NCBI GenBank assembly: GCA_027627225.1
Contig: CM051036.1
Location: 40,186,926 to 40,250,925, forward strand
Source of the DNA: Congeria kusceri
Lineage: Eukaryota; Mollusca; Bivalvia; Myida; Dreissenidae
DNA: 64,000 nucleotides
Reading direction: 5' to 3'
The position numbers were made by a program, and so were the translations under genes. Below the pieces are notes generated by a model. That model did no database searches. It had not been told where the DNA came from and saw nothing but the letters and a program-made list of their open reading frames with translations. Below are positions 1 through 64,000 of the stretch, piece by piece (within the stretch, counting starts at the first letter, position 1; every line of letters begins with the position of its first letter).

Positions 1-790
1 AGTAAATGACAGACTCGAAAATGTGATCGTTAAAGGAGATGGATCACTAAAAAGCACACTCAAGGATCTATTGTGTGAATGGAGGATGAACTGTTAAAAT
101 CCGTAGTAAAATATTGAAATCTTAGAAGGAAAAATATTTGAGGGAAATCAAGAGATAGACAAAATGAAAATAGAAGTGAAAACATTGGGAAAATGCATCG
201 ATGACAAAGAGAGCAAACCGAAAACTTGAATAAGCAGATCGAACGAAATGAAAGAGAAGGAAAGAAATTCGAAAACGAATCCGAACAGTACAGTAGGCGG
301 AACAATATCAAAATAAAGGGCATAGAGGACAATAATTCAAGAGAAACAGCCATTGAGACCATGAAAAAGGTAATAAACCTAATGAATGACAACCGGATAT
401 ATAAGCTTACCATGAATGACATCGACGTTGCCCATAGACATCCCAACAAGAACAACACAAATCGATATTTCATTGTTCGATTTGTGTGCCGACACGTGAA
501 AAAATGAGTTTATGCGAAACAAGAGAATGCTAATTAAACATGGGATATTCATCAATGAAGACCTTACAAAAATAAATCTTCACGTACTGATGTGCATTAA
601 AAAGAAGACGACAGATGAAGTGCAGGAAGCATGGACGGTGAATGGCAAACTTTTCTATAAAAACTTCTCAGACAAGGTAAAAATCGTTACCTATGAGGAG
701 TACGAACATGGGATTGACCTGCCATGGCCAAAATCGGGGACTAACGACAACGGCACATCTGCTGCTAAAAGCGACACAAAGTCAAAATAG
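1..790 (+). pseudogene. LINE (L1-type) ORF1 remnant, frameshifted
   Basis: Reading the + strand in shifting frames gives an ORF1p-like protein. A charged coiled-coil stretch (about 120-270) is followed by EQYSRRNNIKIKGI (about 280-320), the hallmark at the coiled-coil/RRM boundary of L1-type ORF1 proteins. The RRM-like part ends near 504, and a C-terminal part (FINEDLTKINLHVLMC, then EAWTVNGKLFYKNF) runs in another frame to the stop at 788-790. At least two frameshifts (near 210 and 504) and stops before 230 break it, so it is a dead copy. The 5' end lies outside the window. In L1 elements this protein is the RNA-binding chaperone. It probably belongs with the ORF2 remnant at 4981-8648, although about 4.2 kb of non-coding DNA separates them. 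Confidence 0.75.
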
Positions 791-1700
791 ACGACCGGCG
801 TCCTCTTCCTTTGATGAACAGTATAGACAGATATTAAAAATCTCCTTGTGCAGACCGTAATTTTCATCGATAATGGGTTAGACTTTGCATAATTTAAGAG
901 TGTATATCTGCGCTTTAGTCCTGTATTCAGAATAGGTCAATGCATTTGCTATTCTGGCTAAATATAAACATTTGACACTGTGTACAGGTATGTTTGAAAC
1001 AGTTTTTGACCTCTGCGTATAAATGAATACAAATAAAATACACCAGTCGAACTTAATGACCTATACAAAAGACAACTGATATAAGACAATCATTATGTTA
1101 AACGTAACCCACGCACTTAAAGTGTGTATGTACGATCTTTCATATAAATTATTTTCAAAATAAACAGATGAAAGTGACAATAAAACTTAAAATTAAACTG
1201 GAAAACATAAAAATAAGTGAACGAAATCAATAAGTACTGGTGTCGACGTTTGCACAGTTTATTGGTGTTGTGTAACCTAAACCAACTGTCAAGTCAACGT
1301 ATATACATGTATTTGAGTTTCCGCTTGTACAGACGAAAACTATTTGGTTATTAAAAACTAGCTTATTGTGCATTTAAAAGCAATGTTTGTTCTTAACTGT
1401 TATTCTATTATAAATATAAATATATGTTAATTAACATTAGTTTGTTAATTATACTTATGCTCCTATATCTGTCGTGAGATCTTACATACACACTTTAAAT
1501 ACGTTTTAATGACCTTACTTTTAAGACAACCTTTGTCAATAAACGTTTACTTTAATTATCTCAACGGCTTAACGTTAAAGCTACTGTCCCTTAAATTAAT
1601 TGCTACATTTGCTACATACACATTTTTTTAACGGGAGCGGAAAAATATCCTACTTTTCTAGTGTGAATTTTTTCTTGCATTTTCGATTTCGTTAGCAAGA
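791..1700. other. AT-rich non-coding stretch
   Basis: AT-rich sequence after the ORF1 remnant. I see no coding similarity, RNA gene or clear repeat here. It may be the ORF1-ORF2 spacer of the LINE or unrelated intergenic DNA. Confidence 0.4.
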
Positions 1701-1739
1701 ACACTGCTAACACCCTAGATCTAATATTAAATAAACACA

Positions 1740-2400
1740 GTTTGGAAACTTCTTAGATCTGACTATCTTGCATTTCGCTTTTCTGGCAAGAACTAGTCAA
1801 TTTGATCGTTTGTAATACTATTCGTATGTCAACCCATATATGTTTGCTGTTTTTGCTGGGGGCTTTTCTTCACTCATGCACTGATTAATAAACAAATATT
1901 ATAATTAACACGGTTTGGAATTTTTTCTTTAGATCTGACTATCTTGCACTTCGCTTTTCTGGCAAGAACTAGTCAATTAGATCGTTTGTTATACTATTCG
2001 TATGTTAACTCATATATGTTTGCTGTTTTTGCTGTTCTTTTTTCTTCACGCATGCAATGATTTATAAACAAAAATGACAGAAGTTGAATTAATGTCGTTT
2101 ATATGTAACGTCGAAAGGGTTTTAAACTAATTAAGTTCAAATGTATGTTTATATCGCCATGCATGTAACGAATTGCAAGTAATATCCAAAGATTCTGATG
2201 TAATATTTTTATTGTCAAAACAACCCACATTTGTTTAGTTTGAGTCTCCAGATTAAAACCTACGATGTATCTCGTTTTTTTATGGCAAGAAAAGGTGAAT
2301 TAGATCGTGGGTTTACTGTTTGTATGTACATTCATATATGTATGCTGTTGTTGCTGTTTTGTTCTCCACGCATGCACCGATTTATAAGCAACGGCAAGGA
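1740..2400. repeat. Tandem repeat, about 176 bp, three units
   Basis: AGATCTGACTATCTTGCA starts at 1755 and again at 1931. In both copies it is followed by the same TTCGCTTTTCTGGCAAGAAC stretch and a shared run ending in a TTTGCTG-rich segment, so the period is about 176 bp. A third, diverged unit covers about 2260-2400 (GGCAAGAAAAGGTGAATTAG, then CATATATGTATGCTG and CACGCATGCACCGATTTATA). No protein is encoded. Confidence 0.65.
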
Positions 2401-3690
2401 ACGATAATTTAATGCTGTTAATGGTACTATTTTGCGCACTTACACATTGGTATGTTTTTATGTGTCCAAGTGTATAATATTCTACTAACAAATATTAAAG
2501 GAAGTCGCCCCCTATAGCTGTTTATAATACTAAACTAAACTTTTGTTTTGTCCTCAGTATGTTATTTCCGACATTTTTACACAGGACTATATCGCTTGCG
2601 TTGGCAACGACAGCCTAATACTTTAAGGGAAAAGTATTTTTAACTCAATATTTTGAATAGCGAAACGCACGTATATCAATTTGCTTTTTTGTTTTGCTTA
2701 TAAACCATTAGTTTATTACAAACTATACATTGTATATGCATTAAATATTTACACATTTCTTTTCAATCCTATGTAAATAAAGACACTTTTTAATAGCAAA
2801 AGCAGCAACATTTTATACGTACCTTAACTATGTATGGGATTTTTTCAACCCTAGTTGATAAACACGATTACTAGCACAAGAACAAGCTGCCAAATGATGC
2901 CCAGTTGCAACGTGATTATATGCCTTGAAATGCCCTTTGTAATATACATATTATTGGTACAAAAACAAACTATGAAATGCTTTCTCAGCAGAAGCACTCT
3001 TGGATACAAGTTTACTCTGTATATGTCTCTTTGCAATCCTATGTCATATACATTATGCTTTTGTACTAGTATTAGAACAAGTTGTAAAATACTGTTCAGC
3101 TACAATATGCTTATATCATTGTATGTATATACAAAAACATTTGTCTACACTGTGATATAAAATCGTTAAGTAAAAAATGCTTGCTTTTGATAACCTATTT
3201 ATAACCTGTTTATGATAACCACTGGCTAGAGTCTTTTTTGGTTTAAAATATAATATCTTTAACATAAGCGTTTAGCTATGTATGAACTATAATTATTACA
3301 TATCCATATGGAAAGTAAATTTGTAAAACGTAACTTACACTTTTGCGAAAATGAAGGCATTAAGACACATACACATTAAGCTTATTAAAAAAAATAACAA
3401 TAACTTCGTTATACTTTTATTCTTTCTTTGTAATCATGTGTACAACATATACATGTATATGACACGTTAAACAAAAACAAATTAAACCTTTGAAAATACA
3501 TCGTGAACTAACACATGAACTAAACTACGGCGAAAGTGTAATATAATTGTACATTATTGTGTATATTGTGCCACACGAGTAAAATATACTTTTTTGTTGA
3601 CGTTGTACAACGAAAGACTACAAAATATTTTGGTTAACTATTACTGTTTTATGTTGTTTACAATGCGAAAAAAGATAGCTGACATTAAAT
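2401..3690. other. AT-rich non-coding stretch
   Basis: Low-complexity AT-rich DNA. Short open frames here resemble no protein I know. A weakly repeated segment (about 2860-2960 against 3050-3130) shares words such as AGAACAAG and CTACAA. Nothing else can be supported. Confidence 0.4.
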
Positions 3691-3699
3691 CGACCAAAG

Positions 3700-4720
3700 T
3701 GCAATGCTACTTAAGTAAATGACTATTGTATCGTGTGTAAGCTTTTTATGTAAATACAATACGCTATAACATGTGGTAGAATAAGGTATATGTTTTATAT
3801 GTTGAATGGTGCAACATTGTGTTTTGTTCGAGATACACCTAACTCACGATTCACTAACAGTAGCAATTAGATAAACACTATTTAGTTTTTTTGCGCTTGT
3901 AACATAAAATTATATAATATATTCGATATAAAACATAAATAAAATTACAATGAATATTGTAGCATGTGTACAATGAATATTGTATCATGTGTAAGCATTT
4001 TTGTAAATACATTACGCTAACATACGTTTTATATGTTGAATGGTGCAACATTGTGTTTTGTTCAAGATAAACCTAACTCACGATTCACTTACACTGGTAA
4101 TTAGTATTTTGTTAGAGATAAACCAATGTTAGGGGTCACTTACACTCGTAATTAGATAAACACTATTTAGATTTTTACGCTGGTAACATACAGTTATCTA
4201 ATATATTCGATATAAAACATAAGCAAAAATTACTAATTTATATACAATTAATATTTTATCATGTGTAAGTTAGTTTTTTTGGTAAATACATTGCTTTAAC
4301 ATATGGTAGAATAACGTATATTTTTATATGTTGAATGGTGCAACATTGTGTTTTGTTCGAGATAAACCTATCTTAGGGTTCACTTACACTTGTAATTAGA
4401 TAAACACTCTCTAGAATTTTACGCTGGTAACATAGAATTATAAAATATATTCGATATAAAACAGAAGGAAAATTACTACAGTTTATAAACAATGAATATC
4501 GTATCATGTGTAAGCTTTTTGTAAATACATTACGCTAACATATGGTAGAATGGAGTATAATGTTGTTTATATGTTGAATGGTGCAACATTGTGTTTTGTT
4601 CGAGATACACCTATCTTAGTGTTAAATTACACTTGTAATTAGATAAACACTATTTAGTTTTTTACGCTGGTAACATAAATTTATACAATATATTCCAGAT
4701 AAAAAATGATTAAAAGTATT
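3700..4720. repeat. Degenerate tandem array, 4 units of about 235-295 bp
   Basis: The word ATGTTGAATGGTGCAACATT begins at about 3799, 4033, 4328 and 4571. Each time it is followed by GTGTTTTGTTC(G/A)AGATA, a block ending TTAGATAAACACT, and a block containing ACGCTGGTAACATA and TATTCGATATAAAACA. The units differ by small indels. The array ends about 260 bp before the first recognisable ORF2 codons of the LINE, so it could be an L1 promoter-like monomer array or an independent satellite. Confidence 0.7.
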
Positions 4721-4980
4721 GAATATAATTTTTTTTCATTAATAGCGCTATAACATGTTCAGAACAGAATTAATTCGCAATCCTAGTCACACATTACATG
4801 TACACTCACACATTACACTTTTTACAGTTTTATTTCTAAGAAAGCTGTTTTAACACTAATATGTTTTTCTATAAAGTTTGCGGATGGGACAAGATTTTGT
4901 TAAACATCTATACGACATACATACATAACATCAATACAGCTATCGATTTAAATAATAAAATATATAAAATCAACACTCAA

Positions 4981-7900
4981 TATGTCATTTAGTATATGCA
5001 GTTTTAATGTTAAAGGTATATCGTCATCATATTAAATTGGCTTAGGGAAAATAAATATTCAATCTGTTTCTTACAAGAAATTCACTATGATAAATCGAAC
5101 AACACGTCAAGCTGGCATAGCGAATGGAAAGGAGATCTTTACTTGAGTGGAAATAGTACAAACTCTAGTACTTAACCCTAAACTCATACAATACCAGGAA
5201 ATTATAGAAGGCCGAATGCAAAAATTGACAATAGAAATAAATGATAAAACCGTTGTTCTTATTAACGTATATGGCCCTAATACCGACAGTGTTGATTTTT
5301 TTTAACACTTTAGAAACTATTATACGTGATCATAATGACCAGTCGCTTATCATTGGATGTGATTTCAATACAGTTATAAATTATAAGCTCGACAAATTAA
5401 ATGGTCGGGATAATACACATAAAAAGTGCTCAAGCAAAATTAACGAGATTCTCGAAAACTACGACATTTGGCGTGTACAAAACCCGGACGAAAATAATTC
5501 ACTTGGTGCTCTAAAACAAAGCAGCATTTTTTTATCCCGCCTCGACTACTTTCTTTTATAAAACAGTCTAATCAATTTTACCAAAACGCGCAGCATCGTT
5601 CCAGGCTTTAAATCCGACAATTCACTTGTAAACGTTTCGATTGATTTCATTCAAAACAAGAAAGGACCAGGTTGTTTCAAAATGAACAATCAATATTTAT
5701 TGGAAACTGATTATCAAAATACTACTAAACAATCAATTTTAGAAATCGCATCCTTGAATAAAAATTATAACCCAAACACATTAAGGGAAACAATTAAAGG
5801 TTGAATTAGAGACGAAACCATAAAGTATTCAATCAAAGCAAAACGATTTCACGACAATATTGAACAAAATTTACAAAAAGGATAACAGAATTGGAATCAG
5901 CCTTGATTATAACACCAGATGACGTTAATATATTACACGATTTAAGCGAAACTAAGCACAAATTTGATAAGCAGACTGAGGAAAAAATAAAAGGAATTAT
6001 TCTTAGATCTAAAGCAGAATGGGTTCGAAAAAAATTTTTTTTTTTGCTCACCTGGAAAAGAAAAAGGCCGAAGCTAAAACGATACAACACATTTTATCAA
6101 TTAACAATGAAGTTATTACCGACCAAGTGAAAATATCCGAAACGGTGAAACTTTTTATGGAAAACTATACCACAAAGACAGCCGCAGCGATGACAATAGC
6201 CAAGAAAAGTTGTTCAACAACAATTTTAACGTTATCGATCCAGAAAATATCGCAATGAAAATAAATATTTATCCGAATATCAATGTGCGCTGGCATTAAA
6301 AGAAATGAAAAATAATAAAAGCACAGGATCAGACGGAATTTAAACAGAGTTTTATACAATATTTTGCAATGATATTAAACTTTTCTTAAAAACTCACTTA
6401 ATTATTCATTTGATAACAATGGTTTAACCGAGCTCCAGAAACAAAGTATAATAACACTGCTACCCCAAAAAGATAAATACCTGCTTTCCATTTATAACTG
6501 GAGACCTATATCCTTACGAAATATTGACTACAAAATAGCATCGAAAGCAATTGCGAATAGAATTAAAACGCTTTTAAACGATATTATTAATACAGACCAA
6601 ACGGGCTTTATAAAAGGCAGATACATAGGTGGAAACGATAGAATCCTAGAAGAAGTCATAGAGAAAATTAATGAGAACAATGAACCTGGGCTTATATTCT
6701 TTTCAGATTTTAATAAAACATTTGATAGTTTAGATCACACTTATATGTTTAAATGTCTAACAAAATTTGGTTTTAGCAATTTTACTGTAAACTGGATAAA
6801 ACTGTTCTATCAGGATGCAACATCAAGCATAATAAATAACGGGTATATGTCTGACTTCTTTCCAATTAAATGAGGGGTACGTAAAGGCTGTCCGTTATCT
6901 CCCTACCTATTTATTATATGCACAGAATTATTACCTATTAAAATAAGAAACAACAGCGATATTAAAGGCGTTTCAATTAATAACATTGATATCAAACAGA
7001 CTCGTTTTGCAGATGACACTTGCTTTATGCTTAATGGTGGTCAGAAATCATTTGAAACATTAGTCAGCACTCTAGACGACTTTGGCTCCATCTCCGGATT
7101 CACTTTAAACACAAGTAAAGGCAATTTTCTTAAAATAGGTTCTTTGGTAAAAAAAGATATTCACTTTACAAAACATGAAAAATTCCACAGGAGTTCAAAC
7201 CACGCTACTTCATTAGGCATCACATTCAGCAATAATACACATAACATGATAGAACCTACAAGAAAAAACTACATCCTTTGACAATTGTTTATTTAGATGG
7301 AAAAAAAAGGAAACTATCGCTGGTAGGAAAAATTGTTGTACTGAAATCATTCGCACTCCCAAAACTTGTTTATCCACTTACTGAATTCAAAAATCCATCT
7401 ACAGATACTCTCAAACATATAAAAGAACAAAGTTACAAATTTCTTTGGGACAGTAAGCCTGACAAAATAGCAAGAAATCAAATAATTCAAGATTATGCCG
7501 ACGGCGGTTTAAAAATGTTGGACATTTAATGTTTTATGCACGCACTTAAATCAAGCTGAATTAAACGTCTACTACATCAAAACGATTCAAAAATTGTTAA
7601 AGTATACAAAACTATGATAAGTCACATTGGGGGTCCACTTTTGTATTTAGACGCTAACAATATCGCACATTTAAATATACAATCAAAATGTCTAGAAGAT
7701 GTTATTCACGGATGGGTATGTGCAAATTATAAACAAAACAACTCAGTGGGGAAACAAATAATATGGAATAACAAATACCTTACAGACGTTAATAAGAAAA
7801 CATTCTTCTTTCTTTTCTAGGCAAAAGGTATTCAACATTTGGAACACTTGTTTAATTATAGAAACGGAGCTTTCTATACTTTCGATGAAATTCTAACTCT

Positions 7901-8648
7901 GTATGGTTTAAATAAAGGTGACTATCTAAAGTATTACTCTCTAATAACATCAATTCCGAACGACCTGAAAATAGCCCTTATTAATGGAAATTTATCATAT
8001 ACTCCACCCGAATTTCTTATTAACAAAATTACAGAAACGACAAAAGCTTGTAAGCTAATATATAAATGATTGATTTTCAAAAGCAAACCTGAAACTATCA
8101 AGCAAATAGAAAAGTGGAAAAACAATTTAAACCTAACCGATGTGAACAGCAAAAATATTTGTATACAACCAGCAAAATTAACAGTAGATACGAAATTAAG
8201 AAATTTCCAGTATAAGTATATAATGGGGATTATACCAAACAACAAGTTTTTGTTTAAATGTAGGATAACACCCTCTAACCTATGTGACTTCTGTTTTATG
8301 AGTATTGATTCAAATATCCACCTGTTTTGGGAGTGCCAACATATACAGCATTTTTGGTTTTGTTTAAAAACATACACACAAGCTACTGTTAAACTCGATG
8401 TTAATGTAGAACTGAATTATAAAACAATTTCCTTTTGTAATATAAGAAACGGTAATCCATGTACTGAAAATTGTACACATTTCATAATACTTCTAGCAAA
8501 GTACTTCATTTTCAAATGTAAGTATGAAAGAGCCTTACCAAATATCATATCATTTAATACTTACTTTAATTACAAAATAAAGATTGATGACACGATAGCA
8601 TCCTTAAAAATAAGACTGAAGAATTCCGAAAGAGATGGGGCTTTCTGA
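4981..8648 (+). pseudogene. LINE (L1-type) ORF2 remnant: endonuclease + reverse transcriptase
   Basis: Scattered frames on the + strand reconstruct an L1-type ORF2. The endonuclease domain opens with SFSICSFNVKGI at 4984, then CFLQEIHYD (near 5070), LINVYGPNTDS (near 5260) and LIIGCDFNTVIN (near 5350). The reverse transcriptase includes YNWRPISLRNIDYKIASKA (about 6490-6550), QTGFIKGRYIGGNDR (6600), FSDFNKTFDSLDH (6705), an in-frame stop before GVRKGCPLSPYLF (6870-6910), and the catalytic FADD at about 7005. The C-terminal part runs through KLSLVGKIVVLKSFALPKL and a CDFC...HLFWEC zinc-knuckle-like segment (about 8280-8340) to the stop near 8646. Many stops and frameshifts make it inactive. K for A in the DFxKAFD motif is a further lesion. 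Confidence 0.85.
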
Positions 8649-8779
8649 CAAATTAGATTCAAGCTATTCAGATATCTATTCCCATCTGCAAACACCTATG
8701 TCCATCAAATCGCAATATTTTTTTATTTTTTTTTCTTGTTTTCATCACATACATGCATATCCATGCATACACTGTATTT

Positions 8780-8850
8780 TTAATGATACTTTCTACGCCC
8801 ACACACACACAAACACACACATGAACACACACACACACAGGCACACTCAA
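8780..8850. repeat. (CA)n microsatellite
   Basis: Interrupted ACACAC tracts just downstream of the LINE ORF2 remnant. They may mark the decayed 3' tail of the element. From 8850 to 9213 the sequence is AT-rich with no recognisable feature. Confidence 0.7.
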
Positions 8851-9213
8851 ATCCACTGTACACAACGCTATAAAATGTATAATAGTTAATTTAATGTATA
8901 AAATTGTTTAAAAATACTATTGTTACGCGTGAAATATGAATCACTGTTGATGTTAGTATGTATATGTGTATATAAAATATAATGGATGTATATATATTGG
9001 GAAGAAATCAAACTTGGAAAAAAGATGTATTTACAGATTGGCAACTTTGCGATTTTCAGATTGTTTTTGTAACACATTCTAAACTTTAAAATTACTATAT
9101 TTTAAACAGCGAATTAACCGTCCTGACACAGAAATATATTAGATAATGCTGTGTCGTTAATGACAAATCGCCAACTGATATGGGTCAAATTAATGAGGAG
9201 TTGAAATGCAATC

Positions 9214-12200
9214 TCAGCAGAATTTAAAAAATATTCCAGTCACAATGAATATAACAATCGGGTACAGAACCGCTATCGTTGCTCCTAATGCAGACTTTGT
9301 TCTTTCCGTTTGCTTTAGGGTAGTGTGCGATTCGTCCGATTCTTCGGGATTCTCCGTCGTGACATTGGACAGTCCTAATGTTTTGTCCTTGTGCGGTGTT
9401 TCTTGTGGCCTTTCATCTGGTCGATGTGTGCTCGTACCATAAATTCTTAATGACGAAACATTGACATTGAGGAGTTTCCCATCTGAAATGTTAGTAATAC
9501 TCATGTATGCGCCGATGATTAAATGACATTAATACTGTGTATACACGATCACAAATACTCTTTTTATTGGAAGTAAGAGAAGAAATAAAAAAAAGTGACG
9601 GCCGCAAATGCGCTACAAATTTAATATAAAAAAAAACATGTTTGTTTAGATTAATTAGGAACAAGAAACGTGGAAATTCCACGACAACCAAATTTTTCAA
9701 ATGCAATGCCTAATAGTTAGTACTATACTAAAACTAGAAACGTGGCCACGATATATAAGCTACGTACCCACCAACTTTTATGAAATATGTTAAGCCAAAC
9801 TAAAGTTATTGACCAAAAAACTATTTCAGTAACATTGACCTCGATCCCACCCACACCATATTCAATCCCAAGTAAGGTCTCCCATGAAGGTATCAATGTA
9901 TGAAGGTTCAGTATAATAACTCAATTCGTTCTCCAGATATTGAGCGGAAACCATTTTTCAATTTTTAGTAATAGTGACCTTGACCTTCACCCCAACCACC
10001 CCATATGCAATCCCAAGTAGGGTCTTGCAATAAGGTATTTATGTATGAAGTTTCCTTACAAAAGCCTAATTAGTTTTCTAGTTATTGAGCAAATCCCGTT
10101 TTTCTATTTTTAGTAATGGTGACCTTTTTTGACCCCACCCCACCCCAAACAACCCATATGCAATCGCAAGCGAGGTCTCAAATATATGGTATCTATGTAT
10201 TAAGTTTCATTAAAATATTTCAAATGGTTCTCCAGTTATTGAACGGAAACCATATTTATATATTTTTAGTAATCGTGACCTTGACCTTAACTCGAAACTT
10301 TTTATATTTAATACCAAGAGAGGTTTTAATATAAGGTATCTTTAAATTAAGTTTCATTACAATGTCTCAATTCGTTCTTGAGTTATTGAGCGGAAACCAT
10401 ATTTCTATTTAAAGTTTCGGTGACCATGACCCCACCCACCCCATATGCAATCCCAAGCAAGGTCTTGTGATATAAGGTATCTACGAATTTAAGTTTCATT
10501 AAAATATATCTCGAGTCATGGTGCGGAAATCGTTTTTCTATTTTCAGTAAAGGTGACCTTGACCTTGATCCCACCCACCTCATATGCAATCCCATGCGAG
10601 GTCTTGATATTAGTATCTATGCACGAAGTCGCATTAAAAATCTAAATTCGTTTTCGAGTTATTGAGCGAAAACCGTTTTTCTATTTTTAGTAACGGTGAC
10701 CTTGACCGTGACCCCACCCACCCCATATGCAATCCCAAGCGAGGTACTGATATAAGGTATCTATGAATGAAGTCTCATTACAATATCTCAATTCATTTTC
10801 GAGTTATTGAGCGGAAACCGTTTCTCTATTTTTAATAACGGTGACATTTACCTAGACCCCACCTACCCATATGCAATCCCAAGCGAGGTCTTGATACAAG
10901 GTATCTACGTGTGAAGTTTCATTAAAATATCTAAATTCGATCTCGAGTTATTGAGCGGAAACCCCAGTTTGACGCCGCCCGCCATAAAACCAACGACATA
11001 CCCCAATATAATAACCCAATTAAAAAAAAATTGGTTAAAAATAGTAAAACTTGATTTCGTTAAGGTTAATCGTGCATTACCTGCAACGTCAATGTTGACT
11101 GTCCATAACCCTATTGCGTTTTCACCCCAGAAATTAACGGATCTCATCAAGACATTCGTTATCTTGTCTTCTGAGCTCATTTGACCTTCTTGTACAAGAA
11201 TCGACCTAGTCCCACTAGGGGACGCCACATGCACACTGGTCAAGTTGGGATTTGACGTCTGACACGTGATTGAGACCAGAACTTGTTCAACCGTTGATAC
11301 ACAATGGGAGGTATCAACGCAAGTGTTGTCAAACACGAACAAACATGATGTGTCACTGCATCTAAATAAATAAAACGCCAATAATACGGTATGAGAACTG
11401 TTCCAATTTTTTTTACACCTACACTGGTGGTCATACAGAACAGGATTTAGCATAAACGCGTCAAATTAGTTTTTTTTTTTTTCAGTTGAATATTAAGAAT
11501 TAAGGTCGATTTAAACAATAAGCTACGACACATAGTATTCTTTAGCAAACAATAGTGCAAACATTGAAGGAAGATAAATATACAATCGAACATATACCGT
11601 TTCTGGAGCTGATATGTCTCTGTGATTGGTAACAAGTGTTCTACTGTCGTCCAAGATTTGGCTAGAGATACAGCCTTCTCCGCATTTATTAAGCCAAATC
11701 CAAACACGGCATGAACTGTAATTTATTTGGATTGCATTATCGATAATCTAGTGTATGCATTACAACGATGTGCTTGGAGTGCAGTACAATCAAATTAAGC
11801 ACATTTAACAAATTAACAAATAAAGCACAGTTACACCGCGAAAACCGAACGGCATCGGGACTGGGTTTAGGTTTATTTTCTTGAAATTCGATTATTTCTA
11901 ATAAATGTTATGCCAAGCTTGATGTCTTAATATACAATTACGCGTTAACATACTCTTTTTCTTTTGGTTTTGTAATTATATTGTATGAATAACAAATTAA
12001 ATGTGGTACCTGTTTTTGAAAAAAACAACACAATCAGTGCAAAACGCAAGTTATTTATATACTGTTAAATAATAGTATGCTTACAATATTTTCCAGCTGC
12101 GTTTGATTTAAAGTTGGACAATTCACTTGTCAGCTGCTCGTGTTCAGATGATTGTACCACTATGTGCATCATGTCTCGCCAAGTAAGGTCTGGACTGTAA

Positions 12201-15200
12201 ATTACCAACAGCTGAATAACAACCTTTACTATTATAGTTGCAGGTAGTACGTATTTTCGTTTACTGTATATGTAACCTGGTTTTTTAATACATAATGAGG
12301 ATATTTACACTTTTGTCAGCACATCAGCACATGTAAAACCATTATTGGCAGATATAAATAATTGCAAACATTTTGAATTTCATACAGTCGAATTGTCAAA
12401 TACTTATGTAGAGCATTTCACGATGTGTTGTTTACAAACATGTGAACAAAATGACGAACTTACACTTTTTTTAGCCCATGTAAAATCGTTATTGAAAGTT
12501 ATAAACACTAGCAAAACTTTAAAAAATCGTACACTTGAACTGTCAAATATAGTTTTTTTCAAGAAATATTGTTTGCGCGCATATAACGAGAATAACGATC
12601 AGACTGTAAACGACCTGTCTGTAAAAAATGAACCATCCAAAAATAAACGCACTTTGCCTGGAGCACAAGAGCCAGTATACCGGACAGAAAAGCTGCCGAT
12701 GCTGAAGTTCCCCTGAATTTGGTCGTGCATTTAATTTTAGGGTCAATACCTGTCGTTGTCGTCTGCAAAAATGTGAAAGTAAAGGCAGTGTTTAAATAGA
12801 TTTATATTGGTGTCTAATAAACATATTTTATTAGAACCTCCCACCCCCCACCCCCACTAAAACAGCACAAGATAAATCATCATACCGGTCAGGTTTGATC
12901 CGTTATTTATAACATAGCATTTTTGTAAATACATGTAATAACAACGTTAAATAACAATTATAATGTACGAAAGTTAACAAACATACAATATTTGTTATCG
13001 AATACGTTATTAAAAGGTGTATTAACTTTATCAAAGTAATAGTTTTTAGAATTATACTATTTTACTTAATCAATTTCATGTGTTGTGGTTAAGTAATATG
13101 CAACATTTGTACGGTTATTGTTAGAAATACAGTACTATTCCTTCAGACGTCAAGGAGAACCCCTGAGCCAGTGCTGATGTAAGGACTGCAGCGTTGTTGG
13201 ACACAGACGCCGGAACGTTTCCATTTGGGCCAATACCGCTGACGACAAATGTGTGAATGTTGTTTTCAAAACCACTTCCTATTTTCGCTGATGGATATAC
13301 AAACAACGATCCTTTGGCATGTCTTCCCTAAAATGGTATACATGTAGCACAGTAATATTACACCAATGCATGGCTGCCTGGGTTCTTGTGTGTTGTTTTA
13401 TATTAAGGGGAATGTCAAACATGCATGATCCATAACAATGGTCCATAACAATACGATATTAAAATTAATAGTAATACGTTAGATGTTTTAGAGAATTTAT
13501 TTTATATCTGCAAGACAACAATGTATTTGATTCCTTTATTTTGTCATTACAATTTTATTTATTTTCAAATGACATTGTTCATACATATTCAATCAAAACC
13601 GTATAGCGTTCTAAATACGTACATGTATGTCTTTCGCACCTGTTGATGTTAATATTTATACTTTGTTTGACTTTAATATGCCCTAGTTAGACGACTAAAA
13701 CGTCAATAAATAAAAACTAATTTTGCTACAATCAACATAGATTGGTTCGCAATAAACATAAGTGTGAACTACATACAAATGCGTCCAGAGTAACTGTTAA
13801 ATGTTTATATTTATTTTGTAAAAAATTGTCGAATAAATGTATACAGGTTTCAAATGATTTCTGCGTGCCATCTTACATAAAGGATGTATCATCAGCAAAC
13901 ACAGATTTGTTTTATTTGATTACTTTAGCTTATGTACACTTTTTATTTCTTGGTTTGGAAAACAAGACTTTAACAACAGCTAGCGTGTCTGTTATATTTA
14001 TTTTTTGTTGTTGGTATAAATAACTATTCTCCAGAAAACAATATTGGAAAGAACAATGTACTACATGTGTGTTTCAATGCGCATCTTACTATATTGCATG
14101 TTCTATAACTTTTAAAAATATATAGAGTAGGATTACATACATTTATTGTACCCCTTTCCAACACAGCTTCAGTGGCTATGTCGTTGTTATGAAAAGTCTG
14201 GTCGTAACAATATGTGTTCACGTATATTGAGATTGTATCTGCTCTATGTGCTAATCCACGAGCAATATTGTCGTTGTCTGCGAGAATGCCAACTGTGACG
14301 TCCAGAAGAGCCACATTCATGACTGAAATCAGATTTGTTTAACTGCATTTACATTATCAAAGCAATAGCTTATATACATGTAGAGATCTACTATCACGGT
14401 TATGATAGACTCATAACTGGTTCAATATATTGCAAAGACCGTTCAAGGTGTACATTAAATCTATCAATAATATATCGATACTTTTTCTCAGATTTAAACT
14501 ATAAAATGATAAAAGCAGTGACAAGTCTTACTGGCTAAGTTCGCTTTATAGGCAACACCCTTTTCGCATGTTGCACTGGCGTTGCTGTACGCTGACAGAA
14601 GTCCACAGACATTCGTGCCATGGCTGATGAAATATGAATACAAACTAAGCTCAGAAGTTTACAGATATTGGTGCCATGGCTGATGAAATATCAATACAAG
14701 AAAGCTCAGAACTCCACATACATTTGTACCAAGACTGATACAAACGATACAATACAAACAAAACTCAGAAGCTCGCAGACATTTGTACAATGAACTATAA
14801 AATAGCAAAACTAACAAAACCCATAAGTTTGCAGGCACTTTACTGATGAAATATCAATAAAAAACAAAGCTCAGCACTACACAGTCATTGGAACCATGAC
14901 TGATGAAATTATAATACAAATACAGCTCAGAAGAGCACATGCATTGGTACCACGACTAATGAATTATCAATACAAACTATGTTCAGAGTGCACAGACATT
15001 TGTACCATGACTGATAAAAAAAAAGTTGCTATTACAAACCTACTAGCATTCCATTGCCAAAATAAAGTAAGAACAAATGAATTCATGTATTATAATTAAT
15101 ATTACATTTATAATTGATAAATTATTAATAACAATATCAATCGTAATGCAATCGTAATCGTCACGGAACTGATACAATATAATTCACTTACTCCTGAGAC

Positions 15201-18200
15201 TGAAGAAACTGTATGTAGCTGTGTAGATACCCGGGGGTAACGTTGGTATTGTTGTATATATAGTTCCAACTCAAATCGAGGTCCTTTTTAATGCAAATAT
15301 AAAATATAGCACACCACTTACGTAAGAATTTTATAAAAACGATTTTATATTCGTTCAACTGTAACTAACTATTTAAGTTGTTAAGTGTTTTTGTTTAGTA
15401 ACAAATCTAACCCATGCGAATAGAAACTGTAACATGTACGTCAACAATAAAGTATTGTTTAAATGTCTTCGAAAGTAAAACTTCATAAATGACTGTGAAC
15501 CATATCTAACGGATACAAATTTGACAAGACAAACATAGAGAAAGCTTTTCCCAACGGATACTCACAATATTGTCCTTAAGGTACGGGTGTGTTGTATCCA
15601 CGCCGACGTCTAGGACCGCCAGCGTCACTCCCTTTCCAGTCATGCCCTGGTTCCAAGCATCCTCTATGCCCATTCCGTACTTCGTACCGAAGCCACTAGG
15701 CTTGATAACACATTGTTGTGTGAAATAATTATAAAAATTAAGCTTTTCTTCATTTTCTAAAACCTATAGTAGTAAAACATTAATATACTTGAAGTCAATT
15801 AATAAAAAAAAAAAAAAAAAAAATTACTTAATTAGATTAAGACATAACAATTAAGACGTGTATTGACAAGAATTCGGGTAAGATAAAGGCTGTTTAATTA
15901 TCTTTTTGAGTATGAATAATATAATGCACATAAAAAACTGAAGCTTCGTGAATTCACATTCCCGGTATTTATACCTTTGTGTCGGTACTTGTATCCGATG
16001 TGGACAGTATTTTCCATCGCCTGACTTGCTCAACTGTTTGTATCTGTAATGTATGACAATATATGGTAATTGCGACAGTTAATTTGAATGTCATTTTCAA
16101 GACATGGGATTTTGTACGGGCTGAAGTAGTAAGCATATGAAACTATAGTTTAATCATTAAAATTACATTGTGCGCATCGGAAACAATTATTATTGGTCCA
16201 CATTATAGCTATGTAATTGTTTATATTGATTTTTGAAACACTCACGGAATTCTATATGAAGGACAATAAAGGAAATAATTGTAGAAAGCGAAAATTCAAA
16301 CTGCATTCGAAACACCCACAGACCTCTGCATATAAAATAACATTATTTTCCTAAACGGAACATTCTGACTGATATAGATGAGTGTAAACGGGTGATACTT
16401 CCCTTGTCATCAAGGTTCTTGATGGTCTGTAAGTTGTCCTCTGACAATTTTTCCGTTTCGCCTCGTTTTTGGAACACATAGATGCCTGGCACAATCTGAA
16501 AACAAAAGTAAAAGTAATTAAAACAAGTGTCATTCGATCGCCACAAATAGCGGAGGAGACCGAAATCTAAAGCACACGTTGTTTGCCAGTGTACATACAC
16601 GGTTACGTCTTAAACCATTGTAAAATGCATATTATTTTCTTTAAAAAAAAAGTTAACATCGAAATCATTCAAAATATATCAGTTTTCCTCCAAACTAGTG
16701 GAACGTTTCTTTCAATAATGAAACATACTAAAACTTTAAGTTCATAACTATATTTTAGAGCATGTGTGACGACTTATATTAAAATTCATTACCGGCTAAT
16801 CTGTCAAGAATAACGCGTTATTCCTCAAGGTAAATAGAGCCTACAATGATAGTGGTCACGTGACCAAAGGGTCTATATAAGTTAAGAAATTCCGGAATAA
16901 AGTCAATCTGTTGGCGGTCGGAACAGATTTCACATCTTTCAAAGGAACTGATGCTTTATTATCGGCTTGCCGTGCACTTCGAAAGGTTGTGAGCCCACTC
17001 ACGCGCCGAGGGAAGTATTAAGTACTACAGGTCTGAATTACTTAGCGTTACTGAACCTCTACTGAAGTTCGATACCCTAGGTAGGCTACCGAAAAAGTAT
17101 TATTATTATACAGTAAGACAGACTGTGAGTTAGATTCACTATAGTCAATAGTGTTTAAAGCACGCTACCCTCACCACCTCACACACACATTAGCGGGTGG
17201 TACCTCACACATGATCCATGATTATACATTTATTTAATGACAGATCCAGGTTTGCATGAACAAAATCTGTGTTACGTGACATGGAACAATTTTCCAATAT
17301 TACTGTAAATACGAATTATAATTTGATACAGAAATAGTTCCAATGACAGATTCATTTTTGAAAACGAATAGCCATAAAATTGGCAACATGCCATTAGAAG
17401 ATATTCAAATATTTCTATTAATATACGAATAATAATTTGATACCGAAATAGTGACAATTTTCACCCAAACTCTACGCCAAGCAACTGCATGATATTGTCA
17501 AGCATTTATACACAATGTTAACCCTAGACAATATTTGATACTGTACATGAAAACTTACGAATGGATTGCGACGTTAATTGTTAACACTGAATTTAAATAC
17601 CATGTATTGAAATGTGTATTCCTGTTTCTTTAAAACATCGGACACATGTTCAAAATCATCGTCGTTTACTTTGAGAAAAATTTATCAGTATAATCAGAAG
17701 TTTGTCCGTGTACTGTTAATAAAAGAAACACCAAAGTATGCTTTGGTAACATTTTGAATATAAATGTCACACTGTTAAAATCATTATCAGATCAGGAATT
17801 CACATACTTTTGTATAATTATATTTAAACGTGATACCAAAATAGTGTCATTGATATTCACTGAAAAGAAAATTTAAAATCAATAACTTGCACTCTGAATA
17901 CATAACTCGTACAGTAAGACATTGACGTGTCGACATTGTTATTTTAAATATTAACAAATGGCTTCTTTCCTTTATCTTACATTAAAAATTGATGTAGAAT
18001 AAAAAGCTATGGGTGCTAAATGCAAAAGAAATGCATAGATTGTTTAAAGGAACATTTCGATTAAGAAACTTAGTTAATATATGCGCTTTTATAGTAATTC
18101 CTAGTTTAAATGACTAAGTAGGAGGCAGTAGAAAAATGAGTAAAACTGAAAATACTTCTTAGCATACCATTTTCTGTTTCAAGTATTAATTAAACACAGA

Positions 18201-21167
18201 AAGTGGATGCTTAAATAGCACCATAAGAAGTAAACAACAACTTCACCGTAACCAAACCCAACGTTTATCTGTAAGTTTTGTATAGTGTCAAGTGCATTTT
18301 TATTCGTGTGTAAATATGTCTAGAGTTATGCGTCGTAGGCATCCGTCCGTCTTTGAGAGACAATGGTGTAGCTTCCGGTTCGGGTGTTCTATCGGCACAA
18401 TCGTGAATGGCCGTGCAGTCCGATTCCCGAGTGGCAGTCTCTTTTGCACTTGCTGCATTTAAATAGTGTTGCCTGCTGAGGCTGCTGTTTTTCCATCCTC
18501 CTGGCTCTCTTTGCAGCCAGGTATATCTTTCTGGCATCCTCGGCTTCAGCAAGGCGCAAAGCGGAGCGATTGTCTGCAAGGTTTTCCCATGAAATGACGC
18601 TGATGTCAGACAGCTTCAGGTCTTTGTTGCAAACGTCTTTGTAACGTAGACGTGGGCGCCCTGTCAGCCGTGTGCCCTCTGCCAGCTCTCCGTACAGTAG
18701 GTACTTTGAAATGCGGCCTGGGTCCATTCTCCTGACGTGGCCAAGCCAACGAAGGTGCCTCTGGCTGAGAATAGTAAACATGCTGTTCATGCCAGCGCGT
18801 TTCATGACCTCTGTATTGGGTATCTTGTACTGCCATTTGATATGCAGAATGCGTCGCAGGCACCTCAGGTGGACGCTGTTGAGCTTCTTCTCGTGGCTCG
18901 CATAAGGGGTCTATGCCTCGCTACTGTAGAGGAGTGTGCTGAGCACGCAGGTTTGGTAGACGCACAGCTTGGTCTTCTCAGTGAGAATTGGGTTTTGCCA
19001 GACCCTCTGGTTCAGTTTACTTAAAACTGCTGCTGCCTTGGCGATCCAGCTGTTGACCTCTGTGTCGATAGAGAGCGAACGGGTGATGATTGAACCGAGG
19101 TAGGTAAAATTCTCCACAACTTCCAGGTTGTACCCATCAATGGTGAAGGTTAGAGGGGAGTCTGTTGTCCTGGGCCATGATGTTGGTCTTCTTTAGACTG
19201 ATAGTCAACCCAAACCCCTTGCTGGCGTGGGAGAGACGACTAGCAAACTGTTGCAGGCCATCTTCCGTGTGGGACGTCAAGGCCGGGTCGTTGGCAAAGA
19301 GCATCTCACGGATGAGTACCTCTGTGACCTTAGTCTTGGCGCGGAGACAAGCGAGGTTGAACATCTTGCTGTCGCCCTGGTGTGGTATAGATTTCCCCGC
19401 TGCAGGTCTTGAAGGCGAACTGGAGGAGTATAGAGAAGAAGATGCCGAAGAGCGTCGGCGCGAGGACACAACCTTGTTTAACTCGACTGCTGACTGGGAA
19501 GGCCTCCGATGACTGTGCTGTGCATATTCTCGATGAAGGACATGATGATGGCAAGCAGTCTTGGAGGGCAGCCAATCTTCTGAAGCAGCCTGAAGAGCCC
19601 GGACCGGCTAACCAGGTCAAACGCCTTCGGCAGATCGAAAAAGGCGATGTAGAGGGGCATCTGCTGCTCTCGACACTTCTCTTGCAGCTGGCGTAGTGAG
19701 AAATCATGTCTACAGTTGACCGACCGGCTCTGAAGCCACACTGGGACTCTGGATATACACGGGAGGCTAGGGTCTCCAGTCGCGCCTGGGCGACACGGGC
19801 GAAAGCCTTGCCTACAAAACTGAGAGGAGATATTTCCGGGTAGCTGTTGCAGTCGCTGCGGTCTCCTTTGTTCTTGTACAGAGTGACGATGTTTGCGTCA
19901 CGCATGTCCTGGGCAATGTGGCCCTGTTCCCAGCCGAGGCAGATGAGTTCATGCAGAGGCTGACACAGCGCAGGTTTCACGTTCTTCAAGGCTTCTAAAG
20001 GGATGCCGTCACTCACAGGGTCATTCCCGCAAGCGAGGCAATCGATGGCTTTTCTGAGCTCTTCCAATGTAGCCTAGGTGAGGTGTCTAGCTCCTCCATA
20101 AATGGCAGGTTGGTATGGCGTCCAGTGCAGTGTCTGTGACGATATTGCGGGTTGCGTACAGCTCAAGGTAGTGCTCGATCCAGAGTTGCAGCTGCTTTCC
20201 CTGATCGGTAATAACTTCGCCCGTTTTAGACTTCAAAGGGGCTGTCTTGGCTTGTGGGGCCGGTCGCCTTCTTGATCCCTTCGTACATTTTTTGAGCATC
20301 CCAAGTGTCAGCAGCTGTCTGTATACTGCTGCAGAGGTTCAGCCAGTAAGTGTTGGCGCAGTAGTGGGCGGTCTGCTGGCGGTCCTGAGGGCTTTGAGCG
20401 TACTAGGATTTGCCGACTCCTTGTAAGCCAGGAGGGCCTTCCTCATTGCCTCAGTCACGGGCTCCATCTCCTCCCAATGGGCCTCATTTCGGCACTCTTT
20501 CGCTCCTTCTTCCGGTAGGCTGTAAACGCCGCGTTGTACACAGCGTCTCGGAGGTGGGACCACTTTGAGTCGATGGGAACCAGCTGTTGCCCCTGTAGCA
20601 GACCCCCCCCCCCTCTTCTCCACGCAGCTGGTGGACCCAAGTGAACTAAAAAGTGTCTAAAACAACTGACGCAGTTACTTGCCCTTATATGACATTCAAA
20701 ACGTCAGCGCGGTCATATGACCTGACTGTCACTTTCGCTTGATCACGTGTCAAAAGGTTGAAATGTGTTTGACAGTCAAAATTTCTCTTTCTCGGGTAAT
20801 GGGAATTTATCATTGTAGACAAAATTGAGGTATAATAACATATAATGTCTATTTTATGTAGACAGGCACCTCATAATTATAACATTAATGTTTTGTATAA
20901 AGACAGACACATGCCTCATATTGTAAATTTTAAATTACATGTATAAATTTTATATTTCAAACAAATAGCTAGAATATATTTTCAAACAATTTCCATAAAT
21001 ACCTTAGAGTGAAATATGTAGTCCTGCTTCTTTAAAACATCTGAAATGTTTTCCAAATCTCCGTCGTTGAATTTGAAGAAAAATTTGTCTGTATATTCTG
21101 TCAGAGATTTTGCGTTATATATTAATATAAAGAACAAGAACAAAAACCGGATCCATATTTTAAGCAT
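9214..21167 (-). CDS. Subtilase gene A: membrane-anchored proprotein-convertase-like S8 protein, 13 exons
   Basis: Coding exons 5'->3' on the minus strand: 21167-21003, 16495-16370, 16043-15975, 15679-15566, 15283-15192, 14623-14532, 14322-14141, 13327-13136, 12762-12653, 12194-12085, 11715-11598, 11361-11081, 9482-9214. All have AG/GT borders, all phases agree, and the total is 1920 nt (639 residues plus stop). Domains: signal peptide (about 1-21), S8 prodomain (22-120), catalytic domain with VLDVGV (Asp144), DHGTNVCG (His190) and GTSASA (Ser364), P domain (about 440-570), a Ser/Thr/Glu-rich stalk and a C-terminal membrane segment (about 615-635) with almost no tail. The family cleaves precursors in the secretory pathway. 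Oddities: Lys295 replaces the oxyanion-hole Asn, the Cys loop after it is missing, and no R-X-K/R-R site ends the prodomain (residues 98-120 have only VRRW). Exon 2's donor and exon 4's acceptor are the least certain borders. Exon 1 has two further copies upstream. Activity is doubtful. Confidence 0.85.
9830..10970. repeat. Tandem array of about 145-bp units in the last intron of subtilase gene A
   Basis: Eight units are anchored by TTATTGAGCGGAAACC-type words at about 9938, 10080, 10236, 10381, 10513, 10660, 10801 and 10946. Each carries GTGACCTTGACC, then a CCCACCCACCCCATATGCAA block, AGGTCT and AAGGTATCTATG. The spacing is 132-156 bp. The array fills most of intron 12 and stops about 110 bp from the donor of exon 12. 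It has no coding content. Confidence 0.8.
11800..12080. other. Intron 10 of subtilase gene A
   Basis: AT-rich intronic DNA between exons 11 and 10. No feature seen. The other short introns of the gene (12195-12652, 12763-13135, 13328-14140) are also plain AT-rich sequence, apart from a C-rich run near 12840-12855. Confidence 0.5.
14596..15035 (-). repeat. Eight tandem copies of a splice acceptor plus the catalytic-His exon start
   Basis: Units of about 56 bp begin (as CAGAA or a variant on the + strand) at 14596, 14652, 14707, 14766, 14822, 14872, 14928 and 14984. On the minus strand each reads a pyrimidine-rich stretch, an AG (usually ATTTCATCAG or similar), then a derivative of the exon 6 start. 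Unit 1 contains the real acceptor (exon begins 14623) and encodes HGTNVCGLLS. Others still encode HGTNICKLLS (unit 2), LGTNVCGVLS (3), HGSNDCVVLS (6), RGTNACALLS (7) and HGTNVCAL (8). The array therefore arose from coding sequence and fills most of the intron between exons 5 and 6. Confidence 0.85.
15809..15828. repeat. A-homopolymer tract
   Basis: Run of about 19 A in the intron between exons 3 and 4 of subtilase gene A. On the minus strand it is a poly-T tract more than 100 bp upstream of the exon 4 acceptor. Confidence 0.8.
16765..17209 (+). mobile_element. Solo LTR
   Basis: The element begins TGTGACGAC and ends GTACCTCACA, giving TGTGA...TCACA termini. It is flanked by the 4-bp direct repeat CATG at 16761-16764 and 17210-17213, as expected of a target-site duplication. 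Inside lie a palindromic GGTCACGTGACC (16853-16864), a TATA-like TCTATATAAG (16872-16881) and AATAAA (16896-16901), typical of an LTR promoter and polyadenylation region on the + strand. No internal retrotransposon genes adjoin it, so it looks like a solo LTR left by recombination. It lies in intron 1 of subtilase gene A, antisense to the gene. Confidence 0.75.
17214..18250. other. Intron 1 of subtilase gene A, non-coding
   Basis: AT-rich intronic sequence between the solo LTR and the GC-rich LINE. The segment ATAATTTGATAC(A/C)GAAATAGT occurs at about 17318 and 17430, a local duplication of roughly 110 bp. No coding signal. Confidence 0.45.
18260..20640 (-). pseudogene. GC-rich LINE, 5'-truncated, decayed reverse transcriptase with C-terminal zinc finger
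   Basis: Minus-strand frames give, in order: a linker between endonuclease and RT (WSHLRDAVYNAAFTAY near 20545), RT start (MEELRKAIDCLACGNDPVSD at 20067; LYKNKGDRSDCNSY; QCGFRAGRSTVDMI), block A as AFFDLPKAFDLVSR (about 19640), VKQGCVLAPTLFGIFFSILL (about 19440), the catalytic block as FANDPAL in place of FADDxAL (about 19300), FTYLGSII (about 19100), RHLRWLGHVRRMDPGR (about 18740) and a terminal CSKCKRDC...GLHGHSRLC finger, stop at 18389. The frame changes at least five times and a catalytic Asp is Asn, so it is dead. GC content is far above the flanks, including a C-run at 20602-20614. No endonuclease is seen. It sits in intron 1 of subtilase gene A on the gene's own strand. Confidence 0.85.
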
Positions 21168-21480
21168 TACTGAAACGTCAAGCTGTAAGAATCACTCTCA
21201 CTGTCATAGCGGTTTCATTATTCATAACAAGTCAGGCACTAACACTGTTCTATATTTACCATCATTTGACTTATCTTTGAATTTGATTTATTGTTAGAAG
21301 TATGGTAAAGGCTAAATAAATTTAATGATTTGTTTCTCAGGCACATTTTCCAAAAAATCAGGAGAGAGGGCGCATTTTTCTTAATTGAAGTATTTTTTTT
21401 CTTTTTTCTTTTTCTCCTACTCTTTTCTATTGGCACTATGTAATGGCTTATTGAAACAAGTAAATAAGAACAGATTAATA
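20697..21480. repeat. Copy 0 of the exon-1/promoter duplication
   Basis: From AACGTCAGCGCGGTCATATG onward this stretch is nearly identical to 23432-24212 and 25402-26182. It holds the exon 1 copy at 21003-21167 and about 300 bp of putative 5' flank. Its left edge abuts the GC-rich LINE. Confidence 0.85.
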
Positions 21481-21909
21481 CGGAATCCGGTTAGTGCCAT
21501 ATGGAATACCGATATTTGAGCGATACAATTTCGTGTCTCGCTTCGTGTGTCGCCGGATTCTCGCGTCTCGCTTTGTGTTTCGTGTATCATGGTTTGAAAA
21601 TCTGCCACGAGACTCGATTTCGGGCGATATTTGAACGATATAATATCGTGCATCGCTTCGTGTCTCGCCTGAATATCGTATATCGCTTCGTGTCTCTTAC
21701 GGCGAGGGCGAGACACGAGAATTGCGCGAGACACGAAGCGAGATTTCGTGGTATAGGATACTGCGACAGTGCGCTATCTCGTGTTACAATATCGTGCCTC
21801 GCTTCGTGTCTCGCGGGAATATCGTGTTTCGCTTCGTGCTTCGCGCAATTCTCGTGTCTCGCCCTCGCCGTAAGAGGCACGATATTCCATATGCACTAAC
21901 CGGATTCTG
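21481..21909. mobile_element. Fold-back element family I, complete copy
   Basis: The ends form an inverted repeat: the left end CGGAATCCGGTTAGTGCCAT and the right end AACCGGATTCTG mirror each other over roughly 28 bp. The inside is a run of short self-complementary words (CGTGTCTCGC, GCGAGACACGAAGC) arranged head to head, with two copies of GGCGAGGGCGAGACACGAG-type blocks in opposite orientation. The whole unit can fold into an extended imperfect hairpin. No transposase is encoded, so it would be non-autonomous. Confidence 0.75.
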
Positions 21910-22579
21910 TAGATTAAAAATATTTTTACGTTTTAATAACAACATAAGAATCACTTGTTATAAAATTATAAATATAAATTTATTAATCACAAACGGTCAT
22001 TTATGCAAGCTGAAGTAAAAAGACAATCAATTTGAATGTTCATAATTAACAAAAGTGCCTTCAAATTGATATACCATCAGCATTAAAGTACTTCTATTTA
22101 TAGAATTCAGCTTTTCGTATTTCATATTTGTATGACTGTCAAAAATAGGAATTATTTTTGCAATAAATCACCAATAATTTTTGGAAAGGAAAATCAACAC
22201 TTGTCAATGCAGCTGGCATTTTCGTTTGTTTCTATAGGACTTATATTGACACAAATTTTATTTAAAAAATATGGAATGCTATAACACAAGCAAAAGCATC
22301 TACGAAACAAAATTTTAAATCAATAAATATTCGATGTTTATAAAGGTTCCAAATCGAATATGATTTTTTTGGCAAAATTTACACAGTATTTCACAATTGT
22401 GTAAATCCGATTTATATAATTAAATCAGACAGGAAGAAATTTACTGGAAATACCGAAATTTCCACCGGGTTACTCTTCTTCAGCCATGTTAAAATGCGGA
22501 TTCTTTTAATTTTAAACCGCTGTCATTATACATCGTTATTTTAGTAATTGTTCTTATGAACGATTATGGTGTTTATTCG
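21910..22579. other. Spacer between exon-1 copies
   Basis: Single-copy AT-rich sequence found only here in the triplicated region. No gene or repeat recognised. Confidence 0.45.
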
Positions 22580-24549
22580 TCCGAAATCCGTTTCTTATTT
22601 ACGAAAGGCATTGCTCAAAAGCACTTCGTACGAACGGAATATTCTATAATGTACAATTTTGTACATGCTTGTTTGCTCCAGAGTCATCACCAGTTATCGC
22701 ATAAAGAAAATAGACAATAGCAAGTTACCAAAATCTTAATAATTCACAGATTTCAATGCGTAGTTTTTGCACTTTGTTCGGTAACATGCCCATTAGAAAC
22801 ACTTTCTGCAAAGTTTAATTTTTATTAACACATGTCTGGAATGCTGCTTTAAAACCCGGGCGCGATCGTTTATCGTGACTAGTAAATATTTGTGATACCA
22901 CTTAATTTGTGCGCGAGGTTTTCCGCGTTATCTTACTAACACGAATTTAATCATGATAATTATCTTACAACGCAATCTTAATTAGTACATATTCGTGATA
23001 CCACATAAGTATTAACTGAAAATTGGATGTCAGTTCTGGGCACTTTCAGGCCTATTTTTCGTTCAGCAGATAAATATCTTACGTAGAAAAAAAAATTACA
23101 AACGCTATTTAGATATTAAAGAGAAATACCACGAACCTTAAGTGGTAACACGAATGTGTTCGCGAACCTAAAGTTGTTAGCGTATGGCAGCTCGATGCCA
23201 TCATACCGTTCGTCTTTCTACTACTAAATTGTTGGCTGGTCGCTTTAACAAAAGTACTGGATTTTACGACATGTTATCTACATGTGTGCTGATGCGAACA
23301 TTGACATAGGCGTGTGTATCAATAGTCGTAAATAACATATTTATCAAGCACATGCTCTTTACGGTTTAAGCAATAATTATGCATGTTAAATGTCAATATA
23401 ACTCGATACATGTTAAAAGTCAGCTTGTAAATCAAAACGTCAGCGCGGTCATATGACCTGACTGTCACTTTCGCTTGATCACGTGTCAAAAGGTTTAAAT
23501 GTGTTTGACAGTCAAAATTTCTCTTTCTCGGGTAATGGGAATTTATCATTGTAGACAAAATTGAGGTATAATAACATATAATGTCTATTTTATGTAGACA
23601 GGCACCTCATAATTATAACATTAATGTTTTGTATAAAGACAGACACATGCCTCATATTGTAAATTTTAAATTACATATATAAATTTTATATTTCAAACAA
23701 ATAGCTAGAATATATTTTCAAACAATTTCCGTAAATACCTTAGAGTGAAATATGTAGTCCTGCTTCTTTAAAACGTCTGAAATGTTTTCCAAATCTGCGT
23801 CGTTGAATTTGAAGAAAAATTTGTCGGTATATTCTGTCAGAGATTTTGCGTTATATTTTAATATAAAAAACAAGAACAAAAACCGGATCGACATTTTAAG
23901 CATTACTGAAACGTCAAGCTGTAAGCATCACTGTCATAGCGGTTTCATTATTCATAACAAGTCAGACACTAAAACTGTTCTATGTTTACCATCATGTGAC
24001 TTATCTTTTAATTTGATTTTAGTATGGTAAAGGCTAAAAAAACAAATTTAATGAATTGTTTCTCAGGCACATTTTCCAAAAAACCAGGAGAGAGGGCGCA
24101 TTTTTCTTAATTGAAGTATTTTTTTTTCTTTTTTCTTTTTCTCCTACTCTTTTCTATTGGCACTATGTAATGGCTTATTAAAACAAGTAAATAAGAACAT
24201 ATTAATACGGAATCCGGATAGTGCCATATGGAATATCGATATTTGAGCGATACAATATCGTGTCTCACTTCGTGTGTCGCCGGATTCTCTGGTCTCGCTT
24301 CGTGTCTCGCTTCGAGTCTCGCCTGAATATCGTATATCGCTTCGTGTCTCTTACGGTGAGGGCGAGACACGAGCATTGCGCGAGACACGAAGCGAGGCAC
24401 GATATTTTACCGCGAGACACGAAGCGAGACACGAGAATTGCGTGAAACACGAAGCGAAACACGATATTTTGCTGCGATATTTCGTGGTATAGGATACTGC
24501 GACAGTGCGCTATCTCGTGTTACAATATCTTGCCTCGCTTTGTGTCTCG
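22580..24549. repeat. Tandem duplication unit A, 1970 bp
   Basis: Nearly identical to 24550-26322 with a constant offset of 1970 bp. For example, GAAATCCGTTTCTTATTTAC starts about 22580 and again about 24550. The unit contains promoter-side sequence, the exon 1 copy at 23739-23903 and a right-truncated fold-back I element (about 24213-24549). Confidence 0.9.
23739..23903 (-). CDS. Subtilase gene A exon 1, copy 1 (signal peptide + prodomain start)
   Basis: ATG at 23903, donor AAG|GTATTT at 23739; 55 codons, phase 0. It encodes a hydrophobic signal peptide beginning MLKMSIRFLFLFFIL, then YTDKFFFKFND and KKQDYIFHSK of the S8 prodomain. It differs from the copy at 21003-21167 by a few residues (MS for IW at 4-5, K for I in the hydrophobic run, A for G in FND[A/G]D) and keeps its start, frame and donor. 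It could splice to the exon at 16495. An AG (TTACAG) about 30 bp before the ATG is conserved and could end a 5' UTR intron. Confidence 0.75.
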
Positions 24550-26322
24550 CGGAAATCCGTTTCTTATTTACGAAAGGCATTGCTCAAAAGCACTTGGTAC
24601 GAAAGGAATATACTATAATGTACAATTTTGTACATGCTTGTTTGCTCCAGAGTCATCACCTGTTATCCCATAAAGAAAATAGACCATAGCAAGTTACCAA
24701 AATCTTAATAATTCACAGATTTCAATGCATAGTTTTTGCACTTTGTTCGGTAACATGCCCATTAGAAACACTTTCTGCGAAGTTTAATTTTTATTAACAT
24801 ATGTCTGGAATGCTGCTTTAAAACCCGGGCGCGATCGTTTATCGTGACTAGTAAATATTTGTGATACCACTTAATTTGTGCGCGAGGTTTTCCGCGTTAT
24901 CTTACTAACACGAATTTAATCATGATAATTATCTTACAACGCTAATCTTAATTAGTACATATTCGTGATACCACATAAGTATTAACTGAAAATTGGATGT
25001 CAGTTCTGGGCACTTTCAGGCCTATTTTTCGTTAAGCAGATAAATATCTTACGTAGAAAAAAAAATTACAAACGCTATTTAGATATTAAAGAGAAATACC
25101 ACGAACCTTAAGTGGTAACACGAATGTGTTCGCGAACCTAAAGTTGTTATCGTATGGCAGCTCGATGCCATCATACCGTTCGTCTTTCTACTACTAAATT
25201 GTTGGCTGGTCGCTTTAACAAAAGTACTGGATTTTACGACATGTTATCTACATGTGTGCTGATGCGAACATTGACATAGGCGTGTGTATCAATAGTCGTA
25301 AATAACATATTTATCAAGCACATGCTCTTTACGGTTTAAGCAATAATTATGCATGTTAAATGTCAATATAACTCGATACATGTTAAAAGTCAGCTTGTAA
25401 ATCAAAACGTCAGCGCGGTCATATGACCTGACTGTCACTTTCGCTTGATCACGTGTCAAAAGGTTTAAATGTGTTTGACAGTCAAAATTTCTCTTTCTCG
25501 GGTAATGGGAATTTATCATTGTAGACAAAATTGAGGTATAATAACATATAATGTCTATTTTATGTAGACAGGCACCTCATAATTATAACATTAATGTTTT
25601 GTATAAAGACAGACACATGCCTCATATTGTAAATTTTAAATTACATATATAAATTTTATATTTCAAACAAATAGCTAGAATATATTTTCAAACAATTTCC
25701 GTAAATACCTTAGAGTGAAATATGTAGTCCTGCTTCTTTAAAACGTCTGAAATGTTTTCCAAATCTGCGTCGTTGAATTTGAAGAAAAATTTGTCGGTAT
25801 ATTCTGTCAGAGATTTTGCGTTATATTTTAATATAAAAAACAAGAACAAAAACCGGATCGACATTTTAAGCATTACTGAAACGTCAAGCTGTAAGCATCA
25901 CTGTCATAGCGGTTTCATTATTCATAACAAGTCAGACACTAAAACTGTTCTATGTTTACCATCATGTGACTTATCTTTTAATTTGATTTTAGTATGGTAA
26001 AGGCTAAAAAAACAAATTTAATGAATTGTTTCTCAGGCACATTTTCCAAAAAACCAGGAGAGAGGGCGCATTTTTCTTAATTGAAGTATTTTTTTTTCTT
26101 TTTTCTTTTTCTCCTACTCTTTTCTATTGGCACTATGTAATGGCTTATTAAAACAAGTAAATAAGAACATATTAATACGGAATCCGGATAGTGCCATATG
26201 GAATATCGATATTTGAGCGATACAATATCGTGTCTCACTTCGTGTGTCGCCGGATTCTCTGGTCTCGCTTCGTGTCTCGCTTCGAGTCTCGCCTGAATAT
26301 CGTATATCGCTTCGTGTCTCTT
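24550..26322. repeat. Tandem duplication unit B, truncated
   Basis: Second 1970-bp unit. Its right end breaks inside the fold-back I element (after TCTCTTAC near 26322) and fuses to a third, partial unit. Confidence 0.9.
25709..25873 (-). CDS. Subtilase gene A exon 1, copy 2
   Basis: ATG at 25873, donor at 25709. The encoded 55 residues are identical to copy 1. The flanking sequence is also nearly unchanged, so this duplication is recent. It has the same possible role: an alternative first exon or promoter for the gene at 9214-16495. Confidence 0.75.
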
Positions 26323-26625
26323 ACCGAACCTAAAGTTGTTATCGTATGGCAGCTCGATGCCATCATACCGTTCGTCTTTCTACTACTAAATTGTTGGCTG
26401 GTCGCTTTAACAAAAGTACTGGATTTTACGACATGTTATCTACATGTGTGCTGATGCGAACATTGACATCGAAGATAAGCAATATGCAAATTATAGGGGT
26501 GTGTATCAATAGTCGTAAATAACATATTTATCAAGCACATGCTCTTTACGGTTTAAGCAATAATTATGCACGTTAAATGTCAATATAACTCGATACATGT
26601 TAAAAGTCAGCTTGTAAATCAAAAT
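26323..26625. repeat. Partial third duplication unit
   Basis: Begins CGAACCTAAAGTTG (matching about 25135) and follows the unit to CAGCTTGTAAATCAAAA (about 26615), with an insert of roughly 28 bp near 26470. It stops before the exon 1 copy, so it carries no coding exon. Confidence 0.85.
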
Positions 26626-28190
26626 GTTGATCGGGCAAACTAAACTGTGCTTCAATATGTGACCTGTGCTGCAAAAATGGGTCCTATGGATTTTCTTTTT
26701 TTTTTTTACATTTTCATTTAGTACTATCTTTAAGAAATAAAACATTGAAAAACATTATGCTTCTATCATTTTTTTTTTTTTTTTAGATATTGCCGGAAAC
26801 GTAATACCACCGTATAATACAACATGTCATATTTTGTGCAAAAATAAAAACAAAAAAGTAGACTTTATATTACTTATATTGATATACAAACAATACACAA
26901 TGATAACACTATTATCAAAGACTATACTACAGTTGCATAAAATAAATAGTTATTTTTCACTTTTTCCACACATTGTAACAAAAAAATGTTTCAAAACACA
27001 GTTTCCACGGTAACCAAATTAGAAAATTAGTTATTTAGATTAAAAACTGAGTGCACATTACCAATTTCAATTATTTTACCAAAATCTTAGTATCTTATTT
27101 AGAAGCTTGTAAAAGTACATTTTTTTGGTGATAATTGCACTGCCATGAAATATCTTTTCAAACATGTATTGAGGTTAAAGAATAATCAACTGTGTTACTT
27201 TTATGATATCCATAATATTTTTTCTGTCGGCCAATATACTTCTTTTTAATATGCACACTACAGCTGCTGCATAAAAGATTCATTTCATCGAATGCACACA
27301 TTGTTAACTGTCTCCATAGCAACAGCATTTTAGATGCTAATGGGGCCTTTAAAACAAACATGCAATAATGATTTAAGTAATGCATATAACATGTGTTTAT
27401 AAAAGCAACCTTTATAGTTTTAGCACGCACACAAGTATTGTTTAATTGATTATTAAACGCATGAACAAAATTAACAATATAATTTTGTGTTACTCACATC
27501 CTTAAACGGTAGGTTAAAAAATCAAACAAAAAGTTACTAGTATCATTTATTCATACTTGACAACACTAGAACAATTACTCATAACATAATACTTAAACAT
27601 TTTAGAGTGTAAGAAAACAAGGTAAATAATTCTTCATTGTTACAAAAAACAAATTAAAACTTATCCAATTTTAGAATACTTAGGTTTTGTCCACATGAAA
27701 ACAAGATAATAGAGTATAATAAGATACAGGTAAATGTACTGGGCCAGTATTCAAAAATTTCCGATATGGAAATCTTAAATAGTACGTATATGGCATATAT
27801 GCGTTAATTATTTCCGTTTACAAAATCGTAAAATACTTAACACCTAAGCAATTCTTACTAGTTTAAATCATTTAAATATAAAAAGACTTCTTCATGAAAC
27901 ATCCATAGACCTAAATAATTTTTTTATCTAAAAAAAACTTAGGTTTTCCCTATAGAGCTTTGTGAATAGGACCCTGGTCAAATTTTTAAAAGAATTTAAG
28001 AGCTTTTGTTAAGTTGAACAGTTATGGAAAAGCACATTCCTTTTGTCCAGTTATGATCAAACATTATTGAATGTGTACACATTAAAACAAACATTCAACA
28101 CGTTCATTTGTGTGTTTGATGATCCCATGCACGAACTAGAGGTAATTGGCAGGTTAGCAACAGTTATACGACAAAACTGTCAGATTTCAT
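26626..28190. other. AT-rich non-coding stretch
   Basis: Contains poly-T runs (about 26694-26707, 26769-26784). The open frames here have no protein-like composition. Nothing else is supported. Confidence 0.45.
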
Positions 28191-28194
28191 CATG

Positions 28195-29144
28195 GAGATA
28201 CTACTGCCTTTTTGAAGACAAACGGTGAAACCTGGCCCATATATTTGGTTCGCCGTTGCATCAGTCTGAAGGTTGACATCTGGCCTCCCACATTTTACTT
28301 TTACCTCGGGACCATCCGCAAGCTTTCAACACGAGGTGCATCTACATTCGACAGTAGAAGTATTCTTTTGTAAACAATAATTCCTCATGATTTTTTGTAA
28401 TTATAGGTCCTAAATTTAAACTTAATATAATATTATGTAATGTCATTCATTAACTATCAAAGCCCTAATAGATGTGTTATTTTAATTAAAATGTACATAT
28501 AGTAGGGATTTCTTATGGCATTCATCATCAGATTAATCTCTCAAGCTCGGTATGGTTTCTGTAATTTGGTGACATGATCATCTAATATCATGTGGAATAA
28601 TACCTTATTCATAGTTCATAATATCTGCAAGGTTACATATGCATACATATGTCGCTATTTGGTTTCCCACAGCCAAAAGATGCCAGTCGCTTGATAACTT
28701 GGTGTGGCCTGCCAGCATCAAGGAGTATTCGATCCCCAAGTATATTCCTTCACAATATAAATATATAAATTTAAGATAGTAATTTTAAGATAGAGTATCC
28801 AACGAATGAAGATAGTATGTTAAATACATTAGGCTTTGGGACTGTTATTTAAACAATGTGGAAAATTTGCACATTTTCCATGATAATAAATTAAATCATC
28901 CCAGTGAATTATATATATAACTATAGGCATTTTAAGGCAGAATATTTACCAGTCAATTTTCTCCACACAGCATAGACCATGACAGTATTATGTTTATTCT
29001 GTCCATCACAGTTGCTGAAGTGGAATTGAGCATACCTCTCACCAAGACCATAGTATTTAAGGTAATGGCGGAGGAAGCTTATAGCTGGGTGGGCCCCTTT
29101 TCCTGGCGCCAGGCCTTCATATGCAAGATAAAACACTTGCTTCT
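28195..29144 (-). pseudogene. Exons of an RNase-H/DDE-like transposase-derived protein, decayed
   Basis: Exon 29144-28950 (TTTAG acceptor, G|GTAAAT donor) encodes KQVFYLAYEG, GKGAHPAISFLRHYL, YGLGERYAQFHFSNCDGQNKH and VYAVWRKLTG. This resembles a widespread family of uncharacterised invertebrate proteins with a [AD]NCxGQNKN motif in an RNase-H-like core, where the Asp before Asn is probably catalytic; here it is Ser. A second exon from about 28747 to 28660 encodes SLMLAGHTKLSSDWH, matching the family's GHTKFxPDW motif, and then seems to shift frame (the expected FG follows out of frame). A third piece near 28200-28320 (DVNLQTDA) may belong to it. It appears to be a remnant. The assignment rests on remembered motifs. 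Confidence 0.5.
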
Positions 29145-31800
29145 CTAAATAACAAATAAAACAAATATAGTTTTTGCTGTTGCATCACAGACATCTTCTT
29201 TCTGGTGGATTAAGCCCACCTAACAGTTTTATGAAAATTACATTAACCTATTTACTAAACACAGCACATATCAAAATTGTGTACAACTTCCATCAGAAGT
29301 TTTGACAAATATATTTGATGACAAAATTGCAACAAAACAAAATATTAACAAGTTCAATTTTATTGTAAAAAAAGTTACTGTACTCATGTTATGATTAAAT
29401 ACTATTTCAAGTAGTAAAAACTCCTGCAGACATGTGTATTGTCAGATATTTTGGTTGGTCAAATGACCTTACAGTTACAAAGCAATGAGGCGGGTCAATC
29501 AGGCCATGCCTTAAATTCATTCAATGCTCTTAAAAAAACAATCGGCCTATGATATAAGAAACAGGGCAACTGTCTGGGCTTCTTAGGGTACCTGCTATGA
29601 GCCAGCCGATCAGAATTCACAAACCATTAAAAAAAGTCTAAAAGAATAAAACTTGCTTTTTTAAAAGTTAGTTTATGCAGGAACATTTTATTTACCAATT
29701 TTTATTGTTAAAACTAATACGTAGAAACGTTTATTGGTTTCAATGACAATTTTAAAAATTAATCATGCAAGAACATAATTTTTAAGTGCGATCAATGCGC
29801 AGGTATGAGTTAAACAAGAAAGGTGGACAAATCACAAGTCTATATGAAAAAAATGCAAAACACATTAATAATGTCTTGAAGACTTCCATTAACATTTAAT
29901 GGCATAATTATGTTCGCATTTTAGAAATAAATAGTAAAAGCCTTTGCAAAATTGTCTTATCAAAACTAGTACACATATAATATGTGTGTGACTTTTTAAC
30001 GTTATTTTATTATAGAAATTACAATTTGAAATTGCCGCCACTTGAATATATTGTCTGACAAAATTACTTCCGGTAGTGATAACAGAGGATTTTTTTTACT
30101 TTATAAAAACCTATCAAATTATATACCATTTTAAAGGTTATTCTTTCAGAAAAACTAAACTGCAAACCAAATTACTGTATCTTGAAAAATAATTAAGTTA
30201 TTTGTATCTGAAGAAGGTAACCCCTACATTTCGTTCTGTCAAATATGTAAATTATGTCAATAATAGACCTGGCAATAATTTCTGGCAGTTAAACAGGTTC
30301 AAAGTAATATTTTCATGTCACTTTATGCTTTGTTAAGTAAACACTTCACATATTTTCACTGTCTTTCATACATGGTGACTTATAGAAGACAACAAATCAT
30401 TTAAAATGGAATGAGTATTAAAGCCAAATGTTGGACTGAATCTGGGTAAGACAATGTCTATAGTACTGCGTCAAAAACATTTGAAATTAACAAACTGCAA
30501 GTAAAATATGTTATTTACATTTATAAAGCTCAGGTATATATATATTATATATCTTTAACATGCTTAGTACATATAACAGACTAATTCATTTCAGTATTTG
30601 GAACAGTGTATTCATTAACTATAAAGGCATATATCCGACATCATCTCCAGTTTTAAGACCACCCTTTCTGGAAGACCAAAACACAAAGTAATACATTTTA
30701 CCTTTTAATTCTACCAGAAAGATCATGTTCTCTTCAAAGTAATTAAAAACTGGGCACAAAAATGTAAATACATGTATTAAACAACATGCGGTCTTGATGA
30801 AAGGTGGTTTTTCAATGCAGCTTTTGCTTAAGGAACTTTTGGAATACTAAGTGTTCACTCATTCAAAAGAACTCAAACCATACATTGAATAAAACAATTA
30901 ACAAGGTTCAAATGTATTGATCAGAAAATACTTGAAAAGAACATAGTCTTGTGATGATACGGAAAACGTTTCCGACAAATATGAAAAGTAACAGTAACAT
31001 CAAACATTAACAAATTCAATACTGAATAGGCCATCTCAGGCATAAGACAAAACAATTAAAAACTGCAATGCAAAGCAGCACAACACAACTTTAAAGACTT
31101 ATTGGCTGAGCATCTTGGAAACAACCTTACAAGAGAAAGACTGTTAATTTCTGTCTTCAAAAGCCACTGTCTCCACTGTCTTGTTTGTCCAGTATGAACA
31201 GAAGACTAAAAAGCAAAGCACGATATCTTTCTAAAACTGGAGCAATCCTGAAATTAATATATGCAAAAGCATGTCATGCAATACTTTGGACAAATATGTA
31301 TATGCAAAACTGTAGCGGCTTGACTGCATAACTCGAATTAATTAAAATATCAAGCAGGCAGAATACAGTAAATGCTGTTACAAGAACCATGACCTGGGTT
31401 AGGTGACTATAGCAAATCTGACAGCATTTAAGTGCATACACAGGTTATAAACATATACAGTCTGCACCATTAGTACATGCCTAATGCACATACCAGTCCA
31501 GTCACACTTACTGCATGTGTGTCACATGCTTTATTGTTGAAATCATGCCATGCGATTATCACGCTCTTTTTGTTTTCTTTATATATTGAAGATTGTTTTC
31601 AATGTAAAGATTTTTTAAGATTTAAAAAAAGCTTATTATTTAAAGAAATAATTATACCTTGTATACAGCATGAAGTTATTCAATTAAACCTGCAGTGACA
31701 GCTTGAATGCAATGACGAGGGAGGGAGTGCTCACTCCTCCCCGACCCAGCTTCCTTATTTGCAGCTCATTCAAGAACAAATATAGAGTACAGTGATCAAT
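29145..31800. other. AT-rich non-coding stretch
   Basis: No convincing exon, RNA gene or repeat, apart from short AT palindromes near 30536-30555. Confidence 0.4.
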
Positions 31801-31804
31801 TATA

Positions 31805-31955
31805 AAAGAAAATTAAAATGACAGGCTTTGCATTTCAGATGTGTACACGGTGATGATTGAGGATCAATGCTTTGTCGTAGTTGTTTTTGACAAAATTTGT
31901 TTAATCGTCGTCGAGTTTCACATTCAGTTTCACTATCTTCCGAGAGCTTTCCCAT
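31805..31955 (-). CDS. Possible small first exon, unknown protein
   Basis: An ATG at 31955 opens a frame of about 50 codons beginning MGKLSEDSETECETRRRLNK and rich in charged residues, ending near 31805. It lies about 2.7 kb upstream of the decayed transposase-like exons on the same strand and could be their 5' exon or a chance frame. No domain is recognised. Confidence 0.2.
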
Positions 31956-32492
31956 CGTAAATCTTACGTCAAATCAATATATTAACATCCAAATTGCATG
32001 TACAACACGTGGGCTAATGAAAAAAATTCGTTTGAATCTTTTTTGGGGTCAAAACTACCTGTTAAACGTTCAATAAAATTCGTGAAGCTGTAAACCTCGT
32101 GTCGCGAAATCCGAGGACGTTACTCTAACGATATTATCGGAAAATCACGAAGTTGCACTCGGCTTAACTTCGGTTGTAGTTCGGAAGACTGTCGGAAGTG
32201 GCCGATTGCTGCTTATAGGGTGATTACGTTTCGTCACAAAGCGCTAAAAAGCGCTAACACTTATTGTACAGGAAACTATACCATTGAATTGGCGAAGGAT
32301 TACACTTTTGTCAGCTACTTTTGCCTTCTTTTGCTCGGCTTTAGTTTTTCCACAAAAAGCTGATGAAAATTGCCATTTTTCAGCGCGCATTTCCCCCTGA
32401 ACCAGATGAATTGCATAAATTATTTTTTAACCAATGGAAAGCTAGAGATTTGCCCTTTCCAATGACGTAATAAACATCATTGTAGGTTAAGC

Positions 32493-32880
32493 GGCAATCT
32501 CATTCAAATCATCTCGTTTCTATATTATCCGCTGACTGGATCTGATGACTTGGCATTAGGGTCACGTTCAAATGACCTTTTTAGGAGCCAATCAAACTGT
32601 TGCCTTCAAAATCTTGCGTTATAATTTCATATATAAACCACAAATACTTCGCACGAAATTAACGTGAAAATTAACTGTAAATAATGTATTCCCGAGGATC
32701 AGCTGGAAATGCATCACTTTTCAAAAACCGTGGCCAAACATTGCTGTGCAAAAGGCAATTCCGTTGGGCGCAGCAGGGCTGATGTTTCATTGTTCGGAAG
32801 GTCATTTGAACGTGACCTGTAATACGATGTCTTCAGATCCTAACAATGTTAGGATTTGATTTTAATGAGATTGGTTAAGC
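32493..32880. mobile_element. Imperfect inverted-repeat element
   Basis: GGGTCACGTTCAAATGACCT (about 32561-32580) is mirrored by AAGGTCATTTGAACGTGACC (about 32799-32818). Outside these, CAATCTCATTCAAATCA and TTGATTTTAATGAGATTGG also pair. This gives a roughly 390-bp fold-back unit with arms of about 80-90 bp and no coding capacity. Confidence 0.6.
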
Positions 32881-34890
32881 GGTTGCTGAATTATACATGT
32901 CCGAATCACATGACTATCATGAGCTAAACAAATATGGCCGGCGTCATAAACGAGGAACGAACGAGAATCGACATAATTCACCGATACAAATAACCCATTT
33001 AACCTATGTAAACCTTAAAGTAAACACAATTTATATAAAGAATAACATCTTATATATCAAATAATGCTATTAAAATAGTGTTTATGTGTATCTGTAATTA
33101 GGAAGGCTGTTGATAAAAATGTAAACTTAAAATGGTGACAGATACGAGATCGCGCAATCGGCATTCCTTTGTTATCGCTACTTCCGGGTCAAACTCTACT
33201 GATAATTTTTACAATGAAAAGGCAAATAATTCGATAGATAAACAATGACAACAACAGAAAATGCCATACGTACCTGATTAAATTGGTTTTCCATGTATAC
33301 ATTCCAACAATACAGCTTTTATGTTAAAATTAACCGAAAAACAAGGACAAGTCCAATATCAAAACGACATTGTTTACACAAAATGGCGACTAGCGACACC
33401 TTCCGCTCAGCGGAAATTACCCTAATAAACTGGTTACAAACATTTTGTTCCTGTCATTGTTTTGCACTGTCTGCTTTTGTACAATTAATAAATCATTATA
33501 ACACGGGAAAATAGTTATAGTTATACACAATTATTCTTATTATAGTTTTCATTATTTTTTGTATTGGATTTTTGCCACATATTAATTCATTTATATAAAC
33601 ATTTCAAATGTCGTGTTTAGTTAAATTACTTTAAGTAAAGGACATTTTGAGACTGGTAATCATTTAAAATATGGTAACTTGAAATGGTAACCTGAAGTAC
33701 TTTATCACTGAACAACATTGCATCGACAAAACAAACACTGTGGTAAAAACTTACACATAGGATGAAGGTATTCCTTGTAGACTTGTTTACATTATTTACA
33801 TTCATAATATCATATCACCATTTTTCTTTTTCTTTATATGAACATGTACATTGTCTTATTCAAATAAAGCATATTATGAATGTTATTGACACAAGATATT
33901 TTGCAATGACGGCCGACTTGAAATTTGGATAAAGTACTATTATGTTTCAAATTAAAATTAAAATTATATAACGCACATTTTTTCATCTAATTTCTTATTA
34001 ATAATTTGAATGTACACATTACAAGACTTAGACATTTTATCCTGCTAGGATATATTTTATCAACAACCACGTGCACATGTCCATAAATCATTTTATGCTT
34101 GACACCGTACAAATCTTTCTATAAAATAAGCGGAAAGTATGTTGATTACATTTTTCGGATGTATATTTTGAAATATATACATAACTATTCTCTTTTTCGG
34201 CGTCTACGTACTAGTAAAGACATTTTAACAACGTGTTTAAATAAGTTTTACATTGAACAATGTAATTAAGACAACACTAACAACTGTCAAATCTTATACA
34301 GATGGTATGTGAAATGTAATTGAACAAGATGTGGCCTCCAATTCTGCAAACATGTTTTCTTTGTAAAAATTAATATATATTTGGATCGGCGTTGAAGAAA
34401 AAATGTAATGTATATATATGGAAACATATTTGTTACAAAATATATCATAAAACATTTTAAATAATTCACGATTATGTACACACATAGTCAACATAAACAA
34501 ATATTTTCTTTAAAAATGACAAAATATCAACCACTAGAATTGTATAATAATGATTCTCACCCGTGTCTTTAACAGATTTTAACAGATCTGCTAATGAGTA
34601 TTATGTAAAGAAACGTTCAGCAGCAATTTCTGGCTTCGAAAATGTGAACTTTTATCCTGACGAAATAAAGCAAGGCTTAATTGCCCTATATTAACTGCAG
34701 ATCGTAAAATGGAGAAACAAAAATGCGTTTGAACTTCTCGTCTGTCATCCTAAACACAATTAAGACAAATAATATTCCACATTTTCACCAATATTATTTT
34801 TAAGTGTTCAATGCTTTGTTGAAATATGGAATGAACAATTTTGTGAACACATTATTGAAGCAAGTTTTTCCTATCTATGGCTAGCAATTG
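32881..34890. other. Intergenic DNA between subtilase genes A and B
   Basis: AT-rich, no gene seen. A locally GC-richer patch (about 32930-33200) has short open frames with no known similarity. This is presumably the 3' flank of gene B and the distal 5' flank of gene A. Confidence 0.4.
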
Positions 34891-37800
34891 TTAGGTCGAT
34901 TTCTTATAGAAGAAAACGAAAACGGCTGCTCCAGCGAAGACCGCCAGGGGATATAACATAGCGATCGTGGCTCCAACAGCTGAACGTTTGATTTGCGGGA
35001 TGCTGTCACTTGTTGTACCAGTGCCATAAAATGTGAAACCAAAAACTTTTAAATGTGGTACTTCTCCATCTGAAATATAATGTTATAATTACATCAGTAA
35101 CGGGGGGTTACCTAAATTTACGTTCGTGTGTTAAAATTATGATTATTAAATGTAGTTTATGTTTTACATTTTTGTCAGGCGTGAATAAACTTATTCTGAC
35201 TTTAGTTCGAGAATTTCTGTGACCTTGCTAACGACATTCTAGAGATATAGTTGTCATCGTAACAACTATATTCATTTAGTGCCGCAGGTCAACAATACTA
35301 CATATATATATATATAATTATTTATACGATGTTACTCGGGGGTAAAATAAGAAATCTACGTTTATTTACCATTTTCTTAATACCGCTTTTCGCTTTGTTA
35401 ATTTACAAACAAACTCAAATACATTTAATTCATGAAGTAATACTTATCATGCTTATGATTTTACCAGGAATCTCCAGCTCGATCGCCCAAACACCTGTTC
35501 CATGTTCACCCCAGAAGTTCACAGATCGCATCCATACGTCCTTAGTGACATTGACAGGCTGCACTTGTCCGGCGTCGACTAGAACAGACCGCGTACCGCT
35601 TGGAGACACGAGAAGGAGCCTTGTGTTGTTTGGCTCTGACACTCCAAACGTAACCAGTACCCTCGCTTGTTCTATCTTCTTCACACAAGCTGAACCCGGA
35701 ACGCAAGTGATGTTGATTGTACATTTATGCATGTTGCAACTGTTATGAGAAAAAAAGACCTTTGAACTTTATGTGCCGTTGCTTATCACAGAACACTGCA
35801 ACGTAGTATCTAGGCAAGTGTATTATTTTAAAAGCAGTGTGTTCTCTCGATATACAATGGAAATATACCCAAATAAGTACGGTTTCTGTTCAATCAACAA
35901 ACATGTAGAAAACACACATATAAGACGTTACCTGAAATCGCTCGGTGAAGTCTTTTGAACAATTACTAATGGCTCTACTGGCTCCCACGATGCTGCTAAT
36001 GTCGAAGCTTTCTTAGCATTCAGCAAACCGAATCCAAACACACAATGGTCTGCAAGTTATTTGAATCATTATTCTTTAACCTTATTATGTCGGTGACAAC
36101 TGTATTCTTTCTGTGACAACAAATAACTCATATGTGCTAAATAACTATCATACACCAAAGATAGATTCACAAACTCTTTTAATAGATCTTTGTCATCCAG
36201 GTCAAATAAAAGATTCAAATGAATACTAGCAACATATAAACAAAAAACGCATATAACAATACTGCAAGTATAAAAGTTATAAATAAAATCCTATTATTCT
36301 TGGAATGACTTACATAAATATCCTGCCCCATGCCGATGGAAATTGGGCGACTCATGTTTCAAGCTCTCGTGTTCAGATGACCGGACAAGTATGTGCATAA
36401 CGTCTCTCCGTGTAAGGTGGGGACTAAAATCGTAATTATTGAAGAAAACTATCAATAGGTACATACACACGCTCCAGTACACAATTCCAGTAATAAAGTA
36501 TGAATAAAGATATTTTAGTTTCGTCACACATGTAAAACAAAACAACATAAGAATAATGAGACATCACCAAGAGACAAATTCAATGTAAGTGCAACGCGAA
36601 ACTCACATATACCACAACACAACAAATTCACCATCACCAATGATAAACTACACTTCAATTCATCAAACGCCATCCAAGCTCACTGCCAAAATAGACATGC
36701 AGAATTGAAAAATGTGTGATTGAAAAATAGATGAAACACGTATGTATTGTACACATAATTAGTAATAAATGAATATCGTAGAAGCAGACACGGTATTTAA
36801 CGATACATAATCAATATTCAATATATATAAATAATACACTTCGGCTGCATCAGCTTTAGAGAAACTCGTATAAACGACGCCATGTTATTCATTGAAGGCA
36901 AGATGCCATCTGTCTTTGTCACACGGGTAACGCAAAATAGGCATATAAAACAACACAACAGATATTAAAACTGGGGTCACTGCCATTATATGTAACTCAC
37001 GTTTAAGCGCTTACTTTGTTTGTAGGACTTGTGCAGCGATTGCAGAGACGATGGCTGTCGATGCAGAAGAGCCCCCGAATCTTGCACATCTCTTGTCTGG
37101 TATCCCTGACGTTGTCATCTAGAAACAATAAACCTTCCTGCGGATTTCATTTATATGCATATTAATATGTATTTGGTGCAGATGTTGCTCACAGACATCA
37201 CATGATAAACTGTCAACCTAGTTTGCACAAACAAGCACACCAATGTTGAGAAGCGCTTGTTAGTTCGCATAATGGGAAATAATCCGTCCTTTAGAAACAG
37301 CTGGGGTGAGTAGTTTGAAATCTTGAGTGAGAAAATTGTGAAATGCTAAATATATTAGTGGAAAAATAAAAATGAAAAATGACTGATCAAATTGCACGAC
37401 TAACATTCTGTCAAGTCAATGTTTAATTTTTGTACGCACTCACCAGTGTTGTGGAATTTAAGGACGAGCCCTCAGAAAGGGCTGCAGTTAGGACCGCTGC
37501 GCTGTTAGTCACGAAACTGGGTATTCTTCCATTATGACCAACACTACTGACAACAACGGTGTATGGGTTGTTGGCAAGACCATTGCCTAGTTCACCCGAA
37601 GGAAACACGTAAAGAGAGCCTCTACGATGTCTTCCCTAAAACAGAAATCTTCTGTTACATCCCTCCGAATGTTATCATTTTTAAATATTCATACTTTATG
37701 ATGTAATGTTCTATAAACAGAACTGCAGCAAGATTTATTGTGATCCGATATTTGATGTGTGTGTAGCCTTAACGCATGGTATGTGCTTATTCAAACAAAC

Positions 37801-40800
37801 GATCATGAATACTTCCCGTGAAACATAAAAAAAAAATAATAATATTTTGAGTGTTTTCCCATCTGGTGTTGTCTCTATAATTGCCCACCAGCAAGTGATG
37901 TCATAGCTATCTGAAGGTATTTCGCCATAGATAATACGCTTAAACCTAAGGCTATGCCATTATAATATCTGTACCAATGATACTATGATATAATATCTGT
38001 ACCAATGATGCTATGATACAAACTTCCAACAATTATCGATTTATTTTAAATCATATAGATGCAATGAAATGCAAGGATATATGTAACAGAGAGAAAATAT
38101 ATTGATGTGATGGATACAAATGTCTGAATGAGGAATTATGTGCACTTACATATATCGACCCTTGCTCAATGGCATCATAAGAGGCAAAATCGCTTTCTTG
38201 AAATTGTTCTTCATAAGCAAATCCATTTGTGAATATGGAAATATGGTCCTGCATGAATGAAAGTCCAGCAGCAAAATGATCCATCGCCATGCACGGTTTG
38301 CATCCCCTCAAAGCATCTACTGTCGCAATCTTAAACACTGTAACGATGACATGCACATATGTTAATTGTGCTATATAATATAATATACTACAGCCTTGAA
38401 AGTTGTTTTCCGTATTAAGAAAAGTGGATTCGCATTCTTATATCTTGATAAACGTTGTTCTGTAAACACAAACCACTGTTTGTCCAATGGCAACACAATC
38501 TATAATTGCTTACGCTCATTAAGCGGTCACCCTATTTCATTCATGTACCTATTTTTTGTAAATATAACTTAAAGACGAGTATTATAAATTTATTAAAGGA
38601 ATTGTTTGAAAACAGTCTATTACTGTTTGTGCAGATGTTCGTTTCATTTTTAGTTTAACATACCAAAATACCAGCTGTGTGTTTATAAATGATTCAGAGC
38701 TAACACGTCGACTGATTGTTTACGCATGTTTGAAATCCCTAAAGGTCCAGTTTAGCATGCGTCGTCATTGGCACCAACTACCAAATATATAAAATAGTCG
38801 ACTCTTCTGTCACTTAAATATTCATTTAATGCTGATGCCCTGTAATTTACAAGAAAATTGGAAGATATACCTGCGACTTTGGCTTTATAGGCGACACCTT
38901 TACTACACTCATCACTATTAGCACTGGACGCAGCAATCAGGCCGCACGTGTTTGTACCGTGACTAAATATGGAATGAAATAAATTAAATCACATATTAAA
39001 ATTGTAGTCGATTAAAACAAAACTTTTTGACACAGTATCTAAGCCTATTGTTCAATTAATGCTGGAATATATTAAGAGTACCTGGTAATTAAAAGTACCC
39101 GGGTAATTAATTTTAACTGACAACACATGATGGTAAAAAACAAGGCAAATAATTAAAATAATACTTAAAAAAGGCATTTAAATAATCAATATACTTTACT
39201 CGGCATATGACATGTATTCGTTGTAATCCCTTTGATAGTCCGGCTTCACGTCAACAGATGCCGCAACAAAGTTACGACTCCGGTCTCTGTCCTGTAAACC
39301 AAATTTAATACCATTCAAATCAGATGCTTGAATTGCTCACATGTCAAGTGTTTGATCAAGACAATAACACAACTTGACTGGTTTAAATATTGACTAGTAT
39401 TATCATACGCATTGTTGGGATATCAGATAGAACGTGATCTATGCAAACTAGTTAAATTTAAAAAATACGCAGATAGCATATTTGGTTATCATGTTTAACA
39501 AATTTTATTTGCAGACAGCAATATTATTTCTGATCATGTATCATGTGTATTTGTAGGCTTACAATATTGTCACTTAGGAATTCATGTTCTATTTTCACAC
39601 CAACATCTAGAATCGCAATGGTGACTCCCTCTCCATTTCTGTTCTCTGCCCAAGCCTCTTCAATCCCCATTCCAAACTATGTTTTTGTACTCATAGTTAG
39701 TGCCTGGACAATGACAGAGTTTAAAACGTAAGCGAATATACATTTGAGGCGTGTCGTGGAAAAACAGGGCTTAATGCATGTGCGAAAAAGTGTCGTCCCG
39801 GATTAGCCTGTGCAGTCCGCACAGGCTAATCCAGGACGGCACTTTCCGCTTTTATGGCATTTTCGGTTTCAAGGAAGTCTCTTCTAAACATAAATCCTCT
39901 GTAGTCGAAAAGTGCCGTCCTGGATTCACCTGCACAGGCAAATCCGGGACGACACTTTACGCACATGCATTAAGCCCGGGTTTCCCATGACACGCCTCAT
40001 TTCATGTATTGAGTATCCACAATAAAATCGCAAAGGTTTGAATACATACACATCGATGTCTCAGCGAATTATTTATATAACTCTAATGTTAAAATATAAA
40101 GGCATATCATGTGTGATTGAGAGAATTGGAAACATCAAACAGACTCACGTGTATTTACTATTTGTTATGTTGCTGTTTTATTTCAATAAATATTGATACA
40201 TTTAACTTACGGCCATGTTTAAGTGTTTCCAAGGTTAATAAGAAATCATGTAACTGAAAAAATAAGCTCAGTCCACGTCATAATAGAATGTTATACTAAT
40301 ATGTGAATATCTGCAGAATCATGAACGGATCCAGGATTTCAGGTGATAAATCTTTGCACATCCACCTCCTCCTCCTTATCATCATCATCATCGCTGTCGT
40401 CGTCATTAAATGCACTTTTTTGACTGAATAGATCAATATTATTTTCACCGTATTATGTTCCAAAGATATGTAGGTTCATTCGTATGCCATGCACCTGTTT
40501 TGGCAGCAAATTGCTTTTGTTTGATGTGCCTGTCCACTACACACTAGCAGAGCCAGAGGGGGAGGGGTGGGCCGGGCCATATATACATGGGCATAATTAG
40601 GCTAGAACTTTTTTTGCTAGATTCGCTCGCTTAGTTTTTGTTTTTATACAATACACATTAACTTAAGTAAACAAACCAGACCGAGCCCGCCCCTACCATT
40701 TCTACCGTACACCGTAGTACCGGCGCCGACGTTCAGCGAAAACAAAAACTATAGACCATAGGTACATACACTTTAATAGTAGATGATATTGTTTTCTTTC

Positions 40801-43800
40801 ACAAATTCATATAGTATGTAAAGATGTAATATGCAATACACCATTGATACTTTTCGAATAAATAAGATTTAAAGTCAAAATTCACGTAAAATCAATTACT
40901 ACTTCGAGTTTAAACAGTTTGCCTCAATAAATAGTTCCCAAAAATCTAAATCGACAAACTTTTTGTTCCATTATCAGTCAGGCCAAATTTCATATTGTTT
41001 TATGCATTCATAAGAAAGATATAACGTGATAAAGTAGCGGAGTGTTCACATCGTATGCTCTGATTCCTGGCGATTTCATATTTTTCCCAGCACCATATGT
41101 CAGCGAATTGACACAAAGTCGGCACCACTTGCCTTAGTAGTTCACAAAGCAATCGTAGGAGTATATTTTACAATATTTCGTGTAGAAACATGTTCGTCTG
41201 TCTGTCCGTTAGTTCGTTTCAATTAAAAATCACATGCGTAGCACATTTGAGGACAACTGATGAGCATTAGTTGACTAAATTCAAACACACATGCATCGAG
41301 AATTTTTGTATTATTTATTTACAGAAGTGTAATGATCTGTTTCGAAGTGAATGTCATTTAATAACTCACACGTTCACAGCCATGCTCAACAACTGACTTG
41401 AAATGTGCTACAAATATGCACTGTTTATTTCATCGAACCGGACAGATGTTTTTTTTACTCTAATTATTGTGAAATATACTCGTGTGATGGCGTTAGAAAA
41501 GATTATTGCTAGTGATGCCGACGTAGTGGCAATTTCGCTGTCATATGAGGCCGGGGAAAATATGAAATCGCCATGAATTGGAGGCAGGAATTATCACTTT
41601 TTTTATGAATGCATACACATACTAGGACATTTGGTGTGATTGCTAATGGAATATAAACAAACAGTGTGTCGATGTAGATCTTTTGGAACTTTACTATTTA
41701 TTGAGACAAAACTGTTTAAACTCGAAAGTAGTCATTGATTTGACATGATTTTCAACTTGTAATCATATTTTATCGAAACGTACAAATGTCTTTTATGCGG
41801 TATCCTGTGCAAACGGTGTATTGCATCTTACATATTTATATAAAAGATCTATATGAATTTAAAAAAGAAACAATATCATCCACAAATAAAGGTAAATATA
41901 CCTTTTGTCTATAGTTTACCGTTTCCGATGAACTTTGGCGCCGGTACTACTGTGTACTTAATAAATCGTAGGGGCCGGGCTAGGTCGGGAATATTTTACT
42001 GAAGTTGACGTGTATCTTTTACCACACCGAGCGAGCGAAGCGAGCGAAAAAAAAAAGCATATTAACTGACTTTTGACCGTTTAATATACAGCAGTTATCT
42101 GCAACGTTAAATTCAAACTTAATTAGAAGTACGGGTTACTGCGTGCAGAGAAATACTTATTGTTATCAATGCTTTTAACTACATAGACTTATGTTTAATG
42201 GGTTTTGTATTTAGGACAAAAAAATAATGTAAGTCAGTTGATAACAAACAAGTATTGAGGCTCTGATAGATTAACTTTCATCTAGTACTTTAACGGACCA
42301 AACTCTTAATTCATACCTGCAAACTTTTTTGCACAGTTTGCATCAGGTTAACAAACACCTCTTTGACTTGTTCTATCTTTTCAATCTGCAAAAATTGAGA
42401 AAACTGGCATAATATTAAGCTTCAAAAATAGATAATATTACCATAGACGATTGTTTCACTATTGAATAAAACATTAATATATACAATCGCCCAGTGTATG
42501 TGTTACTCTTATTGTGATCTTAGAAAATTTATATACTGTAACCCTGACACCACGCGAGCGCGTTTAAACCAGGTATAATGGATAATTGTGGGGCTTTAAC
42601 CGATGCATCAATATATAGTTTGTCTTAAAAATCCGACCCATGATGTTGAAAACCAGAGATGATCATTAAGGTGTCTTGTATTATGGAATGTATTTTGACG
42701 ATTTAACACTTTCTTGATTTAAAAAAAGTCTGATCTAAAACGGCAAGTCAATAAAAATTGTAGTTTAACATTTAAATTCAACGCTAAATCTTTAATCATT
42801 ACCCGTTGGATATTATTGTTTTGAAAACATTGCAAATATCCTTATGTGCAATGGTCATGTACATTATGCTATAGCATAACGCAGTAGCGCGGCATTAGTT
42901 CTTTCTCACTACATCTAGCCAGGATACGCAGCGATTCGCAGACGCTCGTGTATCTGCAGCAACAATACCTTGCCCTTGGAGCTGTCCAGTATCTGGAGCA
43001 ACCTGGCCTCTGGTAAACCTCCACTCACGTTCAGGTGCCGAAAGACGTATATGTCAGGCATGATCTATGAAATAAACCAACAAGTTTATGTATTTTATTT
43101 CTTAAATGTTTTGTCAACTATTATATATTATAACTATATTATAAGTATTGTATATACAATTTAAAAAATCGTGATACTTGTTTCGATGAATGGCAGTCTC
43201 TTCTCTACATTTTTATTTTTTGCCGGATATTCGAAGAAATCTTAAACCGAACATTTGATTGGTTCAATATGTTTTTATTCTCCTAAAAACTGTACGAAAT
43301 TTGCTTAACTGTTATATCTTTAATGTTTGTTGTACAAACAAGTTTGTTCAAGATTCTAGTTCATTAATAATGGGCAAAACACGAAACGCCAAAATGATGA
43401 ACATGTGCCTTAAATATGTGTATTCAAACTTAAAACTATATCAACACGAAGGAATAGTCTTGTATTAACCATCACAACATATTTGTCAAACCAATATGTT
43501 CATAGCGGGATAATTTCTTAAATAAACCTAACATTCTTTACACAGTTGCGACATGCTCACTACTAATTGGAATATCATATTTCATGAGTTTAACTGTGAC
43601 TAATTATGTGTATTATTCGAATAGCGGGATAATTTCTTAATAAACCTAACATTCTTTACACAGTTGCGACATGCTCACTACTAATTGGAATATCATATTT
43701 CATGAGTTTAATTCGTGACATGTCACTGGATACAATTGCACGACCGTTCGGACAAGAATGTTAACATATTTTATCTCAACTACATCTATGATACAAGTTA

Positions 43801-44439
43801 TTAAATTAGATAGGGACTATGTATTTTCACGAAACATTTCACGTGTTTTACGTTTACGTACTCAACATGTACATTGCAATAGTTGACAAGAAGTTACAAA
43901 GGGTGCACAAAATGGATTTAGAAAGGAATAAAAGTATATGGCTATATAACAGCTGTTAAATATGGATATAAGCATTGAAGGTGTGTCGACATTACATTAA
44001 ATGTTAAACAATATACAGCTGTTATCGTATCATTCGACTCATTCGCTGATTCAGCGAGTACACATCCAGAATTCAGAAAACATCGAAACGATGTCCCACG
44101 TCACACTATAGTGTAACGCATGCAATTACTTCGTTATTATCCTTTTAATATCGAAAAAATATGTATCATAATTTGCAAAAACACAAACACACGTAAATAG
44201 CGTTGTGTTAAGTACATATAAGGTAACATCTTACACTGTCACACGAATGCAAAGCATGATCGAACATTTTACTGACCTCGTTAACAAACATATAATCTTG
44301 TGCCAGCGCCTTTTTCACAAATTCAACATCCTCTTTGTGCATTTTAAAAATGAATCGATCAGTATACTTCCAATTATTTCCAGAATTCACAAAAAAAGCA
44401 GAAATAAAGTATAAATCCGCTTAAATAAACCTTCGCCAT
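34891..44439 (-). CDS. Subtilase gene B: tandem paralogue of gene A, 13 exons, one homopolymer frameshift
   Basis: Exons 5'->3' on the minus strand: 44439-44277, 43064-42969, 42385-42317, 39676-39563, 39291-39200, 38962-38871, 38337-38150, 37635-37444, 37118-37015, 36423-36314, 36049-35932, 35739-35465, 35069-34891. Exon lengths and phases mirror gene A (69, 114, 92, 92, 192, 110 and 118 nt are identical). Removing one T from the T7 run in exon 1 (A7 at 44391-44397 on +) joins a signal peptide (MAKVYLSGFILYFCFF) to the prodomain (YTDRFIFKMHKEDVEF) and makes 597 codons including the stop. Catalytic residues: AILDVGV (Asp133), DHGTNTCG (His179), GSSAST (Ser353). The oxyanion Asn is replaced by Glu286 (PSGELG). 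There is no basic cleavage site after the prodomain (VKEVFVNLMQTVQKSLQ). A P domain with VSPSGTRSVL and VNFWGEHGTGVW is followed by a C-terminal membrane anchor (GATIAMLYPLAVFAGAAVFV) and the tail YKKST. Probably secretory-pathway and membrane-bound; activity doubtful. Confidence 0.85.
39745..39999. mobile_element. Fold-back MITE, copy 1
   Basis: Terminal inverted repeats TGAGGCGTGTCGTGG / ATGACACGCCTCA, with subterminal AATGCATGTGCG mirrored by CGCACATGCATTAA. Each arm carries its own nested palindrome (GGATTAGCCTGTGCAG / CTGCACAGGC type). Flanked by TT on both sides, consistent with a 2-bp target duplication. No ORF of its own. In the intron between exons 3 and 4 of subtilase gene B. Confidence 0.85.
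40320..42050. mobile_element. Non-autonomous DNA-transposon-like element with long inverted arms
   Basis: 40660-41150 and 41510-42030 are imperfect reverse complements of each other (for example GTAGTACCGGCGCC at about 40711 against GGCGCCGGTACTACTG at about 41939, and GAGTTTAAACAGTTT against AAACTGTTTAAACTC). The left flank (GGATCCAGGATTTCAGG, CATCATCATCATC, CACCGTATTATGTTC, CTGTTTTGGCAGCAAATTGC) and the middle (GTGAATGTCATTTAA, TTTCATCGAACCGGACAG) match 62437-63260. One arm thus appears to have been duplicated in inverted orientation. No transposase is seen. Located in an intron of subtilase gene B. Confidence 0.65.
43502..43720. repeat. Direct duplication, 119-bp period
   Basis: ATAGCGGGATAATTTCTTAA starts at 43502 and 43621, followed by the same roughly 95 bp with one base indel. 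In intron 1 of subtilase gene B. Confidence 0.85.
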
Positions 44440-44839
44440 GCCGCTAGATTTAAGACCTAAACACTTGTAACTTGATCAGTACCAACGAATGATTGAGTCA
44501 GAATCGTTAAAGGACAACTAGTGGCAAAATTTTCCAACATGGGACATTTTCCAAAAGATTTTGGATTACAAGAATGATCGTTTCTACCAAACAAGGATAC
44601 GTAAATTATATAAATTCCTTATCAGTGATTACCAGATACTAAATATAATGGGTTAAATGTATTTTAATATAACTTACAAGTCCATGTCGGTGAGATTTAA
44701 CAACTAAAATTGATTTATTAAATCTCAAAGTCATGAACATATTACTTTTATTAAAAACTTTAAAAATGTAATTAATCCCGATGATGTTTTAAAAGTTCTA
44801 TGCGGTTTAAATACATGTGTGTTTACATCTCTAAATTAG

Positions 44840-47430
44840 TACGGTGTCCTGTTACTGCCATCGTAGTTTTGCGACTTCGACGTGTGCTTATGAAAGGGCG
44901 CCGACGCACCGATACGAAACGCCGACGCGCCGCCACGATCCGCCGAAGCGATATAAACGTCGGAATATTACGGTGTCCTGTTACGCCATCGAAGTTTCTC
45001 GACTTCGACCTGTGCTAATGAAAGGGCGCCGACGCGCCGACACGATACGCCGACGCACCGACACGATACGCCGAAGCGCCGAGACGATGCGCCGAAGCGC
45101 CGACACGAAACGCCGAAGCGATATAAACGTCGTGTGTTTTTTTCATATGTGGTTATAAAATTGGGCGAAGATACGAAGATACGACGTTCATATCGCTTCG
45201 TCGCATCGTGTCGGCGCGTCGGCGACCTTTCATCAGCATAGGTCGATGTCGCGAAACTACGATGGCGATAACAGGACTCCGTACAATATCGTGTTGTTTT
45301 TTTCAGATGTGGCTATAAAATTGGGCGAAGATACGAAGATACGACGTCCATATCGCTTCGGCGCATCGTGTCGGCGCGTCGGCGCATCGTGTTGGCGCGT
45401 CGGTTCATCGTGTCGGCGTCGGCGCATCGTCTAGGCGCTTCGGCGCATCGTGTCGGTGTATCGGCGAATCGTATCGGTGCGTCGGCGTATAGTCTCGGCG
45501 CGTCGGCGACCTTTCATTTCTTAGGTCGCCGACGCGCCAACACGATACGCCGACGCGCCCAGACGATACGCCGACGTGCCGAGACGATACGCCGACGCGC
45601 CGACAGGATACGCCGAAGCGCCGACGTGCCGACACGATGCGACGAAGCTATATAAACGTCGTCTCTTCGTATCTTCGCCTAATTGTATAGCCACATATGA
45701 ACAAACCACACGAGATTGCGACGTTTATATCGCTTCGGCGTATCGTGTCGGTGCTTCGGCGTATCGTATAAATGTACATTAAACAATGGTATGAAAACAC
45801 AATTGTTTACTTGTTTAAGTTACTTATAGATATACATATTTAATATCAACATTAAAGTATTTTACAATTAAAATAAAAACAATGCTTTCAATAAGACTGT
45901 CTGCTTAATTTTGGTTTGGGTCAGAAAATATACCTACAGGTACAATTTTAGTCATGGTATATGTTTATACCTGTAGGTACAAAAGTATGCCTGTAGGTAC
46001 AGTTATGTACCTGTAGGTCCATCTATTTATTACGGTTGCACAGAGGTGACCTGCACTTCTCTTTTTTTATCTCGTTCCCACGAGATGCTAACTCGTGGGA
46101 ACGAGATACATACTCACTCGTGGGAACGAGATACTAACTCGTTGGAACGAGATACTAACTCGTGGGAACGAGATACTATGTCGAGGGAACGAGTTACTCA
46201 GTCGAGAGGACGAGATACTAAGTCGAGGGAACGAGTTAGTATCTCGTTCCCACGAGTTAGTATTTCGTTCTCACGTGTTAGAGAACCAATCAAATGTTTC
46301 CGTATATAATAATTATGTTTTTATAATAACCATGGCTGACAAAAACGATCATGTTGTAAGATAGAACTCAGTCGTTCGCTCGAGTTATTATCTCGTTACC
46401 ACGAAATAGTAAGTCGTTCCCTCGACATAGTTATTTCGTTCCCATAAGTAAGCATCTCGTTCCCACGAGTTAGTATCTCGTTCCATCGAGTTAATATATC
46501 GCGGGAACGACAAAAAAAAGTAGTTCATGTCACCTCTGTGCCACAGTAATTTATAGCTGTTGTGTTTACATTTACTTTTGACTAAAATGGTACTGCATTA
46601 TTTTATAGCCACATATGAAAAATCCACACGAGACTGCGACGTTTATATCGCTTCGGCGTATCGTGTCGGTGCTTCGGCGTATCTTGTCGGCGCTTCGGCG
46701 TATCGTCTCGGCGCTTCGGCGCATCGTTTCGGCGCGTCGGCGTATCGTCTCGGCGCGATTTCGATATTAAAGAAATAATAGGGCGCCGACGCGCCGAGAC
46801 GATACGCCGGGGCGCCGAGACGATACGCCGAATCGCAGATACGATGCGCCGAAGCGCCGAGACGATACGCCGAAGCGCCGACACAATACGCTGAAGCGCC
46901 GACTCGATACGCCGAAGCGCCGACACGATGCGCCGAAGCAATATAACCGTCGTCTCGTCGTTTTTTCCCCAATTTTATAGCCACATATAGAAAAAAACAC
47001 ACGAGATAACGACGTTTATATCGCTTCGGCCTATCGTGTCGGTGCTTCGGCGTATCGTCTCGGCGCTTGGGCTCATCTAATCGGCGCTTCGGCGTATCGT
47101 CTCGGCGCGTCGGCGTATTGTTTCGACACAATGCGCCAAAGCGCCGAGACGATACGCCGAAGCGCCGACACGATACGCCGAAGCGCCGACACGATGCGCC
47201 GACACGATGCGCCGAAGCGATATTAACGTCGTCTCGTCATATCTTCACCCAATTAAAAAGCCACAAATAAAAAAACCACACGAGATTACGACGTTTATAT
47301 CGCTTCGGCGTATCGTGTCGGCGCTTCGGCGCATCATCTCGGCGCTTCGGAGTATCGTGTCGGCGCGTCGGCGCCCTTTCATCAGCTCAGGTCGAAGTCG
47401 CGAAACTACGATGATCCCTGTCAACAACAT
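44840..47430. mobile_element. Cluster of fold-back elements, family II (21-bp subrepeats)
   Basis: One complete element is clear at 44969-45283. Its left end TACGGTGTCCTGTTACGCCA mirrors its right end ATGGCGATAACAGGACTCCG, and the next block (CTTCGACCTGTGCTAATGAA / TCATCAGCATAGGTCGATGT) also mirrors. Inside are direct 21-bp subrepeats of the type GCCGAAGCGCCGACACGAT, inverted on the other arm, around a central core (GTGG(T/C)TATAAAATTGGGCGAA). Truncated or nested copies lie at 44840-44966, 45284-45775 and 46595-47430. The last ends in the same terminal sequence (CGCGAAACTACGAT near 47400). Because 21 is a multiple of 3, frames stay open on both strands (7-residue repeats such as RRSADTI or ASAYRVG). 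I regard these as non-coding. Confidence 0.75.
46039..46542. mobile_element. Fold-back element, family III (21-bp subrepeats of another sequence)
   Basis: Ends GCACAGAGGTGAC (46039) and GTCACCTCTGTGCC (46529-46542) are inverted, followed inward by ACTTCT(T)n / A(n)GTAGT. The interior is a 21-bp repeat of the type CTCGTGGGAACGAGATAC, itself partly palindromic, in opposite orientations on the two arms. It lies between family II copies. Just outside it, at 45930-46020, is a short cluster of ACCTGTAGGTAC words. Confidence 0.75.
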
Positions 47431-47743
47431 TTCTGATGTCAATATTGATTGCTCATGAGCTGGACAAAAAAGGTGAAAAACATGCACAATATTACTTGAT
47501 TAAATAACATTTTACTTAACACAGAAGTGAAAGAGCTCACAAAATACATTGCTATTGCATAGTAAATTGCCAAGACAACAGAACGAAAGCGACAAGTAGA
47601 AAAGCAGGTCGAACCATCTATACCAGTAAAGTACTAAAATAAGTGTTGCTCATGAAAAAATGTAACCAAATATCTTGCTATTTCATACTAAATTGCTGGC
47701 AACAAAAGACCTAAAGCAGCAACCCATACAAGCAGGTCTCTAC

Positions 47744-50700
47744 CTGGACAGTGGGGGGCCACCCTCCTGGTGGGGTACACCTCCGTGAGGCTGGATTCTG
47801 CTCAGATCTATCACGAATGTTGACACATTTGTCTTGCTAAATGAAGCACCAATCTGAAAACAGCAAAAGCAGGGTACAAAAATCTTATTTATTCAATGAA
47901 GCAACATTATACTTAAAACCGCAGTCCACAGTATGTAATTCAACACATCTTAACTTGGCATTAGAACTATAATGAACGTTAACGACGTTTATTAGACTGA
48001 AACCTTTTACTTGTTTATGAAAGGCATTTGATAATGTCTACGTTCAAAAACGCTTGATACGAACTAAATATACACTAATGTACATGCTGATATACTCCAG
48101 AGTCATCACCAGCTATCGCATACAGATATTTTTACGATAAAGTTACCAAAACGTTATTATTTTGCAAATTTCAATGCGTTTTTTTTATATTTTGATCGGT
48201 AAGATGTCCATTAGAAATGATTTCTGCGAAGTTTTATTTTTATTAACATATTTCTGGACTGCTGCTTTAAGGTTTCATAGGTGAATTTTTGTTTCACAAT
48301 GTGTGTGACCACATGACCATGGAATTTCAAACTGGAGGATACTGATTGTAATACAAAATTGTATATGCTGGTATATAGGCATGCAAAGTTATAACAATCT
48401 CAATGCATTCAAAGTTATAACAACTGATAAAAAAAAAAGCATGCAAAGTTATAACAATAAATCCATGTCAAATTTTTTTAACTGCCTTTATGCTGCTTAC
48501 CAGTTGATTTTTAGCAATGCTCATGTCTGCAACCTCTCCCCAGGCTATGGGCACAGAGTCAAAGCAGTGTGTGGGCTCCCAGCCACACACCTTGAGGAAA
48601 TCCCTCACACCACTGTACAGACACATGCCCTCCGAGTCAATACATATGCTCCTGGAATGGTGAAACAAGATACAGTCAAAACATATGCTCCTGGAATGGT
48701 GAAACAAGATACAGTCAAAACATATCATGCTCCTAGAATGGTGAAACAAGATACAGACAAAACATATCATGCTCCTTGAATGGTGAAACAAGATACAGTC
48801 AAAACATATGCTCCTAGAATGGTGAAACAAGATACAGACAAAACATATGCTCTTGGAATGGTGAAACAAGATACAGTCAAAACATATGCTCCTGGAATGG
48901 TGAAACAAGATACAGTCAAAACATATGCTCCTGGAATGGTGAAACAAGATACAGTCAAAACATATGCTCCTGGGATGGTGAAACCAGATACAGTCAAAAC
49001 ATATGCTCCTGGGATGGTGAAACAAGATACAGTCAAAACATATGCTCCTGGGATGGTGAAACAAGATACAGTCAAAACATATGCTCCTGGGATGGTGAAA
49101 CCAGATACAGTCAAAACATATGCTCCTGGGATGGTGAAACAAGATACAGTCAAAACATATGCTCCTGGGATGGTGAAACAAGATACAGTCAAAACATATG
49201 CTCCTGGGATGGTGAAACCAGATACAGTCAAAACATATGCTCCTGGGATGGTGAAACAAGATACAGTCAAAACATATGCTCCTGGGATGGTGAAACAAGA
49301 TACAGTCAAAACATATGCTCCTGGGATGGTGAAACAAGATACAGTCAGAATAATATGCTCCTGTGATGTTGAAACAAGATACAGTCAGAACATGTGCTCT
49401 TGGAATGGTGAAACAAGATACAGTCAAAACATATGCTCCTGGGATGGTGAAACAAGATACAGTCAGAATAATATGCTCCTGTGATGTTGAAACAAGATAC
49501 AGTCAGAACATGTGCTCTTGGAATGGTGAAACAAGATACAGTCAAAACATATGCTCCTGGGATGGTGAAACAAGATACAGTCAAAACATATGCTCCTGGG
49601 ATGGTGAAACAAGATACAGTCAGAATAATATGCTCCTGTGATGTTGAAACAAGATACAGTCAGAACATGTGCTCTTGGAATGGTGAAACAAGATACAGTC
49701 AAAACATATGCTCCTGGGATGGTGAAACAAGATACAGTCAGAATAATATGCTCCTGTGATGGTGAAACAAGATACAGTCAAAACATATGCTCCTGGGATG
49801 GTAAAACAAGATACAGTCAGAACATATGCACCTAGAATGGTGAAACAAGATACAGTCAGAATAATATGCTCCTGGAATGGTGAAACAAGATACAGTCAAA
49901 ACATATACTCCTGGAATGGTGAAACAAGATACAGTCAGAACATCATTATGCTCCTGGAATGGTGAAACAAGATACCGTCAGAACACAAGGAAATGCCTTA
50001 CACCACTGTACAGACACATGCCCTCGGAGTCAAAACAATTGCTCCTCAAATGCAATCGTTAAACACGAGTCAGAACTGCATGAATAATGATAACATATTC
50101 AGTAACTAACTTTGGGACACGACATTTGTCACAGTGACCTTTAAGCCAAAAGACAATTGTAGGTGAAATCTTCAACTGTTATAAAATTAAATCATAAAAT
50201 GTTGGAAATACTTTGCATGCATTTACTGGGTTTGGCTACAAACAGAGATCAAGAAACATTTGAAAGTTAAAGATACTAGTACAAGGAATCTTTCCAACTG
50301 TCAATGAAGCAACTGCGACGTTGATAATGCATTAATAATTCTACTCGAAATGAGTGGGATTGAAATATATTTTTACATGAATAACTGGCATTACTTATGC
50401 TGTTGATATTTAATTTATTATTCAAAGGCATTTGTAAAGGATGATTAATCTAGATCTAGATAACACATGGCAATCAAAGCAACACATGTAGTACTCTGTA
50501 ATAACTTCATATAAAATTCAACTTATCAGTTTCTAACTTAATTACCGAGATGATACAATGGGAAGAAACCCAATATGTATATCCCACTGCCCTCAGCATA
50601 TGGCATTAACAGAAAATTTGGATGTACTCACATCAATCCAGATTTTTAAATCACTGCATTACATGTATGTAAGACCACATAACCAAATAAACATAACAAT

Positions 50701-53700
50701 ATCACAAAAAATTATTTTTCAGAGTAAATCAATGTTCGGTAAAAGATAATGCTTTGTCCTGGAAAATTAGCATTATGAAATACTGCAAAATACAAATATG
50801 TGGTGATCTTGTTTGAACAGTACAACAGTAGTTGGAATGAAACATATAATGTTTTATATTTACGTAGTGTTAAATTCCCCAAATTTGTATATGTGCACAG
50901 TAATAAGTAGTAATAGTAAATTCAATGTGACCCAAATAGACTGAAATTATCATGTTTTTTCTTAATTTCCATGTAATTATACACCTTCAATCACATAAAA
51001 TATGCAACACACAGGGAAAGGAAAAAGAAAATATGTCACATGGGCAGAATGGACCACGCATTTTCCCCTTGACACCATCCTTCCATCACCTACTTGTCGG
51101 AACTTCCAGATGCCAGGAGCATTTCATTGGGATGAAATTCTATCACGTTCACCCCAGCCGTGTGAAGACGCATGTCTGTCAACAACTTGCCGGCCGTGAG
51201 ATCCCAGATCTGCAGGGTAAAATTCTCTTAACATATTGCTACTTTAGGCTACAACATACAAACATGTTTTTTAATTACTGGTAAATCCGTGATCTGTTAA
51301 ACTGAGTGATCAATAATATTTATTGAAAATGTGTGTGGCCAGTCAGAAAGTCAGGACTACACTGTAAGTTGGTAATCAACTGAGTAGGCATTGTCATAAA
51401 ACTAATAGGGAATAGAGATCTCTAAATTTTGTGAAGGATCTTTACTCAAGAGGTTTATACATGTACTCAATCAGGTAATTGAAATTCCCTGAATTTTGTG
51501 AAGGATCTTTACTGAAAAGGTTTATACATGTACTCCAATCAGGGAATAGAGAACCCTAAATTTTGTGAAGGATCTTTACTCAAGAGGTTTATACATGTAC
51601 TTCAATGAGGTAATTGAAATCCCTAAATTTTGTGAAGGATCTTTACTCACAAGGTATATACATGTACTCCAATCAAGTAATTGAAATCCCCAAATATTGT
51701 GAATGATCTTTACTCAAGAGCTTTATACATGTACTCCAATCAGGGAACAGAGATCCCTAAATTTTGTGAAGGATCTTTACTCAAGAGCTTTATACATGTA
51801 CTCCAATCAGGGAACAGAGATCCCTAAATTTTGTGAAGGATCTTTACTCAAGAGCTTTATACATGTACTCCAATCAGGTAATTGAAATCCCTAAATTTTG
51901 TGAAGGATCTTTACTTAAAAGATTTATACATGTACTCCAAATCAGGAAATAGAGATCCCTAAATTTTGAGAAAGATCTTTACTTAAGAGCTTTATACATG
52001 TACTCCAATCAGGTAATTGAAATCCCTAAATTTTGTGAATAATCTTTACTCAAGAGCTTTATACATGTACTCCAATCAGGGAACAGAGATCCCTAAATTT
52101 TGTGAAGGATCTTTACTCAAGAGCTTTATACATGTACTCCAATCAGGGAACAGAGATCCCTAAATTTTGTGAAGGATCTTTACTCAAGAGCTTTATACAT
52201 GTACTCCAATCAGGTAATTGAAATCCCTAAATTTTATGAAGGATCTTTACTCAAGAGCTTTATACATGTACTCCAATCAGGGAACAGACATCCCTAAATT
52301 TTGTGAAGGATCTTTACTCAAGAGCTTTATACATGTACTCCAATCAGGTAATTGAAATCCCTAAATTTTGTGAAGGATCTTTACTTAAAAGGTTTATACA
52401 TGTACTCCAATCAGGAAATAGAGATCCCTAAATTTTGAGAAGGATCTTTATTCACAAGGTTAATACATGTACTCCAATCAGGTAATTGAAATCCCTAAAT
52501 TTTGTCAATAATCTTTACTCAAGAGCTTTATACATGTACTCCAATCAGGGAACAGAGATCCCTACATTTTGTGAAGGATCTTTACTCAAGAGCTTTATAC
52601 ATGTACTCCAATCAGGGAACAGAGATCCCTAAATTTTGTGAAGGATCATTACTCAAGAGCTTTATACATGTACTCCAATCAGGTAATTGAAATCCCTAAA
52701 TTTTGTGAAGGATCTTTACTCAAAAGGTTTATACATGTACTTCAATCAGGGAATAGAGATCCCTAAATTTTGAGAAAGATCTGTACTCACAATGTTTATA
52801 CATGTACTCCAATCAGGTAATTGAAATCCCTAAATTTTCTGAAGGATCTTTACTCAAAAGGTTTATACATGTACTCCAATCAGGGAATAGAGATCCCTTA
52901 ATTTTGAGAAGGATCTTTACTCACAGGGTTTATACATGTACTCCAATCAGGTAATTGAAATCCCTAAATTTTCTGAAGGATCTTTACTCAAGAGCTTTAT
53001 ACATCTACTCTAATCAGGGAATAGAGATCCCTAAATTTTGTGAAGGATCTTTACTCACAAGGTTTATACATGTACTCCAATCAGGGAATAGAGAACGCTA
53101 AATTTTGTGAAGGATCTTTACTCAAGAGCTTTATGCATGTACTCCAATCAGGGAACAGAGATCCCTAAATTTTGTGATGGATCTTTACTCACGAGGTTTA
53201 TACATGTACTCCAATCAGGGAACAGAGATCCCTAAATTTTGTGAAGGATCTTTACTCAAGAGTTTTATACATATACTCCAATCAGGGAATAGAGATCCCT
53301 AAATTTTGTGAAGGATCTTTACTCAAGAGCTTTATACATCTACTCTAATCAGGGAATAGAGATCCCTAAATTTTGTGAAGGATCTTTACTCACAAGGTTT
53401 ATCTATGAAATCCAATCAAGCTGAACATACATTTTAACAGAAAAATAACTACAAGTGCAGGTTAATTATGAGGCGCATCGTGGGAAAACCGGACTTAATG
53501 CATGTGCGAAAAGTGTCGTCCCAGATTAGCCTGTGCAGTCCGCACAGGCTAATCTGGGACGGCACTTTCTGCCTACAGTGGATTTATGTTTAGAAGAGAC
53601 TTCATTGAAACAGAAAATACCATAAAAGCGGAAAGTGCTATCCCGGATTAGCCTGTGCGGACTGCCCAGGCTAATCCGGGACGACACTCTACGCACATGC

Positions 53701-56700
53701 ATTAAGTCCGGTTTTTCCACGACGCGCCTCATATGAAGTATGTTTCCCAGGACTGATCACAATTTTGTTGAAATTGCATAATGCTGTTGACAATGTTGAA
53801 TGTAATAAATGGACACAGCAGGAGATTAGGCAGTATGCAAGCAAATGAGGTCTTCAGAAGTACCCTAGTAGCAATATGATGACCAGACCTATAAAGAGTA
53901 AAGTGTATCACAAGTTACCAACTAATGCTAATTCCTCAGGGAAGTAGGATCATTTAAAAGGGAGGAAAACTGCCTATAACTACCAAGGTTAACACAAAGC
54001 ATTTCTTTAACACTGTCAAAGAATAAAATTAAACATTTGAAAAACCATATGACTGTCACTAATAAACTTGCACATTTGCCTTCATACATGTAATTTATAA
54101 TGAATTACCTACCTTTATGAGACTGTCTTCTCCGCCTGTGGCAATCCATTTACCGTCGGGACTAAACCTTAATGTATTCACTGGGTTGCTGTGACCCTTG
54201 TATGTGTATATACAGCCTTTACGGCGAATATCCCACAGCTGAAATAAATAATACAACTAACTCTGTATGTGTATTTATTATATACCTGCTGTTTTTATGC
54301 GATCAAAATGTACTGTATTCAACATTCAAATACCAGAATGCGTATTCGCTACTATCCCACAGCTGAAATAAATAATACAACCAACTCTGTATGTGTATTT
54401 ATTATATACCGGCTGTTTTTCTGCCATCAAATTGTACTGTATTCAACATTCAAATACCAGAATGCGTATTCGCTACTAGCGTTTTCCTATCCCGTATCAC
54501 CGGACTACTTTTGATGTCAAAAACATGCGATCGAATTCGGAAATAATCGGAATGCATTATTATTTACAACTTCAATACTGTACGTGTAGATCTAGATATC
54601 TAGTATGTAATATAATTTTATAAAATAAACAGAACATAAATAAAAGCAGTTTATAATTTTAACTCCTGTAAACGTTTCTTCCTAGAGGCACCCGGTACAG
54701 CATTTCTTCAGACATCACTCATCGTTCAACATATCCAGAAACAAAAAAGTTTACTGCTGTTTTATCAATATCAACTTGTATTATTCAATTCCACCTTCGT
54801 AAAATAAAAGGCAAAAGAGAATAACAGACAGTGATGGTGTTTTATTGTGTATTTAATCTAAAACAAATTAGATGAAATAATAATTATAATATCCACTTAA
54901 CAAAGCAACACAAATCCATTCGCAGCTAATGTTTTTACCAAGTTGTAAATTACGTCATATAATGACGTCATCAAAACACAACTCATTCCCGCGAAAAACA
55001 TTCTTTACGTATCTGTGACATAAAATAGTTCATGATTCGTTTTGGTTTTTTTAAGGAATAATATGCTGAAAAGGTATATAATAAATGGAATATTATATTA
55101 GTATGGTGTTCTGAGTCTCGTTGGTTGTGTCAAGTAGCATCGCACGAGAGGCTGCACCTCTCGTGCGATACGACTTAACAATACCAACTTGACTGATACA
55201 TGTTCTCAGAACACCATACTAGCATAATATTCTATATATACAGCCTTTACGACGAATATATAACACTGCTTAAATAAAGAATACAACTAACTCTATTCTA
55301 TATGTGTATTATACAGCCTTTATGGTGAATATTACACAGTCGAAATAAAAAATATCACTAATTTTGAAGTGTATGGCAGTCTTGGAATTTAATTTTTTCG
55401 ACTCACTTAACTGAAATGTTAAAAATGCGTGAAATAACTTAACTTTAGCTGTTTTGCATAGATCCTTGGTAATTAGCATTTTGTTATGGCAAACGAAATA
55501 CACATTTTAATGGCTAAAGAGTTATCCTACTTTGACAAAAGAGTTGCAGACAAGTGACCTACCTTTATTGTACTGTCTTTAGACCCTGATGCTGCATAAT
55601 CACCGTACGGATGGAAATCTAGACTGCGTACACTGGCTTTGTGTCCTGTTAGTGTCCGTAATACTGAAAAATATTGAACCAGTTGTAATCAGGACAAAAA
55701 ATACGATTTCTTGAAAATTACAGCAAAGAAATAAAAACTATATAGATTTATTGTTATAGAAAATGGAGAACATTATTTACATAAACAAAATGGAAACTAA
55801 TGCAATATTTATAGGCCTTCAATAACCTTGTCGCAGCACTTTTTGGAAAAACAAATACATACAAAAGAAGATTAAATCCATGAGCATGGCACTTATACTG
55901 TAGCTATCATTTAATCCACACAAAAGTATCACTCACACAGTTGGCATTCCTGTCAAACATGTACATCATTATTTCAATGAAACCTTTTAAAATGCCCCAC
56001 AATGGATCAAATGCGCCACACGTAATCTAGCAGCTCAAATCATATTTATAAACAAGACACTGTGTTTGATAAACACAGATGAGTACTGAACAATAACTAG
56101 CACAAGTTAAATGCCATACTTTTAGCCTCCTCGAGGTTCCATATTTTGAGAGCGCCAGACACTGAGCCAGCCACCACCATCTCCTCATTGTGCCCGAACC
56201 TCACGCTGTCCACGGCCGTCGTATGGCCTGCCAGGCTCTGTAAGCGATAACAACAATTGGTACTTAAACACAGGTGACTTTGTAAGGAACAACACTTGAC
56301 ACTCAGCAACAGGGGAATGTGAACTGTCCAAAAACTTTTCAAACTTTTGTCAACATCAAAATTAATGGTTAAAAGCCTGAAACAAAAGTATTTCTGACTT
56401 CATGTAAGTATTTCATAAATTCAAATCAAATTTTTTTATCTGAAATATCCATTCCAACATAATCAATGATCTTGAAAACTAAAATAATTTGTACCAGACA
56501 CATTGTGCTATAATAAAACCCATGCATAATATGTTGTGCAAGCCCATTTGCTTGTGACAGGCTAAAATAATATTGGCAATTAGTCAATTTAATGAGATTT
56601 CTACCTTAAAGTGATTTTCATATACTGCAGCCTGACATTTTTTTAGTTTTTTCCTAAAAATACTTTCCCAAAGGCTGGTAAAGTGTTATTATATTATAAG

Positions 56701-59700
56701 CATTGCAATATATATGAATCAAGAGTTTTTGTTTTGATTTAAGAATTTAATTGCTGTGGGCGTTATGCAAATTAGGCATAATTTTCATAACCAAAGGTGG
56801 ATATAAACTTTACTTTTAACTGCCTAAGGGCCGCAACTAAGGTGTAGACTCCCGTGTAGGAGTCTCGGTTTTAGTTTAGGGTTCATCTAACAGCGTTTCC
56901 AATATCTCCTCAGACATTGCAAATCATTGTTGATCATTTTTATAGTGGATTTTCTGGTAAAACAATTCAAATTTCCAAATATGCATTTACAATGCAACAT
57001 CGCAACACCAGCAACCAATAAATCAGTCATTTTGTTTACGAACGATAATGCATACATCGTAAACGTTCATGTAAAACAATGACGTCATTTTGCAAATAGC
57101 AAATTAATTTTTTTTTGTTAAGGTTCGTGCAAAACAATGACGCCATTTTGCAAATACAGAATGAAAAGGAAGTACGGTCATGAATAATAACGAGGTAATT
57201 TGCATTTTGCAGCCGGTTCATCGGGGTATGAATGACAGGTCACGTGGGCAGATTATCCAATCAGAATGCAGCATTTAGGCGAACATGCAAAAAGTTGCAA
57301 TTACTTATAAATATTTTGGGAACAAAGTGAATACCAGTTGTCAATGCAGACAAGTGAAAGAGCACCCCACTCAGTGGAGTCACTTGGCCAAGACATGTGG
57401 AAGTTAAAACCTGTGTATACCAGTAATCCCTGAAAACGCAGATAGAATCTGATTGAGATTGTGTGAAGCTCTTGACATAAACAATACTTGTAATTGCTCA
57501 AATTCTGTACAGATAATATATCTAAAAGATCAATCAAAATAAGGGGGGAAAGAATGGAAAACAGTTTGGAAATAAACTATTCTGTACATAATAAAATGTA
57601 GCTAAAAAACAGAAAGATGGATTCTATATTGCCATGGATCTTTTTTACTGCAATCTTATTTTCCAACTTTACAAATTGATAAGTATGTATGAGAAATGTA
57701 TGTGTAGTTATACACTGTAATTCTAAATTGGTTCAATCATATTATATAATTATATTTAATGTATATTGTTTAAGACCAAAACCATAAAGAAAAGATAGCT
57801 CTATCTTCACACAAGTTCAGATTTCTTTTTGAAGTCAGCTGATAATTCCTAATGTCATGATTACATAATCTACCTAAAGTACCATATATATTTAAAAGAT
57901 CACCATCAAATTAAAATCATGCAGAGCATTACTTGCCATAATTAACAGTATTAAGAACATATTACCATTAAAATTCTTTGTCCTCAGTTTACTTAACATT
58001 TTCAATGCCATTTATTACAAAGAAATAGTTATTGGCATTTCACTACACTGGTTATAAATTTCAATACCTTTGTTAGCAATTTTTCTCCTAGTTAAATTGC
58101 CAAATGGGCCAAGATGCTCAATCTAATTAAACAGCACAGACAAAGTTATGTAATGCCTTGTCTACCATGGTTATACACCAAAAGTACCCTTGTTACTCTT
58201 GTTGTTACTTTTGTTAGCAATGTTTGCTCCAAGTCTTGTTACTCACCAACAAGGATTCAAAGTCTCCTGGATTGGAGTGTAGTGTCTAGATGTTAATAGA
58301 TGATTTTGTTAGATATTTTGAAACACTTTCAAGGCACACGTTATACAAGCAACAAAATGCAATATATATGTGTCGAAAGCTATACGCATCAACCAAAAAA
58401 TGATTGTTAAAAATATTGTGGTATGGAATAATTGGTATCAAAATCCCAAAGATGGAATTGTTTAGACCTAGATAAGCCATTTATGAAAAAAACAGAAAAT
58501 TATAATTATTTGTAAAAATAAATGGTTTGTAATCTAATTCAATACATAGTTAGGGAATGATGCAGTGAAATAGCAAAAGCTGCAATCTGCTCCTTTTTGC
58601 CCCCCACTCCTGCCGCTCTCTTAACAGGTGACTAGTCAACACATGTTGAAATTCAAAATATATAATGTACTGGTATATGCTATTGTGTAAATATAATATG
58701 ATGTGACATTGTTTAAGAACATTTTTTGAAGCATAAGAAGTATAGACCCCCTAAAGTTATCACATTAAAATTTTCTAAATTCTCATTAATTCCCGTAAGA
58801 CATACATGTAGACTCTCTTCCAATGGGCCATTCCAACATTCTCCCAATGGTTGAAAACAATCACAATAGCAAGCAAACAATGATGGCCTACCATGATGCA
58901 ATTAGGTTTGCCTGCTGTCCACAGGTTCACCTTCCTGTCTTCGCCTCCCGTTACCATCACCCGGCCTGTCTTGTGGCCCATCGCCAGGCAGTTCACGTTC
59001 CCTCCATGGGCTAAAAACTCCTCTGTGAACACAGTAATTACTTATTTTTGATATATTACAAACACAAGAATATGTGAGTAGAGAGTAAAACTTGGCTATT
59101 TCAAACACAATTTCTGGGTAAACACTGTACAGTACAGCTCAGGCTAAACGAAAATTGTGCATGCTGCCAGAGTGTCAGGAAGTCAGAATGTTCGATTCAC
59201 ATAAAAATTGCTTGGTATATCTACGTGGAGTGGTGGCCATTATCCGCGCTGCAATTAAGCCAGCGTGTTTGCTTGGATGATTGATATCTAGTGAAGCTAC
59301 ATAATTATGTAGATATACTTATAATTTAATGATGTACTATGAGTTAACTAACTCAATCACCCTAGCTCTGCGATATGTTTGTTATCACCAAAACTCCACG
59401 AAATATGTTTGTTTTGCTAGACACATACTGTAGTGTAAGCCACACATTTGTACATTCAATTCTGATATGACATGTTTCTGGCAACAGCCATTCTCCCATT
59501 CTCAGAGATTTTTTAAACTGTTTTTGTTTGTTATTTGTCTTGTTTACAATTTATTAAATAATCCATAATTTGTGTCTAATTTTTTTACTTTCATTCCAGA
59601 TTTGAACAAACCAATAAAAGGCCAAAGTGGTTGATGAAGTAATCGATGTAATTTATTAGATGCATACTGAATGTTTTATCCAAACAATTATTAGATCATT

Positions 59701-61614
59701 CATTTATTTGTCAAGTGTTCATTATTATTGATAATATCTACAGATAGTTTGCCAGACATATTGCCCAAGGCTGGAAATTAATGACTAACTGCGAAGGAGC
59801 AATGTTGATGGGGTCATATGAAATGAGATACAGATATATGGATTATCCACTTCTGACTTTGACATTTTGCTATTGCATTACACTTTAACAGATAAACAAC
59901 AGTCTGTTTGGATTTTTCGCCGTATTCAACAGTATTTCAGTCATACAACGGCGGTCAGTTAACCTACTCACTCTATTCCTGGGTAAGCCGGTTTACCAGT
60001 ATTAAGTGCACATACTTATGCCAGTAAATGACAACTGCCCTACTTCAATCAGAGGTAGGGGGCGAATGGCAGTAGAAATAATTTCATGACCAATCCCCAC
60101 ACAAGTTATGTGGCCGGGCTGGGAATCGAACCCGCGATCCTCGGAGATGATTAACAGTTAATCTGGGGACTTTTAGCTTCTGACTTAATGAAACTTAATG
60201 AGTAATTTGGAACCTTTTAGTTGCCGACCCAACAGTAATTGAAACTGACAGACACTTAATGAGCCATTAGGAAAAAAATCTCCAAAAATTACGAAACATG
60301 ACAAAAAAATAATTTCTAAGTGTCCCAAAATTGAGAGTCACGAAAAATAATTATTTCAGATTTTCGCGGGGTCCCATCTTTCAGAGTGTAATTATGGCAG
60401 ATGATAGCTATACTTGTAAGCCCTATGCAAACATTGAGCTACTTTTTGTATGGGCAATGTTTGCTGATGGGCTATACCGGGGAAGGACCATTTCTGTGGT
60501 GGAAAGTTTTCCTTCTTTGTCTTTATTGTTCTGACAGGATTTTAATCGCTTCTTTCACAACCCGAAATAAGATAGTTATTGTAAACTGATTGCAATACAA
60601 GTTACATACCTGGACAGATAAACCATCCCTAATAATATTCCAAAAATATTTGTACGAAAACATTTTCATTTTGCATGCCCGAGTCATTTAAACCTACACA
60701 CTATTGCATTTTAAAATAATGTCGCAGTCCTCCACTGTGTAAACTTTAACCGATATTCTGCTTCGATGAATGGATTGCGTCATTTTGATTGGTCTGTCGA
60801 TTCAATTAATAACTACATTCGTCATCCGATTGGTTGAAGCTTTTGGCTGAAGTTTAAAGGAGGCAAAATAATGGTGGTCTGTACATAGATGTAGTGGATT
60901 AACACACAAGTTTAAATTGGAATTAAATGAATGTCCAAGGTTAATTTCGGCACATGTTAATCACTAATCAGTTTAGGTGTTGTTTAAGTAAAATAAGTTG
61001 ATAGATAACTCTGTTGTCGCAAATAATGGAAATTTATGAAAATTAAAATTTTTAGGTTTCCACCACATACATGGTCTTTCGGCGATGAGACGTTCCAGAA
61101 AGTTCAGCCCTATATAAAAAGTAACACTAAATTTGCAGCACCTCGCATGAATTTGACTAGGTAGATGTGGGATGAAGATTGGGTCAAATGTTAATTGGTC
61201 CCACAGCCTAAGCGTTCCTGTGCATATGTGTCCCATTTCAAGACTAAGTGTCTCATCTATGTAGTATATAGAGATACTTGTACACGACTTGGCAGGGTTG
61301 AAAGTGTAAATTGGTGATGATTAGGTGACAAGTGGGCAAGACTCTTTTACTAATTAGGTGGTCACTAGACTGTAGACACTGCAGTGTACTGTCAACAATC
61401 TATAATTAATAAGTTAATGATAAATGAACGTGAAGTTACATAATGTCAGTCATTTAAGTTGTAAACGCAAAGAAAGTAGAATCAGAACAATGTAGAGTAT
61501 CACTGAATGAAAGAATTTTGTCTTTATTTTGGACGAATTGAAGTGAAGGAATGCGATTGTGAATCTACTAAAAATTGACTTACGAAGTTTCCAGGCTCTT
61601 TTGGTTTGAGCCAT
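47744..61614 (-). CDS. KATNB1: Katanin p80 WD40 subunit B1-like gene, WD40 exons only
   Basis: Exons 5'->3' on the minus strand: 61614-61584 ([10 protein letters not shown]), 59022-58892, 56237-56120, 55663-55563, 54238-54113, 51209-51094, 48651-48501, 47853-47744. They follow the katanin p80 propeller in order: [11 protein letters not shown] and [87 protein letters not shown]...[32 protein letters not shown]. Phases agree at every junction. Katanin p80 targets the p60 microtubule-severing ATPase. Gaps: the exon for the expected FWDLE blade between 51094 and 48651 was not found (the flanking exons would still join in frame), and the C-terminal p60-binding (con80) region is absent from the window. 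It is either further downstream, past the subtilase genes, or lost. The introns carry two minisatellites. Confidence 0.85.
47880..48490. repeat. Intron with diverged copy of the subtilase upstream repeat
   Basis: About 48030-48272 is a diverged copy of 22595-22850 (shared words CTCCAGAGTCATCACCAG, TATCGCATA, GTTACCAAAA, CTGCTTTAA). This repeat family is therefore dispersed and not specific to the subtilase promoter. The rest of the intron is AT-rich, with three short GCAAAGTTATAACAA words near 48383-48455. Confidence 0.65.
48651..49975 (-). repeat. KATNB1: 39-bp minisatellite made of a splice acceptor plus WD40 exon start
   Basis: About 34 units of 39 bp. On the minus strand each contains TTTCACCATTCCAG|GAGCAT, a consensus-like 3' splice site followed by the first codons of the adjacent WD40 exon (SIC[F/I]D). 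From about 49427 down to the exon the array is an uninterrupted frame of 13-residue repeats ([13 protein letters not shown]) running straight into [14 protein letters not shown]. Variant units (CCAGAT for CAAGAT) recur every third unit between 48960 and 49270, giving a 117-bp higher-order repeat. Beyond 49345, 40-bp units (AATAATATGCTCC) break the frame. Confidence 0.9.
49980..50045 (-). pseudogene. Partial duplicate of the WD40 exon at the far end of the 39-bp array
   Basis: On the minus strand this encodes [18 protein letters not shown] then a stop, a decayed copy of the exon at 48651-48501. The array is thus bracketed by two copies of the exon start, as expected if the array grew from a duplicated exon boundary. 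Confidence 0.8.
50100..51090. other. Intron where an expected WD40 exon was not found
   Basis: AT-rich sequence between the exon at 51209-51094 and the duplicated exon piece at 50045. I searched the minus strand for a tryptophan-aspartate or similar blade end and found nothing convincing. Confidence 0.4.
51405..53405. repeat. 67-bp minisatellite, about 30 units
   Basis: Repeats of the type ATCCCTAAATTTTGTGAAGG, then ATCTTTACTCAAGAGCTTTA, then ACATGTACTCCAATCAGG, with a 67-bp spacing (for example about 51734 to 51801). Units alternate between AGGGAACAGAG and AGGTAATTGAA variants, suggesting higher-order structure. It lies in the intron between the exons at 54113 and 51209 of the katanin-like gene and does not derive from an exon that I can see. 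Confidence 0.9.
53469..53731. mobile_element. Fold-back MITE, copy 2
   Basis: Same family as 39745-39999: ends TGAGGCGCATCGTGG / CCACGACGCGCCTCA, the same AATGCATGTGCG subterminal block and nested palindromes, flanked by TA on both sides. Arms are better preserved than in copy 1, so this insertion is probably younger. Confidence 0.85.
54230..54477 (-). repeat. Duplicated acceptor and start of a WD40 exon, about 124 bp x2
   Basis: TATCCCACAGCTGAAATAAA starts near 54230 and again near 54354, followed by the same roughly 100 bp. On the minus strand both carry ATTTATTTCAG|CTGTGGGATA, the acceptor and first codons (LWDI) of the exon at 54238-54113. The second copy continues into a stop. Confidence 0.85.
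55087..55236. mobile_element. Hairpin MITE
   Basis: AATATTATATTAGTATGGTG...TCTGAG at the left is mirrored by CTCAGAACACCATACTAGCA...TAATATT at the right. The centre holds a second palindrome, ATCGCACGAGAGG...CCTCTCGTGCGAT. About 150 bp, non-coding, in the intron between the exons at 55563 and 54238 of the katanin-like gene. Confidence 0.8.
55238..55370 (-). repeat. Two more diverged copies of the same WD40 exon start
   Basis: TACAGCCTTTACGACGAATA (about 55239) and TACAGCCTTTATGGTGAATA (about 55311) match TACAGCCTTTACGGCGAATA inside the exon at 54238-54113. Each is followed by a decayed acceptor region (GCTTAAATAAAGAATACAAC; GTCGAAATAAAAAATATC). They lie about 1 kb upstream of the real exon, beside the hairpin MITE. 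Confidence 0.7.
56400..58700. other. Large katanin-like intron, non-coding
   Basis: AT-rich. About 57060-57160 has a local duplication (CAAAACAATGACG(T/C)CATTTTGCAAATA twice, 57 bp apart). About 56840-56865 has a small hairpin (AGACTCCCGTGTAGGAGTCT). No other feature recognised. Confidence 0.5.
59910..60180 (-). mobile_element. tRNA-derived SINE (bivalve type)
   Basis: On the minus strand a pol III B-box-like GGTTCGATTCCCAGC lies near 60120-60135 after GGATCGCG, as in tRNA-derived SINE heads. It is followed by a body ending TTGTATGACTGAAATACTGT and TGAATACGGCG (near 59920-59950), which I recognise from memory as the tail region of SINEs common in bivalves. No intact A box or cloverleaf is visible, so it is not a tRNA gene. 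In intron 1 of the katanin-like gene. Confidence 0.65.
60200..61580. other. Proximal part of katanin-like intron 1
   Basis: AT-rich, with no exon or repeat recognised. Confidence 0.4.
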
Positions 61615-61909
61615 AATTTTATTTCGAATATTCAATCAATTTTACAAATGTTATAGACATGCAATCATTATTCTTGCGAATTTGTACAACTTTTGAACGG
61701 TTTATTTTGAGTCCATGACTTCACTTTCGTCCATATTTCTTCGTGTTCTGTTAAGACTCTCGTGATTGGACATTCGATCTAGCTCTTTTTGCTATGTCCA
61801 ATCAAGAGGCGTGTCTTAAAAAAAAGTCTATCGTTTGGACGCATGCGTGCAAATGACTTTAATGTTTACTTCCGGTCAATGTTAACATGTCACTAAATAG
61901 ATTTTTACA
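61615..61909. promoter_or_regulatory. Bidirectional promoter of the katanin-like and C8orf82-like genes
   Basis: Only 295 bp separate the two divergent start codons. In it are two opposed CCAAT boxes (ATTGG at 61765-61769, CCAAT at 61798-61802), an NRF-1-like CGCATGCG (61840-61847) and an ETS-like CTTCCGG (61869-61875). CCAAT, NRF-1 and ETS sites are typical of TATA-less housekeeping bidirectional promoters. Confidence 0.6.
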
Positions 61910-63943
61910 ATGTTATTTTTAAATATAAGGTCTGTCGTGCGTAGTCAGTCCTGTAGACTTGTTCATTATGTACAAGGACAAGTGCCTGGACCAAAGATTC
62001 GCGAATATTTCTATTATATAGACCACCAAGGCCAGGTAATTCTGACTGACATTTGTCATTATGAATACGACAGAACTTCTATCAGATTCAACTTATTAAG
62101 ATTTTGGTTGTCCTTTTTTGATTTTTTGGTTTGTATTTGTGAATGCTTTTTAGTGCGATAAAAGTGAATGGCCCTTGTAAAGAAACATGGAATGTTGAAG
62201 TATTCATGATGCAAATAATAACTTTCAAAATTACATAAACTTAGTTGCTTACAAAGTCACTTAGTAAGTGAATGAACAAGGCTTGTAAACTAGAATGTAT
62301 GACATCCAACAAGTGATATGTTACCTACCTAACCCTGTCTCCCAATATTAGAGATTTTCGTATCAACATAATGGCGAGCTGACTGAGAATTTTGTATCTA
62401 AATGTTTTGTTTGTTTTAGAGAAAAATGATACAATGCACGGGTGGATCCAGGATTCCAGGTTAGGGGGCGTACACTTTTGATCATGCAGTTATTACCCCT
62501 TTATGTTGTCTGTGGGTCTCTATTGATCAAAGATATATGAAAAGTCTTTGCACATCATCATCATCATCATAATCACCATGAAATGCACTTTGTTTCACTA
62601 AATAAATTAAAACTTCACCGTATTATGTTCGAAGGACATGATGGTTCATCTGTAGGTCATGAACCTGTTTTGGCAGTAAATTGCCATGCTTTGATGTGCC
62701 TGTCAACTTAATAAGTATTTGACATTCAATGTTATATATATCAGGAACATCTTTAAACATGTAAAATCCCTAGCTGACTAAATTCAAACACACATGCGTC
62801 AAGGGTTTTTGTATTATTCATTTACTGAAGTTAATGGTCTTTTTTCGTAGTGAATGTCATCTCACACATTCACAGCATGCTCATCAATTGTCTTGAAATA
62901 TGCTATGCACTGTGTTGTTTTTTTCATCGAATCGAACAGACGAACATGTTTTTACACGAAATATTGTGAAAGGTGTGAAAATAAAATGGAAAAATGATGC
63001 AGACGTAGTGTCAATTTTGCTGACCTAAATTTTTATGGTGCCCCGATTATATGAGATCGCCAGGAATTGTGGACAGCCCTCGACTTTACCACTTTATATC
63101 TTTTTTTGTATGAATGCATAAACACATGAAATTTGGTGTGATTGCTAATGGAACATTTAAAAAATGTTTTTTGATTTAGATTTTTGGGAACTAAACTATT
63201 TATTGAAGCAAACTGTTTAAACTTGACAGAAGTCATTAATTGATTTGACTTGCATTTCTACTTTAAATCATGTTTGCGAGCCCTGGATCCGCTAGTGCAA
63301 AGACGCCATCAAATGCTCATTTATTTATGATTTCATTGCTTTCCTACGCCTTAACGGTGCCTCAAAATGCTAAAAAATGCAACATTTCCTTTCTTATTAT
63401 ATATTTTCCTGGTGGAGACCCCACGGACCCCCACAATCTGAAGGGGCGTACCCTCCCGCTAAATGATTTTTTGGTGTGCGTATACATTTTACAACCCTGG
63501 CTGCACCACTGCATAATATTCATATACATACCTTAAAATATTCATTTTGAAATAAGCAATGGCAAGTCCTCATATTACTTACTGTGTTATTATAAGACAT
63601 ACCAGTATATTACTTTCTTACATATTACTCCAACAGTACAGTATTAACCTAAAATATGCTAAACAAACTTGCGTTGCAATTACAAGGATAAGTTTATTTT
63701 TCAGTTATTACTCTTAGACTTGTTAAGTGTTAGACACTGAAACTAAAACTCATTTGTAATTACCCAACTTTTTAAGTACCCATATTTTGTATATGAAATG
63801 TTTAATAATATAGAATGAAAATGTATACATGAAGATATACCATGAACTGTTGAGCATAACATGTCATGCTTTAACCATGCACAATATTTTTCAGCTGTTT
63901 CTGGATGATGCTAAGATGAAAAATTTCACATCATGTTTTAAAG
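61910..63943 (+). CDS. C8orf82: C8orf82 / UPF0598 homologue, first two exons (continues off the right edge)
   Basis: Exon 1, 61910-62035 (42 codons, phase 0, CAG|GTAATT), has a basic, hydrophobic start MLFLNIRSVVRSQSCRL that could be a mitochondrial presequence, then YVQGQVPGPKIREYFYYID and HQGQ. Exon 2, 63895-63943 (TTTTTCAG acceptor, AAAG|GTATTG donor, phase 1), encodes LFLDDAKMKNFTSCFK. The joined REYFYYIDHQGQ-LFLDD motif with KNF(T)SCFK is diagnostic of UPF0598 (human C8orf82), a family of unknown function. The remaining exons lie beyond 64000. The intron holds a DNA-transposon-like element. It shares a promoter with the katanin-like gene. Confidence 0.85.
62437..63515. mobile_element. 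Non-autonomous DNA-transposon-like element
   Basis: Left end GCACGGGTGGATCCAGGATT and right end ACAACCCTGGCTGCACCACT are imperfect inverted repeats (GCA-TGGTG--CCAGG). Internal sequence (CATCATCATCATCAT, CACCGTATTATGTTC, CTGTTTTGGCAGTAAATTGC, GGTGTGATTGCTAATGGAA, CTATTTATTGA) matches the element at 40320-42050. No transposase frame is seen. Confidence 0.65.
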
Positions 63944-64000
63944 GTATTGTGAATTTGTATTAATTTGCCTTGGTTTGAAATCTTGAGAGAATAACACATT

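Follow-up and report, generated by a model that had tools for sequence, protein, structure and literature searches.

What is a minisatellite built of 34 candidate 3' splice sites doing directly upstream of a katanin exon: does it lengthen the encoded protein in a regulated manner, or has it simply grown there? Such an array lies on the minus strand of the window, by which we mean the whole 64-kb stretch of DNA that was analyzed (C13:40186926-40250925), and a preliminary description of it had considered both a neutral expansion and a functional insertion. We assign a probability of roughly 85% to the reading that this is a 39-bp boundary-tandem "mirage" array within a truncated KATNB1 duplicate, which likely grew through replication slippage or unequal exchange and which we predict to be mostly neutral.

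A tandem array of candidate splice acceptors

TRF analysis of the region yielded a period of 39 and 91% matches; at 34.3 copies and a score of 2161, the array is far beyond what chance would produce. Together with 34 unit anchors, this substantiates the earlier account of an acceptor minisatellite of about 34 units beside a katanin-like exon, the latter being exon 8 of KATNB1. The 34 units comprise 16 distinct sequences, and the common one reads GTATCTTGTTTCACCAT(T/C)CCAGGAGCATATGTTTTGACT on the gene (minus) strand. It contains a TGAC ~24 nt 5' of the AG, together with a pyrimidine tract, CAG and 16 nt of exon start, most units ending in ..ACCAT(T/C)CCAG before and GAGCAT after the candidate junction. 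Both the TGAC ~24 nt upstream and a YAG followed by G are intact in 27/34 units, and the position of the TGAC suggests that it may serve as a branch point.

According to a pyrimidine-based score, a home-made proxy rather than a trained splice model, all 34 acceptors rank at or above the 88th percentile of the 3146 minus-strand AGs, with a median at the 99th; by the same simple measure, the median of 27 homology-defined acceptors in the window is at the 91st percentile. The repeat runs across an exon-intron boundary, as mirages do: its last unit is the native intron-exon boundary of exon 8, and a longer, decayed second copy of the start of this exon, already noted in the preliminary description, does cap its far end (Table 1). 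A search of Rfam at the gathering threshold returned no match anywhere in the 64-kb window, and the open reading frame of the array had none in Pfam.

Table 1. Positions in the window of the array, the KATNB1 exons and the other acceptor-spanning repeats
Feature	Position	Strand	Basis
39-bp minisatellite, 34 units	48635..49985	-	TRF and 34 unit anchors; each unit = candidate 3' splice site with 16 nt of exon start
Native acceptor: TGACT branch-point-like site (putative role), pyrimidine tract, CAG	48652..48678	-	Sequence; 99th percentile of 3146 minus-strand AGs by the home-made score
Decayed second exon-8 start at the far end of the array	49987..50049	-	tblastn LRSNCFDSEGMCLYSGVRHFL, 76% identity over 21 residues; alignment
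KATNB1 exons 1-5 of the truncated copy	54113..61614	-	
KATNB1 exon 6, nearest KATNB1 exon upstream of the array in the window copy	51094..51209	-	
Intron without exon 7	49986..51093	-	Single 243-bp gap relative to the complete copy (alignment of four copies)
KATNB1 exon 8, native, 151 nt, with intact AG (acceptor) and GT (donor)	48501..48651	-	87% identity, Dreissena polymorpha KATNB1 residues 232-285
KATNB1 exon 9, last found in the window	47744..47853	-	100% identity, P0121 residues 283-318
Second acceptor-spanning repeat, 124 bp x 2, KATNB1 exon 5	54229..54478	-	In 3/6 copies, not in the complete gene
Third acceptor-spanning repeat, ~56 bp x 7.7, HGTNVCG exon of the second furin-like gene	14596..15019	-	

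The host gene and its five relatives

Compared with KATNB1 of D. polymorpha, which is the closest protein to the joined exons among the matches listed (89% over 45% of the query, other bivalves following), the window gene is a truncated duplicate of KATNB1 (katanin p80) that holds exons 1-6, 8 and 9. Nothing corresponding to residues 319-677, which follow exon 9, was detectable within the 64-kb window. Exon 7 (TVKFWDLETFQLICSTDQDASPVR) encodes a stretch that is present in 120/120 KATNB1 relatives among the matches listed (best 120), and no exon-7 peptide was found between 51094 and 49986 (shuffle P 0.47). A candidate degenerate exon 7 near 50650 (DLKIWIDV) was rejected on the same whole-interval value and because the complete copy described below has its exon 7 elsewhere, the stretch in question being intronic there. 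The propeller of the window copy is without the 24 residues of exon 7, and the combination of a full WD40 propeller and a C-terminal con80 region that characterizes KATNB1 is not found in it. The intron between exons 5 and 6 harbors a further minisatellite (51407-53418, 67 bp x 30), whose marker motif is counted 22-23 times in the copies with 34 units described below and 13-14 times in the others.

A search of the genome (1.549 Gb, 1071 contigs) for the array locus identified six copies, all on one contig and within 0.55 Mb (C13:39.71-40.24 Mb). One of them, at C13:39.700-39.725 Mb, is complete: its match to the D. polymorpha protein extends over residues 11-677, and it includes exon 1, has an open exon 7 and carries 20 array units. 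C-terminal exons were found only at this place by a whole-genome protein search, among the 66/780 candidates that were scored. The other five are truncated fragments with exons 1-9, with or without exon 7, distributed over ~0.55 Mb (C13:39.700-40.249 Mb, loci L001-L030), and the one in the window adjoins furin-like protease genes. All five end at residue 318, as judged from ~15-22 kb downstream of exon 9 (47 kb in the window), and they carry 34, 34, 34, 15 and 15 units; the length instability that typifies mirages is therefore seen across six paralogous copies.

The copies fall into groups. Units number 34 in the window copy and in those at 39.93 and 40.04 Mb, all three of which are without exon 7 and have in common a 124-bp duplication of the exon-5 acceptor region; in the window copy the loss of exon 7 corresponds to the aligned 243-bp gap, and spacing is identical in the other two. 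The 39.84- and 40.15-Mb copies, with 15 units each, contain a stop within exon 7, and exon 6 of the former is also disrupted. Between groups there are 9-13 mismatches in 772-782 bp of flank, compared to 0-2 within them, and in exons 2-9 without exon 7 the window and complete copies are separated by 5 synonymous and 2 nonsynonymous changes. The length of the array changed at least twice between groups and is unchanged within them, one 34-unit copy differing from the window array in three units. Because the ten distal and the last three, exon-proximal units of the window array correspond within one substitution to those of each of the three shorter arrays, the changes in length must be internal. 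Moreover, presence of the array in all six copies implies that their common ancestor probably had it, before the gene was duplicated.

Reading frame through the array and protein evidence

A stop-to-stop open reading frame of 344 codons (49502-48471, minus strand) runs from within the array into exon 8, in agreement with the earlier statement that the frame is open from about 49427. When the first AG of each unit is joined to the exon at 51209-51094, 18/34 acceptors, the native one among them, give an open in-frame reading up to the 48501 donor, and the remaining 16 meet a stop. It had also been proposed that splicing n units upstream would add n blocks without a frameshift; this holds for acceptors from 49320 down, with the exception of 48851, and additionally for 49398, but not for the other acceptors of the distal half, where frame-shifting units of 40 and 43 bp are located. 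In the exception, a proximal acceptor, a change of CCAG to CCAAG displaces the site by one. Counted in the same way, native site included, in-frame open acceptors amount to 18/34 in three copies, 12/20 in the complete copy and 7/15 in two; joining the complete copy to its own exon-7 end leaves its count at 12/20, with the other 8 leading to a stop or a frameshift.

The open frame follows from the fact that 39 = 3 x 13 and that two of the three reading frames of the unit are free of stops. Each array includes 4 to 6 units that break the frame (40 and 43 bp); at the same time, from the last 40-bp unit onward to the exon, the lengths of the units are all divisible by 3 in every copy (18, 11 and 6 in the 34-, 20- and 15-unit arrays, respectively, native included). 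This exon-proximal run could be read as a sign of selection on frame, although few independent indel events are visible. Selection on frame was nevertheless set aside as unproven, considering that divisibility of 39 by 3 has a prior of 1/3, that two frames are free of stops, that frame-breaking units are found in every copy and that the two further boundary repeats are built of 124- and 56-bp units.

The 13-residue repeat (SICFDCILFHHP(S)R) occurs in 0/240 proteins from two KATNB1 searches (best 120 of 1688 and best 120 of 5007); the query of the second search held 17 units, and a repeat-bearing protein is expected to rank high in it. Among the best 120 KATNB1 relatives listed, 0/120 have the repeat and 3/120 have any length change at that place, and the KATNB1 protein of D. 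polymorpha, a relative of this bivalve, is without it. Modeled with AlphaFold2 from its single sequence, the array peptide forms beta strands with pLDDT near 90 over approximately the first 100 residues (mean 71). This beta stack was set aside, for it resembles the confident, unrealistic beta-solenoids that AlphaFold2 is described as giving for perfect repeats (PMC11795689).

Other boundary-spanning repeats and the furin-like neighbors

More than one gene is affected, as is the case for mirages: a second array spans the acceptor of KATNB1 exon 5, and a third that of an exon of a furin-like gene whose HGTNVCG sequence we take to be the catalytic-His motif (Table 1). Neither 124 nor 56 is a multiple of 3, and use of the upstream acceptor of the 124-bp duplication would lead to a stop. 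Repeats make up 13% of the window, and 3/27 acceptors lie in arrays, compared to a mean of 3.5 in 20,000 random circular shifts. A nearby copy of the site's own 30-mer accompanies 3/27 acceptors and 0/27 donors, vs 21.5% of 400 random 30-mers. In view of both comparisons for acceptors, an enrichment of repeats at these sites was rejected. The absence of donors from arrays (0/27 vs a mean of 3.5 expected, P 0.09) is poorly predicted by random placement and may hint, on small numbers, at a lower tolerance of arrays by donors or by whole exons. The list of splice sites behind these counts is homology-based, and several of the furin-like sites in it are uncertain; the acceptors of exons P1a, P1m, P2a and P2m and the donors of exons P1m, P2a, P2k, P2l and P2m, for which there is no clear site, were left out.

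The protease genes themselves are two furin-like (kpc-1-like) genes in tandem (44420-34894 and 17743-9220, minus strand). D. polymorpha proteins are the top matches of the second (58% over 99%), and the first aligns to another protein of that species; a comparison of three furin-like matches with the KATNB1 match indicates that the KATNB1/furin-like neighborhood is probably conserved in D. polymorpha. From these protein matches and that of KATNB1, the bivalve is likely a Dreissena mussel. The first, weak furin-like match lies ~3.4 kb past exon 9, across GC-rich 21-bp satellite arrays in both orientations (44899-47373) that separate the first furin-like gene from KATNB1 exon 9. A furin-like first exon (prodomain start) is present in three near-copies at 25843, 23873 and 21137, with repeated flanks (20985-25897), and a reverse-transcriptase fragment of a retroelement (RVT_1) occupies 19330-20067.

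Proposed origin and present state

The motif TTNTGACT is found in the intron just 5' of the pyrimidine tract and again at exon nucleotides 10-17, as seen in the array units as well as the decayed copy at the far end; native exon 8 has one change in the exon motif, which now reads TATTGACT. This microhomology, which flanks the acceptor, likely seeded the array: slippage or duplication between the two motifs would produce exactly the observed unit. The Phe-Asp codons would thereby supply the branch-point-like site of the next unit, and most units would thus come to carry a branch-point-like site, a pyrimidine tract, an AG and an exon start of their own. The array was probably in place before gene duplication and would have changed in length internally thereafter. 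The exon-proximal acceptor is predicted to be the main splice site, with the upstream copies used occasionally and giving rise to extra 13-residue blocks or premature stops.

The most likely state of the array is neutral to mildly costly. Regarding the two possibilities raised at the outset, neutral expansion is supported because array lengths differ among the six copies, because frame-breaking units are found in every one of them, because the other boundary repeats measure 124 and 56 bp and because the number of acceptors within repeats is in line with random placement. A functional insertion is not supported, since 0/240 listed proteins have the repeat and the propeller of the window copy already lacks a segment. 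What counts against the neutral view is that the upstream acceptors are not visibly weakened; with 27/34 units intact and 34/34 acceptors at or above the 88th percentile, regular use of some of them is plausible. The exon-proximal run of units divisible by 3 and the absence of donors from arrays also weigh against it.

Alternative explanations

Of the other explanations, the one that fares best is improbable: the array could be slightly harmful, with near-identical acceptors in competition lowering correct splicing of exon 8, and could owe its persistence to drift or to the success of the proximal acceptor. The tandem arrangement of strong-looking, near-identical acceptors and the number of these that lead to stops speak for such a cost. 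However, the only complete KATNB1 copy found among the scored candidates bears the array, and therefore any cost must be tolerable; furthermore, the mirages of amphioxus, known from Adh3 and the globins BflGb6 and BflGb9, reportedly do not interfere with regular splicing (PMC3087553).

More doubtful still is a length-variable module of alternative splicing, in which a functional katanin p80 would gain n x 13 residues between propeller blades through the use of upstream acceptors. The in-frame open acceptors (18/34 in the window, 12/20 in the complete copy), their strong appearance by the simple score and the retention of a 20-unit array by the complete gene all agree with it, but as many as 16/34 and 8/20 acceptors, respectively, lead to stops or frameshifts, and openness in frame has a prior of ~2/9 from unit length and frames alone. 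In addition to the absence of the repeat from, and the rarity of any length change in, the 120 listed KATNB1 relatives, the confident beta model of the array peptide has the look of an AlphaFold2 artefact (PMC11795689). The splicing idea of the preliminary description may hold only for the complete 20-unit copy. A variant that we consider marginally less probable again would make the 20 tandem acceptors of the complete gene a graded splicing rheostat, whose in-frame sites insert n 13-residue blocks between two blades of the propeller and whose out-of-frame distal sites kill the mRNA; if this were true, array length would tune katanin output and would differ between copies, as it probably would between individuals.

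An origin of the array or of the six copies in misassembly, to which the near-identity of three copies over 782 bp of flank (0-1 mismatches) might point, is highly unlikely given the private changes of the copy groups (exon-7 deletion, exon-7 stop, 124-bp duplication and array lengths) and the flank mismatches between them.

Relation to known systems and significance

A human interferon-induced transcript, presumably IFI6/6-16/G1P3, is said by the title of the paper on it to contain a minisatellite with multiple splice donors. As here, units of a tandem repeat act as alternative splice sites, or are candidates for doing so; in that transcript, however, they are donors whose use is reported, whereas those of the present array are acceptors predicted from sequence.

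The original amphioxus paper on mirages, dealing with Adh, is reportedly that in NAR in 2002. The mirage-type reading that we prefer is based on what the array has in common with these elements: a minisatellite-like tandem duplication across an intron-exon boundary, many repeats that keep their splice signals, a variable copy number and the involvement of several genes per genome, as described for amphioxus (PMC3087553). It differs in its bivalve host and in having up to 34 units, compared to the 3-6 given for BflGb6 (PMC3087553); unlike in amphioxus, moreover, the 39-bp unit is a multiple of 3 and itself spans a candidate 3' splice site with a branch-point-like motif, and the array has been carried along in a cluster of gene duplications.

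In genes of human segmental duplications, variable internal tandem repeats at exon-intron boundaries are described as changing splicing (PMC2812944). Like the array studied here, these are variable minisatellites at boundaries of recently duplicated genes; they average four 30-bp units according to that account and have transcription support (PMC2812944), whereas the arrays of the KATNB1 cluster have 15-34 units and are described here at the level of sequence. Among the papers listed for minisatellites at splice sites or in Dreissena and for tandem arrays in the origin of introns, no report of a boundary-spanning minisatellite of a bivalve was found.

In summary, a bivalve would join amphioxus and the duplicated genes of humans as a setting for boundary-spanning "mirage" minisatellites, the number of units here far exceeding that of the amphioxus globin case. 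Its six copies constitute a natural series of 15, 20 and 34 near-identical acceptors that includes one complete gene. With this series it becomes possible to test how the spliceosome selects one of tens of near-equal 3' splice sites, each with its own branch-point-like motif, and also whether such arrays feed the gain of introns and exons.
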